64,000 bases of DNA, taken from contig CANTFL010000251.1 in assembly GCA_947650285.1 (NCBI GenBank), positions 372,001-436,000 of the forward strand, in the 5' to 3' direction. Source of the DNA: Hyaloperonospora brassicae (Eukaryota; Oomycota; Peronosporomycetes; Peronosporales; Peronosporaceae). Shown one piece after another: positions 1-64,000 of this stretch (position 1 is the stretch's first letter; each line of letters starts with the position of its first letter). The notes under the pieces were generated by a model. That model had not been told where the DNA came from and made no database searches. It worked only from the letters and a program-made list of their open reading frames with translations. Both the position numbers and the translations under genes were made by a program.

Positions 1-57
1 CTCCGAATGGCCCTTGACGTTACTTTAAAAATATTTTCGACGTATGGGCAATCCTGA

Positions 58-456
58 CGAAGGATTAATTATACTCCCATTATTGTTCTGACTGGGGTTA
101 CTCTCGCCAATATACCAGATACTGACATTGGCTATGACGACGACGTCGTTCCAAAAGTCCATCCACATACAACTGATGGTCCCCTTGATCACCGAGCAGC
201 GTCGGTGAAGGTAGATGTATCTAGGGAGGAGCATGAGAAGCTACATCTCGAAGTAAATTGTCCCCCCGAGACCGTGGGTAAGACCCAGAGTACGCTTGAC
301 ACGATGCAAACTCGCCTTCAGAAGTTAAGGTAGGGTCTTACACGGATAAAGGCTCATCTTGACACCCTCGACCGGATTCAGCAGCCGATTGCCTGGCCAA
401 TTGTTGCGGTGCAAGCGCCTCCAAGTTCACGTGGGACGGATCCCGATACAGCTTAA
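58..456 (+). pseudogene. Possible antisense coiled-coil ORF remnant of a Ty3 element
   Basis: One plus-strand frame is open from 58 to a TAG at 331-333 and continues to a TAA at 454-456. The part around 230-390 reads as charged, heptad-like sequence (residues such as REEHEKLHLEV and LDTMQTRLQKL). It runs tail to tail into the minus-strand integrase remnant that ends at 427, overlapping it by about 30 nt. This is the same layout as the antisense ORF of element 2 (21495-23099). I saw no sequence similarity strong enough to prove homology. It may be a chance open frame in decayed repeat DNA. Confidence 0.3.
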
Positions 457-1796
457 GTAAGCCAACGTGAAAGCAGGATGTGTGCGCAATTTGCGCGAAA
501 GGTTGAGCGTATACGCAAGTCTCTTCTTATAGGCGATTGTGAATGGTCCAATGAAGCGCGGATGCAACTTTGTGTTGAAGACAGCGGACCCTGCATTTGT
601 AGGTAGGTTTTTAGCATTGAGTGATACTTGGTATCCGACCTCGTACCGTTCAATACAAACTCTTCCTTTGGCATCTGATTGCTCTTTCGATTTTTCTTGG
701 CTATTAGCCAGTGCGTCACACGCATGGCGTAAGACATTCAATCGCGTTGCGAGAAACCCGCTGAATTGTTTGTGAATAATACCAGGAATAATTTCAGCTA
801 GCCGGTCGTCCATCGCTCCCCCACCAAGCCCTGAACCACGTTGTGGTAGCGTTAACGGAGCGCGAGGGTTTGTGAGGTCTTTCACGTAGAACGGAGTAAA
901 TCCTGTATAGACATGAACATCATTTTTTAAAGAAAACTCAACAACAGGAAGCATGGAACGCCAACGTTTCGGCAGCGCAACCTCTTCGTAACACCTCGCC
1001 AAAAACGCGGTACACTCGATTGGTTTGATCATCGGTCTGCGGATGAATCGCTGTGGACATGTCTAAGCGTGTGTCTAGGACCTTCAAGACGGACTGTCCA
1101 AAATTCCAAGCGAAGCGAGGATTCATATCATAGACAATTGCCACAGGCAAGCTGTGTTATCGAAGACTCGATCTATAAACAGCGTAGTTGTAACTTCATC
1201 AACAATGTTATTCGGTACAGACGCCGAGTGAGCCATCTTGATCAAACGGTTAACAAAGACCACAATACCCATATTGTCGTACGAATCTTTCAGACGGTCG
1301 AGCATGAAATCGATAATGATGAACTCCCAACACTCTTTGGGTACAGGTAAAATATTTTGCAGCGCAACCTCATGTGCTGGGGGTTTAACCCGATGACACG
1401 TTTCACGCGTACGCAAATATGTGCTGGCCATTTATAAAGTTCGGACCACCAAGCGTTTTGGATAACTGAGATATAGGTGTTCCCTTTACCGAGATGGACA
1501 TTCAACGCAGTACTTTGTGAATCATGGAGGATTCGATATTTTAACTACTCATCGTGCAAGGAAACGATACGAGAAGTACCCTCAACATCCGTGACGTAGT
1601 ACAACAGGCCGTGATGGATGGAGTATCGATGTGGCCGCGCACGTAATTGTGCTGACAATTCTATGTCTGAGTCCTTAAACTTCTCGCTTCCAAGATTATG
1701 TAGCAGAGTCACACAGTGATCATCGTTTGCGTAAGATGTACGGATTAGGTCAGTAACTGACGACGACAGAGTCGTAACATGCATGAGCAAGCTCAT
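427..1796 (-). pseudogene. Decayed Ty3/gypsy pol remnant (post-RNase H linker and integrase)
   Basis: Three overlapping minus-strand frames give consecutive parts of a Ty3 integrase. 1796-1545 matches the linker after RNase H (the GLLYYVTDVEG stretch corresponds to GLLYYTAVADD in element 2). 1431-1123 holds the start of the catalytic core (CWEFIIIDFML, then VFVNRLIKMAHSASVP). 1150-938 carries NPRFAWNFGQ and STAIHPQTDDQTNRV. 1032-427 is the core end and C-terminal domain, with RFIGPFTI and RKLRTHPAF. The frame changes mean it is inactive. RT, protease and gag are absent, and element 1 begins 11 bp from its upstream edge. It could be the truncated body of the element whose LTR lies at 16316-16727, cut by element 1, but that is inference. 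Confidence 0.8.
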
Positions 1797-1807
1797 AGTC
1801 TGGCCTG

Positions 1808-3623
1808 TGTGGTAAAGTCACTAATTAAATTAAATGATGGGACGTGGATCGGTGGCCACCCAGTTAAGGTGTCACTTACAGGTGGAAAATGAGGCCATGG
1901 GACCTGGCGATCGAATGAAGAGATGGAAACTGATCTCAATGGGAACCGGCGATCTGGTCCAACTGTCACCAAACCGATGGATACGGATCGACCTGAGACG
2001 GAGCGATCTGGTACAAGCCGACAAATAGAACGATTACCATGGAGCGATCTGGGACAAGTATCTGGTACAAGGATCTGAAACCAGGTGATGTGATATGACT
2101 CGGTGACGAAGGTGTAACATCCTGCAGATAGGTGATGCTCTCTACGGGTCTCCCAAAGGGAGTACTGATTTAGGTTAATTATGGCCCGATCTGGAAGTGG
2201 GGATGTTTGTGGGAGTCCGTGGGACCGTTGTAAGAGCTGTGGATGGTCCCATTGAGCAGATAAACTCTTGGTGATGGCATCGGAGTATGCACAATGAACG
2301 GAATAACATATATGGCCGTATTGCACTATGTCGATCCTCAACTATCTCGAATTGGGCATCAGATCGGTCATGTTCCCCACTGATTATGGATATATCGCTG
2401 ATGAGACTTTTGGATCATGTCAGACATGCTTGGGGAAGGTCCGTGAGTGATGTCTCAAAAGTTCATATCGAAAGAGCCGGTGGAAGCCGGTCGAATTGAC
2501 GTCGCAAAGCGGATTTGGACACATTCCGCATTTGGATACAATTTTGGACTTTTCGGTACCAAAAGTGGGCATTTGGTACCGTATGTGGAATTTGGTCTCG
2601 TTTGGTGTCTAGGTACGATATCGGGAGTATTGGCGCTATCTTTGGAGTACAGGTCACGAAATTTCGACACGTGTTCAAGGGGACGGTCAAGCTTAAAGGT
2701 GATATCGACTTGGAGAGTAACCAATGGTTGGGAATAGGCTTAATGATAGGTTGGCTATTAATTTGGTTGGATAACAAACAGACTTGAAGTCTACTTCTTC
2801 TGCTCACGACGCACGTTCTCCTCCCATCTTCCTCGGGCAGGATTGATTTGGCTTCCCCGGAGGGTCAAGGCACGCGTGTTACAGGGACACAGAATACCGA
2901 TCTTGAGTTGTTGGCAAAGATCGAGAAGAGCGATCTCGGGATATCTGGCCCGGATCGATCAAGTACTCACACTCAACTCAACTGCTAGGGTAGCAGCCAC
3001 ACAACAAAGGAAAAGGAAAAGGATTTTGGACACAAGATTGTGAGACGGCTCAAGCGGTCAGAAGATCTGGACAGGGAGTTCAAGACAATACCGAGCAAGA
3101 TCGAAGCGATCTACCGGAAATATCGGCGTGTTTCATTTTGGCGAAACCAAGAACCGATCTGTCTATATTGCGCACTTCCGGCAAGATCGGCCGATCCCGA
3201 GACTAGATCGGACCGATTCCAACGCAAGATCGACGCAAGACTATTATTTGATGAGTGAAGATTTCCGCACAGCGAAGGCCCCGATCCCGAAGACGAATCG
3301 GGATCGGTGTGATTCAAGATCGAGATCGCGACATCTCCAAATAGAGATCGCCGCGACTCAAGATCAGGATCGCAGAACCCCTGTTCGTGGTGTGAAGATT
3401 TCCGCACCGGAAGCGAACGCTCATCCCCACACCCTCAGCGAGATCGACATCTCCCAAGGACATTACGAAGAGCTCAAGCCAGCCCAACCGACGGGTACAC
3501 AAGGTGAGCACAAGGTTATACGGTAAGGCACGGATCGGAGTACCCCCTCCGTGAGTCGGCAAGTCTGGGAAAGTGGAAGATCGACATTCACTAAAGCAAT
3601 TTTGTGAGATCGACTTCACCACA
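1808..3623 (+). repeat. Element 1 5' LTR
   Basis: The 1,816-bp LTR starts TGTGGTAAAGTC and ends GACTTCACCACA. It pairs with 14509-16304. From about 2276 to 3575 the two copies differ at only a handful of positions at a constant offset of 12,681. The first 470 bp, in contrast, differ by many substitutions and indels (roughly a quarter of positions by eye). The open frames inside it appear in both LTRs and are probably non-coding. Confidence 0.93.
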
Positions 3624-6096
3624 ATGGTGCGCACGCCCGGATCTTCTGAGGCCTCTGTATTTTACCGTGAGTCCACTGGCGAAGATGTCAAGATCAAGCA
3701 AGAACCTGGGATTGAAGTGTCAGCGACAGAGGGATCGACGCAGACACGTAGAAGCACAAGATCTTCAGATCATCAGAGTTTTGGGAGGGGCTCTAATGGA
3801 ATGAAAAGGGAAGCGGAAGATCGAGAGATCGATCTGGAAGATAAACCTCAATTCCCTCCTAGGGCCCTTTCAGGGGTCACCGCAAAATGCTCTGCAAAGA
3901 GCGATCTGCTGGATGAAAATCCAAAGGCGAAAGCCAAACCCTACCTCCTCGTTGACAGATCTCCTGACCTCAAGCTGAGGAACACGATCACGAGATCGAC
4001 CACATCTGAACGACCCACGACGAGATCAATGGGATCGGACGTCAAAGATCGCCAAATCGGCAGAACCGTGCAATCGAAGATCGGAGTCAAAGAGGAATAC
4101 TATGAAACACCAGATAAGATCGGGATTCAGAAGACGGAATATAACCCAGTGAAGATCGCGTTCAGAGAGAAGAAGAAGACGAATGAAGCGCGGGAACGTG
4201 CGAAATGGCAATACTATTATGGCCATTTGAAGACACTATTCAAGACAGATCCAATGTTCAAGATATTAAGGCCCAAGTTGATTTGTCCTCTGGATAAGCC
4301 GATCTCGGTCCCACCTCCTGGGACCAACAAAGTCGACGAGATCAATTTGATTTTGCAGATGTTGGACGACATGGGTGTCTGCCCTAACGCTTTTGATGGA
4401 GATGAACGGCTGAGTTGCAGCTTGGAACTGTTGAAGAACGCGGCGAATGAGTTTGTGGAGATCATGATAATGCTGGTGGGCAAAGCCAATACTCCTGAAG
4501 ACAAGATCGGGACACCCTCGGACTCACTCCGGAAACACCCCGCGGGATCGCCCCGTTACGCCTCGGATGACTCTGAGAGCGAGTCCGATGGATTCATCAG
4601 CAAATTCGTCGGATGTCTCTTGGACCATCGGGTAGTACGTTTATAAAGAACAAGATCGGGCAAGCCAAGATCGACGCCGTTAAAGGACGAGCCAAGGGCG
4701 ACATGTTACTGAGATCGGCCGGTACCCGTACTGGGCTGGACGATCAAGAAGAAAGCGATCTAAGTAGGCACTTCAATGCAGCCATGAAGAAGTACGAGGC
4801 GGATCAATGCACAGCTCAGCGAATGAATCGACAGCCAAACCGCCACCCAGATCGCCGTACCTTTCTCTGACCTTCGCACGAAAGCCATGACATGCCGGAT
4901 GTGGAGATGGAATCGGTGGAGTCGGACACTTATCAACAGATCCACCATGGGGCGGAATACGACCCGGATGATTTATGGATGCCCGAACCACGAATCCCTC
5001 ACGTAGCCGCGACCGGTGTGACTACCGGAGGGGGAAGCATCACGCAGAGGATCAGAATCTCAGCGATTTCTGAACTGAAAGAATTCTCAGGGAAGGATCG
5101 GGAAGAAGATAAAGCACGAACCTGGATCGGCAAAGTGAAGTCAGCGATCATCCGGGATCAAGCACCGGACGAAGAGAGATGTCTGGTTTTCGGTGATCTC
5201 ATGGTGGGCCCAACCCGATGCTGGTACCGACAGCTGAGTAGATCGACGAGATTCAATTAGAAAGAATTGATGAACAGTTTTCTTGTGGAATATGCGGGAC
5301 ACGGGATGTCCGCGAGCCGGCAATATTACCAAGCAAAGAAACGATCGAAGGAAGATCCTTTGCAGTACCTATATCGGCTTAATGTGATGGGACTGCAGGC
5401 GAAGATACCGGTAATGTTGGATTGCCAGCTGCGCGCAAGGAACATGTCAACCATTTCATTGACATCTTGGACGACCCCGATCTGTCCAATCAATTGCTAC
5501 TGCTGAATATAGAAAACGCAGATGCCATGAAAAAGACACTGCATGGATATCAACAAGGGAGATCGCGTCAGGGTAAAGTGATGATGGGATCGTCCAAGTT
5601 CAGGTAGAAGGGAACGCCGGGTCCAGCGCTGTCTAAGCCTGCACGAGCGGTGAGGATGTTCCATACCGAGGACGTCAGCATCGAGTCAGGATCGGACACG
5701 TACGGATCAGATTTGGAAGATCGATTGAGATCGGTCCACGTGGCTGCTAGTACGGATCGGCACCCATCCCCCAATGACGTTACGGCAAACGCGAGATCGG
5801 TCAACCCGAACACTCGTCGAGATTACCAAGATCTCAATATTTTATCGAAGCCGTGTACTCATTGCGGATCGACCAAGCATGGAGATCTCGGTTGCTGGAA
5901 GCGACTCACTTGTCAGAAGTGTGGGCGTAAAGGACACCCCTAGGACAGTTGTTTTTTCGTGTGTCGTGCCTGCGGTGAGATGCATGACCCGGGGAAGTGT
6001 CCCATGGAGGAGTTCTACACTATGATCCGCCAGTGGTACGTCCCAAACAAGCATGCGGGGATGCTGCCAGAGAAGGCCGAGAAGATGTTAAACTAG
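3624..6096 (+). pseudogene. Element 1 gag, broken
   Basis: Gag is spread over several frames: 3624-4646, 4613-4870, 4892-5260, 5267-5506, 5422-5607 and 5650-6096. The N-terminal third is charged, disordered and rich in Arg-Ser-Thr. A Ty3-type capsid region lies around 5060-5260 (ISELKEFSGKDREEDKARTW, then a GPTRCWYRQL patch) and continues to about 5600. Near 5857-6003 are zinc knuckles: CTHCGSTKHGDLGC (CX2CX4HX4C), a second CX2CX4HX4C interrupted by a TAG at 5941-5943, and a variant CX2CX3HX4C. The ATG directly after the LTR is the likely original start, since the open frame upstream of it lies within the LTR. At least four breaks make this copy non-functional. Confidence 0.8.
3625..3642 (+). 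promoter_or_regulatory. Putative tRNA primer-binding site of element 1
   Basis: One base after the LTR end the sequence reads TGGTGCGCACGCCCGG. The TGG at this spacing is what a PBS pairing with a tRNA 3' CCA end requires. I could not assign the tRNA. The site overlaps an ATG at 3624 that is in frame with gag. Confidence 0.5.
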
Positions 6097-6202
6097 GACG
6101 CTCGCCAGGTTTAAATCTGGTACGAGCCGAGCGATCTAGGCTCTGCATTATTGCATACGTGAAAAAAAGAAGACAGATCGCGAGAGTAAGCAAGATACAG
6201 AT

Positions 6203-6973
6203 ATGGAAACAAATATATCTCGTTCGAAGTTAAAACGTGTTGCTTCCGTGGCCCATCTGAAGATGATCGATGAGTACTCGCGATCTGAATTAACTATGGA
6301 GATCGAGCTCGCTTACGGTGAATCTCGCGGATACTGGAAGCACTACTCGCCCGGGAAGTGGTTCAAACAAGCGAAAGCTGTTGGCAAGATCAACAACGCA
6401 AAAGCCACTCTGCTATTTGATTCTGGTGCTGAAGTGTCGATCATTGACACCACCTTTGCTCGTAAGGTCGGTTGTAATATTGACGAAAGTCAACGACAAG
6501 AATGTATCGGGATTATTGAAACCCCGTACATGACGATGGGACGTACCAAGATTAAAATAACCCTCGCGGAATCGCTGGTATACTATTTCAATGTGTGGGT
6601 AGGCGATCTGGCAGGGCAAGAAGCAATTCTGGGCATGGATTTTATGGTGCCTGCCGGAGTGCGGCTTGATCTAGCCGATGGCGCGCTATGCCTACCGGAA
6701 GAAATCCGTATTCATATCGCAGGACGTCGCCCCGCGTACGGATCGAAGATACAACATGTAACGGCGAAGGACCAACATGTGGTGATCCCGGTCGGAGATT
6801 CAAGGGAAGTGAAGATCGGGATCGGAGGGGCTAAGATAAATTTGTGGGTCGCTAGAGGACCAGATTGGGTTCCCACTGTGATCTCGGGGTTGGGTAAGAC
6901 GAAGTACCTGCATAGGACCAACATTAGCGACCATGAGATCATACTGCCCACCCACACTATATTAGGCTTGTGA
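6203..6973 (+). pseudogene. Element 1 retroviral-type aspartic protease region
   Basis: The 256-codon block contains the protease signature LLFDSGAEVSIID at about 6411-6450. A later ILGMDF motif follows at about 6627, the usual second conserved patch of Ty3 proteases (normally ILGxDx). The enzyme would cut Gag and Pol polyproteins during particle maturation. It is separated by stops from gag upstream (6096) and from the RT block (7261), with a short linker frame at 6970-7257. The domain itself looks undamaged, but the polyprotein is not continuous. Confidence 0.8.
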
Positions 6974-7260
6974 CCCGAAGGCGATATGGTACCACGAACT
7001 CAAGGTTTCGTGACGGTCGGATCGGGGAAGTAAAAGGAGTGGCAAACTCTGGTGATGAGGCTACGACGGATCGAGTGAATGAACTCTTGAAAGAACAGAT
7101 CGGACCACTGGTAGATCGCCCTACGTATGCCACTCCCAAATGCATCATAAAACGTCAGTCCGACGCGTTAAAGGACATATTTCCAGCGACTTTCATGATA
7201 ACGCAGAAAGTTGGCAATGACGAATCGCAAAAGACAGGTGTTGTCGTCGCGAGGTAAGTA

Positions 7261-9045
7261 ATGGTCAACGGAGCCGAACTAGCGCGGGTACATAGCGATC
7301 AAGAAATCGAAGCCCAACAGGCTACGAAGGGAGATCGCGATACAGATCCAGAATGGCTACGTGACGGATCGTCTCCATCGAAGGCCGAACCGACTGATAA
7401 ACTGCTGACTTTGGACCAGCCGGGAGAGACAAAAGAGCCCAAGGAAGAAGCAATGTTAAAGACTGAAGATGCCGGGATCGCGGTAACGCCAATTTACTAC
7501 CACGAGAGCGGAGATTTGTTTGCTGAAGATATCGAGCAGCACATGGCAGTGCTACCAGAGATGTCGGCAGCTACAGAAGAAGTTACGATTGATGACATTC
7601 AGATCGGTGATCCCAATGTGCCTCTCACCACAGATCAACAGCGGCTCAGATTGCTGATCTGGAAGAGCCGTCACCTCCTCATGGGTAAAGATAATGCTCT
7701 ACCACCAGCAGCACGAGGCGCGATCGGTGATATTGATGTCGGTGGGGCAGCTCCGATAGCGCAAAGAGTACGTCCGGTCGCACCTAAATATCGGGAGAAG
7801 CTGTCAGATCTTATCAAAGGGCTGTTATCGGCCAAGATCGTTCAGCCATCCACGTCGCCTTGGGCGTCTCATATAGTGGTGATCCTCAAAAAGAATGGAG
7901 TGGATATTCGTCCCTGTATAGATTATCGAAGAGTGAATCAGCTGACACGCCTGATGGTGTATCTTATGCCGTTGATCAGCAATCTGCTGGAAGACCTGGA
8001 TAAAGCCCTATGGTACTGTTCGCTAGACATGGCCAGTGGATTCTGGGTCGTGCAAATGACCGAGCGAGCAAAACTGATATCAGCGTTTGTCACGCCGTTT
8101 GGTCTTTTCGAGTGGTTGCGAATGCCTTTTGGGCTTAAGAACGCGCCCCAGATCTACCAACGTCTAGTTGACAATGCGCTGTATGGATACCACAAGATCG
8201 GCCAGAGATCCACCTCTGATGGCCAGATCGACATGTTCAAGGACGGCGAACCTGAAACAGATCGACGATCTTCTATACTGGGACGCCGATCTTACATTGA
8301 CGACATCCTCATACCAGCCACGTCATGGGAATCTCTGTACGCAAAAGTAGAGCGATTGCTGGAAGCATGTGATAAGTGGAATCTGTCTGTCAGTCTCACA
8401 AAGAGTTTTTGGGGGTGCCGTAAGGTCGACTATTTGGGAAATCGAGTGTCTGTGGATGGTCTGGAGGCTCAGCCCAAGAACTTGGGTTCGTTGATCAACA
8501 TCCCGTTCCCTAGCACGCTACGAGCTATGCAATCTTTTCTCGAAAGCTTGAACTACTACCGTCGCTTCATTGAGGATTTCGCGGTGTATGACGCGGTATT
8601 GTATGAGTTAAGAGAATCGGATTTCTTCGAGATCGGCCGATCTCAGCTCGCAGCAGGTGACGAATGGTCGACCGAGGGTCGATGGACGGAAGCCAGGGTT
8701 TCTTTCACTATGCTAAAGGCTAAGATAGCTACCGCTCCTATGCTCAAACATTTCGACCCAGATCGCCCCCCTGTGATCGTAGTCTACGCTAGCAAGTGGG
8801 CTGTTTCAGCGGCCCTGATACAGGAGTACGAGGGCGTATACCATCCGGTTACGTTTACTAGCCGCACCTTAAAGCCCAACGAGCTTAACTATGGAACGGT
8901 GGAAAAGGAAGTGCTGGCGCTACTTCGTGTTTTGGATGTATGCTACACTACGCTTGCTTCGCGAGAGATCACTGTGCTGACCCGACATTCTACGTTAGCG
9001 TGGTTGATGCAATCTCGGGGACTCAACGAGAGATTAGGACGGTGA
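7261..9045 (+). pseudogene. Element 1 reverse transcriptase and first RNase H
   Basis: This block is open for 594 codons. Residues 1-150 are an acidic linker. The RT then shows the usual order: a substrate-binding region (KKNGVDIRPCIDYRRVNQLT), LDMASGFWVVQM with the first catalytic Asp, FGLFEWLRMPFGLKNAP, and SYIDDIL (YIDD box with the two catalytic Asp) at about 8290. About 60 extra residues lie between the NAP motif and YIDD, longer than usual for Ty3 RT. The first RNase H follows (PPVIVVYASKWAVSAALIQE, then NYGTVEKEVLALLRVLD). The first RNase H Asp appears replaced by Ala (YAS where YDAS is usual). A TGA at 9043-9045 ends the block, and the same frame resumes at once as the second RNase H. 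Confidence 0.88.
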
Positions 9046-9051
9046 GCTGCC

Positions 9052-9534
9052 TTGTTGTCTAAGTGGACTATGGAGGTGAAGAAATGTGAGCGAGGAGAGG
9101 AAGAAATCCTGGGCATGTTGGCAGCGAGTATCACTCCAAGAGACGAAATAGAAGAGATGCTGATCGTGATCTACCCACGTAAAGACTGCCGACTCAAGAT
9201 ATCAACACCGCCTCCAACGGTGGAAGCAGATGAAGAGTTGCTGGTGGCCAGCTTCGATGTATCGGCGAGGATAAAAAAGAAAGGAGGGTCGTACAGTGCG
9301 GTGATATGGAGGTAACCCGAGTGGAAGATCGTGGCGGCAGAATACAGATACACTCTCTACCTCACCGTGAATGAAGCTGAGTATAATGGATTGCTGTTAT
9401 GTTTCGATTTACTGGCCGATCTGGACAGGGGAAGAGTAATCTTTTGTGGGGATCATAATTTGGTGATCCGCCAGATGCGCGTTGAGATCGACTGCAAAGC
9501 CCCGGGCCTGCAACTCTTAAACATAAAGCGTTAA
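9052..9534 (+). pseudogene. Element 1 second RNase H-like domain (dual RNase H)
   Basis: In the same frame as the RT block, after one stop, comes a second RNase H fold. ASFDVSARIKKKGGSYSAVIW carries the first acidic residue at about 9250. After an in-frame TAA (9313-9315) come LTVNEAEYNGLLLCFDLLAD with the Glu and FCGDHNLVIRQM with the next Asp. This pattern (FDG.AR / NNEAEY..LL / GDS.LVI.QV) is that of the archaeal- or plant-like RNase H found in addition to the normal one in Tat-type Ty3 elements of plants and in some oomycete elements. Internal stops make it a pseudogene here. The identification rests on motif order read by eye. Confidence 0.7.
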
Positions 9535-9583
9535 AATAATTGCGATCTTGGCCTAGTCACGAGTTTCTGCATATGAAGCGAGA

Positions 9584-11102
9584 ATGGAACCAAAGCGCAG
9601 ATCGACTAGCCAGCACAGCATTGCAGAACGTAAAGGAAGAACTGTTGTAGCTGAAGAATATCGACAAGGTCTAATGACTCTGAACCGTCTCGATGAATTG
9701 TTGAAGCCCAAGCAAGATGGTCAGTTGGTGCGGATAGCTGCAATCACGAGATCAGCCGGGAGGATACGTCATGAACCTGAAGTGGTTCAGGAGGAGATAG
9801 TACAGAGGATTAGGGTACAACGAATTGTCCAAGCTCAAGATGAAGAGTGTTGGATTGTCAATCTCAAGGTGTATCTAAGTGGCGATGTATCAAACTTAGA
9901 CGCGGGAGAGGTGAAGATGTGTGCAAAACTGGCGCCAGAATACGAAATCGATGAAAACGATCTGCTATTTTTCTGCCCCATGGCGAAAAGAGAGTCAGAA
10001 GATCGCGATGGTTTGATGCGATTGGTGATCCCTGAGACGTTGCAACAGGATTTTTTGTATCACTATCATACGAGTCTGGGAGGAGGCCATCAGGGTATCG
10101 GCAGAACCTATCAGAGGATCAGATCGCGATTCCATTGGAGAGGACTATATCGGAGTGTGCAACGATATGTGGGCGAATGTACGGACTGTGAGACCGAAAA
10201 AGGAAGCCCGAAGATTCATAAGAGATCCCCGGGCAACCTGAACGCAACCTATCCATTTTAGACCATCGCAATGGATCATATACCGTCGTTGCCCAAGTCT
10301 ACAAAGGGGAATACCGAACTGCTTATTTGGGTGTAACTCTTCTCGGGATATGTGATTGCAAAGGCCAGCTCATCACGAACAGCACAAACAATAGCTGATA
10401 GTTATGAAGAATGTGTGTTCCGGTGCTTTGAAGCTAGCGAGGCTATCAGACACGATCGAGAACCGGGATTTATGTTTGATTTTTTTTCGAGCCTTCAGTC
10501 GGATCGTAGGACAGAAACAGCGTGCTACTATGGCCTACAGGCCACAAGCAAATGGAATAGTCGAACGAATGGTGCAAACCTTGACGCATTCGCTTAAGAT
10601 GTACGTGGCTGAAGTTGACCAACAAGACTGGGATGAGTATGCTGAGCGACTCACATTTGCGTTTAACACCGCACAAGATCGGATACGGGGGGACACCCCA
10701 TTCTATCTGATTCATGGGTGGGATCCACGATCGACGTTGGAAGCTACGTTATCAGTGGGGAACACGAGAACAAGAGATCGCGATCCGAAGCGGTGGAGAT
10801 ATAGTATCCAAAGACAATATAAGCGAGCTCGATCCGCAGTGAACGATCAACTACGAGCTGCGATCCAAGAGAGGGCAGATCGACATAATGAAGATTTGGA
10901 GCAACACGAGATCGAAGTGGGAATGCAAGTTTGGCTATACCTGGATCGAGTTAAAGAGGGATATGCGAAGAAGCTAGCGCATATGTGGTATGGTCCATTC
11001 CGAGTTGCGGACATTTGTGGAGATCACGCTGTGAAATTGGAGATCGCCGGACTCCGTATCGTTTATTTCCGATTGTACATTTATCGAAGCTACAAAAGGT
11101 AA
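9584..11102 (+). pseudogene. Element 1 integrase
   Basis: The HHCC zinc-binding domain is near 10060-10200 (HYHTSLGGGHQGIGRTY, then CTDC). Breaks follow at 10259-10261 and 10334-10336. The core is recognisable across two frames: AMDHIP (first Asp), HDREPGF (where the second Asp lies) and PQANGIVERM with the catalytic Glu at about 10570. The C-terminal part (EVGMQVWLYLDRVKEG, MWYGPFRVADI) is the GPF/Y-type module common in chromodomain-bearing Ty3 elements. Frame changes at about 10400-10500 and in the 10985-11100 overlap region disable it. Confidence 0.82.
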
Positions 11103-11386
11103 AAACGTTCCCTGAACGGCCGAAGGATCAGCTTACGATAGACGAGGCAGAGCGCTTGTGTTTCGATGAGGCTCTGCTGCCAGTAGATAGTTGGGAGAGT
11201 GAGCTTGAAGAAGTAGATTACGAAGTAGAAGAAATATTGGACGTGCGATCTGGTAGGAAAACCCGTAATGGGCGAGTACACCGACAGTTTCTGGTGAAGT
11301 GGAAGGTACACCTCGATCTAAGTTGGGTGGATGAGGCCAATCTAAGTTGTGGGCGATCTTGCAAGAGTTTGATTGGAACCGAGTGA
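11103..11386 (+). pseudogene. Element 1 pol C-terminal chromodomain
   Basis: The frame 10985-11386 takes over from integrase. After an acidic linker it reads YEVEEILDVRSGRKTRNG, then QFLVKWKVHLDLSWVDEANL. This follows the chromodomain order: aromatic start, beta strand, variable loop, LVKWK core and W.....L helix start. Such domains tether integration to modified histones in chromoviral Ty3 elements. The helix end is short, stopping at 11384. Neighbours are integrase upstream and about 350 bp without clear coding potential before the end of the antisense ORF at 11735. Confidence 0.65.
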
Positions 11387-11734
11387 GTCGAAACCGTTTC
11401 GAAGCAATGCAGTCTCACGAAGGCAAGTCGGACGAGCCTTAACAGTTCGAACAAGTATGCGGGAGGTGGCATATGCGGATGGAGGGGTTAAAAGAGGTGC
11501 TAGGCGGTAGCACATGCTGGTGGATGAGAGCGAGAAGGATCGAGGTCGTGGAAGTTGCAAAGAATGACGTACCCAAAAAAGAGACGATGATTGAATGACT
11601 TACACGAGTATGAAAGACGATCGGGCTTGGGCACCGATCTTGAACTAAGATGATGGAGCAGTCTTGAATTTGTTCTGTAGACGAGGGATTTGCGATCCGG
11701 GGTGATCCCAATAGGCGTTGCGGAACTAATTACT

Positions 11735-14420
11735 TCAAGGATCCTCTTGGTCGGCCATGTCCAACGCCTCTAGAAAGTCAGCTGGGTCGTTAGAGTGTCC
11801 TAACCCTGGATACCAAACTCGTTCTTCATGTGGGCGCGGATAGTTGAGGAAGAAGGGATCCAGCAAGATGTCGAGATCGCAGTGGCCAGCGATCATGCTG
11901 TTGAGTATCCTCTTCAAGAAGTTCTTCCAACGCGCTCCAAATAGAGATCGGCGTTGCTTTCGTTGACGCCAGAACGTTTGCATAAACCGTTCGGATCGTC
12001 GCTGGGCCGGAGATATCGGGAAAGCATGAGTAGATTCCCATAGAACTTGTCGATGAGTGGACTCAAGCTCCAGGTAACGATGACTCATGTCTTGATACCA
12101 TCCAGTCATGGTGAACGATATCGGGTTCACGGGAACCACGATATTGTCCTAGGGGGCCGTAGCGTAAAGAGCCTGGATGTGCTGCCGCGAAATCAGCCCA
12201 GAGGCTAAAGTCCCCGTCGGCGGAGCTCGCCCATGACTATGGAAGGGGAACAGAAAATTCCTGGGCTTGGAGTAGTGGTGAAACAGCAGCTCAATGGTCA
12301 TGGTCCTCACGCAACCCATCGCGATCCGCGAAACTGACCATGGAGCGATCTCGGAAGCTACCCGTCGAAAAGGCGCCAGATAATTGGGAATCCACCGAAT
12401 CCGTGGCTGCTGGAGTGGCGGAAGATTGTCTAAATCAACGGAGGATATGACTCTGTTAGCCACTTGGCGCACCGGAAGGGTGATGCTGTTTTCGCTATCG
12501 GACAAATTGCGATCCGAAAGCGCAGTGGACCCCGAAGGCGGACTAACGGAGTCAGTCTCGCTGTGTGTTTCCCCTGTCGGCGACCCCTCCACATCTTCTA
12601 CGTCTCCATCATCTTGAATTTTAACTACGAAGGCAGCCGCGACCGGAGAGGATGGGTACGAAAGATATCGGGGGTCCGGAGCGTCTGGAGAGGGCGACCG
12701 CGACAGTGCTTGAGCCGATGCGGTAGCTGCGGAAGAAGCGGGGGCGACCTGGGCAGCTGGAGAGGGGTCTAAAGCCGAAGATCGGGCATCCGATCTAGGT
12801 TGACGACGAGCGGTCGATCTCGAGCGGGACAACACGGAACGGGTCAAAGCTCCCGAGCTAGAGTCCGACTCGGCTGGCTCCCCACGTCCCGATCCAGTCC
12901 CAGAAGTCGTGGATGAAGGCGGCGAAGAAGAAGAATAGGGTGAAGGCTCGGGTGGGGCCAATCTGGACATTTTTGGAGGGCGTTGAGGGATTCAACGACA
13001 ATAGCCGGGAGGCCACACGGGTGGTGGAAGAATCTCTGGATCGTGACCGTGGTCGAACACGCCGACGCTTGGTAGGCGGGCCAGACGATCTCGATCTGGA
13101 CCTACGGGCAAGCGATCTCGATCTCTGGGTAGCGGAAACAGGTGGAGATCTGGCCGGAGTAGCACCCTCGGACGTCGGTCGAACGGTCAGCGCAAACGAC
13201 CGGGACCCGAGTATAGCACTGTTCAGTGTGTCGAGGAGAGCACGGTGTTCTGCTATGTCCCGATCCCGATCGTGCTCCGCCACCTGTAGCTGGTCGTGTA
13301 CCGTGAGGTGTTCCGCAAGCTGACGACGGAGGTTGGCGTTTTCCATCTGCGAAAGTGCCAACTGACCCTCTAGAGGAGTCAAGCCATCCACTTGTTGCAT
13401 GAGATCGCTAATTGAAGCCAGTCCCTCTGCGATCTCCGCCTGAGACCGATCCAATTCCTCCTATAAACGCAAAACATCTATGTGAATGAAAGACCTGTCG
13501 GAGGTCAGCTGGTCACGCTGCTGTCCGAGAGAATTAAGTTCGGCTTGGAGCGAAATGATTTGAGCCTTCAAAGCGTTCACCTTTCGTTCCAAGCTGCCTT
13601 GACCCTCATCGTTGGCACGTAAGAAAGCGCGTAGCCGAAGAATCTGCGCCGATTGACCTCGATGTGTCCGCAGAGCTCGTTTACAGTCGCTCAGAGAATG
13701 TACTGCGTCGACGTAGCGGCCTTGCATCAAATCATATCGACGCTGGACAAAAGAGACGAAAGGGGCGGCCGATCTGTACAGAGGATCAATCTCGTCTTGC
13801 AAGCGATCCCCCCGGGCGACCGCATCTCGGTATGACTGCTGAAGCGCATGAATTGTATCGGCTTGGCTGCAGAAGGTAGCCTCTCGATCCCACAAATAAG
13901 AGATCGTAGCCAACGTAAGACGAACGTCGTCGGCAGAAACTCGCGGAACGAAGCCGGTGACGCCCGCAATTGGAGAAGATCCTGTACGAGACTCACTAGG
14001 GGCCAGAACGTCGGAGCTAAACGCATTCAGGGTCGCCGGAGGTGCAGGAAGTGAGGACGGCTCAGAGGGACGATCTGGCGATCCCGTGACGATCGAGGGC
14101 GACCCGACCGAACTGGAATCACTTGGAGACTCGTGTCGATCTGGAACAATTGGAGCATACATCCCGCGGTCCGGCGACCCAGACGGCAAGTTGCGGACTG
14201 GGGACGAAGGTCTGGTCGGCTGTCGATCTGGCGATCCCGGGGCGATCGGTGGCGATCCGGCTGGAACTAGATGGATTGGAGACGCATGTTGATCTGGGAC
14301 GATTGTAGCATACCTCCCGCGATCCGGCGATCCAGACGACGGGTCGCGATCCGGAGACAGAAACACGGTGGAGCCTTCTGACGAGATCGGCGAGGTGGGG
14401 AGATGCGTTGAAAAGGCCAT
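11735..14420 (-). pseudogene. Element 1 antisense ORF: coiled-coil / SR-rich accessory protein, broken
   Basis: On the strand opposite to gag-pol, an ORF starts at ATG 14420, 89 bp inside the 3' LTR boundary, and runs to 11735. It has an in-frame TAG at 13461-13463, a frame change between 12970 and 12858, and a second in-frame TAG near 12152. Restored by eye it would be about 890 residues. It has a Ser/Pro/Asp-rich N-terminus with repeated DRD and SPDRG motifs, then a long coiled coil (about 13900-13230) that continues across the first stop. Next come an Arg-Ser-rich segment with a PTKRRRVRPRSRSR nuclear-signal-like patch (about 13110-13030), a Ser-rich linker, and a compact C-terminal domain with FMQTFWRQRKQRRSLFGARW and DLDILLDPFFL. 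The function is unknown. The matching position of the ORF in element 2 argues that it is a genuine element gene. Confidence 0.65.
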
Positions 14421-14492
14421 GAGACGGACTTGGGTGGTTATAGCGAAGTTGATGAGTGACTGCACTGAGGTCAATTGCTGTACAATAGACTT

Positions 14493-14508
14493 CAGTACAG
14501 GGGGTGGT
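14493..14508 (+). other. Putative polypurine tract of element 1
   Basis: ACAGGGGGTGGT lies directly before the 3' LTR start. A purine-rich run here is where plus-strand DNA synthesis is primed in LTR retrotransposons. It overlaps the upstream end of the antisense frame. Confidence 0.55.
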
Positions 14509-16304
14509 TGTGGTGAAGTCACTAATCAAAATTTGTACGAGGATCGGTGGCTACACATTTGGGACGCCACTTACTGGTGGAAAATGAGGCCATGGGACCT
14601 GGCGATCCAATAAGGAGACGGAAGGCGATCTAAACGGGATCGGCGATCCGATTCAACTGTCGTCAGAATGATGGGTATGGAACGATCTGAGACGGGGTGA
14701 TATGGGACAAGACGACAAATAGAACGATTACCATGGAGCGATCTGGTACAAGGATCTGAGATCAGGTGACGTGATGTGACTCTGTGGCGAAGGTGTAACA
14801 TCCTGCAGACCGGTGATGCTCTCTACGGGTCTCCCAAAGGGAGTACTGATTTAGGTTAATTATGGCCCGATCTGGAAGTGGGGATGTTTGTGGGGGTCCG
14901 TGGGACCGTTGTGAGAACTGTGGATGATCCCATTGTGCGGATAAACCCGTGAGGATGGCATCGGAGTATGCACAATGAACGGAATAACATATATGGCCGT
15001 ATTGCACTATGTCGATCCTCAACTATCTCGAATTGGGCATCAGATCGGTCATGTTCCCCACTGATTATGGATATATCGCTGATGAGACTTTTGGATCATG
15101 TCAGACATGCTTGGGGAAGGTCCGTGAGTGATGTCTCAAAAGTTCATATCGAAAGAGCCGGTGGAAGCCGGTCGAATTGACGTCGCAAAGCGGATTTGGA
15201 CACATTCCGCATTTGGATACAATTTTGGACTTTTCGGTACCAAAAGTGGGCATTTGGTACCGTATTTGGAATTTGGTCTCGTTTGGTGTCTAGGTACGAT
15301 ATCGGGAGTATTGGCGCTATCTTTGGAGTACAGGTCACGAAATTTCGACGCGTGTTCAAGGGGACGGTCAAGCTTAAAGGTGATATCGACTTGGAGAGTA
15401 ACCAATGGTTGGGAATAGGCTTAATGATAGGTTGGCTATTAATTTGGTTGGATAACAAACAGACTTGAAGTCTACTTCTTCTGCTCACGACGCACGTTCT
15501 CCTCCCATCTTCCTCGGGCAGGATTGATTTGGCTTCCCCGGAGGGTCAAGGCACGCGTGTTACAGGGACACAGAATACCGATCTTGAGTTGTTGGCAAAG
15601 ATCGAGAAGAGCGATCTCGGGATATCTGGCCCGGATCGATCAAGTACTCACACTCAACTCAACTGCTAGGGTAGCAGCCACACAACAAAGGAAAAGGAAA
15701 AGGATTTTGGACACAAGATTGTGAGACGGCTCAAGCGGTCAGAAGATCTGGACAGGGCGTTCAAGACAATACCGAGCAAGATCGAAGCGATCTACCGGAA
15801 ATATCGGCGTGTTTCATTTTGGCGAAACCAAGAACCGATCTGTCTATATTGCGCACTTCCGGCAAGATCGGCCGATCCCGAGACTAGATCGGACCGATTC
15901 CAACGCAAGATCGACGCAAGACTATTATTTGATGAGTGAAGATTTCCGCACAGCGAAGGCCCCGATCCCGAAGACGAATCGAGATCGGTGTGATTCAAGA
16001 TCGAGATCGCGACATCTCCAAATAGAGATCGCCGCGACTCAAGATCAGGATCGCAGAACCCCTGTTCGTGGTGTGAAGATTTCCGCACCGGAAGCGAACG
16101 CTCATCCCCACACCCTCAGCGAGATCGACATCTCCCAAGGACATTACGAAGAGCTCAAGCCAGCCCAACCGACGGGTACACAAGGTGAGCACAAGGTTAT
16201 ACGGTAAGGCACGGATCGGAGTACCCCCTCCGTGAGTCGGCAAGTCTGGGAAAGTGGAAGATCGACACTCACTAAATTAATTTTGTGAGATCGACTTCAC
16301 CACA
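14509..16304 (+). repeat. Element 1 3' LTR
   Basis: The 1,796-bp LTR starts TGTGGTGAAGTC and ends GACTTCACCACA, a perfect 12-bp terminal inverted repeat. It is 20 bp shorter than the 5' copy because of indels confined to the first 300 bp. It is followed directly by GTGCTACCAGG, which is the reverse complement of the primer-binding site of the element 2 family. Confidence 0.93.
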
Positions 16305-16315
16305 GTGCTACCAGG

Positions 16316-16727
16316 TGTAACGGGGCAAACGCTTACGTGAGTTATGGCAAGGGTATCGTGCACCGACAAGCATACACGAGGCGACCGAGGAAGCGGTAGG
16401 TAAGACAGAGGCAACACTGTTTTTGGGAAAAGTAGAGCTGTTATATTAATAAATTAAGTCTTCAAACTACTGTCTCTTCGTTTGACTTAATTCAATTATA
16501 CTAATATAACTGCATGTATGACGACGTCTACTCACCACTCATTGCGCGCGTCTTACGGCGATTGGTGGGTTGATATCGTCAAGATATCAACCAATGAGTA
16601 GACTCTTTGGTCGACCCATCAATGTCACCACTATTGGTGATATTTTTAAAAGGATATCCATCTTTATATTCTTTATTGTCATTATCTCTCAAATGACAAT
16701 TTCCATGTAACGGGCTGCCCCGTTACA
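16316..16727 (-). repeat. LTR of element 2 family (divergent subfamily), probably a 5' LTR remnant
   Basis: The 412-bp LTR has the same 12-bp terminal inverted repeat as element 2 (TGTAACGGGGCA / TGCCCCGTTACA) and long shared blocks such as TTAATTCAATTATACTAATA. By eye it is about 80 percent similar, with an insertion near 16420. The 11 bp at 16305-16315 equal the primer-binding region found inside the 5' LTR of element 2. So this is the 5' end of a minus-strand element cut off by element 1, rather than a clean solo LTR. Several LTR hairpins are kept, two with paired base changes. Confidence 0.85.
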
Positions 16728-18816
16728 TCGAAGGTGTCTGGGCGACTTGCGGTCAGTCGGGGGTACAGTTGGTATGGCGCACCTCACAAATTGCACGCTC
16801 TCGTGCTTGGCACAGTGTAGCCATCTGTGGGGGCGTCGCTGCGCAGAGGACAACAAACAGAGGGTCGTTTTTCGCCATCGCTTTTTCTGGCCTGGACAGC
16901 AGATGTGCGGCCAGTCGGTCGTGCGATGTTGTCCTGATTGTCCAATCGCTGCGAGTTGGTGGCCCTGGCTGGACGGTCCCGCAAGCATCTTGACAATAAA
17001 GTCCAGCAAGTTTGGCGGACCTTGTGGCAAACACTGGCTGCAGTACAGTGCTGTAGGTAGACTGCATCGATGGTCAGTGTCACCGAAGCGACGACAAGAG
17101 GTGGGAGGCCGCTTGTATCGCAAGACTACAGTAGTTTGGTACCAATACGCTTTGACAGCTTACCTCGGACCTGTTGCGACAGGACTTGCTCTTCCAATCC
17201 GTATGGAAGATTGAGCACCGAAGTAGCGGCTCTTGGAAGATGCGTGAACGTCACACTGATACGATAGTGTTTAGCTCTTCAAGTGGTACCCTTTCAGATG
17301 GGTAATAAGCCCTGGACTCGGCGTTGCCACTTGTGCAATCATCTTGTGTCGATAGCATACTCTAGAACCCGACAATCCTTGAGATAAGGAAGGCAAATGT
17401 TAAGCGTGCTGTACATCAGATTAAGTAGAACAATGAGTTTATGGGCCGTACTCACGGCGCCACTCTTTGTTGATCCATCTGCAGTATCGTACTCTGGACA
17501 TTGCAACATGCTCCGCAGAGCACGAGCTATTTTTACGGAATTGTGCTACTTCTTCGGGAACGGTTGATTCGATGCAAGCGCTAGCTTGCGGGGCTTTCGC
17601 TTTTGGCTAGCACCTAACATGTAGCTGCTGCTAAACGACCGTTTGGCTCGCTTCATGTTGTTTCTCAGCGTAATGTGGCCTTTGCGAGAAAGCATGGCGA
17701 GCCCGGAAAGAGCTCGGCTTCTACCTCGTTCGGATTGCTTAATCTAGCTGGCATGCCGGTCCATTCACTGAGCACGAACAATTTGCTGTTCGGTCGTCCC
17801 TTAGGGGCTTCTTCTGTCCCATGCATGCATTATGGCTCGGTCATTGACACACCTGTCTGTCGCGGAGTGTTGCAATGCACTCGATGTTTTGAGCCAGCAG
17901 AATGAACGAGGGAGGACGAGGACGAGGAGGAAATAGGGCAGAAGGAGACATACGCAAATGTCCGGACAGTATCTCTATATATTCGTCCGTACACAAAAGC
18001 CAGTCGTAACATCTGGTGCTGGACTGGGCGTCGCTTGTTTATGCAGACAGCGCAACCGGCTGACTTTCTCCAGCGGCTTCTTGCGTCGTTCCTCCTAACT
18101 GCAACACGGCTGTGTCTGCCCATGACATCGCTGGATCATGTATTCTCCATCGATGCCGGGTTTACGCACCGAGCGCGCTGAGAAAGAGATGGGTCTTTCG
18201 AGCTGTCGACTCTGTCGGATCAGAAAAAAGGCTTTTCTCTTCGTTGCCAGCACAGACGGATCTCAGCAGACACAGGAATTGTGGGCACTTTCTGACCTCT
18301 CAGTGGACACGAAGCCCTTGCGGGAAGGGTTCGGTTTTGGTGGACCAGTGTCTTTTGCGTTCTGCAACCATTGCGTTCGAGGTCGTGCTAGGATAGAACA
18401 TGAGTTTGACTCTCAAACACACATAGTCCGTCAGTGACATTTTCCAGCGGTGGAAATGGAGAAGCTTGCGTACTAGAACTCTGGGTGTAGCGTACAGCTC
18501 GTCTAGCCCAGCTCATGCAAGCGATAGCCACGTTGTAGAGTAAAATAGTATGTAACCCTCGATCGCACCCACTCTGCTTCTCACTCGTACAGAAAAGCAA
18601 GCCACCACTGTGACAACAAGAGTCGCGGCTTGCCTTCTGATGCAGTCAGCGACCAGAGATTTGAGGAGCATGCGACACGGTTTTGAGTGTTGGCTTCCTG
18701 CAATACCGGGAGTAGCATTAAAAAGAGCCCTCGGACCGCGGTTCAAGAGGCGGTGGATACGCGGGCCACACTTTTATCGTAGCTCTACGCTGTGACTTGG
18801 TTGAACTCCAGTCTGT
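16728..18816. other. Gene-poor spacer, nothing recognised
   Basis: About 2.1 kb between the LTR remnant and the effector candidate. Open frames up to 155 codons exist on both strands, but none shows domain-like composition, signal peptide or motif. I see no RNA gene or repeat family here. Confidence 0.6.
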
Positions 18817-18831
18817 GCCATTCCGAATTTT
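18817..18831 (+). promoter_or_regulatory. Oomycete initiator-like core promoter of the effector candidate
   Basis: GCCATTCCGAATTTT fits the oomycete Inr consensus (TCATTYYNCAWTTT) at all but two positions and lies 39-53 bp upstream of the ATG at 18870. If transcription starts here, the earlier in-frame ATG at 18792 is excluded, so this site decides the start of the gene. Confidence 0.6.
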
Positions 18832-18869
18832 GCACCCTCCTTCGAGCACCGACTGAACGGTCCTCATCC

Positions 18870-20039
18870 ATGCGCTTCGACTTCATTGCGGTCGTGGCGG
18901 TAACGGCAATCGTAGTCCATCTCAAGATTCTGCGCGACGTGTGCGGTCTCCCCACCACGTCTGTGGATGGCCGAGGACCGGCAAGTGACCACAACGACGT
19001 CGTCTTCGTGCACAACAGCTTCATCGATCTTGGCGGGAACAACAGCGAAGAGCGTTTGCCCTCGGCAAAAGTTGGACAGGATATACTTTGGGGGCATTTG
19101 AACACGATTTCTTACGACGACTTACCACCGATATTAAGCTCTGGTGAGGATTTCCTAAAGCGCGGATACAACTTGGTCGGAAAGGCGTCAACCCGAGGCA
19201 TTCGGGGTTTTCTTTTGCGTATCCAAAGGCGTTATACAACATGGTATAAGTCGGAGGGTAAGATCCGCCGTATGCTGGACAAATTAATGGAATTGGCGGA
19301 GCATACCAACATTGGCGCTCGCCCCGTTGCATCCAACTTGCTCGATAGCATATTGATGATGTATGTGAAGGATAAGGTCCCGATCGACGAGTTCACTCGG
19401 TTCCTGCAGTTGTTCTACACTACTTATCTTGTGCACGACGTCGATTTTCTAAGGATCAATGTACTGCGTCGTTATATCAAATTCTTCAACGAGCAGGAAG
19501 GGACCGACCATACGCTAATCGAGACGCTGACAGAGAATCATGGAGCTCGTCATCAGCTTGCAACTGCTCTCGAGATCGCGATCGATACAGGAATACGCCC
19601 TGATGATGCTACACAACTGCGCGAGCAAATGATGGAAGGCTGGAAGAAGGAAGGTCTGAATTCCGCCGACGTGTTCACAAAGCTGAAACTTGATGACAGG
19701 ATCTTAACTATGTTTGGTGTGCCTAAATTCAAGGCATATGAGCGCTACGCGAGGGAATTCATGAAGGAAGACTTGCTGGATGCTTTGGTGCAACGCTTGG
19801 GGGGTGAGAATAGAGTTGCAGAGTATGCTATGAACATGTTCGTAGAAAGCAAGGATCCGCGGGCACAATGGTATATAAACGCGTTGCTGCGGAAGTGGAA
19901 GGATGTCGAGAGGATCGATCCGGCCAATTTGATCGAGCTCAAGTTTACAAATGTCAAACGGAGTAGCTTCCGTTATGAGTGGTCGAGAGATATCGCAGCC
20001 GTCTACGCCAAGTTCTTCAGGGATGGCATTCCCCTCTAA
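18870..20039 (+). CDS. Secreted EER / WY-domain effector candidate
   Basis: A 389-residue protein without introns. Residues 1-20 (MRFDFIAVVAVTAIV...) look like a signal peptide. An SEER motif follows at 59-62, but no canonical RXLR precedes it. The rest is alpha-helical and carries WY/LWY-type features: W258 in WKKEGLNSADVFTKLKLDD, then YERYAREF around residues 290-297, then a second unit with W343 before ERIDPANLIELKF. Proteins of this type are secreted by oomycetes and act in host plant cells; the target here cannot be read from sequence. The start at 18870 is preferred over the in-frame ATG at 18792 because the initiator lies between them and the signal peptide begins here. The gene stands alone between retroelements, typical of fast-evolving effector loci. 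Confidence 0.75.
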   Translation: MRFDFIAVVAVTAIVVHLKILRDVCGLPTTSVDGRGPASDHNDVVFVHNSFIDLGGNNSEERLPSAKVGQDILWGHLNTISYDDLPPILSSGEDFLKRGYNLVGKASTRGIRGFLLRIQRRYTTWYKSEGKIRRMLDKLMELAEHTNIGARPVASNLLDSILMMYVKDKVPIDEFTRFLQLFYTTYLVHDVDFLRINVLRRYIKFFNEQEGTDHTLIETLTENHGARHQLATALEIAIDTGIRPDDATQLREQMMEGWKKEGLNSADVFTKLKLDDRILTMFGVPKFKAYERYAREFMKEDLLDALVQRLGGENRVAEYAMNMFVESKDPRAQWYINALLRKWKDVERIDPANLIELKFTNVKRSSFRYEWSRDIAAVYAKFFRDGIPL

Positions 20040-20968
20040 CGCGCATGCTCCACGGCGTCAAGTCCTGTACCCGCTGCAATCGGTCACGTGGCGATGCCGA
20101 GTATTGATACCGCTTCTGCTGCATTATCGACTGTCGTTGCTGGCGCGTTCCAGCTGCCACGCTTCGTTGAGGTCTCACGACCATGCACCGCGTAAGATAT
20201 TGCTTTAACGACAAAGTAGCAATCGAAGATACGACTGAAAAATTATACAACCTCTGCAGCGTGTTAAGTGCCTTAGCGTCGGGCCTCTGGAGTCCATCCA
20301 CTGGCGGCGAAATCCTTGTATCTGCCGTTGCCTACCGATCGATGCATCATCGCACTCTGAGTAGCACACGCGCATTGTCGCCTCCTACTCACTTTTCTGC
20401 TTCTTGTGTGATGATATTTAGTTGGGAAGGCATTACGTATGTGGCGGACGCCATGTGTCTTGCATCGCCTGATGCAGCGCTACGACTCGCTGTCGTGGAT
20501 GTGCGTGCGTTGATCACATGCCTTTCATGCACAAACACACGTACGTAACAGTCACAAGCAGCGTACCATATGAAAACGAGATGGGTTACACATTCGTCGT
20601 GCTTGCGAGGTACAAAGCATGACTTTTACCGACCATCTCGTATGCAGCATCTCTGAAAGGACAGTGTCGTGCGATGCTGTCTTCTGCCATAATACAACTC
20701 GGTAGACGAAATCGTCGATGACGGCATCACAAGTGTCATGCGAGGAAGACAAGTCTATGTAACTTCATGGGTTGCAGGACGTCTGAGGTGCGTCAAGCCT
20801 GAGCCGCAACGCCAGTTCTTCGAGTGGGTTTGGTGGTTGTACAGAGCTTTCCACCATAGCTGACAGCTCTTGAGATTGCCTGGTGATGTTGCTTTGGCAT
20901 ATAAAGCAAACGTCGTCCGCGCATATTTTGAACGGCTCTCAGGTGCTGCCGCTTCGTCCCAGCGTTGA
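20040..20968. other. Effector 3' flank, nothing recognised
   Basis: About 930 bp with only short open frames of unconvincing composition. It ends at the target site of element 2. Joined with 28959 onward it is the pre-insertion sequence. Confidence 0.6.
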
Positions 20969-20973
20969 GTTGC
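20969..20973. repeat. Target-site duplication of element 2 (left copy, GTTGC)
   Basis: GTTGC here directly precedes the LTR and is repeated at 28954-28958 directly after the other LTR. A 5-bp duplication is normal for Ty3-type integration. Confidence 0.9.
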
Positions 20974-21363
20974 TGTAACGGGGCACACCCTTGCGTAACT
21001 TAACGCAAGGGATTTGGGTGCCCCGACGGACGTACACGTGGCGAGCGAGGAAGCGTAGGTAGGGTAAAAGTAGAACTGTTATATTAATAAATTAAGTCTT
21101 TAAACTACTGTCTCTTCGTTTGACTTAATTCAATTATACTAATATAACTGCATGTATGGTGACGTCTCGTCACCACTCATTGCGCGCGTCTTGCGGCGAT
21201 TGGTGGGTTGATATCATCACGATATCAACCAATGAACAGACCCTTCTGGTCGACCCTTCAATATCACCGCTTCGGTGATATTGTTTAAAGAATATCCATC
21301 TTTATATTCTTTATTGTCACTTTCCTTAAGTGACAATATTATGTAACGGGCTGCCCCGTTACA
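20974..21363 (-). repeat. Element 2 3' LTR
   Basis: 390 bp with the terminal inverted repeat TGTAACGGGGCA / TGCCCCGTTACA. It contains several near-perfect hairpins: arms at 21206-21215/21221-21230, 21260-21269/21273-21282 and 21313-21322/21328-21337. Confidence 0.95.
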
Positions 21364-21378
21364 TCACCCCCCCCTTAA
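21364..21378 (-). other. Polypurine tract of element 2
   Basis: Read on the minus strand, AAGGGGGGGGTGA directly precedes the 3' LTR. The run of eight G is the expected plus-strand primer. Confidence 0.7.
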
Positions 21379-21494
21379 CTGATAGTCACCGTATGACTAT
21401 CGAAATATGGAGGCCACCCGTTGGCCACCATTGGGACAGGGAGTACTTGTTTGGTCCGTTCCACTCACTTTCCGCTTGACCTCGCATAGCTAAC

Positions 21495-23099
21495 ATGTCT
21501 ATGCGAGGTGACTCAAGACCCACACAGCCTGGTGCTGTGCAAGCCTCTGCGGCAGACGCTTCGTCGTCTGCCGCCCCTTCTTCGCCTGCAGCAACAGGTG
21601 CTGCAGGTGCACGCGGTATCACGCCGCGTGCGTATGATGACCCCGATGTGGAGGTCATCTACTCTGGCGAGTCAGACGTGTCTGACTCGGGCAATGCTCC
21701 AGAGGCGTCTCGCTCACCGGCGACGCCTCAGTATTCGCCAAGGCCACTGCCGAACGAACGGACTCGTGAGTTGCAACACAGTCTGTTCGGCAGTGATGAC
21801 GAATCTGATGATGAGTATGTTTGCTCATCACCGCAATCAGCTCGTGCTCCTTCGCACGAGCGACTTGACGATGGTGCAACCCATCGTCATACTGACAGCC
21901 GTGGTACCAACAAAGGTACCACTGTGAAGCGTGATGAGCTGAAGCCGTGGCGTTTGCCCGAACGGCTCATCAATAGCCTGTCTCACGAGACAGGCCAACA
22001 CCATCGAATACCCTTATTCGATGCAACCGAGCTTCACGGCTTGAGTCCCAGCGCGAAGAACTTTCGCGCTGAAGAAGACTTTTATCTCGATGTCTTCCTT
22101 AGACATCGATGGTACAATAGCAACCAAAAGCGTGACAAAACATCGCTTTTGGCTGCGTGGAACGCGTTCGTCCAAAACGTCAAGAATTTTGGACGAGAGG
22201 GGTGGCTCAAGAAACTTGAGGCAACACGCCTCAGGTTCGAACGGCGAACGCCAACCGGTGCTAGGTACCGGTTGCATTGTTTATCGAGTGAGGCAGGCAT
22301 TCCTTGCCTCACATGGGGAGACCCTTGTGCGAGTTGTGTTGACAACTCGCAGCGTGCACATAGGGATGTGTACTCCCTAAATTCGCCCTGGGGAAGGGCA
22401 CATCTCTCGGAGGAGATGCGTGACGCGATTGCAAACTTGCAATCCGTCTACAAGCGCCTAGGGCGCGTGTTTACCGATGGGCCACAGGACTCATCGGATG
22501 GGTCTCGTCATACTGGTGGACGAGACCTTCAACATCCATTAACAGCTGAGAGCGGGGCTCCCAGCTGTTCCAAGAGGGTGGATACCCCCGCCACTGGACG
22601 AGGTAGCTCGTCCTTGATCCTGAATCGTCACGGTGATTCAAGATACGCTCCACTAGAAAGCGTTGATCACCGTGAGCATCCACCAAAGGATGTGGTGGAG
22701 GAGGAAAGACCTCCTCCAGAACCCCAGGCCCACCATCTCGACCCTTACGAGATGGATCGCGCAATCGTTGAATTGCGCGATGATTTGACGCACGAGCGCG
22801 ACCGACGCTACGCTTTGACTGATACCGTGCGGAAGAACCGCAAGGATCACGAGGCTGATCGGGCGAGAGATCGCGCCGATTATGCCACGGCGCAGCTTCA
22901 GGTCGAGCGGGATGTCCGCTCCCTTTTCGGCGAGCTGGCGACAGCTCGCGGAGAGATAACTCGGTTGAATACCGAGGTATCATATCTGCGCGACCAGACG
23001 GATCGTCTGGAGCGCGAACGCAAGAACTTGATGGATGTTCTTGAACGTGGGGGCTATCTTCATCGGAAGAAGAAGGCCCGTACTGACAGTACGACCTAA
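21495..23099 (+). CDS. Element 2 antisense ORF: Zn-motif and coiled-coil accessory protein
   Basis: An intact 534-residue frame opposite to gag-pol, starting 131 bp inside the 3' LTR. Residues 1-130 are Ala/Ser- and acid-rich and probably disordered. Residues about 150-320 look folded, with many aromatic and charged positions (FLRHRWYNSNQKRDKTSLLA, AWNAFVQNV). This part includes a CX8CX6CX2C pattern (CLSSEAGIPC ... CASC) that could bind zinc. A Pro/Ser-rich linker follows. Residues about 410-525 form a strong coiled coil (ELATARGEITRLNTEVSYLR, DRLERERKN), ending in the basic patch HRKKKAR. Its last 629 nt overlap the chromodomain end of pol on the other strand. The function is unknown: a regulator, a nucleic-acid-binding protein and a structural partner of Gag are all possible. 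An LTR-derived antisense promoter would be needed. Confidence 0.72.
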   Translation: MSMRGDSRPTQPGAVQASAADASSSAAPSSPAATGAAGARGITPRAYDDPDVEVIYSGESDVSDSGNAPEASRSPATPQYSPRPLPNERTRELQHSLFGSDDESDDEYVCSSPQSARAPSHERLDDGATHRHTDSRGTNKGTTVKRDELKPWRLPERLINSLSHETGQHHRIPLFDATELHGLSPSAKNFRAEEDFYLDVFLRHRWYNSNQKRDKTSLLAAWNAFVQNVKNFGREGWLKKLEATRLRFERRTPTGARYRLHCLSSEAGIPCLTWGDPCASCVDNSQRAHRDVYSLNSPWGRAHLSEEMRDAIANLQSVYKRLGRVFTDGPQDSSDGSRHTGGRDLQHPLTAESGAPSCSKRVDTPATGRGSSSLILNRHGDSRYAPLESVDHREHPPKDVVEEERPPPEPQAHHLDPYEMDRAIVELRDDLTHERDRRYALTDTVRKNRKDHEADRARDRADYATAQLQVERDVRSLFGELATARGEITRLNTEVSYLRDQTDRLERERKNLMDVLERGGYLHRKKKARTDSTT

Positions 23100-23703
23100 G
23101 CCTCCCCACGTAAAACGTAGGATGCGTGCGCATCCTACGTGGCAATTCGAGTGTGTATGCATTGCCCTTGCGATGCAACACTCGAAATGGCCCAATGTAT
23201 TTCGGCAGTAGTTTACTACTGCCGACACTAGTGACTGCATGTCCAGGTAGGTTTACCGTAGACAGTAGTACTAGGTCATTAACCTTAAATGAAAGAACAT
23301 TTGCTCTTCCATTCTTGTCTGCGTTCCGTTTCTGACGGTCCACCGCATTTGCGATGGAGTCCTGAACGAAACGGACTACCGCTTCTCGAGTCAGCAGGAA
23401 GTTCTCTGCTGACCCTTTGTTTTGTTTAGCAGTGCGCTGCGTGCGCACTGCTAAGAGATTGCTCTCTTCTTCAGCGAGGTTGTCTTCTTCCTCGCTGGCA
23501 TAATCGTTGGCGATGCTGAATATACCAGCATCGTCATCATCATCCGAATCAATAATAGCGTCTTCGCTATTATTGAGATGATCTTCTTCATCGATGTCGA
23601 CTTGATCGACATCGGCATCATACGTGACGACGTTTGCGTCGACACGTGATGAGCAAGAGCCAAAATGGTTTTTGCTCGAGCGAGTCCCTCCCCCCTTATC
23701 CAA
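22471..23703 (-). CDS. Element 2 pol tail: integrase C-terminal region, linker and chromodomain
   Basis: This frame continues pol after the break at the G6 run. It begins with GGGTRSS and an acidic stretch, then the integrase C-terminal module (LPKYIGPFRVLHRKGNAYTL, RRMRTHPTF), a roughly 190-residue disordered basic linker, and a chromodomain: RFLVERILNHRDDSGSRTSY, then LVQWRGYPPSWNSWEPRSQL. The WRGY and W.SWEP core is complete, so histone-tail targeting is plausible. It is in the -1 frame relative to upstream pol. No codon start near 23703 is convincing (the apparent start is TTG), so this is a pol part rather than a separate gene. Confidence 0.85.
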   Translation of the reverse strand: MDKGGGTRSSKNHFGSCSSRVDANVVTYDADVDQVDIDEEDHLNNSEDAIIDSDDDDDAGIFSIANDYASEEEDNLAEEESNLLAVRTQRTAKQNKGSAENFLLTREAVVRFVQDSIANAVDRQKRNADKNGRANVLSFKVNDLVLLSTVNLPGHAVTSVGSSKLLPKYIGPFRVLHRKGNAYTLELPRRMRTHPTFYVGRLRSYCQYGPSSSDEDSPHVQEHPSSSCVRAPDDPSGRADMIPRYSTELSLRELSPARRKGSGHPARPEAAPWHNRRDLSPDQPRDPCGSSARYQSKRSVGRARASNHRAIQRLRDPSRKGRDGGPGVLEEVFPPPPHPLVDAHGDQRFLVERILNHRDDSGSRTSYLVQWRGYPPSWNSWEPRSQLLMDVEGLVHQYDETHPMSPVAHR

Positions 23704-26700
23704 GAGTCACACTCTAGAAGGGTGGGCACACGTGGATGGCGTAGGCCATTCACGTAAAACGGTGTGTGCTGTGTTGAAGCATGCACCGAATTATTGATGG
23801 CGAATTCCACCATGGGTAGGAATTCGCTCCAACTCGGAAACGAGTGGACATATCCTCGAAGAATCTCTTCGAGGACACGGTTCGCACGTTCCGTCTGACC
23901 ATCTGTTTCTGGATGGTCAGAAGTGGACATCTTCAATCGTGTTCCGAGAGTACGGAACACGGTTTGCCAAAATTCCGCCGTGAACCGAGGGTCACGGTCG
24001 GATACGAGTTCACGGGGTAACCCGTGGAGTCTAAAGACCGTGTCTAGAAAGACACGAGCACAACCTTGAGCCTTGATTGACTCAGGGACAGCAGCAAGAT
24101 GGACCATCTTGCTGAATCGGTCCACAAACACAAGAATACCATTATTCTTGTGAGCGTCTTCGGGAAACCCGAAGACGAAGTCCATTGAAACGGACTCCCA
24201 GCACTCTGTCGGAACAGGCAGAGGCTGCAATGGCGCACGGGATGAAGGACTAGGCTTCACCCGTTGACATACTTCGCAAGCACGGATGTACTTGCGAACA
24301 AACTGATACTGGCGGGGCCAGTAAAAGTCGCGACTTACCGTGAGGTAAGTCTTTTCTCTACCACGATGGCCGCTTGTTGGGGCATCGTGACACTCATACA
24401 TGATGCGCAATCGCAAATCATGATGAGCGGGTACGACGACACGAGGCGTGTCGTCGGCAACTGCTGTATAGTACAGCAATCCGTTGCGTGTACTATACCG
24501 ATCCGATGAGGATCGGTACAAAGCCGGTAAATCCCTCATGGATTTACTGGATGGATTCACCAGATGATCCATCAATCGCAGAAGATCCTTATCTTCCGCG
24601 TATGCCTTTCGTACGTCGTCAAGTAAACTTGACGACGGGACACTGACTGACAGTGTCGCAACAGTGGGCTTGTCCTCACTGTTGGATTGCGCGTCCGGCT
24701 CGAAATCGGGCCGGCGCGAAAGAGCATCCGCGACGACATTGAGTCGTCCCGGTTTATACTCCACGGAGAAGTTATACTCCGCGAAGAAAGACAGCCACCT
24801 CGCCATTCTTTGCGAGAGGTGTGGGCTGTTTACGGCCGTGCGTAATGACGCATGGTCCGTGTAGACAACAAACGGTCTATCTCCCAAGAGATAGACGCGA
24901 AATTTAGCCAGTGCGTATTTCATGGCAAGGAGTTCCTTGTCATGCACTGGGTAATTACGCTCAGCTGCTTGCAGCTGACGCGATTGATAACAGATGACGC
25001 GCTCCGCGCCATCTGCATCGAACTGCATTAACGCACAGCCGATTGCGAAATCGCTGGCGTCGCAGACCACATGAAATGGTCTGTCCTGATCTGCAATCGC
25101 CAAGATCGGCGATTGCATCAAGCTTTGCTTGATACCTTCAAAGGAACGCTGGCACTCAGCGTTCCATGACCACTTGACATTTTTCTTGAGCAAGCAAGAA
25201 AGATGTACCGTCATCTCGGCGTAGTTGCGCGAGTACTTGTGCAAGTACGCCGCTAGTCCAAGGAACTTTCGAAGTCCCTTGACATCGACTGGCACTGGCC
25301 AGTCGGTGATCGCCTTGATCTTTTCGGGATCAGGGCGTACGCCGTGTTTCCCCACGATGCACCCAAGAAGTGGTATTTCGCTAGCCGCGAATATACACTT
25401 CTTGAGGTTGGCGTACAACTTATGCTTGCGCATAAGTTGAAGAACCTGACGAACGTGAGTTCTGTGAACTTCAACGTCCGTCTTCCCGTCCATAGCCCGG
25501 CTATGGACGAACACATCGTCGAAGTAACTCGGTGCGAAGTCTCGCACCGGTCTCAACAGATTTGTTACACATCTGTTGAATGTTGCAGGGGCATTACTCA
25601 GCCCCTGTGGCATCACTAGCCACTCCCACAGCATCCCGCTGGGGGTACTCACTGCCGTGAACGGGACGTCCCGTTCACGCATCAGGATCTGATAGAATCC
25701 ATCCATCAGATCCATGGACGAAAAGATGGTACTCTTTGACATACCATCTATGATTACGTCCTTCCTCGGTATCGGCGTCTGAGCCGGTACCGTTGCAGCA
25801 TTCAACTTGTTGAATGCGTGCACTATCCGCCACCCTCCTGTGGCCTTTCGCACACAGAAGGTCGGAGAGCTGTGAGGGGATGTTGATTCCCTCACATGGC
25901 CCGCTGCTAAGCGATCGGCAAAGAACTTGTCGATCGCTATCACTTGTTCACGAGGCAGTGGCCACTGCTTCATGACACAGTATTTCGAGCCCGGTTTGAG
26001 CTCGATCTCGTGTCGAGTGCCTTTGTCCTTAGGCAACTCGCAAGGTACGGATTCAGGGAACACATCCCTGAATTCGATCAAATCCTTATACAAAGGATTT
26101 GCCTGAAGTGACTCCCAGGATTGGGACGCGTATCGCTCAATCCGAGTCTTCTCATCGAGGACACTTTCGTCCATCGATGAGCTGCTGAGAACCCGTTCGT
26201 TCTCAGCAAATACTGTTGCCGACCGAATGTCGGTCACATACTCGTCCTCTGTGACGAGTACGCAGATCTGCTTGACTTTGCCACTACGCAGATCACGCAA
26301 GAACCGTTTCGGTTCTAGCGTTGGCAACTGAGTTATCTCCGAAGTCAACTTCGGAGGCACAATCAGATCAAGCGTATAAGCGCCTACGCTTGATCCGTCA
26401 TTAACCAAGACGTTCAACGTCTCGGTTTCTTCCTGGGATCTTGCTTCCACAGGTTGCTGAGGGCCTGATCCCTCAGCAAGCAACTCTTGAGGAACTCCTT
26501 CCTCAAGTACGTGGGGACTTATTCCCTCGACGTCTTCCGACTGTGGCTGTGCAACCACAGTCAGGAACCGATCCTCTACGGTCGACTCTCCAGTCGACCT
26601 AGGATTTTCATGTTGCCCCTTGGGGGCAACAGTTTTCTTTCTTCTAAGATGCTGCCCGCTAGGCATGCATCCATGTCCCGGTCCACTCGACTTATTCGAG

Positions 26701-27385
26701 TGGTGGACCTTCGGCGCAGCCTGTACTTCTGTACAGCCGCCGGGAGCTTGCTCCACAGTGTAGTGATCAACTACACTGTGACCTTGTGCAGTCGTGCTAA
26801 CGACCGTACCGCAAGTGAGGCCATCGCACTCACTCGCAGAACATCCACACGCTTGTGGACGCTCCAAGATGTTCATCAGATGGCCATCTGATGAACAAGC
26901 AGCAGGCATCTTCACGGATCGATGCTGCCAGCTCACCCTTGGCTCGTATTTTCTGAGCCAAGGTAATCCCAGGATGACATCAAATTTGTCATCCAGATCT
27001 AGTACGATGAAATCATCATCGTACTGCTCGCCCTCTAACGTGTAGTGGATTCCTACTACACGTTTCTCAACGGTTATCGATGCGCCTGTTGCAAGGCGCA
27101 CCGTCATCCTTGTGAGGGGAATGTCGCGCTCAACGAACTTGAGCCTACGACCCTCTAGTGACTGGCGACGAACAAAGTTGTTCGACGCCCCACAGTCTAC
27201 TAGGGCACGAAGCGACAAGTCATTTGTCGCTTCCAACTTCAAGGTGATGAGCGAAACGTCATCACCAGGTGCAGAGACACACAATGATTGTGTATCTGGA
27301 GCAACTTTCGTCAAGAGGTTTGCAAATTCTCTTGAGGTTGCTGGATCAGTAGGGCGCTCCGCCCCTACTGACCCCGACCATTTTT
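23451..27385 (-). CDS. Element 2 Pol polyprotein (protease, RT, RNase H, integrase)
   Basis: The frame is open from the slippery site at 27386-27380 through 1,287 codons downstream of TTG 27314. The protease signature is ALVDCGASNNFVRR (DCGA in place of DSGA) at about 27200, with VILGLPWL later. RT has LDELMDGF-type (SSMDLMDGFYQILM) and YFDDVFVHS motifs at about 25510. RNase H shows FHVVCDASDFAIGCALMQ. Integrase has the HHCC finger (HDAPTSGHRG ... CEVCQRV), then SMDFVFGF, SDRDPRFTAEFW and the Glu-bearing NRVLEEIL. All key catalytic residues seem present. At the G6 run near 23697 the frame is lost and the final 80 codons are out-of-frame sequence; the true continuation is the tail at 23703-22471. 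No ATG lies near the 5' end, which fits expression as a Gag-Pol fusion. Confidence 0.93.
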
Positions 27386-27386
27386 T
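27346..27386 (-). promoter_or_regulatory. Probable -1 ribosomal frameshift signal between gag and pol
   Basis: On the minus strand the gag frame reads TCA AAA AAT, giving the heptamer A AAA AAT (27386-27380), a canonical X XXY YYZ slippery site. Eight nt downstream is a hairpin with 9-bp arms (27371-27363 and 27354-27346) and an 8-nt loop. The gag stop TAG (27367-27365) lies inside the first arm. Pol is in the -1 frame and is open from the slip point onward. Confidence 0.75.
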
Positions 27387-28519
27387 GATGGTCCGTCTCG
27401 CTGTTGCGGCTTCGCAACAGCGCTGGACCCACGCCCATTGCCCTTTCTGGCGAATGGTCGTCCATTTCGCTCAGTACTGTTTGGTACTGGGCGCGGAGCA
27501 CTACACTCGTATGCGTAGTGCCCTAACTTCTGACAGCGATTGCACCTCTGCAATCGCTTGTTGCTTGTAGAGCGAGGTCTCTCGCTCTCAACATAACAGA
27601 GGTCCATTGGTTCTGGACCTCCGATCTCTTGTCGTCTCGGTGGACGGTAAGAGTTTGAGCTAGCATGAGCCTGTCTCATGCTAAAGTCTTCCTGTTCCGC
27701 GGCTGATATCGCTTCTTCAAGCGTATTCAGCTCAAGGCGGAACAGGTGGCTCCTGACGGGCCCTTCTGCGAGCCCTTGCATGAACACCGTAATCAACGTG
27801 TGTTCATGAACTGGGTTTGCAGTTATACTACTCGCAAGGAGTCGTATATGTTGTGCGTAAGCGTGCACATCACGCTTACCCTGCTTGAGTTTCAGGAGCT
27901 CTGAACGAGCCCTGAACTCAGCACGTGGCGGCTCAAACGTTTGTCTGAGCCGGGACTTGAAGTCATCTAGCGACCTAAACACGTTTGGGTCGCTACTCTC
28001 GAGTCCCAGGGACCAAGTTTTGGCACGCCCTGCCAAGTGGGTCTGAGCAAATGTGAGTTTCATTTGCTCATCTTCGACGCGACGAGCCCTTAGGGCTCTG
28101 TCGAGTTCGACAAACCATAGTAACAGGGAGTCCTCCGGGACTCCACTGTACTTGGAGATGTCGACTTTCATCACTTCGGGACGACGCGCATGCGCCGTCC
28201 CGCCCACAGCAGCATGGAATTGCTGCTGTCTCAACAGCTCCGTCTGTTGAGCACCGAGTTCTCTCAACTGCTCGGCCTGTTGAGAGCCTTGCTGGTGAAG
28301 CAAGGCTACTTTCTCCCTCTCGAGAGCAAGTTCATTGTGAATGAACTTGGCGATAGCAGCATGTTGTTGGTCTCTGTCTAGAGACTCCAACATGGTGCTG
28401 ACGACGAGTTCGCCTACGGTAGAACTCATTCGTTCTACCGCACCCCATTCGATGTCACTCAAATGGGTAAACCCTTCACGCGTGGCGTGAAAGGTGTCTT
28501 CTTCATCCAACATGTTCAT
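27365..28519 (-). CDS. Element 2 Gag
   Basis: 384 residues from a clear ATG. Residues about 60-120 form a Gln- and Leu-rich coiled coil. Residues about 125-290 are a Ty3-type capsid domain (SLLLWFVELDRALRA, HLAGRAKTWSL, FKSRLRQTFEPP, FMQGLAEGPVRSHLF). A basic region follows with one CX2CX4HX4C zinc knuckle (CNRCQKLGHYAYEC) for RNA binding. It assembles the virus-like particle that houses reverse transcription. There are no lesions. It ends in a stop lying inside the frameshift hairpin. Confidence 0.93.
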   Translation of the reverse strand: MNMLDEEDTFHATREGFTHLSDIEWGAVERMSSTVGELVVSTMLESLDRDQQHAAIAKFIHNELALEREKVALLHQQGSQQAEQLRELGAQQTELLRQQQFHAAVGGTAHARRPEVMKVDISKYSGVPEDSLLLWFVELDRALRARRVEDEQMKLTFAQTHLAGRAKTWSLGLESSDPNVFRSLDDFKSRLRQTFEPPRAEFRARSELLKLKQGKRDVHAYAQHIRLLASSITANPVHEHTLITVFMQGLAEGPVRSHLFRLELNTLEEAISAAEQEDFSMRQAHASSNSYRPPRRQEIGGPEPMDLCYVESERPRSTSNKRLQRCNRCQKLGHYAYECSAPRPVPNSTERNGRPFARKGNGRGSSAVAKPQQRDGPSKNGRGQ

Positions 28520-28547
28520 GTTGGATGATGTGGTCCTTGGAAGGACT

Positions 28548-28561
28548 ACAAAGTGCTACCA
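28548..28561 (-). promoter_or_regulatory. Primer-binding site of element 2
   Basis: Two bases after the 5' LTR the minus strand reads TGGTAGCACTTTG. The first eight bases, TGGTAGCA, equal those of initiator-Met tRNA primer sites in many retroelements; the rest diverges. The same bases survive at 16305-16313. Confidence 0.6.
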
Positions 28562-28563
28562 GG

Positions 28564-28953
28564 TGTAACGGGGCACACCCTTGCGTAACTTAACGCAAGG
28601 GATTTGGGTGCCCCGACGGACGTACACGTGGCGAGCGAGGAAGCGTAGGTAGGGTAAAAGTAGAACTGTTATATTAATAAATTAAGTCTTTAAACTACTG
28701 TCTCTTCGTTTGACTTAATTCAATTATACTAATATAACTGCATGTATGGTGACGTCTCGTCACCACTCATTGCGCGCGTCTTGCGGCGATTGGTGGGTTG
28801 ATATCATCACGATATCAACCAATGAACAGACCCTTCTGGTCGACCCTTCAATATCACCGCTTCGGTGATATTGTTTAAAGAATATCCATCTTTATATTCT
28901 TTATTGTCACTTTCCTTAAGTGACAATATTATGTAACGGGCTGCCCCGTTACA
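28564..28953 (-). repeat. Element 2 5' LTR
   Basis: 390 bp, read as identical to 20974-21363. It is followed by the second GTTGC target copy at 28954-28958. Confidence 0.95.
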
Positions 28954-28958
28954 GTTGC

Positions 28959-31689
28959 TACATGCCTCTTTCCTCGAATTGTTTGACGTTGTCTACAGCA
29001 ATGACGTCCTCATTGAGGCACGTGATATTATACTGTAGCGTTCGCAAGCAAGGAATCCAACCACTACTCAAAACACACCACACCCTCGGAAAGCGCTGGC
29101 GCTTGTCTGCTTGCACAGTGTGTGAGAAATTCGTTGCGACGGTACAGCTCGTAGCGCTCTACGACACAGTACCATGCACTACGCAAACGTGATACTCGGA
29201 GGTGAGCTCGTTACCGTGCGCCAAACTACGCCTGGCGTCGGTTTCAACGCGGGGATTGCCCCATACGATCGTGTGCTGCCGTTTGGTGCTGCATTAATCT
29301 ACAAGCGAGGCAGCATCCCGTCCGAACCTTGAAACAACGAAGCGGCTGCTAGTACACAGCTGTCTGGACGCGTAGACCGCGAATGAATCGAGTACGCTTC
29401 CGTGAAGAAGCAGATAGAAAACGTCCGGCAAGCTGCTGCTAAGTGCAGAGTTCTCTACTTCTCTCCACCAACTTTTTAATGTTAAGGTAGCGCATGGATG
29501 GCACTCTGCGGATGAACGCCAAAGTCTCCTCTGTGGACGCGTAAGCTGAACGCGCATTGTGTGTTGACTCACGACACGCACCCGGCAGCTGTGCTCTACT
29601 TGCTCGTTCGACCGGCGACGAATCTTAGCTCGGTTGCCAGCGACAGAATGAGGTAGTATACGTTTCCGTCAAATGGATAGCGGTAGTGAACGAAGTCGTG
29701 TAGAAGACTTGTTGACCATTGCAATCGGAATGGCTGTATGAAGCAAGTAGCATATGCGATCGACAGAATGTTGGATCGACCCGTGACATTGCTTGTGCAT
29801 TCGCTGGGATGCACGATGCAGCGCAGTGTACACTTCAGCATACGAGGCACGTCTTCGCTGTACGTCGCCGAACTGTTCATCACGATGGCACTCTCGATCA
29901 ACCGATGCTCGTGTACTCTACAAATGACTTGGCGAAGCGTAGGCACATTCGCACACAAACGTCGCATGTATACGCAGGCGGATTATTGAGGATAGAAATA
30001 CTGGACAAGACGTCCTTCTGTCGTATGTGGGTACGCTAGTGCAGCGCCCACAAGTCGGCGCACACTAGTTACAACACGACTGCATGAGCCGGTATGAACA
30101 CGACACGTTGAGTTATCACGTGAACGTCACGGCATCGTCGTACGCTGATGTTCAGTACGGCGCTCCTGGACCAGGAGCTGGTCATACCTGTAGGTACACG
30201 TAGACGACGAGAGAAGACGGGGGGGAGCTGTTTGTCGGCTACTGACCTGGAAACCGACATCATCATTCGACGTTGGAAAGCGAGACGGAATACACGACGA
30301 CGGGCCTTCGGGGGGAGGGAGACTAGCCCATGATCGATAAACAACCAGGTCGGTCTCGCTCTGACTGGGTACGAACACGACAAACGATCAGGTCAGGACG
30401 AGCAAGTGATAGCTGCTGTAGTGTTGCTGCGTCAATACAACCGAAAGGCTTCTCGACATTGCGGACGAACGCTTCATACAAAAGCGATAACGCAGCCGTC
30501 CGACCGTAGCGCGAGGTAGGATTACCGACATGGTCCGTGTCGTTACCCTCTCAATCGCCCCTTCAGACGTCTTTGTCAGTCTGGTAGATAAGTAAGTGTC
30601 GCGTCGCTTGTGTGCGCCATACCGAAGCTAATCACTTGCTGCACTATCGTTCAGAGCGCAACACATTTAGGGCTCCATTCTCTTTATTACTCTTCTACAG
30701 TTAGCAGCAGCGCTTGCAGAGCTACCGGGCCTTGTCGAGCGCCGCTTTATCCAGCTGCTGACGGGCCTTCCTACAAACTGCTTGAATGGAGACGTGAAAC
30801 GAGCGTCATTGACATTATCTCTTCTGGTCGTCAGAAATTGCGATGCAGTGGTGCACGACGAGGAACGGTGAGCGTCATGGATATGAAGTTATGGTGCGTG
30901 TGATCGACAGCGCGACTGATCGTCCAACCAGGACTTGCAAACTCCGTTGCGTAGAAAAGAGATGCCATAAAACCACAGCAAAGGCTTTCGGCATCGCTTG
31001 AAGGAAGCGAGGAGCTCTACAATGTTACACTTGCTTCCTTGCTCACCTTGTCAGACACCTTGCGTGTGACAATGCCAAGCTCTTTACACGCATGTCTCGA
31101 GGCATCCGAAGAACTCGTCAAAGCCGATTGCTACTGGTGACACGTGCCTCAATCGGTCTTGTGTCCAAGACCGATTGTCATCACAACGACATGCGCTGAA
31201 AAAAGGTGACCAGGTGGCTGGTTGCTTGCTGTGGACGTGCTTACGCTATGATGCAGGTCTCCAGTACTGACGCCTCACACCTTTCAGCACCTCTTGCGGT
31301 GCTGGCGACTACGAAAAAGCGACTGCGCTATCTACGGTGTCGGCTGTCACATTACACAGAATCCTTTGGAAGTAGTCACAGCGACACGGTAGTTGATGAC
31401 GAGAGGAGAAGGACCATCTAGTGTCGAAACCTCCCAGCGCACCTGCCGTCGAATCAGTAAACTATCAAGCGACAAGAAGGCTATGGTGGCATCAACAGTG
31501 AGAGCAACGAATAGGTCAACATCCTTTCCAAGGAATTCGTTCTGGTTCAATCAGCTACAAGTGACCCCACATCTCTCTCTCGCTCTCGCAGAGACCAGAT
31601 AAACTGCAACCAACGAATTCACACGCCAAAGCACTGGCCACGAGTCCAGCCAAAGCTTCCACGCTCCTCATCCATACGTCTGAATCAGC
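28959..31689. other. Intergenic region, nothing recognised
   Basis: About 2.7 kb with short open frames on both strands (longest about 120 codons). None has family motifs, targeting signals or balanced composition. No repeat or RNA gene was identified. Confidence 0.6.
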
Positions 31690-32171
31690 TTACAAGCCAA
31701 GTTTGGTGCGGCGCCAGTGACGGCGTTTAGCATTGTACCTACAACAAACGCCACAATAACAACAAAATGCCGTTCGTGTCAGCAAATGCATCCACTCGAT
31801 TCGACGATTGCTGGCAACACTAGCAGACGCACTTGATCGTGTTGTCAGTACGTAGACGAATCCACTGTGGGATCGGTCGGTTCTGCTTGGCCTTCTTGGC
31901 GAGAATACGCTTCGTGCGGAAAGTCTTGTGCGACGGCTGCAGCGATAAGAGAGGAACCGGTCGAGTGAGTCAACGTGATCGTACAGACCTTTTCGTTAAG
32001 TGTCTCGACTGGGAGCGATGCAACGTCCAGACAAGCGCGTAGTAGGCAGGACATATGCCGCCAGTCACGGAGGTGACCCGTATCGCTTTGCCCCATGAAC
32101 TCCATTGCCTCTAGTCGTGCCAACACGCACACACACACACAAAACCACACACAAGAAACCCCACGCACCAT
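31690..32171 (-). CDS. RPL39: Large-subunit ribosomal protein eL39 (three exons)
   Basis: Exon 1 is the ATG alone (32171-32169), exon 2 is 31936-31833 and exon 3 is 31738-31690. Introns of 232 and 94 nt begin GTGCGT and end CAG and TAG. The spliced product is 51 residues, the normal length of eL39. It contains [32 protein letters not shown] and the C-terminal [12 protein letters not shown], matching the family almost throughout. eL39 lines the exit tunnel of the 60S ribosome. It is divergent from the receptor-kinase gene with 245 bp between the starts. The intron right after the start codon is notable and recurs in QCR6. The gene is too fragmented to appear as one open frame, but the exon joins restore the family sequence exactly. 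Confidence 0.93.
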
Positions 32172-32416
32172 TTTAAAAGGATGTGATGCAGACTGACGCC
32201 GAAGACACACTTGACGCAACGCCTGCCAGCCAGCCATTCGATTCGCAGGGAGTCGTAATTACGTCGTGGTCGAGCTATCGTTTTTACGCCCTCGGTTTCG
32301 TCTGTGCGCCACACCAATGTCGCACTTCTCCAAGTCTGTCTGTCTGTCTGTCTCTTGACACGAGCAACTAACTCTCCAGCGGTCTCAAAACATCCACTTG
32401 CGGGGTCGCCCGTTTT
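32172..32416. promoter_or_regulatory. Shared upstream region of RPL39 and the receptor-kinase gene
   Basis: 245 bp between two divergent starts, with a (TCTG)n run near 32336-32354. GCACTTCTCCAAGT at about 32319 loosely resembles an initiator for the rightward gene; this is weak. Confidence 0.4.
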
Positions 32417-35400
32417 ATGACCACCACGATTTTATCCACTGGATACGGTCGCGCGCTTGACACGCGTGAGTGGCTGTACCCATTTGCGTACCCATCACGT
32501 AATCACATGGCGTCCGACGCGCGCGCGTCGCCGCTGCATGCCGCCGACACACTCGGCGTTGCACCCGCTGCCCTCGCGTCGCAGTCGTTCATGTCTGACT
32601 CGCAGCTCACGTCCGATCGATCGCTAGTCAGCACGGGCGACTCGGTGTTCTCCGTCGCGCCGTCGCCGCTCTACTCGCCGCAGCAGGCGGATGCTCGACG
32701 GATACCTTCAGACGACATTTCGGCCCCTCGCCCGGCGCCCCACCCCGCGTCGCTTGTCAAGACTGTGGTCCAGCAGTTTCGTGCAGTGTACAAACCGGCC
32801 ACAAGCACGGGGCGCAATGTCACAAACGAGGTGAATCATACTGGCGATAGTGACCAAAGCCGCCCCCACTTGGACGCAACGCACAGAACAATCGAGCCAA
32901 GAGAAGCGAGTGGACCTGACGATTTCGACGCGGGTCTGCGGTCGCAGCGCACGAAGCGGAGGGACGACAGCAAGACGTCGAACACGTGCAGCTCGTTCAG
33001 TACGCGGGACACGGTCGTGTCTCGCATGTCGTCGAACGTTGGGGGCTTGCGCGAGAGTTTCTTTGGGGCAATGGGGCGCGCGTCGACGGGAAAATGCGAC
33101 CCGCTGCAGCTGTCGCCCAATCAAGAGTTTGACTTGGACGTCATTGACGAGAGTGGCGGGATGGACGAGACGATTGGACAGATCTTGAAGCCACAGATGG
33201 ACTTTCGGAAGTGGTCGAAAGAAACGTACGCGGTGCTCAGCTTTGGCCTTGTGCTGCTGCTGCTTTTGCTCGTGCTGGCGCTCACGGTCAACACGCTCGA
33301 CGGCTACGTCATTGACCCGGGACTCGTCTTTGGCTCGTTGCTCACGCTCATTCTCTGTGCCTGTGTCTTTGTGACGTACCATGGCGTGCAGAGCTTTCAG
33401 CGACATCCGAACCCTCTCATTTATTACAAGTGTGTGATCGACATGTGCTTGGCACTTCGCTTCCTGCTGGACCCGTTGCTACTAGAGATGGGACTGTATA
33501 GAGTGAACGACGAACGATCGTGTGCCTATCTATCAGGCATGACGCAATTTTTGTATCTGTCCAGCGAATGCTGGTACTTTGCACAGATCGTTGACATGTA
33601 CTGGTCGCTCACGAATCCATTTATGAGTGTCAAGGTCAATCGCAAACGATTCAGGATTGCCGTGTACTCGGTTGGAGCGTTTTCGGGCACTTTCTTAGCG
33701 CTGATGCCGAGTATTCATGGCATTGCCGATGGAAACTTTTGCTGGACGAAACGGAAAACCTCCAGTGATCCTGTAGAACGAGACTTTTTCCACCTCAACT
33801 CGGGCAGCTGGCTGTTGTTTTACATTTGGATGATCTTGTTCTACATCTCGGGCATCACGGTGCTGATGTTCGGAATCAAACGGCTTCGTTCGGGACTGCG
33901 TGATACGCTTCAGAGTCGGCGGGAGCTGCTGCGGAACGGTGCTCTGTCAATTACGAGCTACACAGTCTACTGGACCATTGTGTTCATGTGGTACGCGCTT
34001 TCGTTTCAGAGGCGAACGACGTACGACAAGAACGGCCACTTTCCGCCCAGTCACGTGTTCCGGGCCTTTACCTTCACACTATCGGCTCGTGGGACTGTCG
34101 ATTACTTTGTGTGGTTCATGGTCAATAGTCCGAGTCAAATTCGAGAGAAGTGGCTCAAGTTCACGTCAGATTCGGTGGACAAGCAGTTCAGCGCGCAGCT
34201 TAACACGGCACTGCAAGAAGAGCTGATCTATTTTACTATTGAAGGCATGACACGCGCGGTGCAGATCGCAGATGAGGAACTTGCTCGCATTCGCGATCAG
34301 TCTCCGATACGAGAAGAAGAGACGAGTATGGACGACGATGACGACGACAGCAGTTCGACGCAGGTTCCAGGTGAAGCTGCAACAACCGCCACGGGTCTTT
34401 GTGGATCAGATAATTGCAGTGACTCGCTTGAAGGCGCACAAAGGAAGCGATTGGTTACTAGTATACAACAAGTGATTAGCGCTGGGCTCCGTCGGACTAG
34501 CAGTGCCGTTGCAGAAGTACGAGCTGCAGCGAGGAGGAACAGCGAGGAAACCGCCTTCAGTTTTGATATTCCTGCAGACCAGCGGGCCGTACACCAGCCG
34601 TCCAAACCAAATCATCGTGCTGGCATTCCTTCGTCGACTTCGACGAGTGCACGGTCGGCTGATTTGCGTCCGCGAGATGGTGGTCCAGGCACGACGCCTG
34701 CATCCATTCGACTCACGCCATATAAGCCGCTGGCATTCGCAGAGCTTCGCCAAGTTCACGGAATCAAGGCAGCTGACTTTGTGAAGTCTTTTCAGACCAG
34801 CACGAAGCCCAACATCAGTGAAGGTGCGAGTGGCGCGTTCATGTTTTTCAGTGGTGACAAGAAGTATATCGTCAAGTCCATGGCCGAAGAAGAAGCACGC
34901 TTTCTGTGCGAGATCGCAGAGAGCTACGCCAAGTACTTGACTCGGAATCCTTTGTCGCTCATTACGAAGTTTTACGGCTGTTTCAAGATCACCATGTTCG
35001 ACAAGCGCTTTTACTTCATTGTCATGGAAAACCTGTTTGACGTCATGGAGGAGGGCGTGCAAATTCACCATCGGTTTGATATCAAGGGCTCGTGGGTGAA
35101 CCGGAGCTACAAGCGCCCGCGTCGGGGGGCTAAGGTCAAATGCCGCCATTGCTCAATGATGTTTCGGTACGGCGCGAAGAAAGGATTGCTACAGTGCCCC
35201 AATGTCGTTGGCCTTCACGAACCGAATGTCGTGTTGAAAGACAACGACTTGCGCACGAGGATGCGGATCGGGATGGAGGAAGGCATCAAACTGTACGAGC
35301 AACTGCGCGATGACTCTACCTTCCTGTGTAATCTCGGCATCATGGACTACAGTCTGCTTCTCGGTGTCATGGATATCGAGTTTGTCGTGGACCAACCGTC

Positions 35401-36319
35401 TCGGCCCCTCGCGAGCTCGCTCTTGAGCGACCACAGTGCCGCGAGTTTAGGTACCGCTAACGCAGAGACGGATGCCGAAAGGGACTCGTACGTCTACAGC
35501 GGGACGGACGACAGTTTCGTCTCGGCGTCGTCTTCGAATTGGTCCTCATCGTCTCGAAGCTCGGCTGGTCGATCGTCCACGAACAGGAACGTTGTCGACG
35601 AAACAGCGACGATGACGACGACGACGACGCCCGTGCCGGACAAGCTCAATTTGTCTGTCGCGCCGAGTGTGCACTCGCTCTGGCAGCAGCCCACAGACCC
35701 GTTGAACCAGCCGCGAGATCCTCGAGCAGGTGGCGAACCCCGACCGAAGCTCTCCATGCGGAAAAGTCAGCGCGTGTTTGGCCCTGGATACTACTACGTT
35801 GGCATCATTGACATCCTACAGACTTGGACGGTCCAGAAGCAGCTCGAGCGGTTTTTCAAGGTGAGGATTCAGCAAAAAGACGGCGAAGGGCTGTCGGCCG
35901 TTGACCCCGTGCAGTACCAGCGGCGGTTCGAGTCCAAGTTGCGCGAGATCATTGCCGTGCCAAGCGAGTATTGCCACCCCCGCGAGCACCACGAGCGACA
36001 CAGTCGGCCCAAGAGGATCACCACGTTCAAGTCGGTGCAGCGCCTCAGTCCCGTCCTGCAAGCTGCTGCGGCGTTCGAGAGCGCGGCAGCCGCTGCCCAA
36101 GAAGCGAGGCGAGCGACGGTGGCCCGGGACCGAGGAGACTCGACCGACACGCAGGCGTCGTCGGGCGCGAGCGCGAATGACTTGGAGCGCACGAGTCGGA
36201 ACCCCGAGCCCATCTTGCTGCCGTTCAACCAGCGCCTGATCTCGACCAAGTCGTCGCGGAGCCACTTGCACGTTGTGGCAGACGGGGCCGCGGGCAGCAG
36301 TAATGGCCCCGCGCCGTGA
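32417..36319 (+). CDS. GPCR-PIP kinase fusion (seven-transmembrane receptor plus phosphatidylinositol phosphate kinase)
   Basis: A 1,300-residue protein, apparently without introns. Residues 1-270 are Ser-rich and cytosolic in character. Seven or eight hydrophobic segments follow between about 274 and 571 (first SFGLVLLLLLLVLALTV, last RGTVDYFVWFMVN). An acidic/Ser linker leads to a PIPK domain at about 766-1190. It has a glycine-rich loop and ATP lysine (SGAFMFFSGDKKYIVKSM), FDIKGS at about 886, MDYSLL at about 976 and IIDILQTW at about 1130. A low-complexity insert of about 130 residues separates MDYSLL from IID. A KCRHC ... LQC pattern inside the kinase could hold zinc. It would make phosphoinositide bisphosphates at membranes in response to an external cue. 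This fusion is known from oomycetes and a few other protists. The ligand is unknown. Confidence 0.92.
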   Translation: MTTTILSTGYGRALDTREWLYPFAYPSRNHMASDARASPLHAADTLGVAPAALASQSFMSDSQLTSDRSLVSTGDSVFSVAPSPLYSPQQADARRIPSDDISAPRPAPHPASLVKTVVQQFRAVYKPATSTGRNVTNEVNHTGDSDQSRPHLDATHRTIEPREASGPDDFDAGLRSQRTKRRDDSKTSNTCSSFSTRDTVVSRMSSNVGGLRESFFGAMGRASTGKCDPLQLSPNQEFDLDVIDESGGMDETIGQILKPQMDFRKWSKETYAVLSFGLVLLLLLLVLALTVNTLDGYVIDPGLVFGSLLTLILCACVFVTYHGVQSFQRHPNPLIYYKCVIDMCLALRFLLDPLLLEMGLYRVNDERSCAYLSGMTQFLYLSSECWYFAQIVDMYWSLTNPFMSVKVNRKRFRIAVYSVGAFSGTFLALMPSIHGIADGNFCWTKRKTSSDPVERDFFHLNSGSWLLFYIWMILFYISGITVLMFGIKRLRSGLRDTLQSRRELLRNGALSITSYTVYWTIVFMWYALSFQRRTTYDKNGHFPPSHVFRAFTFTLSARGTVDYFVWFMVNSPSQIREKWLKFTSDSVDKQFSAQLNTALQEELIYFTIEGMTRAVQIADEELARIRDQSPIREEETSMDDDDDDSSSTQVPGEAATTATGLCGSDNCSDSLEGAQRKRLVTSIQQVISAGLRRTSSAVAEVRAAARRNSEETAFSFDIPADQRAVHQPSKPNHRAGIPSSTSTSARSADLRPRDGGPGTTPASIRLTPYKPLAFAELRQVHGIKAADFVKSFQTSTKPNISEGASGAFMFFSGDKKYIVKSMAEEEARFLCEIAESYAKYLTRNPLSLITKFYGCFKITMFDKRFYFIVMENLFDVMEEGVQIHHRFDIKGSWVNRSYKRPRRGAKVKCRHCSMMFRYGAKKGLLQCPNVVGLHEPNVVLKDNDLRTRMRIGMEEGIKLYEQLRDDSTFLCNLGIMDYSLLLGVMDIEFVVDQPSRPLASSLLSDHSAASLGTANAETDAERDSYVYSGTDDSFVSASSSNWSSSSRSSAGRSSTNRNVVDETATMTTTTTPVPDKLNLSVAPSVHSLWQQPTDPLNQPRDPRAGGEPRPKLSMRKSQRVFGPGYYYVGIIDILQTWTVQKQLERFFKVRIQQKDGEGLSAVDPVQYQRRFESKLREIIAVPSEYCHPREHHERHSRPKRITTFKSVQRLSPVLQAAAAFESAAAAAQEARRATVARDRGDSTDTQASSGASANDLERTSRNPEPILLPFNQRLISTKSSRSHLHVVADGAAGSSNGPAP

Positions 36320-37230
36320 TCTTGTGCATAGAACGGATCTCCTCGTCCAGCGTAGCGAGCAGAGTCGGTGCACGGGCGTTGCTGGGGGTCTGTCACGCGC
36401 GACAACGAGCCAAAGAGCCGGGGGGGGGCTACTGTCGAGACGGCGGAGAGAGACACTCGGGAGCCATTGGGGGGCGCGTCGCGTCGCGTCTTTGCCGCGG
36501 GTCGACCACCGGAACGGGAAGCGACCACGACCACCCGTTGCGTCCAGTGCGTGATGACGCTCGGACCGCTGTCGAGTGGGTCACGCGACCCCATCGCAGC
36601 AGCTGCGGACGGTATGACGACGACGACAGAGAAGAAGAAGAAGATAAAAGCGCAGCTGGACGAGAGAGAGATCGATGAGAGAGCAATGAGAGAGAGAGAG
36701 AGAGAGCGCGCGTGTAAAAGCAGCTGCAGACGTCACGCAGGGAGTCGTGCGCTCGAACACGTGCTACGGCTCCTGTTGTGGTCGTTTGCGCGCGCTCTCT
36801 CTCTCTCTCTCTCTCGGGTCGTCCAGCGGCTGTTTCAGGGGGAGGAGGGGCCGGTTTCTGTCCCGTCGTCCCGCCCCCTACTTCGACGCCGAGCAGCCGG
36901 TCCAGCCGCCCCCTCCCCCCCCACCCCCCTGCGCTCGTCCCGCGAGTGCCACTGTCCCTCCCACGGGGCGTCGTGGACAGACAGCCCGTGCGCTCGTCCC
37001 CATGTGGCGCGCGTCGCGCCTCCCGACAACGACACTGACAAAAGTGACTTTACTCGCGACCGGAGCGGCGGCAGTTGTCGACGCTGCTGCATTTGCTGGA
37101 CGACCGCCGGCACAGGAAGACGGCAGTCGTTGCCGCAGCACAGCGCGGTCCGTCGTACAACGCACTCGAGACCGTCGCAGCTATTGCAGTCACCGCCTGT
37201 CCGTCTTTGCTCGCGCGGCCGTCGGGACCC
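36320..37230. other. GC-rich intergenic region with a GA/CT inverted repeat
   Basis: 911 bp between the receptor-kinase and the next plus-strand gene. Long open frames exist here on both strands, but they come from high GC and low complexity and show no domain. The main structure is the inverted repeat at 36688-36815. Confidence 0.6.
36688..36815. repeat. Perfect 25-bp inverted repeat made of GA and CT microsatellites
   Basis: The left arm (36688-36712) is (GA)n followed by GCGCGCG. The right arm (from 36789) is CGCGCGC followed by (TC)n. The first 25 bases of each pair perfectly around a 76-nt spacer. Confidence 0.85.
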
Positions 37231-38259
37231 ATGTCGACCGGGGCGTCGGTCCGGCGCAAGCGTCGCGTGACGTTCCAGAACGTGTACACGCCCGCCGTCG
37301 TGCCGCCGCGGCAGGTCGAGAGCTACGACGACCTCGTGTTCCAAGTGGCCGGGCTGTTCCACACGACGTCGTTCCTGCACGACGTCGACGCCGCGTGGGG
37401 CGACGACGCGGACGACGACGACGAGTTGACGACCAGCCGCTCGTCCGGCGACGACGGCCCGGGCGGCCGCGACGACGCGTTCGACCCGACGCTCGAGCGG
37501 TCGGTGCCGCTCATGATCGCCGAGTTCCTCTACCGCTCGGCCATGTACTTGGGCCACCCGCGCGGGGACCGGCCGTGGCTGCCTGGCTTTCGACAGGACA
37601 AGCGCTTCTCGGGCAACGACGTCAAGCGGTGGCGCCGGCTCGCGCACTTTGACTGGGACGCGGAAGAGCGCGCGTTCCGGCGGCATCACGTTCGCGCCGA
37701 CGCGCGTGGAGCGCACGGGCCGAGTCGCACGCTGTCGGTCGAGTCGAATGGCCACACGTCGATGCTGTCGACACTGGGCGCGAGTTTCCACGGCCGCCGA
37801 CGGAGCAGTTGCAGTCGCAGTGCTTTGGCGGATGGCGAGGCGGACGCGCGAGGGCCCGAAGCCAGTCACGGGCGGAAGAAGGACATGCTGACGCTCCGCA
37901 GTACCGTGAGCAGCTGGATCCGGAAACACCGGCGGCCGTTGTTTGGCCACGAGGACAAGGAGGACAAGACAACGGGTCTGCTGTCGTCGTCGTCGTCGTC
38001 GTCGTCGTGTTTGCCGACGATAGGAGCAACAACAACAGCAGCAGCAGCAGCCGATGTGCTCGAGCGAGACGCCGAGACGGACGACGGCAAAGGCAAGAAA
38101 AAGAGGAAGCGCAAGCCCGTGTCGTGGCTCCACCCGCCGCCCGTGTCGTCGTCACGGGACCTGCGGCTGGTGGTGGACATTATCAACTCGTGCGTCTACT
38201 GCGGCGAGTTTCGCTTCCGGAAGCGCGACATTGTGCGTCTTTGCAACGTCCGAATTTAG
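37231..38259 (+). CDS. Protein of unknown function, paralogue A of a convergent pair
   Basis: 342 residues from ATG 37231. The frame is open further upstream, but this ATG precedes the first segment shared with the paralogue at 38745-40994. Shared blocks are RRKRRVTF near the N-terminus, VESYDDLVFQV at about residue 29, ERS followed by a helix, KRWRRLAHFDW at about 134, and a C-terminal module ending INSCVYCGEFRFRKRDIVRL. Between them lie acidic and Ser-rich spacers (nine Ser in a row at about 250). No known domain was recognised and no signal peptide or membrane segment is seen. The composition is very GC-rich, which creates many shadow frames. It faces paralogue B tail to tail with 485 bp between. 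Confidence 0.7.
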   Translation: MSTGASVRRKRRVTFQNVYTPAVVPPRQVESYDDLVFQVAGLFHTTSFLHDVDAAWGDDADDDDELTTSRSSGDDGPGGRDDAFDPTLERSVPLMIAEFLYRSAMYLGHPRGDRPWLPGFRQDKRFSGNDVKRWRRLAHFDWDAEERAFRRHHVRADARGAHGPSRTLSVESNGHTSMLSTLGASFHGRRRSSCSRSALADGEADARGPEASHGRKKDMLTLRSTVSSWIRKHRRPLFGHEDKEDKTTGLLSSSSSSSSCLPTIGATTTAAAAADVLERDAETDDGKGKKKRKRKPVSWLHPPPVSSSRDLRLVVDIINSCVYCGEFRFRKRDIVRLCNVRI

Positions 38260-38744
38260 CCGACGAGAAGGTTTGGGACGATCGATGGACGTGCGGTCCG
38301 CGTGCTCGTGATGTCAAGAAGGACGGAGAGACGATGGAGAGACGGATCGATGGATCGGTGATGGATCGATGGGTCGATGATGGAGGATATGGACCGGTGG
38401 TGGAGGATATGGAGGATATGGACCGATGATGGAGGATTGGAGAGCAGGACAGACAGACAGACAGAGAGAGAGAGAGATGGGGAGGAAGCAAGCAAGGAAG
38501 CTAACTATAGGAGGTGAAGAAGACGAGCGATTGGAACTCGATGCGGGACAAGTAACGCCAGTGTCTCTGCTTGTTTTTTTTTTGTGGCATGAAAATCACA
38601 CTGCCTTATCATTATACCGCGTCTCTTGATCCGCTTTGGTCTTCTCGATTGCTGCTTCGTTTTGCTCCGTTCATTGACTTGTACACCCATCTGAATAAAA
38701 AATCTGCTCGAGGCGCTCACACTTGCACGCAGCACACGGCCTAC
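38260..38744. repeat. Simple-sequence spacer between convergent paralogues
   Basis: 485 bp that includes imperfect repeats of GGATCGATG and GGAGGATATGGA (38335-38435), then (ACAG)n and (AG)n at 38446-38476. It also holds T-rich sequence near 38571-38582. It probably serves as the 3' ends of both genes. Confidence 0.7.
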
Positions 38745-40994
38745 TTAGATCCAGCCGTCCTCTTCGACGATAAACTCGAGACGCACCAAATCGCTCACTT
38801 CGTCCGGCGTGAACAGCACTTCGCCAAAGTTCACGCAGTAGTTGACCACGTCGCACAGCTTGGCAAACTTCATGTTGGACGGCACGTCCAGCACTTCGAC
38901 GTCGTCGCCCTCGCCCTCAGGCTTCTCCTCAACTATTTTCTGGCTCAATGACCGGTGGAACGCCACACTGAGCAGTTTCCGGTGGCCCAGGGACCGCTGG
39001 CTGTCACTATCGCTGTCCGTGCCTTCCGTCACCGACGAGCTCGTGCACGACGACGGCGCTTCAACGTCCTTGCCCTTCACACCCAAAGCAGCAGCCGCTT
39101 GTGTCGTCGTCACCTCCTCCAGTGTCCAGTCGTGCAGCGCCAACCGACGCCACATGCGGATCTCTCCGTTTGAAATGTTCACCACGTTGCCGTGCTTGGT
39201 GCGTGAGCCATGCAGAAACGCCATCGAGCGTTCGAGAAACTCCTGCACTTTTGTTGTCGTCGGTCGCTGGTCGTGAGCGGCAAACTTGCACACGCGCACG
39301 AGCACGTCGTCGTAGCTCTCCACTGCCGTGTACGCGCCCGCTGCACCGTCGCTGGCATCGGACGCAACCACTGTCAGCTTGGAGCTGAACCGCGTGCGCC
39401 TGGTACCCCGAGACGACGACACGTCCTCCGTAGACGATGCAGGCGACGGCACCTTCTCTTCCGAGATCGAGCGACGCTGCAGCTCAGCAGCCTTGGCTTT
39501 CTCAGCTGCCAATGCAAACTTCCGTGCCTCTGAGCTGCGCGAAAAGCTCGTGCGGTCCTTCTGCAGGTCCAGATCAATGTTCCCACGTCCGCCAATGAGT
39601 CGCGCTTGGATCGGTAGCTTGCGCCAAATCTTGGCAATCAGGTGCGTCGGCGCCTGTTCCATAAAGTCCATACTCTGCGAGCGGCGGTCGAGTCCGCGCG
39701 ACGGCCGTTTGGTGTTCTCATAATCGTCGTCACTGTCCGAGTCCCACGTGGGCGCATGAGGCCGGACAATCTCCTGCCCGTCCTTCGTGTACAGCTCTTG
39801 CTCGTCTCGCGTTGGCTCGAGGTTAAACTCCTCCCGCTCCTGCTGTTTCTTCTTCCTCGATGACGACAGGAACGACAGCGACCTGCCCCGTTCTTTCGTC
39901 CTTGACGTCGTCTTCTTGGGAGAGTACACGATACTGTCGAGAATACCTGTGCCAGTACCACCGCCACAACTCTCGTCCCGCGCCGTGAGACTCGAGATCG
40001 CGCTCGAGCTCGACTGGTACGTGCTTGGCGCTGTCTTGACTGCACCAAAGCTCGTCAGATGGTGACTATTGCCTCCACCGGCAGTAGCACCAGTGCACAC
40101 GTTCAGCGTCCGTCCCGCAGCAGTAGCCGACGTCTTGACGCTCGACTGCAGCTGGAACCGGCCCCGCGTGCACGACGACAGCCGCGCCCCACCAGCACTG
40201 ACGCTCCGCCCGCCCAGTTTCGGCGGCAACTGCGCCGACAGCTCAAACGGCGGAGGCGCAGCACAAGAAGGCGTCGTTGTTGTCGTTGTTGTTGTCGTCG
40301 ACGATGACAGAAACGACGACAAGCTTCGAGGATTGGGTTTGTAGCCACGGCAGCTCCTTGTCTGGCCTTCGTCTCCGTTGATCCCGTGCTCGCTGTTGAG
40401 CGGTGTCTTCTTGCTGCCAAAGAACGTGCTGCTGCAGCTGCTATTGCTGCGACCGCGACTGGACGCCGAGCTGAATGCCTGATGCAGCGTCTGCGTCAGC
40501 GACGGCCGCGCTGGCGCGTGGTCGCGGTCGTCGGCCGTGTGCTTCGCGCGCGGCGTTGCGGCCGTCGCCCCGTAGGGCAGCGACATGACAACCGGCGGCG
40601 TCGACTCGCACACTGCACGCGGCAGCTCGTGGCGGTCTTTTTTCCACGTCGAGAACGAGAAACTCGACGGGCGCGTCTTTGCCTTCCTCCGCTCCTTCTT
40701 CTCCTCCCCCTTCTCCTTCTTCTCCTCGTCCTTCTCCTTTTTCTTCTGCTTCTTCTTCTTCTTCTTCATCGCCAACGCCGACAACGACAGTCGCTCGTGC
40801 GCCGCGTCACTGCTGTGGCGACTGCTGCTGCTGCTATTGCTGCTGCTATTGCTGTTGCTGCTGCTGCGACACGAGAGGTCCGCGTCGAGCGCGACGGCAC
40901 TCACGCGACTGGAAAACGACAGACTCGACGGCCGGTGCGCGCCGGGAAAGATCTTTTTCATGCCCGTGTACATGTCTTTGGCCTGCTGCGACAT
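38745..40994 (-). CDS. Protein of unknown function, paralogue B of a convergent pair
   Basis: 749 residues from ATG 40994 (MSQQAKDMYTGMKKIF). The frame runs further upstream, but that part is CAGACA microsatellite and GC-rich sequence, a poor coding candidate. The N-terminal 550 residues are disordered: Ser runs, Lys/Glu tracts (KKKKKKQKKKEKDEEKKEK) and Thr runs. The C-terminal 200 residues carry the blocks shared with paralogue A: AVESYDDVLVRV at about 556, FLERSMAFLHGS, IRMWRRLALHDWTLEE at about 620, and a terminal module with VVNYCVNFGEVLFTPDEVSDLVRL. The conserved C-terminus suggests a functional unit of perhaps 200 residues split by a variable insert. I do not recognise the family. It may be an oomycete-specific cytosolic or nuclear protein. 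Confidence 0.72.
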   Translation of the reverse strand: MSQQAKDMYTGMKKIFPGAHRPSSLSFSSRVSAVALDADLSCRSSSNSNSSSNSSSSSRHSSDAAHERLSLSALAMKKKKKKQKKKEKDEEKKEKGEEKKERRKAKTRPSSFSFSTWKKDRHELPRAVCESTPPVVMSLPYGATAATPRAKHTADDRDHAPARPSLTQTLHQAFSSASSRGRSNSSCSSTFFGSKKTPLNSEHGINGDEGQTRSCRGYKPNPRSLSSFLSSSTTTTTTTTTPSCAAPPPFELSAQLPPKLGGRSVSAGGARLSSCTRGRFQLQSSVKTSATAAGRTLNVCTGATAGGGNSHHLTSFGAVKTAPSTYQSSSSAISSLTARDESCGGGTGTGILDSIVYSPKKTTSRTKERGRSLSFLSSSRKKKQQEREEFNLEPTRDEQELYTKDGQEIVRPHAPTWDSDSDDDYENTKRPSRGLDRRSQSMDFMEQAPTHLIAKIWRKLPIQARLIGGRGNIDLDLQKDRTSFSRSSEARKFALAAEKAKAAELQRRSISEEKVPSPASSTEDVSSSRGTRRTRFSSKLTVVASDASDGAAGAYTAVESYDDVLVRVCKFAAHDQRPTTTKVQEFLERSMAFLHGSRTKHGNVVNISNGEIRMWRRLALHDWTLEEVTTTQAAAALGVKGKDVEAPSSCTSSSVTEGTDSDSDSQRSLGHRKLLSVAFHRSLSQKIVEEKPEGEGDDVEVLDVPSNMKFAKLCDVVNYCVNFGEVLFTPDEVSDLVRLEFIVEEDGWI

Positions 40995-42787
40995 GGTCCG
41001 TCCACAGCACCACACACACAGACAGACACGCAGACAGACACGCAGACAGACACAGACACAGAGACGGCCACACCCACAGACACAGAGAGGGGGAGCGAGC
41101 GAGCGAGCGACGGCCTGCAGACGGTACGTGTGGGGCGGCGCCAGTCCCTCGACGGCTCGCGACGCGTTTATTGCTTGGGCTCCGTGTGCCGCTTCGGAAT
41201 ATGGGGAGGAAAAGCGCACCGCCCGCCCGCCCGCCGAACGGGAAGGCGCTTTTCGAGGGGCTGTGGCCGTGGGGCGCAAAACGCGGTGGACGAGGCGCGA
41301 CGGCAGTGACAAAACACGGTGCACCGAGCGATGCAATCGGGTTCGAAGGCTGGGCGACGACTGGACCGTGTTTTGGCACGTGGCCGACCAAACCAAAGGG
41401 GGCGCGCAGCGGGTGCCCCAGCTGGCAAAGAGCTGGTCGTACGGGCTTTTGCGACAGCTGCATGTCGCAGGCGCGAGAGCCGGCCTGTGATTGGTCGAAA
41501 TGCCCGTCCGCGCGGCCTCGTGGCGGACAGTGGCACCTGCAGCTGGCGCGCGTGGTACCAGCTGGGAAAAGTCCCCACACCCTCTCAGGCCCCTCGTGCC
41601 GTGCGGCCTGTTTCTGTTCGTCCCAAGGTCAGCCGTCCCGACGCTTCCCTTGAGGCGACAACGACAACGACAACGACGAGGGGAGCGGTCGGTGCTGGAC
41701 GTCACTGCGCTGTCGCAATTGCGGCGAGTGCGGACGCGGCATCTGATTGGCGCAAAAGCGATCGAAAAGGACTGACTCTCTCGCACGTTCTGCTATTGTA
41801 GAAAACCTGGGGGTCGTGGGTAGGGCATAACATGGCTACGCTTTTTTTGCCACGAGAGACCCGTTTTGCGTGTTGGCTCTTTCCTTTCTCCGTCGTGCAA
41901 AGGAGTGGGGCGAGCGCGCATGCTGTTTCACTAAAGTAGGTAGGTGGGATCATTGCACCGTGTTTTGCTTGCTGGTTGCTCGTTCTGGGGGGACGCGAGA
42001 CAATGTGGCGAAAAGAAAAGCGAGCGACAGCGCTGCTGGTGAAATGCATGTGGGGGAGTAAAAGCTGCGAAAACGCTGAAAAGGAACTCGTGAAAACAGG
42101 ATAAGAGCGCGCAAAGACGAGCGATTGTGCATTGGATCGAGCAGTGCAGCGAAATGGACCGACGATGATGATACGTCGAGACGCGTTAAGACCGGGCGAG
42201 CGATACTTCGCAGCCATTGAAAAGGTGAGAGGGCAGACAGTATAGAAGCGCGCACCTATACGGTAGTACACGACATATGCGGGACCACATATCCACGACG
42301 TCATGTCTTGACTCGATCTCGACATGTCGACTCTCTGGCTTTCTCCCATGGCTGCGACCACTCTACCAGCCACGACCTGCAGATGCCCATACTACAGCTA
42401 TCGACAAGCGATGCAGGTAGGAGGAAGCGAGTGGAACTGGTCCGCATCTCTGCCGTCAGCTGCTGCTCGATCGTGTCACACGTACATCACCAGTCCATCG
42501 TCCACGAGCTCCATTACTCACAGATAGTCACACACGCACTGCAACACAGCTGCTGTCGACACATTGGAGAAAGAATGCCTCGTATATTATGGCATACAAA
42601 GCTGTCCAGCGACACCACGACGTCGGATCGGACGAGCGCGCTTCAATCAGTCGGGCACGCTCAACGTCGTCAGCCACGCTCGGCCACTGCCATCGCAGAC
42701 GGATCCACAAGCAGTCAGTCTAGTCTAGACCAGTAGCTGCCACCACCGAGTCAACGTCAGACTGGTGCGACCACGCACAACTGCAGC
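40995..42787. other. Intergenic region with CAGACA microsatellites
   Basis: 1.8 kb. 41008-41110 is a run of CACACAGACAGACACG-type repeats just upstream of paralogue B. The remainder (41.2-42.8 kb) has open frames up to about 320 codons in the GC-rich part and about 140 in the rest, with no motif. No gene recognised. Confidence 0.6.
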
Positions 42788-43252
42788 CTATACGCGCTTG
42801 GGTGCAAAGCGGCGCGGGGGCGGGGCACGGCTCTTGCGGGCCTCGACCGAGCGACCACGCACAATACGCTGGTGGATCGCAGCTTCCACGCAGTAGTAGT
42901 TCTTGATGTAAATCTTGGGCAAAGCATACGACTCGTACACGGACGCTTCCTTGAGGTCACGGATAGCCGACTGGTCCACAATGTTGCTACAATAGTGATA
43001 CACACCACCCACCCACACACCCACACACACACGCGCATTGTTAGGTTCCGCTCAAGAGAGCTCGAGTCCGCGTGCTCGAAACGATCGGGACGGGGGCAGT
43101 GGATGCACACAAACGAGCGCGACGTACCGCACGACGAAGCGCTTGATCGCCTTGTCCTTGGGGATGAGCTTGGCCGTGGACACGCAGTGCACGCGCTTCA
43201 CGTGGCCGCGGCCCTTTTTGTTCCGTCCATGGTTCCGGCGCTTGACAGTCAT
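42788..43252 (-). CDS. RPS26: Small-subunit ribosomal protein eS26 (two exons), zinc site incomplete
   Basis: Exon 1 is 43252-43128 and exon 2 is 42986-42788, with a 141-nt intron (GTACGT...TAG). The spliced product is 107 residues. It contains [58 protein letters not shown] and SRAPPPRRF, clear matches to eS26. The protein sits at the mRNA exit of the 40S subunit. In animals, yeast and plants eS26 binds zinc through two CxxC pairs. Here the first pair reads C23-V-S-T and the second C-V-E-A, so one Cys of each pair is missing. Both changes are clear in the DNA, and the rest of the protein is well conserved, so this is not decay. Confidence 0.95.
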
Positions 43253-43807
43253 GATCGCTCCGTGCTTTTCTCCAAATTGATTCAGCCACTGGCGCCCCGC
43301 GAAGCGCTGGCTGCCACCACTTTGGTCGTCGACGGTGATTGGACGCTGGGCGGCGAATCACAGCGTGGGCACAGCCCCATCGCGTCTGGTGTCGAAGCGA
43401 GGACGGCACTCGAGCGAGGGAACAACAGACCGCACCGAGCTACACAGAGCGGTAAGTGGGTTTCGGTACCTTGTTGGGTCCCAGGACTGACGAGTGCAAT
43501 GGATTGGCGTCGTGTCGATTGGAACGTGTACGTCAGGCAATGGACAATGGACACTGTGTGTATGTATATATGCATGTATGTATGCACTGCAAAAGCTCAA
43601 GCAAGACTTGTTTATTGTTCAGTGGCTAGAGACGTCGTCGTGTGCGTCGTGGTAGTCGCAGTAGACAGTATCAGTGCTCCTCGACGGCTGATACACGTCC
43701 AGGCGGCGAGCACCGCTCTTGTCCAGTCGTGCACACGTGCTGGCGATGCTGTAAGACGCACGAATGCCGCCAGTTGATTCCGTCTGCGTGCAACCGATGG
43801 ACAGTCG
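43253..43807. other. Upstream region of RPS26 and 3' flank of QCR6
   Basis: 555 bp without a recognised gene. Read on the minus strand, TGAATCAATTTGG at about 43285-43273 recalls the CAWTTT half of the oomycete initiator, a weak match. A short ATGT(A) repeat lies at 43560-43583. Confidence 0.5.
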
Positions 43808-44314
43808 CTACTTCAGGTGCTTCATGATCTGAGGGACGGACTGCAGAGACACAGCAATGACATGACAGCGATAGCCGAACATCAGACAACAGACAGGCAA
43901 CAATGGATCGATCGGTAGACAGAGAAGCACGAGTCGTGCAGCTCCAGGCAAACACGTACGCATTTGTCAATGCAGTGCAGATAGTCAAAGTACTGGCCGT
44001 CGCACGAGCCAACGCCCTTGGCCTTGACACGGTCGAGACAGGCCTGGTAGGCGGCAAACGACTGCTTGCACTTGGGCTCGCACGCCTTGCGAATGCCAGG
44101 CATCACGTCGACAGGCTCTTCATCCGACTTGTTGACCGCAGCGCAACAGATACAAAGACAGACAGCGGTAGAGACAGAGACAGAGACGGACAGTTAGACA
44201 GACAGGTAGACAGAGACAGATACGGACAGTTAGACAGACAGGTAGACATGGATACCGAGATACAGAGGGTGAGCGACCGCGCGTTTGCAAGTCCCGCGTG
44301 GCAGTGCGTACCAT
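43808..44314 (-). CDS. QCR6: Cytochrome bc1 complex hinge subunit QCR6/UQCRH (three exons)
   Basis: Exon 1 is the ATG alone (44314-44312), exon 2 is 44127-43960 and exon 3 is 43840-43808. Introns start GTACGC and GTACGT and end AAG and CAG. The spliced product is 67 residues. It has an acidic start (MSDEEPVDVMPG), then KACEPKCKQSFAAYQACLD, CDGQYFDYLHCIDKC and SVPQIMKHLK. This matches the plant and animal hinge protein, including the paired cysteines that form disulfides in the intermembrane space. The subunit supports cytochrome c binding at complex III. The first intron carries CAGACAGA repeats. It is divergent from NDUFV2, 262 bp apart. Confidence 0.9.
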
Positions 44315-44576
44315 TTTATTCCCGACCGCGTCCACGTCTCGAATGACAAATGCCTCGAGTTCTCCGCCGTAGGTTCCAAAAGCGGTACATGGTACCACTA
44401 CACGTCCTGCTTGTATACTCTGTCTTGGTATGGTTACGGTCTGCAGTTACATCCGACAGCCGCTGTATCCCCCTCGTCCCCCCTCCCGTCCGTCCGTCCG
44501 TCCGTCCGTCCGTCGAGCACCAACAGACCGACCGACAGATAGACAGCAGCCACACCGCTCCTCGCATCATCCCGTC
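44315..44576. promoter_or_regulatory. Bidirectional upstream region of QCR6 and NDUFV2
   Basis: 262 bp between two divergent starts of respiratory-chain genes. It contains a (CGTC)n run at about 44487-44514. No clear initiator was found. Confidence 0.55.
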
Positions 44577-45811
44577 ATGCTCTCTCGCACTCTGCGTACC
44601 CTTTGCGCCGGGTCCGCTCCACGTAGCGTAACCCGTGCCGCTGCCATGGGCTTCCACTCTTCTCGTGTCGCGCGTAGCAGTTTCGTGCAGGTATAGGCTG
44701 AACGTACCCGACCGCGTGTCGTTGCTATACGTGTGTTGTATACACCCCCAGGACGTATACCTTCCCGTTACTTTATGCGTGTGTGTACCCTCTTCTTCTT
44801 CTTCTTCTTCTTTTGGTGTTCCTTTGCGCTGACCTTTTTGTGTGTGTGTTTGTGTGTCTGTTTGTCTGTATGTCTTACTTGGGACCACATATTGGATCAA
44901 TGCACTGGATGGACAATGGACGTAGCACCGGGACACAGAGGACAATAACGCCGACACGCCGTTCGACTTTACGCCCGAGAACTACGAGCGCGTGCACGCG
45001 ATCTTGGACCGGTACCCGGAGAACTACAAGGCGTCGGCGATTATTCCGCTGCTGGACCTCGCGCAGCGTCAACATGGCGGCTGGTTACCATTGGCGGCCA
45101 TGAACAAAGTCGCGCGGATCGTGGACGCTAAGCCGATCCAAGTGTACGAAGTCGCGACGTTTTATACCATGTTCAACCGCGAGAAGGTGGGCAAGTACTT
45201 TATCCAGCTGTGCGGCACGACGCCGTGCATGATTTGCGGCTCGGAGGAGATCCGGAAGACGATTGAAGACCACTTGGGGATTAAGAAAGGAGGTACGGGG
45301 CGTGGGGGGTGTGCTGAACACCCACGCTGTGCTTTGTATGCTGTAGACGAAGCAAAGAGACTGAGTGTTGCTGTGGGTGGTGGATGTAGACACGACGGAG
45401 GACGGCATGTTTACACTGCAAGAGGTCGAGTGCCTTGGTGCATGTGCGAACGCTCCCATGGTGCAGATCAACGACGACTACTACGTGAGTGGCACTCGTG
45501 GGACACAGAGGGCTGCTGCTAGCAGGTATGCGTCTTTTGCTAACGCGTGTGTTGACGGTCACTTGTTGTAGGAAAACTTGACCCCCGAGACGATACGTGA
45601 GGTGCTGGACGCTTGCAAAAAGGGCACACCGCCGTCGATGAGCAAATGGGGTAGCCTGCCAATGAACGGACAGCTGTCGTGCGAAGGTCCGCAGGGCAAG
45701 ACTTCGCTCAAGTGGGACAAGACCCCTGGTCCGGGATTCCGGATGCGTCCGGACGATGATCTCAAGCCCAAGGTGAACCCCAAGGAGATCAAGGACGCCA
45801 TGCTGTACTAG
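44577..45811 (+). CDS. NDUFV2: Complex I 24-kDa subunit NDUFV2 (four exons)
   Basis: Exons are 44577-44690, 44941-45292, 45390-45484 and 45572-45811, all with GT-AG introns. The spliced product is 266 residues. Exon 1 encodes a basic, Ser/Arg-rich mitochondrial presequence ([20 protein letters not shown]). The mature part has [54 protein letters not shown] and [20 protein letters not shown]. The last two carry the four Cys of the 2Fe-2S cluster N1a. The protein works in the NADH dehydrogenase module of complex I in the inner mitochondrial membrane. The second exon start at 44941 is chosen because the AG two bases earlier would shift the frame. The 250-nt first intron is T- and TG-rich. Confidence 0.94.
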
Positions 45812-46559
45812 ACAGGTAGTGGAATAGCTGCGGCATCGCTGGGTCGAGCACAAGACGGTCGTTGTGTCTCGAAACGCGGCAGTTGAGACTACTGGGTGAC
45901 GCACGTCGATGATACCGGTCGGCGGTTCGTTGTTGGCTCTGCGACGACGACCCGCACGGCTGTTCGATTGTCATTTACGAGAACCGAGAAGAGAGCAAGG
46001 CAAGTGAGTAGTGCTAGTAGAACGGATCGGAAGATGCTTGGAGTGTTGACATTGACCCGTGTATTGACGCTTAGGACGTTACTTCGAGGCAAGCTCCTGT
46101 TTTCGTCTGCTTGAATGGACGCAAAGATGGACAAGTGGAAGTTGATGGTGTATGTGGAAACTTGAAACACGTGCGCTGTGCTTCTACAGACTTTGTACTT
46201 GTTGATCTTGATGGCATTCTCGTGGGTGTCGCTGCAGACTTCTCGGTCGAGTTAAACAGAAATGAGGAAGTGCGTACGATAGGGTCTACCAGTGTCGAGT
46301 CCATGTGACCAAATCTAGTGATATAACGCAAAACGGCCCGATGTCCGTCTTGTTGGGGTACGGCACTCTTCGACAACGCACTTTCTCCCGCGCAACGTTA
46401 CGATTTCTACGATAGCTGTTGGCTGCACCCGCGCGAGCGTGAGAAACAAAGTGTCCGCTCGAAAAAGCACTTTGTGTCCACTTGGTCCGCATGGCTTTGC
46501 CGAGGCATTCGAGCCAAAAAAGTGGTTAAAACAAATTATCGCAAATGCATTGTTGCAAC
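45812..46559. other. Intergenic region, nothing recognised
   Basis: About 750 bp between NDUFV2 and the helicase with only short open frames. Confidence 0.6.
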
Positions 46560-46600
46560 CGCTTTTTCATCAGTTAGAAACGCTTTTTCATCGTCCGAAA
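46560..46600 (+). repeat. Two near-identical 20-bp direct repeats upstream of the helicase
   Basis: CGCTTTTTCATC followed by AGTTAGAAA or GTCCGAAA, in tandem, ending 22 bp before the helicase ATG. It may be part of the promoter or 5' UTR. Confidence 0.5.
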
Positions 46601-46622
46601 CGATTTGTTTCTAACTTGTGCA

Positions 46623-49166
46623 ATGACTCGTGACACGGACCGTGACCGGAAGCGGCGACGCTCGCGCTCGCGCTCTCCCCCGCGTCCCCACCCGAGCCGC
46701 CACAACACCCGCCGCACATCATCTTCTTCTCCTGTATCTCCTCTCTATGTTCGCCAATTGGTGTCGACATCCGACGTCTCTCGCGCTCAGGAGACGACAG
46801 CGCCGGACGCCACTCGAAGCGCTGCAGCCGCTTTACCTGCTTTAGCGCACCGTGAAGAGCTCCTCTCTGCCCTCGCAGACCACCAAGCTGTAGTCTGTGT
46901 AGGCGAGACTGGATCCGGCAAGACCACGCAGATTCCGCAGTATTTGGACGCCTGTGGCGCGTATACGGATGTTCAACGGGCGGTCGGTGGGGGATCTCGT
47001 TGTGTAGCCATTACACAGCCCAGACGCGTAGCTACTGTGTCTGTCGCCACACGTGTGGCTGAGGAAATGAACACACGTGTTGGAGGGGATGGGGCTGTGG
47101 GGTACGCGATCCGGTTCGAGTCGCGGTGTAGCAGCCAGACGAGGCTGAAGTTCCTGACGGATGGAGTGTTAGTGCGGGAATGTCTGAACGATCCGCTGCT
47201 CGAAAAATACAGCGTCGTGATGCTGGATGAAGCTCACGAGCGCAGTATTCATACTGACTTGCTGTTTGGACTGCTGAAACAGGTGATGGCACGACGACCA
47301 GAGTTCCGCGTGCTCATCACGTCTGCGACGTTAGATGCCGACAGGTTTGCCGAGTTTTTCGGCGAGAGAATGGCAGTATCAAGTGGTGAAACGAGCACGA
47401 AGGAGAAGAAGAAGAAGCCTAAGAAGCACAAGAGTGTGAAGCCATGCCCAGTGGTCATGATCCCCGGACGCGTGTATCCTGTGGAAATCTTCCATTCCAA
47501 GCAACGACAAGTCATGGGAAACAGAGGTCCATTGTCGACGTACGTGCGCGCGGCTATTGACACGACGATGCAAGTGCACAATAGTGAGGAGCCAGGTCAT
47601 ATTCTAGTCTTCCTTACCGGGCAGCGTGAGGTTGAAGACGCCTGCGCAAAGATTCGGTTGCTTTATCATGAGCAGCGGTCGAAGCAAAGAAACGACATGG
47701 ACATGCGTGTGCTGCCACTGTACGGTGCTTTGCAAGGCCGAAGACAGCGTGATATCTTTGATGTGGTACCGGTACATCGCGTGCGCAAGGTGATTGTCGC
47801 GACGAATATTGCTGAGACTTCGTTGACGATTGACGGCGTTCGATATGTCGTAGACTGCGGCTTTACAAAGCAGAAAGTGTACAATCCAGTGCAGCAGATC
47901 GAGTCGCTCGTGATCGTGCCGATATCGAAGGTGTCGGCGCAGCAGCGCGCAGGTCGAGCAGGTCGCACGGCTCCTGGAAAGTGTTTCCGCTTGTACAACA
48001 AGGCGTCTTACGAAGAAATGGCGCAGGAGACCGTGCCTGAGATTCAACGCACGAACCTCGCAAATACTGTCCTGTATCTCAAGCTGCTTGGTATACAGGA
48101 CGTGCTCGGATTTCCATACTTGGACCCACCCGACGACGACTCCCTCTTGGATGCACTCAAGCAGTTGTACGTGCTAGGAGCGCTAGACTCCAGCAATGGC
48201 GAGGCTACTCCAGTTGGTAAACTTATGGCTGCTTTTCCGCTTGAGCCAAGGCTATCTCGTGCCCTGGTCGAATCGTTGCTGTTGGATTGTGGTCGTGAGA
48301 TGACGCAGGTAGTTGCCATGCTTTCTGTGGAAAACATCTTTGCTGAGGCTCGCTGCAAGCAGCGTCGTCGTGATGAAAGCGACGATGAAGGAAACAAGGC
48401 ATCTGACTGGATGCACCGCATGCTCAGTCTAAAAGAAGACGGACTTGTGCACGAAGACGGAGACCCGCTCACGTTCCGATCATTGCTCGAGGCTTTCGAA
48501 TCGAAGTCTCGCAAAGTGCGAGGTTATTACCGCGATCTTGAACGGTGGTGTGAAGACCGCCATCTTCGATTTCGAGCCCTGACAATGGCGGTATCCGTGA
48601 TGAAACAGCTTCGTGGCATCATTGACTCGCTTTCTGGACGTGATCTGGATGCCGTAAAGACGAGTATGCGGGTCAATGAGAACCGCCTAGATGAGTCAGT
48701 CGATGATCGTCTTCGCCAAGCATTCTGCGCTGGTTTCTTTATGAATGCGGCACGTCGATGCACAATGGACACGGCGTTTCGCCTCATTTTCCATGACTGT
48801 GATGACCGAAAAGCAGTCCAGCTTGTGCAATTCCATCCGCTATCGGTGATGTGCTACTCTGCTCCGCCCGAATTTTGTGTGTTCCAAGAGCTTGTTGTCA
48901 CTAGTAAGCCGTTCATGCGCTGTGCATTGGCTGTCGAGCGTCGTTGGCTTGACCACTACTTCAGCGGCAAAAAGGAGATCTCATTGGCGCTGCTCTATGC
49001 TTTGTGTGGACGCAAGCCTCCTGCTGCTAAAGATGAGGATCGCAAGATAGTAATAAAGCAGCGCGATGGTGAAATGGCGGAGCGTCAAACGCAGCCAGCG
49101 CCTGTGACGGCTGATGCCGTTGCTGCAGCCCGTGCACGATTCTTGGCGCGCAAGACACGCTCATGA
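46623..49166 (+). CDS. DEAH-box ATP-dependent RNA helicase
   Basis: 847 residues from the first ATG of the frame (an earlier open stretch has only TTG). An Arg/Ser-rich N-terminus (residues 1-40, RKRRRSRSRSPPRPHPS) suggests nuclear RNA work. Helicase motifs are in order: GETGSGKTTQ at about 93, TQPRRVA, LDEAHERS at about 201, SATLD at about 232, TNIAETSLTI, and QRAGRAGR at about 440. The winged-helix/HA2 and OB-fold regions follow, with LKLLGIQDVLGFPYLDPP and FHPLSV. A Lys-rich insert (KEKKKKPKKHKSVK) lies after the SAT motif. The set is that of DExH splicing/ribosome-biogenesis helicases (Prp22/Prp43/DHX relatives). I cannot fix the orthologue by eye. It appears to be a single exon. Confidence 0.9.
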   Translation: MTRDTDRDRKRRRSRSRSPPRPHPSRHNTRRTSSSSPVSPLYVRQLVSTSDVSRAQETTAPDATRSAAAALPALAHREELLSALADHQAVVCVGETGSGKTTQIPQYLDACGAYTDVQRAVGGGSRCVAITQPRRVATVSVATRVAEEMNTRVGGDGAVGYAIRFESRCSSQTRLKFLTDGVLVRECLNDPLLEKYSVVMLDEAHERSIHTDLLFGLLKQVMARRPEFRVLITSATLDADRFAEFFGERMAVSSGETSTKEKKKKPKKHKSVKPCPVVMIPGRVYPVEIFHSKQRQVMGNRGPLSTYVRAAIDTTMQVHNSEEPGHILVFLTGQREVEDACAKIRLLYHEQRSKQRNDMDMRVLPLYGALQGRRQRDIFDVVPVHRVRKVIVATNIAETSLTIDGVRYVVDCGFTKQKVYNPVQQIESLVIVPISKVSAQQRAGRAGRTAPGKCFRLYNKASYEEMAQETVPEIQRTNLANTVLYLKLLGIQDVLGFPYLDPPDDDSLLDALKQLYVLGALDSSNGEATPVGKLMAAFPLEPRLSRALVESLLLDCGREMTQVVAMLSVENIFAEARCKQRRRDESDDEGNKASDWMHRMLSLKEDGLVHEDGDPLTFRSLLEAFESKSRKVRGYYRDLERWCEDRHLRFRALTMAVSVMKQLRGIIDSLSGRDLDAVKTSMRVNENRLDESVDDRLRQAFCAGFFMNAARRCTMDTAFRLIFHDCDDRKAVQLVQFHPLSVMCYSAPPEFCVFQELVVTSKPFMRCALAVERRWLDHYFSGKKEISLALLYALCGRKPPAAKDEDRKIVIKQRDGEMAERQTQPAPVTADAVAAARARFLARKTRS

Positions 49167-49388
49167 ACGTTGTAGTGGAGATATGGATGACAAAGACGCT
49201 ACTAAGGACGAACGACAGACGGCATGAGTGAACGATGACACAAAGCGCAAGCAGATAATGTCAAAGCTGTGCTAGGCGACAGTCTCGTTTGCAGGCAAAA
49301 AGCTGGACTGATCCAAGATACTCGTGACGTTTGCTGTGCTACATGTGGCGATTCGATACACTTGTACTTGGTCTCGTCGATCGCTTGC

Positions 49389-50060
49389 TCAGCTGTTGCG
49401 CTTGGTGACGAGGAGATATTGAAGACGCGCGTTTTCTGTTTGCAAGGCTGCGATGGAGTGCTTCAAGTTTGTCGTCTCGCTTGCCAAAGCCTTTTCCACC
49501 TTGTAGCTGGCCACCATGAATTCTTCGTAATCGCGTTCGACGGCCTGCAGCTGCTCGTTCTTGGTCCGCACTTCCGATCGTAGATTGTCCACTACATTGG
49601 CCCACGCTTGATCACTCCCATCATGAGGTGCGCAGTATTGGTCGTCGTGACGTCCGGCACTGGCTTCGACAACGTCGTCAGTGTTCCGGTGACGATGGGT
49701 AACGAGCTCAAGCTCATCCGTTTCAACATGTGAACAAAAGGCAGGGTCGTCCGGCATCACGTCTGGGATATCGACTACACTCAGCAAGCGACTCACTACC
49801 GTCTTGTACCTCTGCAGGTTACCTCTCAGCTCGTTGATCTGCGCCGCCGGTGATATCACGTGCTCCTCCTTGAAATACTCAAGCTCCTGCTGCGCAAAGA
49901 CAACTTCTTCTTCGGCTCGCTCGATTCTGTGGCTCAAGTCTTCCTCGGTCGCTTTGAGCCTGCGCACGTACGATTGGAGGTCGTCGTTTTCTTGCTCAAG
50001 ACACTGAAGCTGTTGACGAAGTTTCGCCACTGCATCGTCGTCGTGCTCTGGTGTCTGCAT
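49389..50060 (-). CDS. Coiled-coil protein, possibly NudE-like
   Basis: 223 residues from ATG 50060. Residues about 10-95 and about 150-220 are strong coiled coils separated by an acidic spacer. The second coil (VERDYEEFMVASYKVEKALA, then IAALQTENARLQYL) resembles the N-terminal coil of NudE/NDEL1 proteins, which link dynein to LIS1. The similarity is pattern-level only, and coiled coils mislead easily. Its start is 111 bp from a small divergent open frame at 50172. The region 49167-49388 between it and the helicase stop is a short shared 3' flank. Confidence 0.6.
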   Translation of the reverse strand: MQTPEHDDDAVAKLRQQLQCLEQENDDLQSYVRRLKATEEDLSHRIERAEEEVVFAQQELEYFKEEHVISPAAQINELRGNLQRYKTVVSRLLSVVDIPDVMPDDPAFCSHVETDELELVTHRHRNTDDVVEASAGRHDDQYCAPHDGSDQAWANVVDNLRSEVRTKNEQLQAVERDYEEFMVASYKVEKALASETTNLKHSIAALQTENARLQYLLVTKRNS

Positions 50061-50171
50061 CCGGGCGACAGCAAGTGTAGCGCTACAGGGATCGTTTAGC
50101 TGGTGCTACTTCGCCAGAGTGTGCTCAAATCGACGGGTCGATAACAAACGAAGTCTCGAGTGTAGTCGTCG

Positions 50172-50432
50172 ATGCCAAGCTCGACCACACGTTCTGACGA
50201 CGGCAAGACGGGCAGACTCTCTTACGTGAGGATGATGGACCAGGAACTCGTTGAAGCTCGCATCGACATGGCGATGGCAATGTCGAAGCTGTCGCGTGCA
50301 CTTTCTCTTCCAGGGGACGCGTTTTTGCGAGAGCCACCTTTCTACGATACGACATCACGTCGCGTCGCTCGCGAAACGGTACCGATGTCACAGATAGGAT
50401 TGCTGCGTTTACAAGCAATGGCAATGGCGTGA
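50172..50432 (+). CDS. Small hypothetical protein
   Basis: An 86-residue frame with an ATG start, divergent from the coiled-coil gene. It contains an amphipathic helix (DQELVEARIDMAMAMSKLSR) and a tail with RREVA-like basic and Met-rich ends. No family was recognised. The composition is protein-like, but it could be chance. Confidence 0.3.
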   Translation: MPSSTTRSDDGKTGRLSYVRMMDQELVEARIDMAMAMSKLSRALSLPGDAFLREPPFYDTTSRRVARETVPMSQIGLLRLQAMAMA

Positions 50433-50945
50433 CAAACTGTGGTGGACCATCGTAGCCTGATCGCTCGATCACGACAACCGTTGTCGAGTGTTATCACTCG
50501 ACTGTTCCGAGGCTTGATGCAGTGCATGGTTGCGGTGTATCTTGCACCCGGAGAAACGTCTGGCTCAAGATCGTTCTGTCAAGGCCAACGCTTGACTGCT
50601 GCTGCTGATGCTTCCGATTGCAAGCACCACTTTTCTGCATCTCGTACACGCAGTACAAGTTTCCTGCGTCTTGACCACAATCGGCATGAACAGCGTTCGC
50701 CGCCCGACTGCTCTTCTCTATCCACACAGCACAAACACAACACGCAAGCATACACACCGACGCACACACTCGTCTTGCTTCCTGGCATGCAGAGATAGAT
50801 ATATATATTACTTCCGCCCCATTCATTGTTCCAACAAGGCGTCTTTTCCAGTGCTTCTCCATACCTCGTGTTGCAATCCATTTCCATCTCCATCTCCTTC
50901 TTATTCCATCTCCATCTCGATCTCCTTCTTCTCCTTCTCCTTCTT
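50433..50945. other. Pyrimidine-rich 3' flank of the syntaxin gene
   Basis: About 510 bp. 50881-50945 is a run of CCATCT and TTCTCC units, which on the syntaxin strand is a purine-rich tract right after its stop. No gene recognised. Confidence 0.6.
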
Positions 50946-51674
50946 CTATTGAATCAAGCAGTAGCCCTGCATCTCCGACGCTTTCTTCACCTCGTTCAGC
51001 CCCTCTTGTGTCTGCTGCATGCTCTCGTGCACGTGCGTGTCAATGTCGTCGATCGCGCCCTGTTGCTCCTGCACAATGGCCGCCAAGTCGCGGAAAATCT
51101 CATTCACCTGCGCCACGCTCTGGTGGATCTGGTTAATGTCGTGCTCGCGCTCTTCAATGAGCGCCTCGTTGTGCGCGATCTCGCTCTCGAGCTCGGCAAA
51201 CGCAATCACTTGGCCCTCGTGCGCGCCCACGAGGCCACTGCCCGCGTCCTGCTGGTCCACGAGCGTCTGTTTCTGCTGCTGCTCGCGCGCCGCAACGCGC
51301 ACGACCGCGGCCTCGAGGTGCGTCGAAATGGCTTCAAAGTCTTTGCACAGCTTCCGCTTGATCAGCGAGTTCGACGGCGGCCCCGCGGGCACGTGGGCCA
51401 GCGCGCGGGCGATCTCTTCCTGCAAGAGACACGCGAAGCGGATGCGGTCGTGCAGGTCCTCGTCGACGGCGCCAGACGCTGTGGCGGCGCGTTTCACGGC
51501 AAAGACCTGACGCTGGAACTGCTCGAGCTTTAAGGTCGCGCCCTCGACGGCCTGCCGCGTCTGCGCGCAGGGCAGCGCCACGGACGGCCGCGTGGGGTCC
51601 GACGGGCGCGTGGGCGCGTGAGGGGCCGTGGCGAGCGGCGCGGGGGCCGTTGCCGCAAAGTCGGCAAAGCTCAT
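50946..51674 (-). CDS. Qa-SNARE syntaxin with CaaX-type C-terminus and no membrane anchor
   Basis: 242 residues from ATG 51674 (MSFADFAATAP); upstream codons in frame are low-complexity and unlikely to be coding. Residues 40-140 form the N-terminal helical region (EGATLKLEQFQRQVFAVKR, FACLLQEEIARAL). Residues about 165-235 form a full SNARE motif: ELESEIAHNEALIEEREHDI, NQIHQSVAQVNEIFRDLA, and QEQQGAIDDIDTHV with the zero-layer Gln. Syntaxins drive membrane fusion in the endosomal and secretory system. The usual transmembrane helix after the SNARE motif is absent. The protein ends KKASEMQGYCLIQ, and CLIQ fits a prenylation box. Alternatively GTGAAG in the last codons could be a splice donor leading to an unseen membrane exon. 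Confidence 0.85.
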   Translation of the reverse strand: MSFADFAATAPAPLATAPHAPTRPSDPTRPSVALPCAQTRQAVEGATLKLEQFQRQVFAVKRAATASGAVDEDLHDRIRFACLLQEEIARALAHVPAGPPSNSLIKRKLCKDFEAISTHLEAAVVRVAAREQQQKQTLVDQQDAGSGLVGAHEGQVIAFAELESEIAHNEALIEEREHDINQIHQSVAQVNEIFRDLAAIVQEQQGAIDDIDTHVHESMQQTQEGLNEVKKASEMQGYCLIQ

Positions 51675-53974
51675 GAGGGCGCAGAGGAAGAGAAGACGGC
51701 CGCCGACGACGATGGGCGCAAGTGTCGAAATGGGTGTTGTTTCTATTGGGCACGTGGGTGGCGGCCCTTTTTTTCGCGCGATAGAAACGACGATAGAAAT
51801 GGGCCGAAGATACGCGCGCGGATTGGTGCAGGGCCGGAAGCGGTTAGGGGACTGGAGACGACCGTGTGGTGCATAGACCGGGCGATGCGACAAAGAATGG
51901 ACGTCGCTGCATTGTAACCCGTTGCTGTTGTGTTGTTGTTGGTGGTGAAGATGGACGTGGACGTGGACGTGGTATTGTAGTGTTGATGTTGTTGTTTGGA
52001 GTGGCATTCTCGCGTTGGGATTGGCTGACGGGTTGTGGGAACGTATTTGTTGCGGGCAGAACCGTTGGGCAGGATAGAAACGTGTCCACTTTATGTGCCG
52101 TTTCGGTCGTTTCGACTTGCGATCCGTGGAATGTTCGAACCTATCGATACTTTTGTAGGCAGCAGATACCGTCATGCGCGAGTAGCTCCGGGCGTATACT
52201 TTTCTGATGAGGCTTTGCTATGTCTTTCAATATACTGACGCAATAGAGTGTATGGAGGTCTATCCTTTGTCTCCTTACGCTTGTGGTGTAGACTTGCGAT
52301 ACAGCGCCTTCGCACTCGTTCTGACGTCGGACTCCAGTCTTGTGTCCAGATGTATGTGCTGGCGTAGCGTACTACCACTTGACGTTTTATCGATAACGGT
52401 CGACGGCGATCGATGATGCTGATGATGATGGATAAAGTGGTTGGCGAAGAGTTTCGATCGATGCTGTCAACGCATCTGCAAAGGTGTGCGAGTGAGAACT
52501 GTCGCGCACGATCGCACGCGTTTTTCTCTAGTCTGCCTTGCAAATTGTTGGTACGCGTTTTCCTGCGTGGGGAGTGAGAGTGTCCTGATCGACGTGGTCG
52601 ATACTGACAAACATACACACACTGGTGTCGAGTAAACTGTTCAGAAAGATGCAGGTGAGTCCGTATCGTGAGACGGTGAGACGCTTCATGTGTGGTGCTA
52701 TTCCAAACTCTGTGGCAGTTGCGACGATAGTCGCTGCCGCACCCCATGCAACAGATACTGTTCATGCAGCAAAGTGTCGTCGAACACGTGCCAGGATAAG
52801 ACAACTGCTTTCGAAGACATCAAGAGCGATGACAGGAAGCAGATTGCGGGATTGGATGCGGCGTGCAGCAAACGCAGATCATGATTAACTTTGCTCGGAC
52901 GATGTCTGGGTGTCTGGAATGGGCCTCGAGCGCAGATTGGCCGGCTCTTCGCCGGGACTTTGCTGTGCGACGACACATTGAGACCCGAACTATGTGTGCC
53001 TGTTCTAGTTACAAAGGTTGACACATATTGGCAATATGGTGTGCTAACAACTGGACAATCGACCGATGACGGAGACAAACACGCCGATCATGACTTCTGG
53101 TGTGGCAAAGGGCATCGCAATGCACTGTGATTGACGCATTGACAGCGACGTTGGACTTGGAAGCCGGACATGGTCATAGCAAAGTGCCAAGAGGTGGGAG
53201 ACCGAACAAGTAACGTCGTCAACTTTGGGTCCAGCAAGCAGGAGGAACAAGAGTCGTTCCACGATGGTCATTTGACACTGCAAGCAATGCGTCGCATGGA
53301 AATGATCACACGTACAATGAACTGGGAACACGCACACGTGTGATACTGACGAAAGCTGACATGAGCATACATGTGCAAGTTAATGTCCAGCTGTGCTGCC
53401 CTCGCTCAGCTCATACACGTAACACTTCTGACAACAAGCTGCGATGCTACGACGAACAACAACTCATACATGCGAAGACAACAGCTGACCGTCACTACTT
53501 CTGCACGCAAAACTGGAAAGTGACAGTACTATGCTGGCGCTGTCTGTACCGCAGGGAGTACAGCCATGTATCGCACTACTGCTGTGTCTTTGCGTGGCAT
53601 GACAGGCGGTGCAAATTTGCACGCGAGCACCTTTCGTGGATGTTACTCTCCACTCTGTTTCTCAACAGTATATCGTACCGAGCATGCGCAGCAGCGACTC
53701 ATCGACGGTCATCTGCAGTGGACAAATTGATACTTTACCACTTGTTCTAGCAGTAAGAGCACGTTTCGACATTGCACAGCGATCCATCTCCAGCGAAGTT
53801 ACTAACTAGTGGCCTCACACACACGACGACAAAGATGAACAAAGAGCTCGAACACTGTCACGTCAACGCCACATGATCACGTTGTGGCAATGTGCTTTCT
53901 TGTCGACTGCAAGAGAGAGAGAGTTACCAGCTTCTTTCATCTCCATCCGCTCGCTTCCGCCCGCTCGTCTCCTT
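51675..53974. other. Intergenic region, nothing firm
   Basis: 2.3 kb between the syntaxin start and the DnaJ stop. Short frames exist on both strands. ATGCAG followed by GTGAGT at about 52650 looks like a start plus splice donor, and a Cys-rich frame follows at about 52718-52884, but no family fits. Confidence 0.55.
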
Positions 53975-54645
53975 CTAGCTTCCGAGCGCGATCGCCTTGC
54001 AAAACAGCACAACCGACGAGGCTGCCCAGCCACTAACGTTTCCTACCAGCAGTCCCATGGCCGTGATCGCCACGTAGTCAGACAGAGACATCATCTCTTT
54101 TTCTGGCTCTGTCGGCGGCTTGGCACCGTCTTTGGTACCGGGATGGTAGCAATAGAACACGCCTGCAATGCCCATGAGACACGTCTCCCAGCCACACATG
54201 GCTCGGGCACTGAGTAAGCTGCTGTAGGTCTTTACACTCGATCCCACAAAACCCGTCGCCAACGACAGCAGCAGCGGCGCCAGTCGCGCAAAAGTCTCGC
54301 GCAGTCTCGGCTTGAGCGCAGGTCCGTAGTCGTCGTACAGTTGCCGCTTCTCCGGGTCCGACAGCACTTTGTAGGCCTCGGAGATCGCTTGAAACTGCTC
54401 TGGCTTTGCATTCCGGTTCTTGTCCGGGTGGTATTGCAGGGCCTTGGACCGATAGGCTTTGGCGATGGTCGAAGAGCTACGAATTGGTAGGATAGACAGT
54501 GTATTATATGGTTAGTTGCAGTGGCTGTAGGTGTCGGTCGAGCAAATGGGAATCGTGACATGAACAGCCACAGTTTGTACCTTGCGTTGGTGTCGACTTG
54601 CAGAACCGAGTAGTAACACGGACCGAGGCGCTTGTACGTGCTCAT
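53975..54645 (-). CDS. Membrane-associated DnaJ (J-domain) protein, two exons
   Basis: Exon 1 is 54645-54581 and exon 2 is 54476-53975, with a 104-nt intron (GTACAA...TAG). The product is 188 residues. A J domain occupies about residues 10-75: CYYSVLQVDTN, then IAKAYRSKALQYHPDKNRNA with the HPD tripeptide, then FQAISEAYKVLSDPEKRQLYDDYG. Hydrophobic segments follow (LLLSLATGFVGSS, CLMGIAGVFYC, YVAITAMGLLVGN through AASSVVLF), so it is probably anchored in a membrane with the J domain exposed to recruit Hsp70. No CXXCXGXG zinc repeats are present, so it is a type III DnaJ. The exon join restores an unbroken J domain, which supports the splice sites. Confidence 0.9.
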
Positions 54646-57600
54646 TGCGAGGACAGACAGGTCGCCAACTGGTTGTTATTGACCACACTTTGGCTGAGCT
54701 CGTCGACTTTTGCACAGACCACTGTAAAAAGTACGAATGACAAACGACGTTTCGTATTCGACCAATGGACATGACGTTGAAGTTGCATGTAACGAACTAC
54801 TTTGGAAGGGACTGCCTGCATTGCGACGTCAATAGGAGAAGCCACACAACTCGTTGATACGTGCAAACAGACTCGCATCTTGTTCATGTCAAGTTGATCG
54901 GCTACATCACGTGGAAAACGCTATAGCGCTTGAAGATGGACTACTGGCCGTCTACAACCTGCGTCACCGAACACGGGGCGAAAGAGAAGTAGGCTGTGGT
55001 TGCGCCAAGGGCTAGTCGCATACAGAGCAGTCGGCTTCTTCGTCCACAGTTAGCATGACAGAGCTGCAATCAACGTTTGGTGCGAGCCACGTAGTGTACG
55101 ACATCCAAGAACTCGCCATCATTGAGTAGACACTTGCAACTTGTGGAAAAATGGTCGACTTGCTCGAAAGCGCTGTCGTGTCGAGTCTGAAGAAGGTTCG
55201 TCTACTCAGCAATGCGATCGAACATCACTGATATTGGCAGCGAAGTCAGCAACGAATTGTCGGGAAAACGTCAGCGTCAAAGAACATCAACGTCAGTAAA
55301 GAAGTTGGCGTTGAAGACGGTATATGACGCAGATTGCATGCTCCTTCGGATCGATTTGAGCTGTAACGGAGAGCTCGTGACATGTTTCCGACCCAATTGT
55401 TCAGTCGATGACAGGAAAACTCAGTATTAGTCACAAGGGTGACCAAAAACGATTCGTTTTCGGTTGGCTGATATCGACCACGATGTCGACCCAAATTCTA
55501 CCAATCAAGTGGACTCAGTCGGCGGTAAGCAGTTACATACAAATTTGTGTCAATTCGGTAATAGGACATAGAGCATGCGGATCATGGACAGCGCAATCAG
55601 CTTACACTATGCCCACTTAGTCCAGCCTCACTGCATGTAGCGTTCGTGTTTGTATACCAGTCCAAGAGCCACCGCTCATGGTCACAGTACCAAATGATGG
55701 TCATAACAACTGAGGAGGGCCGGTAAAGATTTATCAGGAATACTAGGCTATCGACAAAGTGTGAATACAGCTAGCACATCCATCATGTTCAATATATCAT
55801 GATACAACGCGATCCGCACCCACAATCGCGCACAGTTGGTATGCCATTTCTCCTCATGGATGCATAGCATGACGTCTACAGTATAAGCTACAAAGGCTTC
55901 GAAAATGTGGTGTTGTGGCGATCGCGAAAGCTACAATTAGATTGACACTCAGTCTGTCGAGCAGACGACTGACCAATCAAGACGTTGTATCATATTCGCG
56001 TACGTGTGTATCCTCAGCTTACCTTGTACACCCGTTGGCTGGACAGCTTGCACTCTTCTTGATGGACTAAAGTCGGCATCTGATAAAAAAGTTAGTTGGA
56101 AGACTATCGCACAGGAAACCCTCGCTCGACCGCATGTACTCAAAAGCGCTTTCATCGAGTCATTTCGATGTTCCTTTGGCTCACTGGGCGTCAGATTGAG
56201 CCCTTCACCGACAATCGTGGTAGTTTGGTACGTGATATCGTTCGTTGTGTCCTGATGCGTGCTTGCTGCGTTCCATTCGCAGTTATCTTTACCTTCGAAA
56301 TCATCGTCACGATCGGTCGTAGTACCATACGAGATTGGCAGTTACTAAGATGATCAATCACTGATATTTGTATGGAGCGAAGTCTATGCGAGTTCTTAAA
56401 GCAAGGTCGGACACAAGAATCCTCACAAAGCAAAAAAATGAACAATCGCGATGTCTTTCTATCTGATGTTAACACGCCACATGACCCGGGGTACTGCTTA
56501 ACAATGGTGCGTCTGTGTGCGTAGTAAAGGGCATTAAACACTAGTTCGCATCTTGATCTGTACACGATAAAGGTCATTAAACACTAGTTCGCATCTTGAT
56601 CTGTACACGATTCGTACCTTGCTAAGGCAACTTCGACCACAAGAGTAAGATAGTAGAGGCCTTGTTCAAACATATACTCTTTTTCACTTTGTTCTGTTGT
56701 AACTCTTATTCGTTGCAGTCCAGTACAACAGGGCTATGCGCCCAGTGAGCTAAGCAGACTCGTTGGATCGTGTTTGTCAAGAGTGGAGAATAGCTCGTTG
56801 GGCATAGCCTTTCTCTGGCGAAGGATTTGTTATAGCTCCGCTACCGCAGGTATTTATACTGGGATCGCGACGTCGGCTTATCGGTCTCCCGGTCCACCTA
56901 ATATGCAGAAAAAGGATAATTTATTTTGGACGATTAATTGTGCCGTCCAGGTCTGACAACCACGACTTATTGTTTGACTGAATGCGCATGGATGCGGCGA
57001 CGGGGAAGGTCAAGACTGCACCAAATGCCGCGCGGTGCGTGGTATAATGCACACAAGTCTATACTACTAAGACAATGAGCACTATAGCTAGCTTGCAATT
57101 GATCTGAATGGACGTATTTCAAGTCAGCTAAAATACAAGTTAAGCTGCCACGCTGAGGCGTCGGTCTGTGGCTGCTACCAAAAAAACGCGTTGGTGGGTC
57201 GTTACACCGTTAGATCTAGAAGCCTTCGTTTAGGCGAATGCTCTTAAGCACGTTGTGCTGACGATTCTACGAATCGTAAACCGCTTCATACAGTCCAAAC
57301 GGTTTGCGAGCAAGTGGACTCTCAAAGTCCTTATCCTACCAAATAGTTGACTGTTCGAGTCAATGTTGTTTGAACTGTTAGAAGCGTAAGTCGTGTTTTT
57401 GGATGATATCCGAGTGGTTCATTAAGCTCAAGTCTTCGTTTGGCAAGGATCTGGTATAGCTTTGCTACACTTGACAACACCAGTAGGCGATTAATGACCG
57501 AGAAACTGGTTAACATGAGTTAAAATCTCACAACCACTTAGCAACATCAGCGAAAAAGTTGCGCTTGAGGCATCTACCAGGAGTGCACAAACAACGTGTC

Positions 57601-58759
57601 CTTGAAGCTGATGGGCTCACAGCAACAAACTAAGCTCACCTATAGGCGACATCAATAAGGCGGTAGACGCTATAGCAAACATCACGATGGATGCCTGAAA
57701 GAGCATTCAAGCGGAAGTAGTGGACATACTTGTTTCATCTATAGCATCCACCAACAAAGATCCACGAGCTCGTAAGCGGGTATATTGAGCACTCGACGGG
57801 CAAAGAATCCTACCACAGAAGCGACAAGTCAGGCTTACGCTCATGAGGGAGCGACTGAGATCCCGCATCCATTGGTATCCTCATCAACAGCGACATCCAA
57901 ACTATAGTTGGAGTTTGTTAACCGATTCCAATGGCCGAGTGGATAAGCACTGGGACCGAGAGTGATAGGTACGTGAATCGACAAACGCGCAGGGGCGGTG
58001 CGATTGCATATCACCCGAGAGTGGCTGACAAAGCCGGATATTGTGGGTCGTACGAGTAGTCGTCGAATGTACCTCAAACCTTCTCTCTCTAGTTGGGGTC
58101 TGTATGACGTCAGTGGCCGCAAGACAGCGATACGCTAGTTGAGGCATCAAACCCGTATGAGACCGACCCAATCCAGACTCAGTTCAGTGGACAAACTATG
58201 GGGTCAAAAGCATGATCGCTCGCAAATTATACACGAGACTGTCATTCACCGATTAGGGCGGCGGCATGACTACAGTACAAAGTGCATCGAACAAAGGTGG
58301 ATATGGGTACGCGGCATGAGACGAGGCCGATGGTGCCGGATGCTCAAACGTTGGGCGATAGTCCAAGTGTAGGAACGAGAACGAGGCAGCATCTTACCCT
58401 CCACGACTAGTTCTTGTACACTTTTCGCATGCATTGGAGAACGTGCTGGAGTGACGCGCCGCCGTCTCGTGCTCGATAGTAGCCATGACGACAACCGCGG
58501 ACTGCGACAACGCAAAGTCACCGTGTCTTACCCCTTTGTGGGATGCTTGGAGGAGTCGACGGGCGCGATCAGGTCGCACGTTGATACGTAACTAATTTCG
58601 CAATAGCAAAGACCGTGTGGGGAGATTCAATCGGTCTGCTCCAATCGCGACCGACTGGTCGTCAACTTGTTGTCGAGTTGTGTCGCTCCTGGTGAGCTTT
58701 GAGCTATGTAGAGAGAGAGAGAGAGAGAGAGATTCATGACTATCTATTACACAGGATGG
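54646..58759. other. Gene-poor region, decayed repeats
   Basis: 4.1 kb with no convincing gene. The related motifs GGATTTGTTATAGCTCCGCTACC (split at 56821-56843) and a diverged copy near 57446-57468 hint at old repeat copies. (GA)n lies at 58711-58731 beside the LINE end. A TGGCCGAGTGG box at 57935 recalls a tRNA A-box without a clear partner. Confidence 0.5.
56526..56611. repeat. Tandem duplication of 43 bp
   Basis: CATTAAACACTAGTTCGCAT and the following bases through TACACGAT occur twice in direct succession, from 56532 and from 56575, with one difference near the start of each unit. Confidence 0.85.
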
Positions 58760-61700
58760 TTATGCGCTAGATGTCTGAAATCTTCTTAGCCGAGAATACA
58801 GCGCCGGTCGCGGCGGTGGTTCAAAGCACCCCTCTAGTGGTAGCGAAACCCCGCTAGCATCAAGAGTAAAAAGTTCAAGGGAGGCATGTAATCTAGCCCC
58901 TTGAAGCACGGTCGCCGCCCCTCTATGCTCACGCATAGCCAAGGCCGATAATTGACGGACACCCGCCGTCCAGAAATGGACGACACTTTGAGCCGTCGTA
59001 GACTGCATGCCTCTAAACACTGCATCGTTGCGCTCGCTCCATAAATGCGTAATGCAAATGGAACACATCAAAAACCAAATCCGTCGCCACACCGTTTCGC
59101 CCGCTGCGGCATCATCTTGAAACCGCTCGAGCAACCGAGACCGCTGAAACGCCGGAATCGCCGGAGCCTGGCGATTCGCACAGTTGCTGAGACAACTATC
59201 TACTACTGCACTCGACACAGAAGCGCCAATCCAATGGCTGATGAAGTTAGCCCAACACGCCCGCGCCTTCTGACAATCCCAAAAAATGTGCCTCGACGTT
59301 TCGGGCACCCCGTGACACGCAGACAGGGCCCGGCAGCTGGGGTCGGTAGCCCGCCCGGCGTGGAAAAAATTAAGCTGCTTGGTGGCGACTCGATACGCCG
59401 TCCAAACTTGATAGTCGGAGAGTCCGTTGTCATGTTTCCAAAGTTGGAATGGTTGCTGATGCGCCGCCGCCCGTTGCCACAAATCCTCTCGATAGACTGC
59501 ATCCAGCCGCTCCAATAAGGGTAGTAAAGGTCGAGTTAGTCGGTGTTTGTGCAGCGAAAAAGCCCGGTGCAAAATAGCCTGACGGAGAGCTCCATTAGAA
59601 ACCGTGTCGGGAACTCCCCACACAAAGTGGTGGTGACTTAAGTGAGCATAAAAGACCACGCCGTGCTGCCTGATGTGCGTAGCCCATCTCTGGCTGTCAC
59701 CGTCCGACGCCGTGTGGAGCTCTGGTAGGCCTTCTTGAAACAACCAATGCAGCCCATTAGAGCCCTGTCGTAACCGCACCGTACCGTCTCCCTCCACAAG
59801 TGAATTCCGGCGAGCTCCCACGACGCAACCCCGACTCACAGTGACCCAGTCATATTCATAACGAAATGGCGGGGGATGCCGAAGAGATAATGCTGACGCC
59901 ACGCCCAATTCTGATCCAACCGTACACAACGGAGACGCCAATAAAATTGCTGTCGCCCACCGGCGGAGCTTAGGCTGGGAATACGTGACTCCCTCTGGCC
60001 GCGAGGGCGGGATGGTGAAAACATAGGTGGTCGGGCCCGTCCTCCAAATGTGCAGGTCCGCGATAGAGCAGGCGGCAATTTGATTGAACTTCGAGTGCAA
60101 CAACTTCGCACCTTTTGCATCCCGGATCCACGGATTGCCGGACCAGCCAAACGTCCCCCAAAATTGACGCACCGTGCGTAGTTGATAATCAGAACCCTCA
60201 GGAGGAGCGCCTTCGTCAGGTAACGAAGTGGAAAAGTGTAGTTCCCAGCCACGCCCTATCCAGCGACTGACCGCTTGTAGTACGAGGGAATCCAGGGAAG
60301 ACGATGTCCGAGCCCGACGTTGACCAGCGTGCGCCGCCGACGGCTCAAGAAGAAAGTCTAGATCTTTAGCCACGAAAGCCGGCGAAGACCTGCTGATGCA
60401 TAAAAGCCGTTCCCGGCTACGCAGCCATGTATGCATGACCATACCCGAACCGGTAGATCCGCCTTGGTACGCCCAGGACCGCCAAGCATTAAAATACGTG
60501 TCGTGCGATTGGGTTAGCCAGCGCAGCGCGTGTTTGGTCCGTTGCGTTTTGATGGCCACCTCCACCGAGGCTAGCCCAACCCTACCGGCTTTCTTCGGCG
60601 TGTACAGTAAACCAGGGTTGATTTTATGACGACGCGCGTCCGTCGAGGTCGAATGGTCCCACAAAAACTGTTTGTAGAGATTTTGAATGTCTTTGCTGGC
60701 CCATGACGGGATCTCAAAAACGGCCGCCGTGAACAGGATCGACGGTAAGATGACGGCGTTGAGAATGAGTACTCGAGAAGCAACACTGGTCGATATTTTC
60801 GAAGCCGTGAGCAGACGCCGCTGCAGCCGGCGAATTCGTAGCGCCCAATTGCGATGCTGGAGATCACCCGTTCCAATCTCGTACCCCAAGTACCGCGTGG
60901 TCTCACCCGCTTGAAGGACCGATATGCCGTGGAAGTCAACTAATCGAATCGCGCGGTTTAAGAAAATCAGTTTGCTCTTAGCCGGTTGCGCGTGCAATCC
61001 GGACAGAGCGCCAAATTGGTGCACGAGCTGGAGCGCTGCCGGCAACTGCCGCGCTGCCTCGAGAAATATGGTCGATCCATCAACAAAGGCGGAAAAAGTA
61101 TGAGAACCTGCCCCGTCGCCTGGGACCGGAAGACCGCTCAAGGCAGGAGAGTGGTGAATGGCCAGCCCCAAGAGCTCGACCGCCAAGAGAAACAGAAGAG
61201 GGGCGAGTGGGCACCCTTGCCGAATGCCCGATACCACGGGGATAGGCTTGGAAAGCTCACCATTGACGAGAAACGATGCCGTCGTCCCTGCATGCAGCCG
61301 ATGAATAAGCTGAATATAACGTTCGTCGAAACCAAAACTGCGCAGCGCCTCATACAAAAAATCTCGATCTACCGTATCGTAAGCCTTGCGAAAGTCGAGT
61401 AAAAGGATGGCACGGCTATGGAGAGCTGCGCGAGTCTCATCGTGCCGAGCCGTGGCTAATTGAGCCAACATCATCATCACGAGCTTTATCATCTGCCTGC
61501 CGTGAACAATACCTTGCTGCGACTGCCCAATAAGTTGCGGTAGAACGCGCTGCAAGCGCGTATCCAGAACCTTGGCAAAGACCTTGTAGCTTGTTTGCAG
61601 TAGGGAAATAGGCCGATAGTCCATGGCATCTGTCAAATCCCCCTTCTTCCGTAAGGGGATAATAAGGGCATCGAGAAAGGAGAGCGGTGGGTCGGCGCCG

Positions 61701-62953
61701 TCCAAAATTTGGTTGCTGATGGCTTTGAGAGCTGGAACGAGGAGAGCAGGTGTATCCTTGTAGAAGTCATTGTTTAGACCATCCGACCCCGCTGCCTTAT
61801 GGCGACTGAGACCGGTGACAGCCGTCAGAACCTCCGCTTCCGTTACACAGGAAAGTAGTGCCATGTTATCATCACCAGACAGCTTCCGGGCGCTGGGGAC
61901 GCGCACGAACCGTCTGATGGCCGAGGGCAGATCTCTGAGAGGCGTCGTACGGTGACTGGTTCCCAGGACGGACGACCACTCGGACGCAAATTTATTAGCA
62001 ATTGACAGGTTCCCGACAAAGGAAGGACCGTGGAGCTGAGATATGTTCGTGACACACTGGTCGCGCTCCCAATTAGATACCCGTTGGAATGTCCACCGTA
62101 ACAGATCCGAGGACCGCTCGAGGCGCTGCCCGAGAAGTACGAGATGTTCGCGACGGAAGTCTTCCACGTTATGCTCAATCCACTGCTGCCTCGACGTTAG
62201 ATTACAGGTGCTTCGGTACATGCACTTGCGACGCAGCCTGGCACGTCTCTGTTTATCCCGCTTTCGAACCCTGTGAATACACTGGATGCATAAAGCCAAA
62301 CCAGCATCCCATGATACCGTCGACGCCCCTTGCCCAACCGCCAAATGATCCATGTCCTGGATCAACTCAGCAAGAACCTGTTCAGGATGCGGGGTTTGGA
62401 TGGGATAAGTTACCCGGCGACAAGGACGAGGGTGATGCTGACGCGCCGAGGCTCGCAGGTGAAGCACCACCTGCTGATGATCTGACTGTAGCGGGAATGG
62501 GGAGGTGGACACCCACTGGACCCGATCAACCCAATGATCGGGGACGTAAAATCGATCGATACGACTGGCGTGACCTCCCTCCCAATAGGTAAAATGATCA
62601 TCAAAGTCATCGGCGGCGTCATCGTCCGCATGGTCCCGAAGCACCCGCGCATCAGACGACTCAGCGGAGGAAATTAGAGCATCGAGCGCTGGGCTTTCCG
62701 ACCTATAGGAACGGTGCTGACCGTACCGATCGACCGCTGGGCTGAGCACGCAATTAAAGTCCCCGACGAGGACGGTCGGGTGGTCGCGTAAATCCCAAGC
62801 GAAAAGACTACGAAAAAACAATTCACGGTCCGGCCGCACATTAGGGGCGTAAACATTGAGTAACACATCTCCGTCTAGCATGATAGCAAGCGTCCGTGTT
62901 GTCCATAATGCTGGCTTCCATGGAGAAGTGTGAGACGCTGATTGAGGATTCAA
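58760..62953 (-). pseudogene. LINE ORF2 (endonuclease-reverse transcriptase), probably inactive
   Basis: 1,397 codons; the apparent start is TTG within the endonuclease, so the true N-terminus is upstream and broken. The endonuclease part shows [19 protein letters not shown] and SDHQQVVL (the SDH end motif). RT begins at about residue 390 with [20 protein letters not shown] and [16 protein letters not shown], then [16 protein letters not shown] (first Asp) and [18 protein letters not shown]. The catalytic box at about 61110-61090 reads [10 protein letters not shown], where FADD or YADD is expected, so the second Asp is Gly. The zf-RVT domain lies at about 59400-59100 ([20 protein letters not shown]). 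The lost Asp plus the 5' frame breaks suggest a dead copy. Confidence 0.87.
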
Positions 62954-63313
62954 GAGAATCGCGACACCCCCCCTTGAGAGGAAGAGCCTGTACTCCAGTA
63001 GGAGAGTGTAGGAGCACTAGATGATGACTGGAGACCCCACAATCTTGCCCAGGTGTCCGCCAAAGTGTTCGCCTCCTCTTCTGTGCTCACATGAGTTTCC
63101 TGAATGAACCACGCAAGTGGGCGATGGCGTTGACGCGCGCCGCGCCATGCCGACATCCATCTGAATCGAGAAGTCTTTTTTAAAACCGCGGACATTTTGG
63201 GAGACATAGGCCACGTCCCCGAGCCGCGGTGTGTGCTGGTGGAATGGAATGGCATTGGGTGCCGCCCAATCCCGGAGCAAACGAAGGCGCCCATAGGCAT
63301 CGACATTTTCCAA
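58760..63313 (-). mobile_element. LINE-type non-LTR retrotransposon, 5'-damaged
   Basis: This minus-strand element contains an APE-like endonuclease, reverse transcriptase and zf-RVT region. The long frame is 62953-58760. The start of the endonuclease lies in two other frames (63313-63017 with VAYVSQNVRGFKKD, then 63306-62950 with FIQETHVSTEEEAN), so two frame breaks separate it from the rest. A (GA)n run at 58711-58731 lies just beyond the 3' end. No target duplication was identified and no ORF1 was recognised. Confidence 0.85.
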
Positions 63314-63503
63314 AGCTGTGGTCCGAAGTGCAGAGGCGTAGTGAACCCTTGAGCTGCCCTTAGTACTCAGGTTGAATGGGAGGGAGAGCGGGCTCTAATG
63401 CGGTGGAAAAATATTGCACGAGAGTCACCCAATTCACCACTGTATCGTGTGGAGAATAGTAAGCCGTCCGGTAGCCACTGGTGCCCTGCAGCTGCTTTGA
63501 GCT

Positions 63504-64000
63504 ATGTATCCCCTGTCGCGTCGTCCGTCGTCGCGTTGGGATGCTCTGCAGCACGTCGTGCCATTAAATCGGTCCGCCTCCCAAGCGGCGCGTTGGTTAC
63601 TTGCCACAAATAACAGCACTGCCCCGTCGCTGTCGCTGTCGTCGTCTGACCGTGAGGGGTACGTCCCCGTTAATTATGGCACCGAACCCAACCGCGTGGC
63701 CACTGTGTCGCTGTCGTCGTCTGACCGTGAGGGGTACGTCCCCGTTAATTATGGCACCGAACCCAACCGCGTGGCCACTGTGTCGCTGTCGTCGTCTGAC
63801 CGTGAGGGGTACGTCCCCGTTAATTATGGCACCGAACCCAACCGCGTGGCCACTGTGTCGCTGTCGTCGTCTGACCGTGAGGGGTACGTCATGTTAATTA
63901 TGGCACAGAACCCAACCGCGTGGCCACTGAACTGGTCAACAGACGCGTCGCCGCTCTCACTTCCGCCCGACGCGTCGCCTCGTCATGGAGCCGCCCACGG
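63504..64000 (+). CDS. Partial open frame with 25-residue tandem repeats, runs off the window
   Basis: From ATG 63504 the frame has no stop up to the window end. It starts MYPLSRRPSSRWDALQHVV. It then repeats a 25-residue unit (SLSSSDREGYVPVNYGTEP plus NRVATV) three full times. A fourth unit begins but shifts frame because one C is missing near 63892. No family was recognised. It may be a low-complexity surface or element protein, or chance coding within a minisatellite. The hydrophilic, balanced unit is the argument for coding. Confidence 0.4.
   Translation, partial: MYPLSRRPSSRWDALQHVVPLNRSASQAARWLLATNNSTAPSLSLSSSDREGYVPVNYGTEPNRVATVSLSSSDREGYVPVNYGTEPNRVATVSLSSSDREGYVPVNYGTEPNRVATVSLSSSDREGYVMLIMAQNPTAWPLNWSTDASPLSLPPDASPRHGAAH
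63632..63928. repeat. Four tandem copies of a 75-bp unit
   Basis: CTGACCGTGAGGGG recurs at 63646, 63721, 63796 and 63871, exactly 75 bp apart. The first three copies look identical after the first few bases. The fourth has a 1-bp loss and a few changes near 63890-63906. Confidence 0.95.

Follow-up and report, generated by a model that had tools for sequence, protein, structure and literature searches.

A chromodomain Ty3/gypsy retrotransposon of Hyaloperonospora brassicae with much of its sequence, genes included, made up of short perfect hairpins apparently kept intact by selection

Much of element 2, a retrotransposon at positions 20974–28953 of a 64,000-nucleotide stretch of Hyaloperonospora brassicae DNA (contig CANTFL010000251.1; the window), consists, genes included, of short perfect hairpins, with stems apparently kept intact by selection. 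The abundance of these hairpins, to which an earlier note on this DNA drew attention, is confirmed and is stronger than that note stated. If the interpretation is correct, synonymous, and even amino-acid, choice across a whole mobile element would be subordinate to local hairpins on both strands, and such a constraint would, to our knowledge, be far stronger than the structural constraint acting on RNA viruses.

Architecture and coding content of element 2

Element 2 is a Ty3/gypsy LTR retrotransposon of the chromovirus type, on the minus strand. Its LTRs are of the TG...CA form and are flanked by a target-site duplication, the domain order gag-PR-RT-RNaseH-integrase is present, and there is a C-terminal chromodomain (PF00385, E 1.2e-13). 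The features are:

20969..20973: target-site duplication GTTGC, copy 1
20974..21363, minus strand: 3' LTR of 390 bp, with no difference from the 5' LTR
21364..21376, minus strand: probable polypurine tract AAGGGGGGGGTGA, read from the sequence, adjoining the 3' LTR
21495..23099, plus strand: antisense ORF of 534 aa, itself hairpin-rich, for which the database has 12 relatives
21795..21900: hypervariable stretch, differing in sequence between subfamilies, with stems mostly still formed (13-bp arms in L028)
22471..23703, minus strand: overlapping pol 3' ORF, 410 aa, in a different frame, with Tf2-like SH3 and chromodomain
23451..27314, minus strand: pol ORF, 1287 aa, with aspartyl protease, RT, RNase H, H2C2 and integrase core
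27365..28519, minus strand: gag ORF, 384 aa, with Retrotrans_gag, Ty3_capsid and a zinc knuckle (below cut-off)
28549..28561, minus strand: probable primer binding site TGGTAGCACTTTG, read from the sequence, 2 nt inside the 5' LTR
28564..28953, minus strand: 5' LTR, start TGTAACGGGG, end CCCCGTTACA
28954..28958: target-site duplication GTTGC, copy 2

The two-ORF layout of pol and the overlapping pol 3' ORF is also open in locus L062. The claim that proteins stay intact on both strands holds for the window's copy, but in only eight of the 30 copies described below did the antisense frame lack stops and gaps across 21600–23096, the others having stops or indels relative to the window's copy.

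The closest named relative covering the whole of pol, among 120 listed, was from Peronospora effusa (92%). Element 2 shares LTRs, the gag-PR-RT-RH-IN order, a chromodomain and a 5-bp target duplication with oomycete chromodomain Ty3/gypsy elements, but stands apart in its antisense ORF with relatives and, probably, in its perfect-hairpin organisation, the elements of other species being compared as proteins. Plant Retand elements also have an antisense coding region between pol and the 3' LTR, but the domain of their antisense protein is TRP28, unlike that of element 2 (PMC11963269); the main text of that paper contained neither 'hairpin' nor 'secondary structure', and that of a study of inverted repeats across genomes (PMC13155455) neither 'retrotransposon' nor 'oomycete'. 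Titles and abstract openings of the open-licence literature yielded no report of such a hairpin-built element, and a search for relatives in IMG/VR gave one pattern match and no confirmed case.

Excess of perfect inverted repeats

Perfect inverted repeats with loops of 0–15 nt were counted in 20974–28953 and in 100 dinucleotide shuffles. With arms of at least 5, 6, 7, 8, 9, 10, 11 and 12 bp, the element contained 317, 198, 147, 116, 78, 44, 17 and 6 repeats, respectively, versus shuffle means of 102.7, 25.8, 6.6, 1.7, 0.43, 0.11, 0.02 and 0, and no shuffle matched the observed count at any arm length. All nine arm pairs listed in the earlier note are perfect reverse complements. Examples, and the longest perfect repeat found, are:

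23115..23140: hairpin, 12-bp arms, loop 2
23202..23225: hairpin, 11-bp arms, loop 2
24092..24114: hairpin, 11-bp arms, loop 1
24614..24637: hairpin, 11-bp arms, loop 2
26870..26897: the longest, with 14-bp arms and loop 0

In 23.1–24.7 kb there were 63 repeats with arms of 5 bp or more, versus 21.3 expected; the earlier note had estimated 45–50. With 200 codon permutations per ORF and arms of at least 8 bp, gag had 15 repeats versus 0.55 (maximum 3), pol 51 versus 1.4 (maximum 7) and the antisense ORF 24 versus 0.78 (maximum 4), such that the observed numbers lie far above both kinds of shuffle; the 3' LTR had seven repeats with arms of at least 8 bp, six of them with arms of at least 9 bp. 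The suggestion that synonymous choice is bent to fit the hairpins was borne out by these codon shuffles and by the phase of the pol hairpins, which avoid pairing codon positions 1–2 and 3–3 (6/50); in gag, this phase was found in 3/15 hairpins with arms of at least 8 bp and 10/29 with arms of at least 6 bp.

The dinucleotide and codon shuffles rule out chance or base composition as the source of the hairpins. An assembly artefact is ruled out by their presence in 29/29 other near copies, and local duplication by the lack of an excess of direct repeats (6 in element 2, 49 in an 8-kb host stretch). No regular spacing of hairpins was evident along the element, and a tally of all complementary pairs against their distance was nearly flat, the signal residing in perfect runs.

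Among the loci sampled, the excess was absent from host sequence and from 30 other reverse-transcriptase loci, and present in two related families, L061/L067 (weaker) and L065/L069 (5-bp stems, 3-nt loops). In the element 2 family, arms are typically about 8–11 bp and loops 3–8 nt, in LTRs, gag, pol and the antisense gene alike; L065 stems mostly end at 5–6 bp. The L065 family also has an antisense ORF (448 aa), with no BLASTP similarity between its product and that of element 2 (E 0.13).

Hairpin geometry and folding of the two strands

Loops in element 2 are most frequent at 4–6 nt and zero-loop repeats are scarce (2/116), which suggests physical hairpins rather than duplex palindromes. Arm ends are abrupt, with pairing past them at chance. 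Folding z-scores, which the earlier note had proposed computing, averaged −6.8 (sense) and −7.5 (antisense) in 200-nt RNA windows, versus +0.2 and +0.5 for the host control, and 95% of the 39 sense windows fell below −3. In RNA viruses, genome-scale ordered RNA structure (GORS) likewise consists of whole-genome folding energies far below those of order-shuffled controls. Element 2 has such energies along its length, but differs from GORS in being about 50% more stable than its shuffles, in its discrete perfect stems, equal strands and lack of wobble preference, and in being an integrated DNA element.

Structure might be selected in the sense genomic RNA only, either to compact the RNA or to provide many scattered packaging signals that bind Gag, the Gag of each family determining stem size. 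Hairpins cover everything in the genomic RNA, and RNA folding gave z −14.2 across 951 nt. Stems and loops differ in size between families, as might be expected if a protein of the element recognised them, and on the sense strand the loops of element 2 are rich in A and in purines (P 8e-4). However, this loop bias was absent in L065 and L061, loop sequences were heterogeneous with no common sequence seen, and the antisense strand folds at least equally. Furthermore, G-U and A-C were about equally common in one-mismatch stems (72/59 in element 2, 63/66 in L063 and 54/60 in L064), and element 2 does not follow the RNA pairing rule, by which G-U would be accepted on the genomic strand. Sense-RNA structure alone therefore fits poorly, and we consider it unlikely. 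Dispersed packaging signals, the subject of PMC6281560, are similar in that many hairpins along a genome could recruit coat protein, but in element 2 no common loop sequence was seen and stems have no wobble preference. The 5' base of the closing pair in 116 L065 hairpins was C in 55, T in 34, G in 17 and A in 10; this bias is symmetric under reverse complement and thus uninformative about strand.

Sequence variation in stems

We compared 4.6 kb per copy in 30 copies, including the window's own, which ranked highest among 40 hits to the window that were scored from 1980 first-look candidates; this choice biases them towards close copies. With shared and private variants as a proxy only for changes before and after insertion, 3/69 shared variants fell in stems (17.0 expected; as low in 0/4405 mask shifts) versus 32/126 private variants (30.9 expected, the background rate; Fisher 1.5e-4). 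By longest covering arm, there were 46 shared variants at 2159 sites with no arm of at least 4 bp, 6 at 841 sites (5–7 bp), 0 at 813 (8–10 bp) and 3 at 184 (at least 11 bp); the unfiltered union of hairpins gave a weaker depletion (17 at 1209 sites versus 67 at 2988). Stem conservation is purifying selection during retrotransposition, or escape from mutation there.

L064 stems were changed in element 2 at 1.3% of sites versus 7.9% elsewhere, and element 2 stems in L064 at 3.3% versus 7.6%. L061 sites were changed in L067 at 7.1% in stems, 38.6% in loops and 26.0% elsewhere, and L067 stems were not conserved in L061 (23.0% versus 24.9%). LTR stems were depleted of changes in L064 (5/118 versus 47/269) and L056 (6/98 versus 44/234), and not in L062 (3/118 versus 3/271), L063 (4/118 versus 5/271) or a related LTR within the window (17/118 versus 29/269):

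16316..16727, minus strand: LTR related to that of element 2 (82.7% identical), with stems partly decayed and repeats at 16568, 16675 and 16705

Stem-codon amino acids were not conserved relative to 13 related proteins chosen among 120 listed: in the closest, 16/142 stem codons were changed versus 57/547 others, and divergence was slightly higher for stem codons in 12/13 comparisons, which are non-independent and include one with P below 0.05. This tendency is consistent with mutation protection, in which paired bases would be spared reverse transcriptase error or damage in single-stranded intermediates, and chance stems would freeze and accumulate without selection. Protection would also account for depletion without compensation and for the normal rate of private variants, and the sense-strand excess of G>A over C>T (19 versus 9 shared, 35 versus 16 private) points to a degree of damage on minus-strand DNA while it is single-stranded. 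However, private G>A changes also occur within stems (10/38). Moreover, it can be reasoned that protection would extend to every pair gained at an end, and arms would then be expected to go on lengthening, yet their lengths drop at about 10–11 bp in element 2 and 5–6 bp in L065. We consider protection an improbable source of the hairpins.

Quasi-palindrome template-switch mutation yields short perfect inverted repeats. A generator of this type, in which reverse transcriptase snap-back copies one arm from the other without function, would fit the perfect arms and abrupt ends, and the reverse transcriptase of each family could set its geometry. Differences were confined to one arm in 4/11 hairpins broken between element 2 and L064, one of them (0,3) at a 12-bp stem with a loop of 5, and in 1/7 between L067 and L061; in the aligned rows, the 13-bp stem of L028 resembles one lengthened by a complementary 3-bp insertion, possibly templated. 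However, both arms differed in the other 7/11 and 6/7, rather than one arm having been changed by copying from the other, and the generator predicts coupled double changes, not depletion. Coupled changes affected 2/854 core pairs versus 1.8 in the random control, and in six LTRs 2/59 pairs covaried and 17 only broke; the covariation that the earlier note had proposed looking for was thus not in excess. The generator also leaves the 3/69 shared variants in stems unexplained, and we regard it as very unlikely. The predominance of differences on both arms and the scarcity of shared stem changes likewise distinguish element 2 from the products of template switching, the subject of PMC7202029. Of the two processes offered by the earlier note, selection is thus supported by the depletion of shared but not private variants, and arm copying has little support as the main process.

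A possible role for strand-symmetric folding

The lack of wobble preference and the equal strength on both strands make it more likely that the folded object is both strands than sense RNA alone. We therefore favour, at somewhat better than even confidence, strand-symmetric self-folding of the single-stranded forms of the element, under selection, with a putative function. The folded strands would be first-strand cDNA and antisense RNA, besides genomic RNA; given the antisense ORFs in both the element 2 family and that of L065, co-transcription of sense and antisense strands is plausible. Quick local self-folding would stop complementary single strands annealing together, and might thereby avoid double-stranded RNA feeding RNA silencing and RNA:cDNA tangles; it may also shield single strands within the particle. 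The depletion of shared changes would reflect purifying selection at every round of retrotransposition, with a probable threshold stem length above which further pairs add no benefit.

Element 2 would then be a member of a chromodomain Ty3/gypsy clade with at least three families in which short Watson-Crick hairpins follow one another along the genome, each family having its characteristic hairpin size (about 8–11 bp here, 5 bp with a 3-nt loop in L065). We propose tentatively, and short of even confidence, that this clade has a second whole-genome code laid over genes on both strands, with wobble-free hairpins, a family-specific stem length and pairs maintained by purifying selection; the most likely reason would be a need for local folding of both the RNA and its complement (cDNA or antisense RNA), to complete the life cycle or to escape silencing. 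If so, related families differing in stem size would provide natural replicates, and it would be directly testable by what means a retroelement whose genes lie in both sense and antisense orientation keeps from feeding RNA silencing.

Inverted repeats in the rest of the window

Between 32001 and 64000, all eight 4-kb tiles were near chance (largest z 1.9, arms of at least 5 bp, tile at 44001). Tiles 1–4000 and 16001–20000 were mildly high for arms of at least 5 bp (77 versus 51 and 72 versus 49); the former contains an exception, an LTR of element 1 in which 10-bp repeats lie at 2554 and 3281, and the latter another, the related LTR at 16316–16727. The other LTR of element 1 has a third 10-bp repeat at 15235. 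The statement that this pattern is missing from host genes and from element 1 is essentially right. An isolated 12-bp repeat lies at 31150.

Identity and coding capacity of element 2

Element 2, which lies on the minus strand, is of the Ty3/gypsy type. Its two LTRs of 390 bp are identical (ends TGTAACGGGG...CCCCGTTACA), and the target duplication GTTGC flanks it. The named pol relatives among the 120 listed of 2857 were from oomycetes, including Peronospora effusa (92%), Peronospora matthiolae (80%) and Phytophthora and Globisporangium (about 68-74%), which suggests a host resembling a downy mildew. The coding regions of element 2 are:

Minus strand: gag, and a separate ORF for aspartyl protease-RT-RNase H-integrase
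Overlapping ORF: Tf2-like SH3 domain and chromodomain, from domain matches
21495-23099, plus strand: antisense ORF, 534 aa

Hairpin excess and folding energy

The earlier note described element 2 as a chain of short hairpins, and the arm pairs that it gave were exact in 9 of 9 cases. Perfect inverted repeats with arms of at least 8 bp (loops of 0-15 nt) numbered 116, versus 1.7 in 100 dinucleotide shuffles, and those with arms of at least 10 bp numbered 44, versus 0.11. The former were fairly evenly distributed over the element (3-10 per 500 bp), and inverted-repeat counts in tiles outside it were near chance, save for a few exceptions including related LTR sequences. Shuffles by codon permutation, in which protein and codon usage stay unchanged, did not reproduce the hairpins of gag, pol or the antisense ORF, in agreement with the proposal that synonymous choice is bent to fit them. 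Loops were most often 4-6 nt long, and all but 2 of the 116 repeats had one, as expected for physical hairpins. Hairpin centres in pol shunned the codon phase pairing positions 1-2 and 3-3 (6/50); the counts for this phase in gag were mixed, at 3/15 (arms of at least 8 bp) and 10/29 (at least 6 bp).

The folding energy of element 2 had a mean z in 200-nt windows of -6.8 for the sense strand and -7.5 for the antisense strand. A 951-nt segment folded as RNA yielded -436 versus -284 kcal/mol (z -14.2) and its opposite strand, folded as DNA, -247 versus -131 (z -28.5), with a z of -0.47 for the host control. The sense/antisense means in 200-nt windows were -5.6/-6.5 for the diverged copy L064, and -2.3/-2.8 and -1.0/-1.4 for L065 and L061, which belong to related families; those for four other retroelement loci, L066 and host DNA lay between -0.7 and +0.5.

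Other copies and related families

All 30 near copies (30 fetched of 40 listed, one being the window's own) contained 59-65 arms of at least 8 bp per 4.6 kb, and the hairpins were also present in the diverged copies L062 (97%), L063 (95.9%), L064 (93.3%) and L068 (96.8%). L061 and L067 (58% and 61% aa identity to element 2; 75% DNA identity to each other) had a weaker excess, with 13 such arms versus 0.9 (4 kb) and 8 versus 0.3 (2 kb). The pattern was different in L065 (56% aa) and in L069 (54% aa), a close copy of L065. L065 had few arms of at least 8 bp (4 versus 1.6), and 52 repeats with arms of exactly 5 bp and 3-nt loops, versus 4 expected, evenly distributed over 7 kb; its pol contained 82 arms of at least 5 bp with loops of 3-6 nt, versus 18 in codon shuffles. 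L066 (26% aa) had no hairpin excess (1 arm of at least 8 bp versus 1.4 expected).

The RVT_1 loci L031-L060 (30 fetched of 150 listed) had at most 4 arms of at least 8 bp in 3.8 kb, and the six compared with the proteins of element 2 gave no match. Arms of 5 bp were mildly enriched in L048-L053 (z 1.9-3.1) and L056 (z 4.5), and L056 has its arms of at least 8 bp in an adjoining LTR that shares about 85% identity with the element 2 LTR.

A long antisense ORF was found at the same place in the element 2 family and in L065, and the two had no detectable sequence similarity:

L065:617-1963, plus strand: antisense ORF of the 5-bp-hairpin family, 448 aa

That of element 2 had 12 database relatives (32-84% identity), two of them from P. 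matthiolae. Its frame was free of stops and gaps over 21600-23096 in 8 of the 30 copies, the remainder having stops, or indels relative to the window's copy. Its C-terminal region resembles a leucine zipper (weak Pfam match, below the cut-off).

Variation in stems

Variants seen once in the 30 copies (private) served as a proxy for post-insertion changes, and those in at least two (shared) as a proxy for changes inherited via retrotransposition. With a stem mask of 1098 of 4465 sites, excluding the hypervariable 21790-21904, and expectations from mask shifts, 32 of 126 private variants fell in stems (30.9 expected), and 3 of 69 shared variants (17.0 expected; a count this low came from 0 of 4405 shifts), two of these three at the outermost stem pair. 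When 21790-21904 was included, the 57 hairpins each unbroken in 15 or more of the 30 copies had a single shared variant at their 1034 stem sites, versus 88 at 3203 other sites and 9 at 343 loop sites. Depletion was weaker with the unfiltered union of hairpins from any copy (17 at 1209 versus 67 at 2988). In the union set, 28 or more of the 30 copies had the hairpin intact at 58 of 67 centres; the other nine were arm-end extensions, hairpins in one or two copies, or in the hypervariable stretch, where stems were mostly still formed by differing sequences. By arm length, shared variants numbered 46 at 2159 sites without an arm, 6 at 841 (5-7 bp), 0 at 813 (8-10 bp) and 3 at 184 (at least 11 bp). 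The threshold-like stem lengths, the normal rate of private variants and the low number of shared changes in stems agree with purifying selection that acts on local hairpins in the element's life cycle. Protection from mutation could also explain the stem conservation.

Several results count against a simple reading of selection for structure. There was no excess of covariation, which was seen at 2 of 854 core pairs in four copies versus 1.8 in random pairs, and among six LTRs 40 pairs were invariant, 17 only broken and 2 covarying. LTR stem changes relative to element 2 were depleted in L064 (5/118 versus 47/269) and L056 (6/98 versus 44/234), and not in L062 (3/118 versus 3/271), L063 (4/118 versus 5/271) or the old LTR at 16316 (17/118 versus 29/269). 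Stem codons and other codons showed similar amino-acid divergence from a choice of 13 of the 120 listed relatives. From these results, stems seem to be preserved over short times and exchanged for others over long ones. L061 stems were conserved in L067, with 7.1% of sites changed, versus 26.0% for others and 38.6% for loops, and L067 stems were not conserved in L061, with 23.0% changed, versus 24.9% elsewhere; this asymmetry implies that hairpins are also gained or lost.

Folded strand and possible roles

Acceptance of G-U pairs would be expected if the sense RNA were the folded species. In 8-bp stems with one non-Watson-Crick pair, the G-U/A-C counts were 72/59 in element 2, 63/66 in L063 and 54/60 in L064; A-C exceeded G-U in 7-bp stems of L061 and L067 (33 versus 13), and 5-bp stems of L065 had 34 G-U and 26 A-C. 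All these counts come from overlapping windows and are non-independent. Sense-strand G>A changes outnumbered C>T (21614-26193, 30 copies) among shared (19 versus 9) and private variants (35 versus 16), perhaps through deamination of single-stranded minus-strand cDNA, and this excess may tilt the counts toward A-C. Antisense folding was no worse than sense folding, a symmetry that is consistent with both strands being folded. On the sense strand, A was enriched in the loops of element 2 (P 8e-4) and not in those of L065 and L061. In the role that we favour, self-folding would limit annealing of complementary strands and would shield single-stranded intermediates; the hairpins may instead serve packaging by Gag.

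Nothing comparable to this element was found in the titles and opening parts of abstracts of the literature searched. The nearest known kind is GORS, from which element 2 differs in that its wobble and strand tests are unlike ordinary sense-RNA structure.

Other features of the window

1808-3626 and 14509-16307: LTRs of element 1, a second retroelement, about 1.8 kb, 95% identical
63631-63929: tandem repeat, 75-bp unit
18792-20039, plus strand: ORF, 415 aa

The 415-aa ORF gave no Pfam match at E 0.01. Close to its beginning it has, as judged by eye, a hydrophobic stretch like a signal peptide, and its product is possibly a secreted effector.
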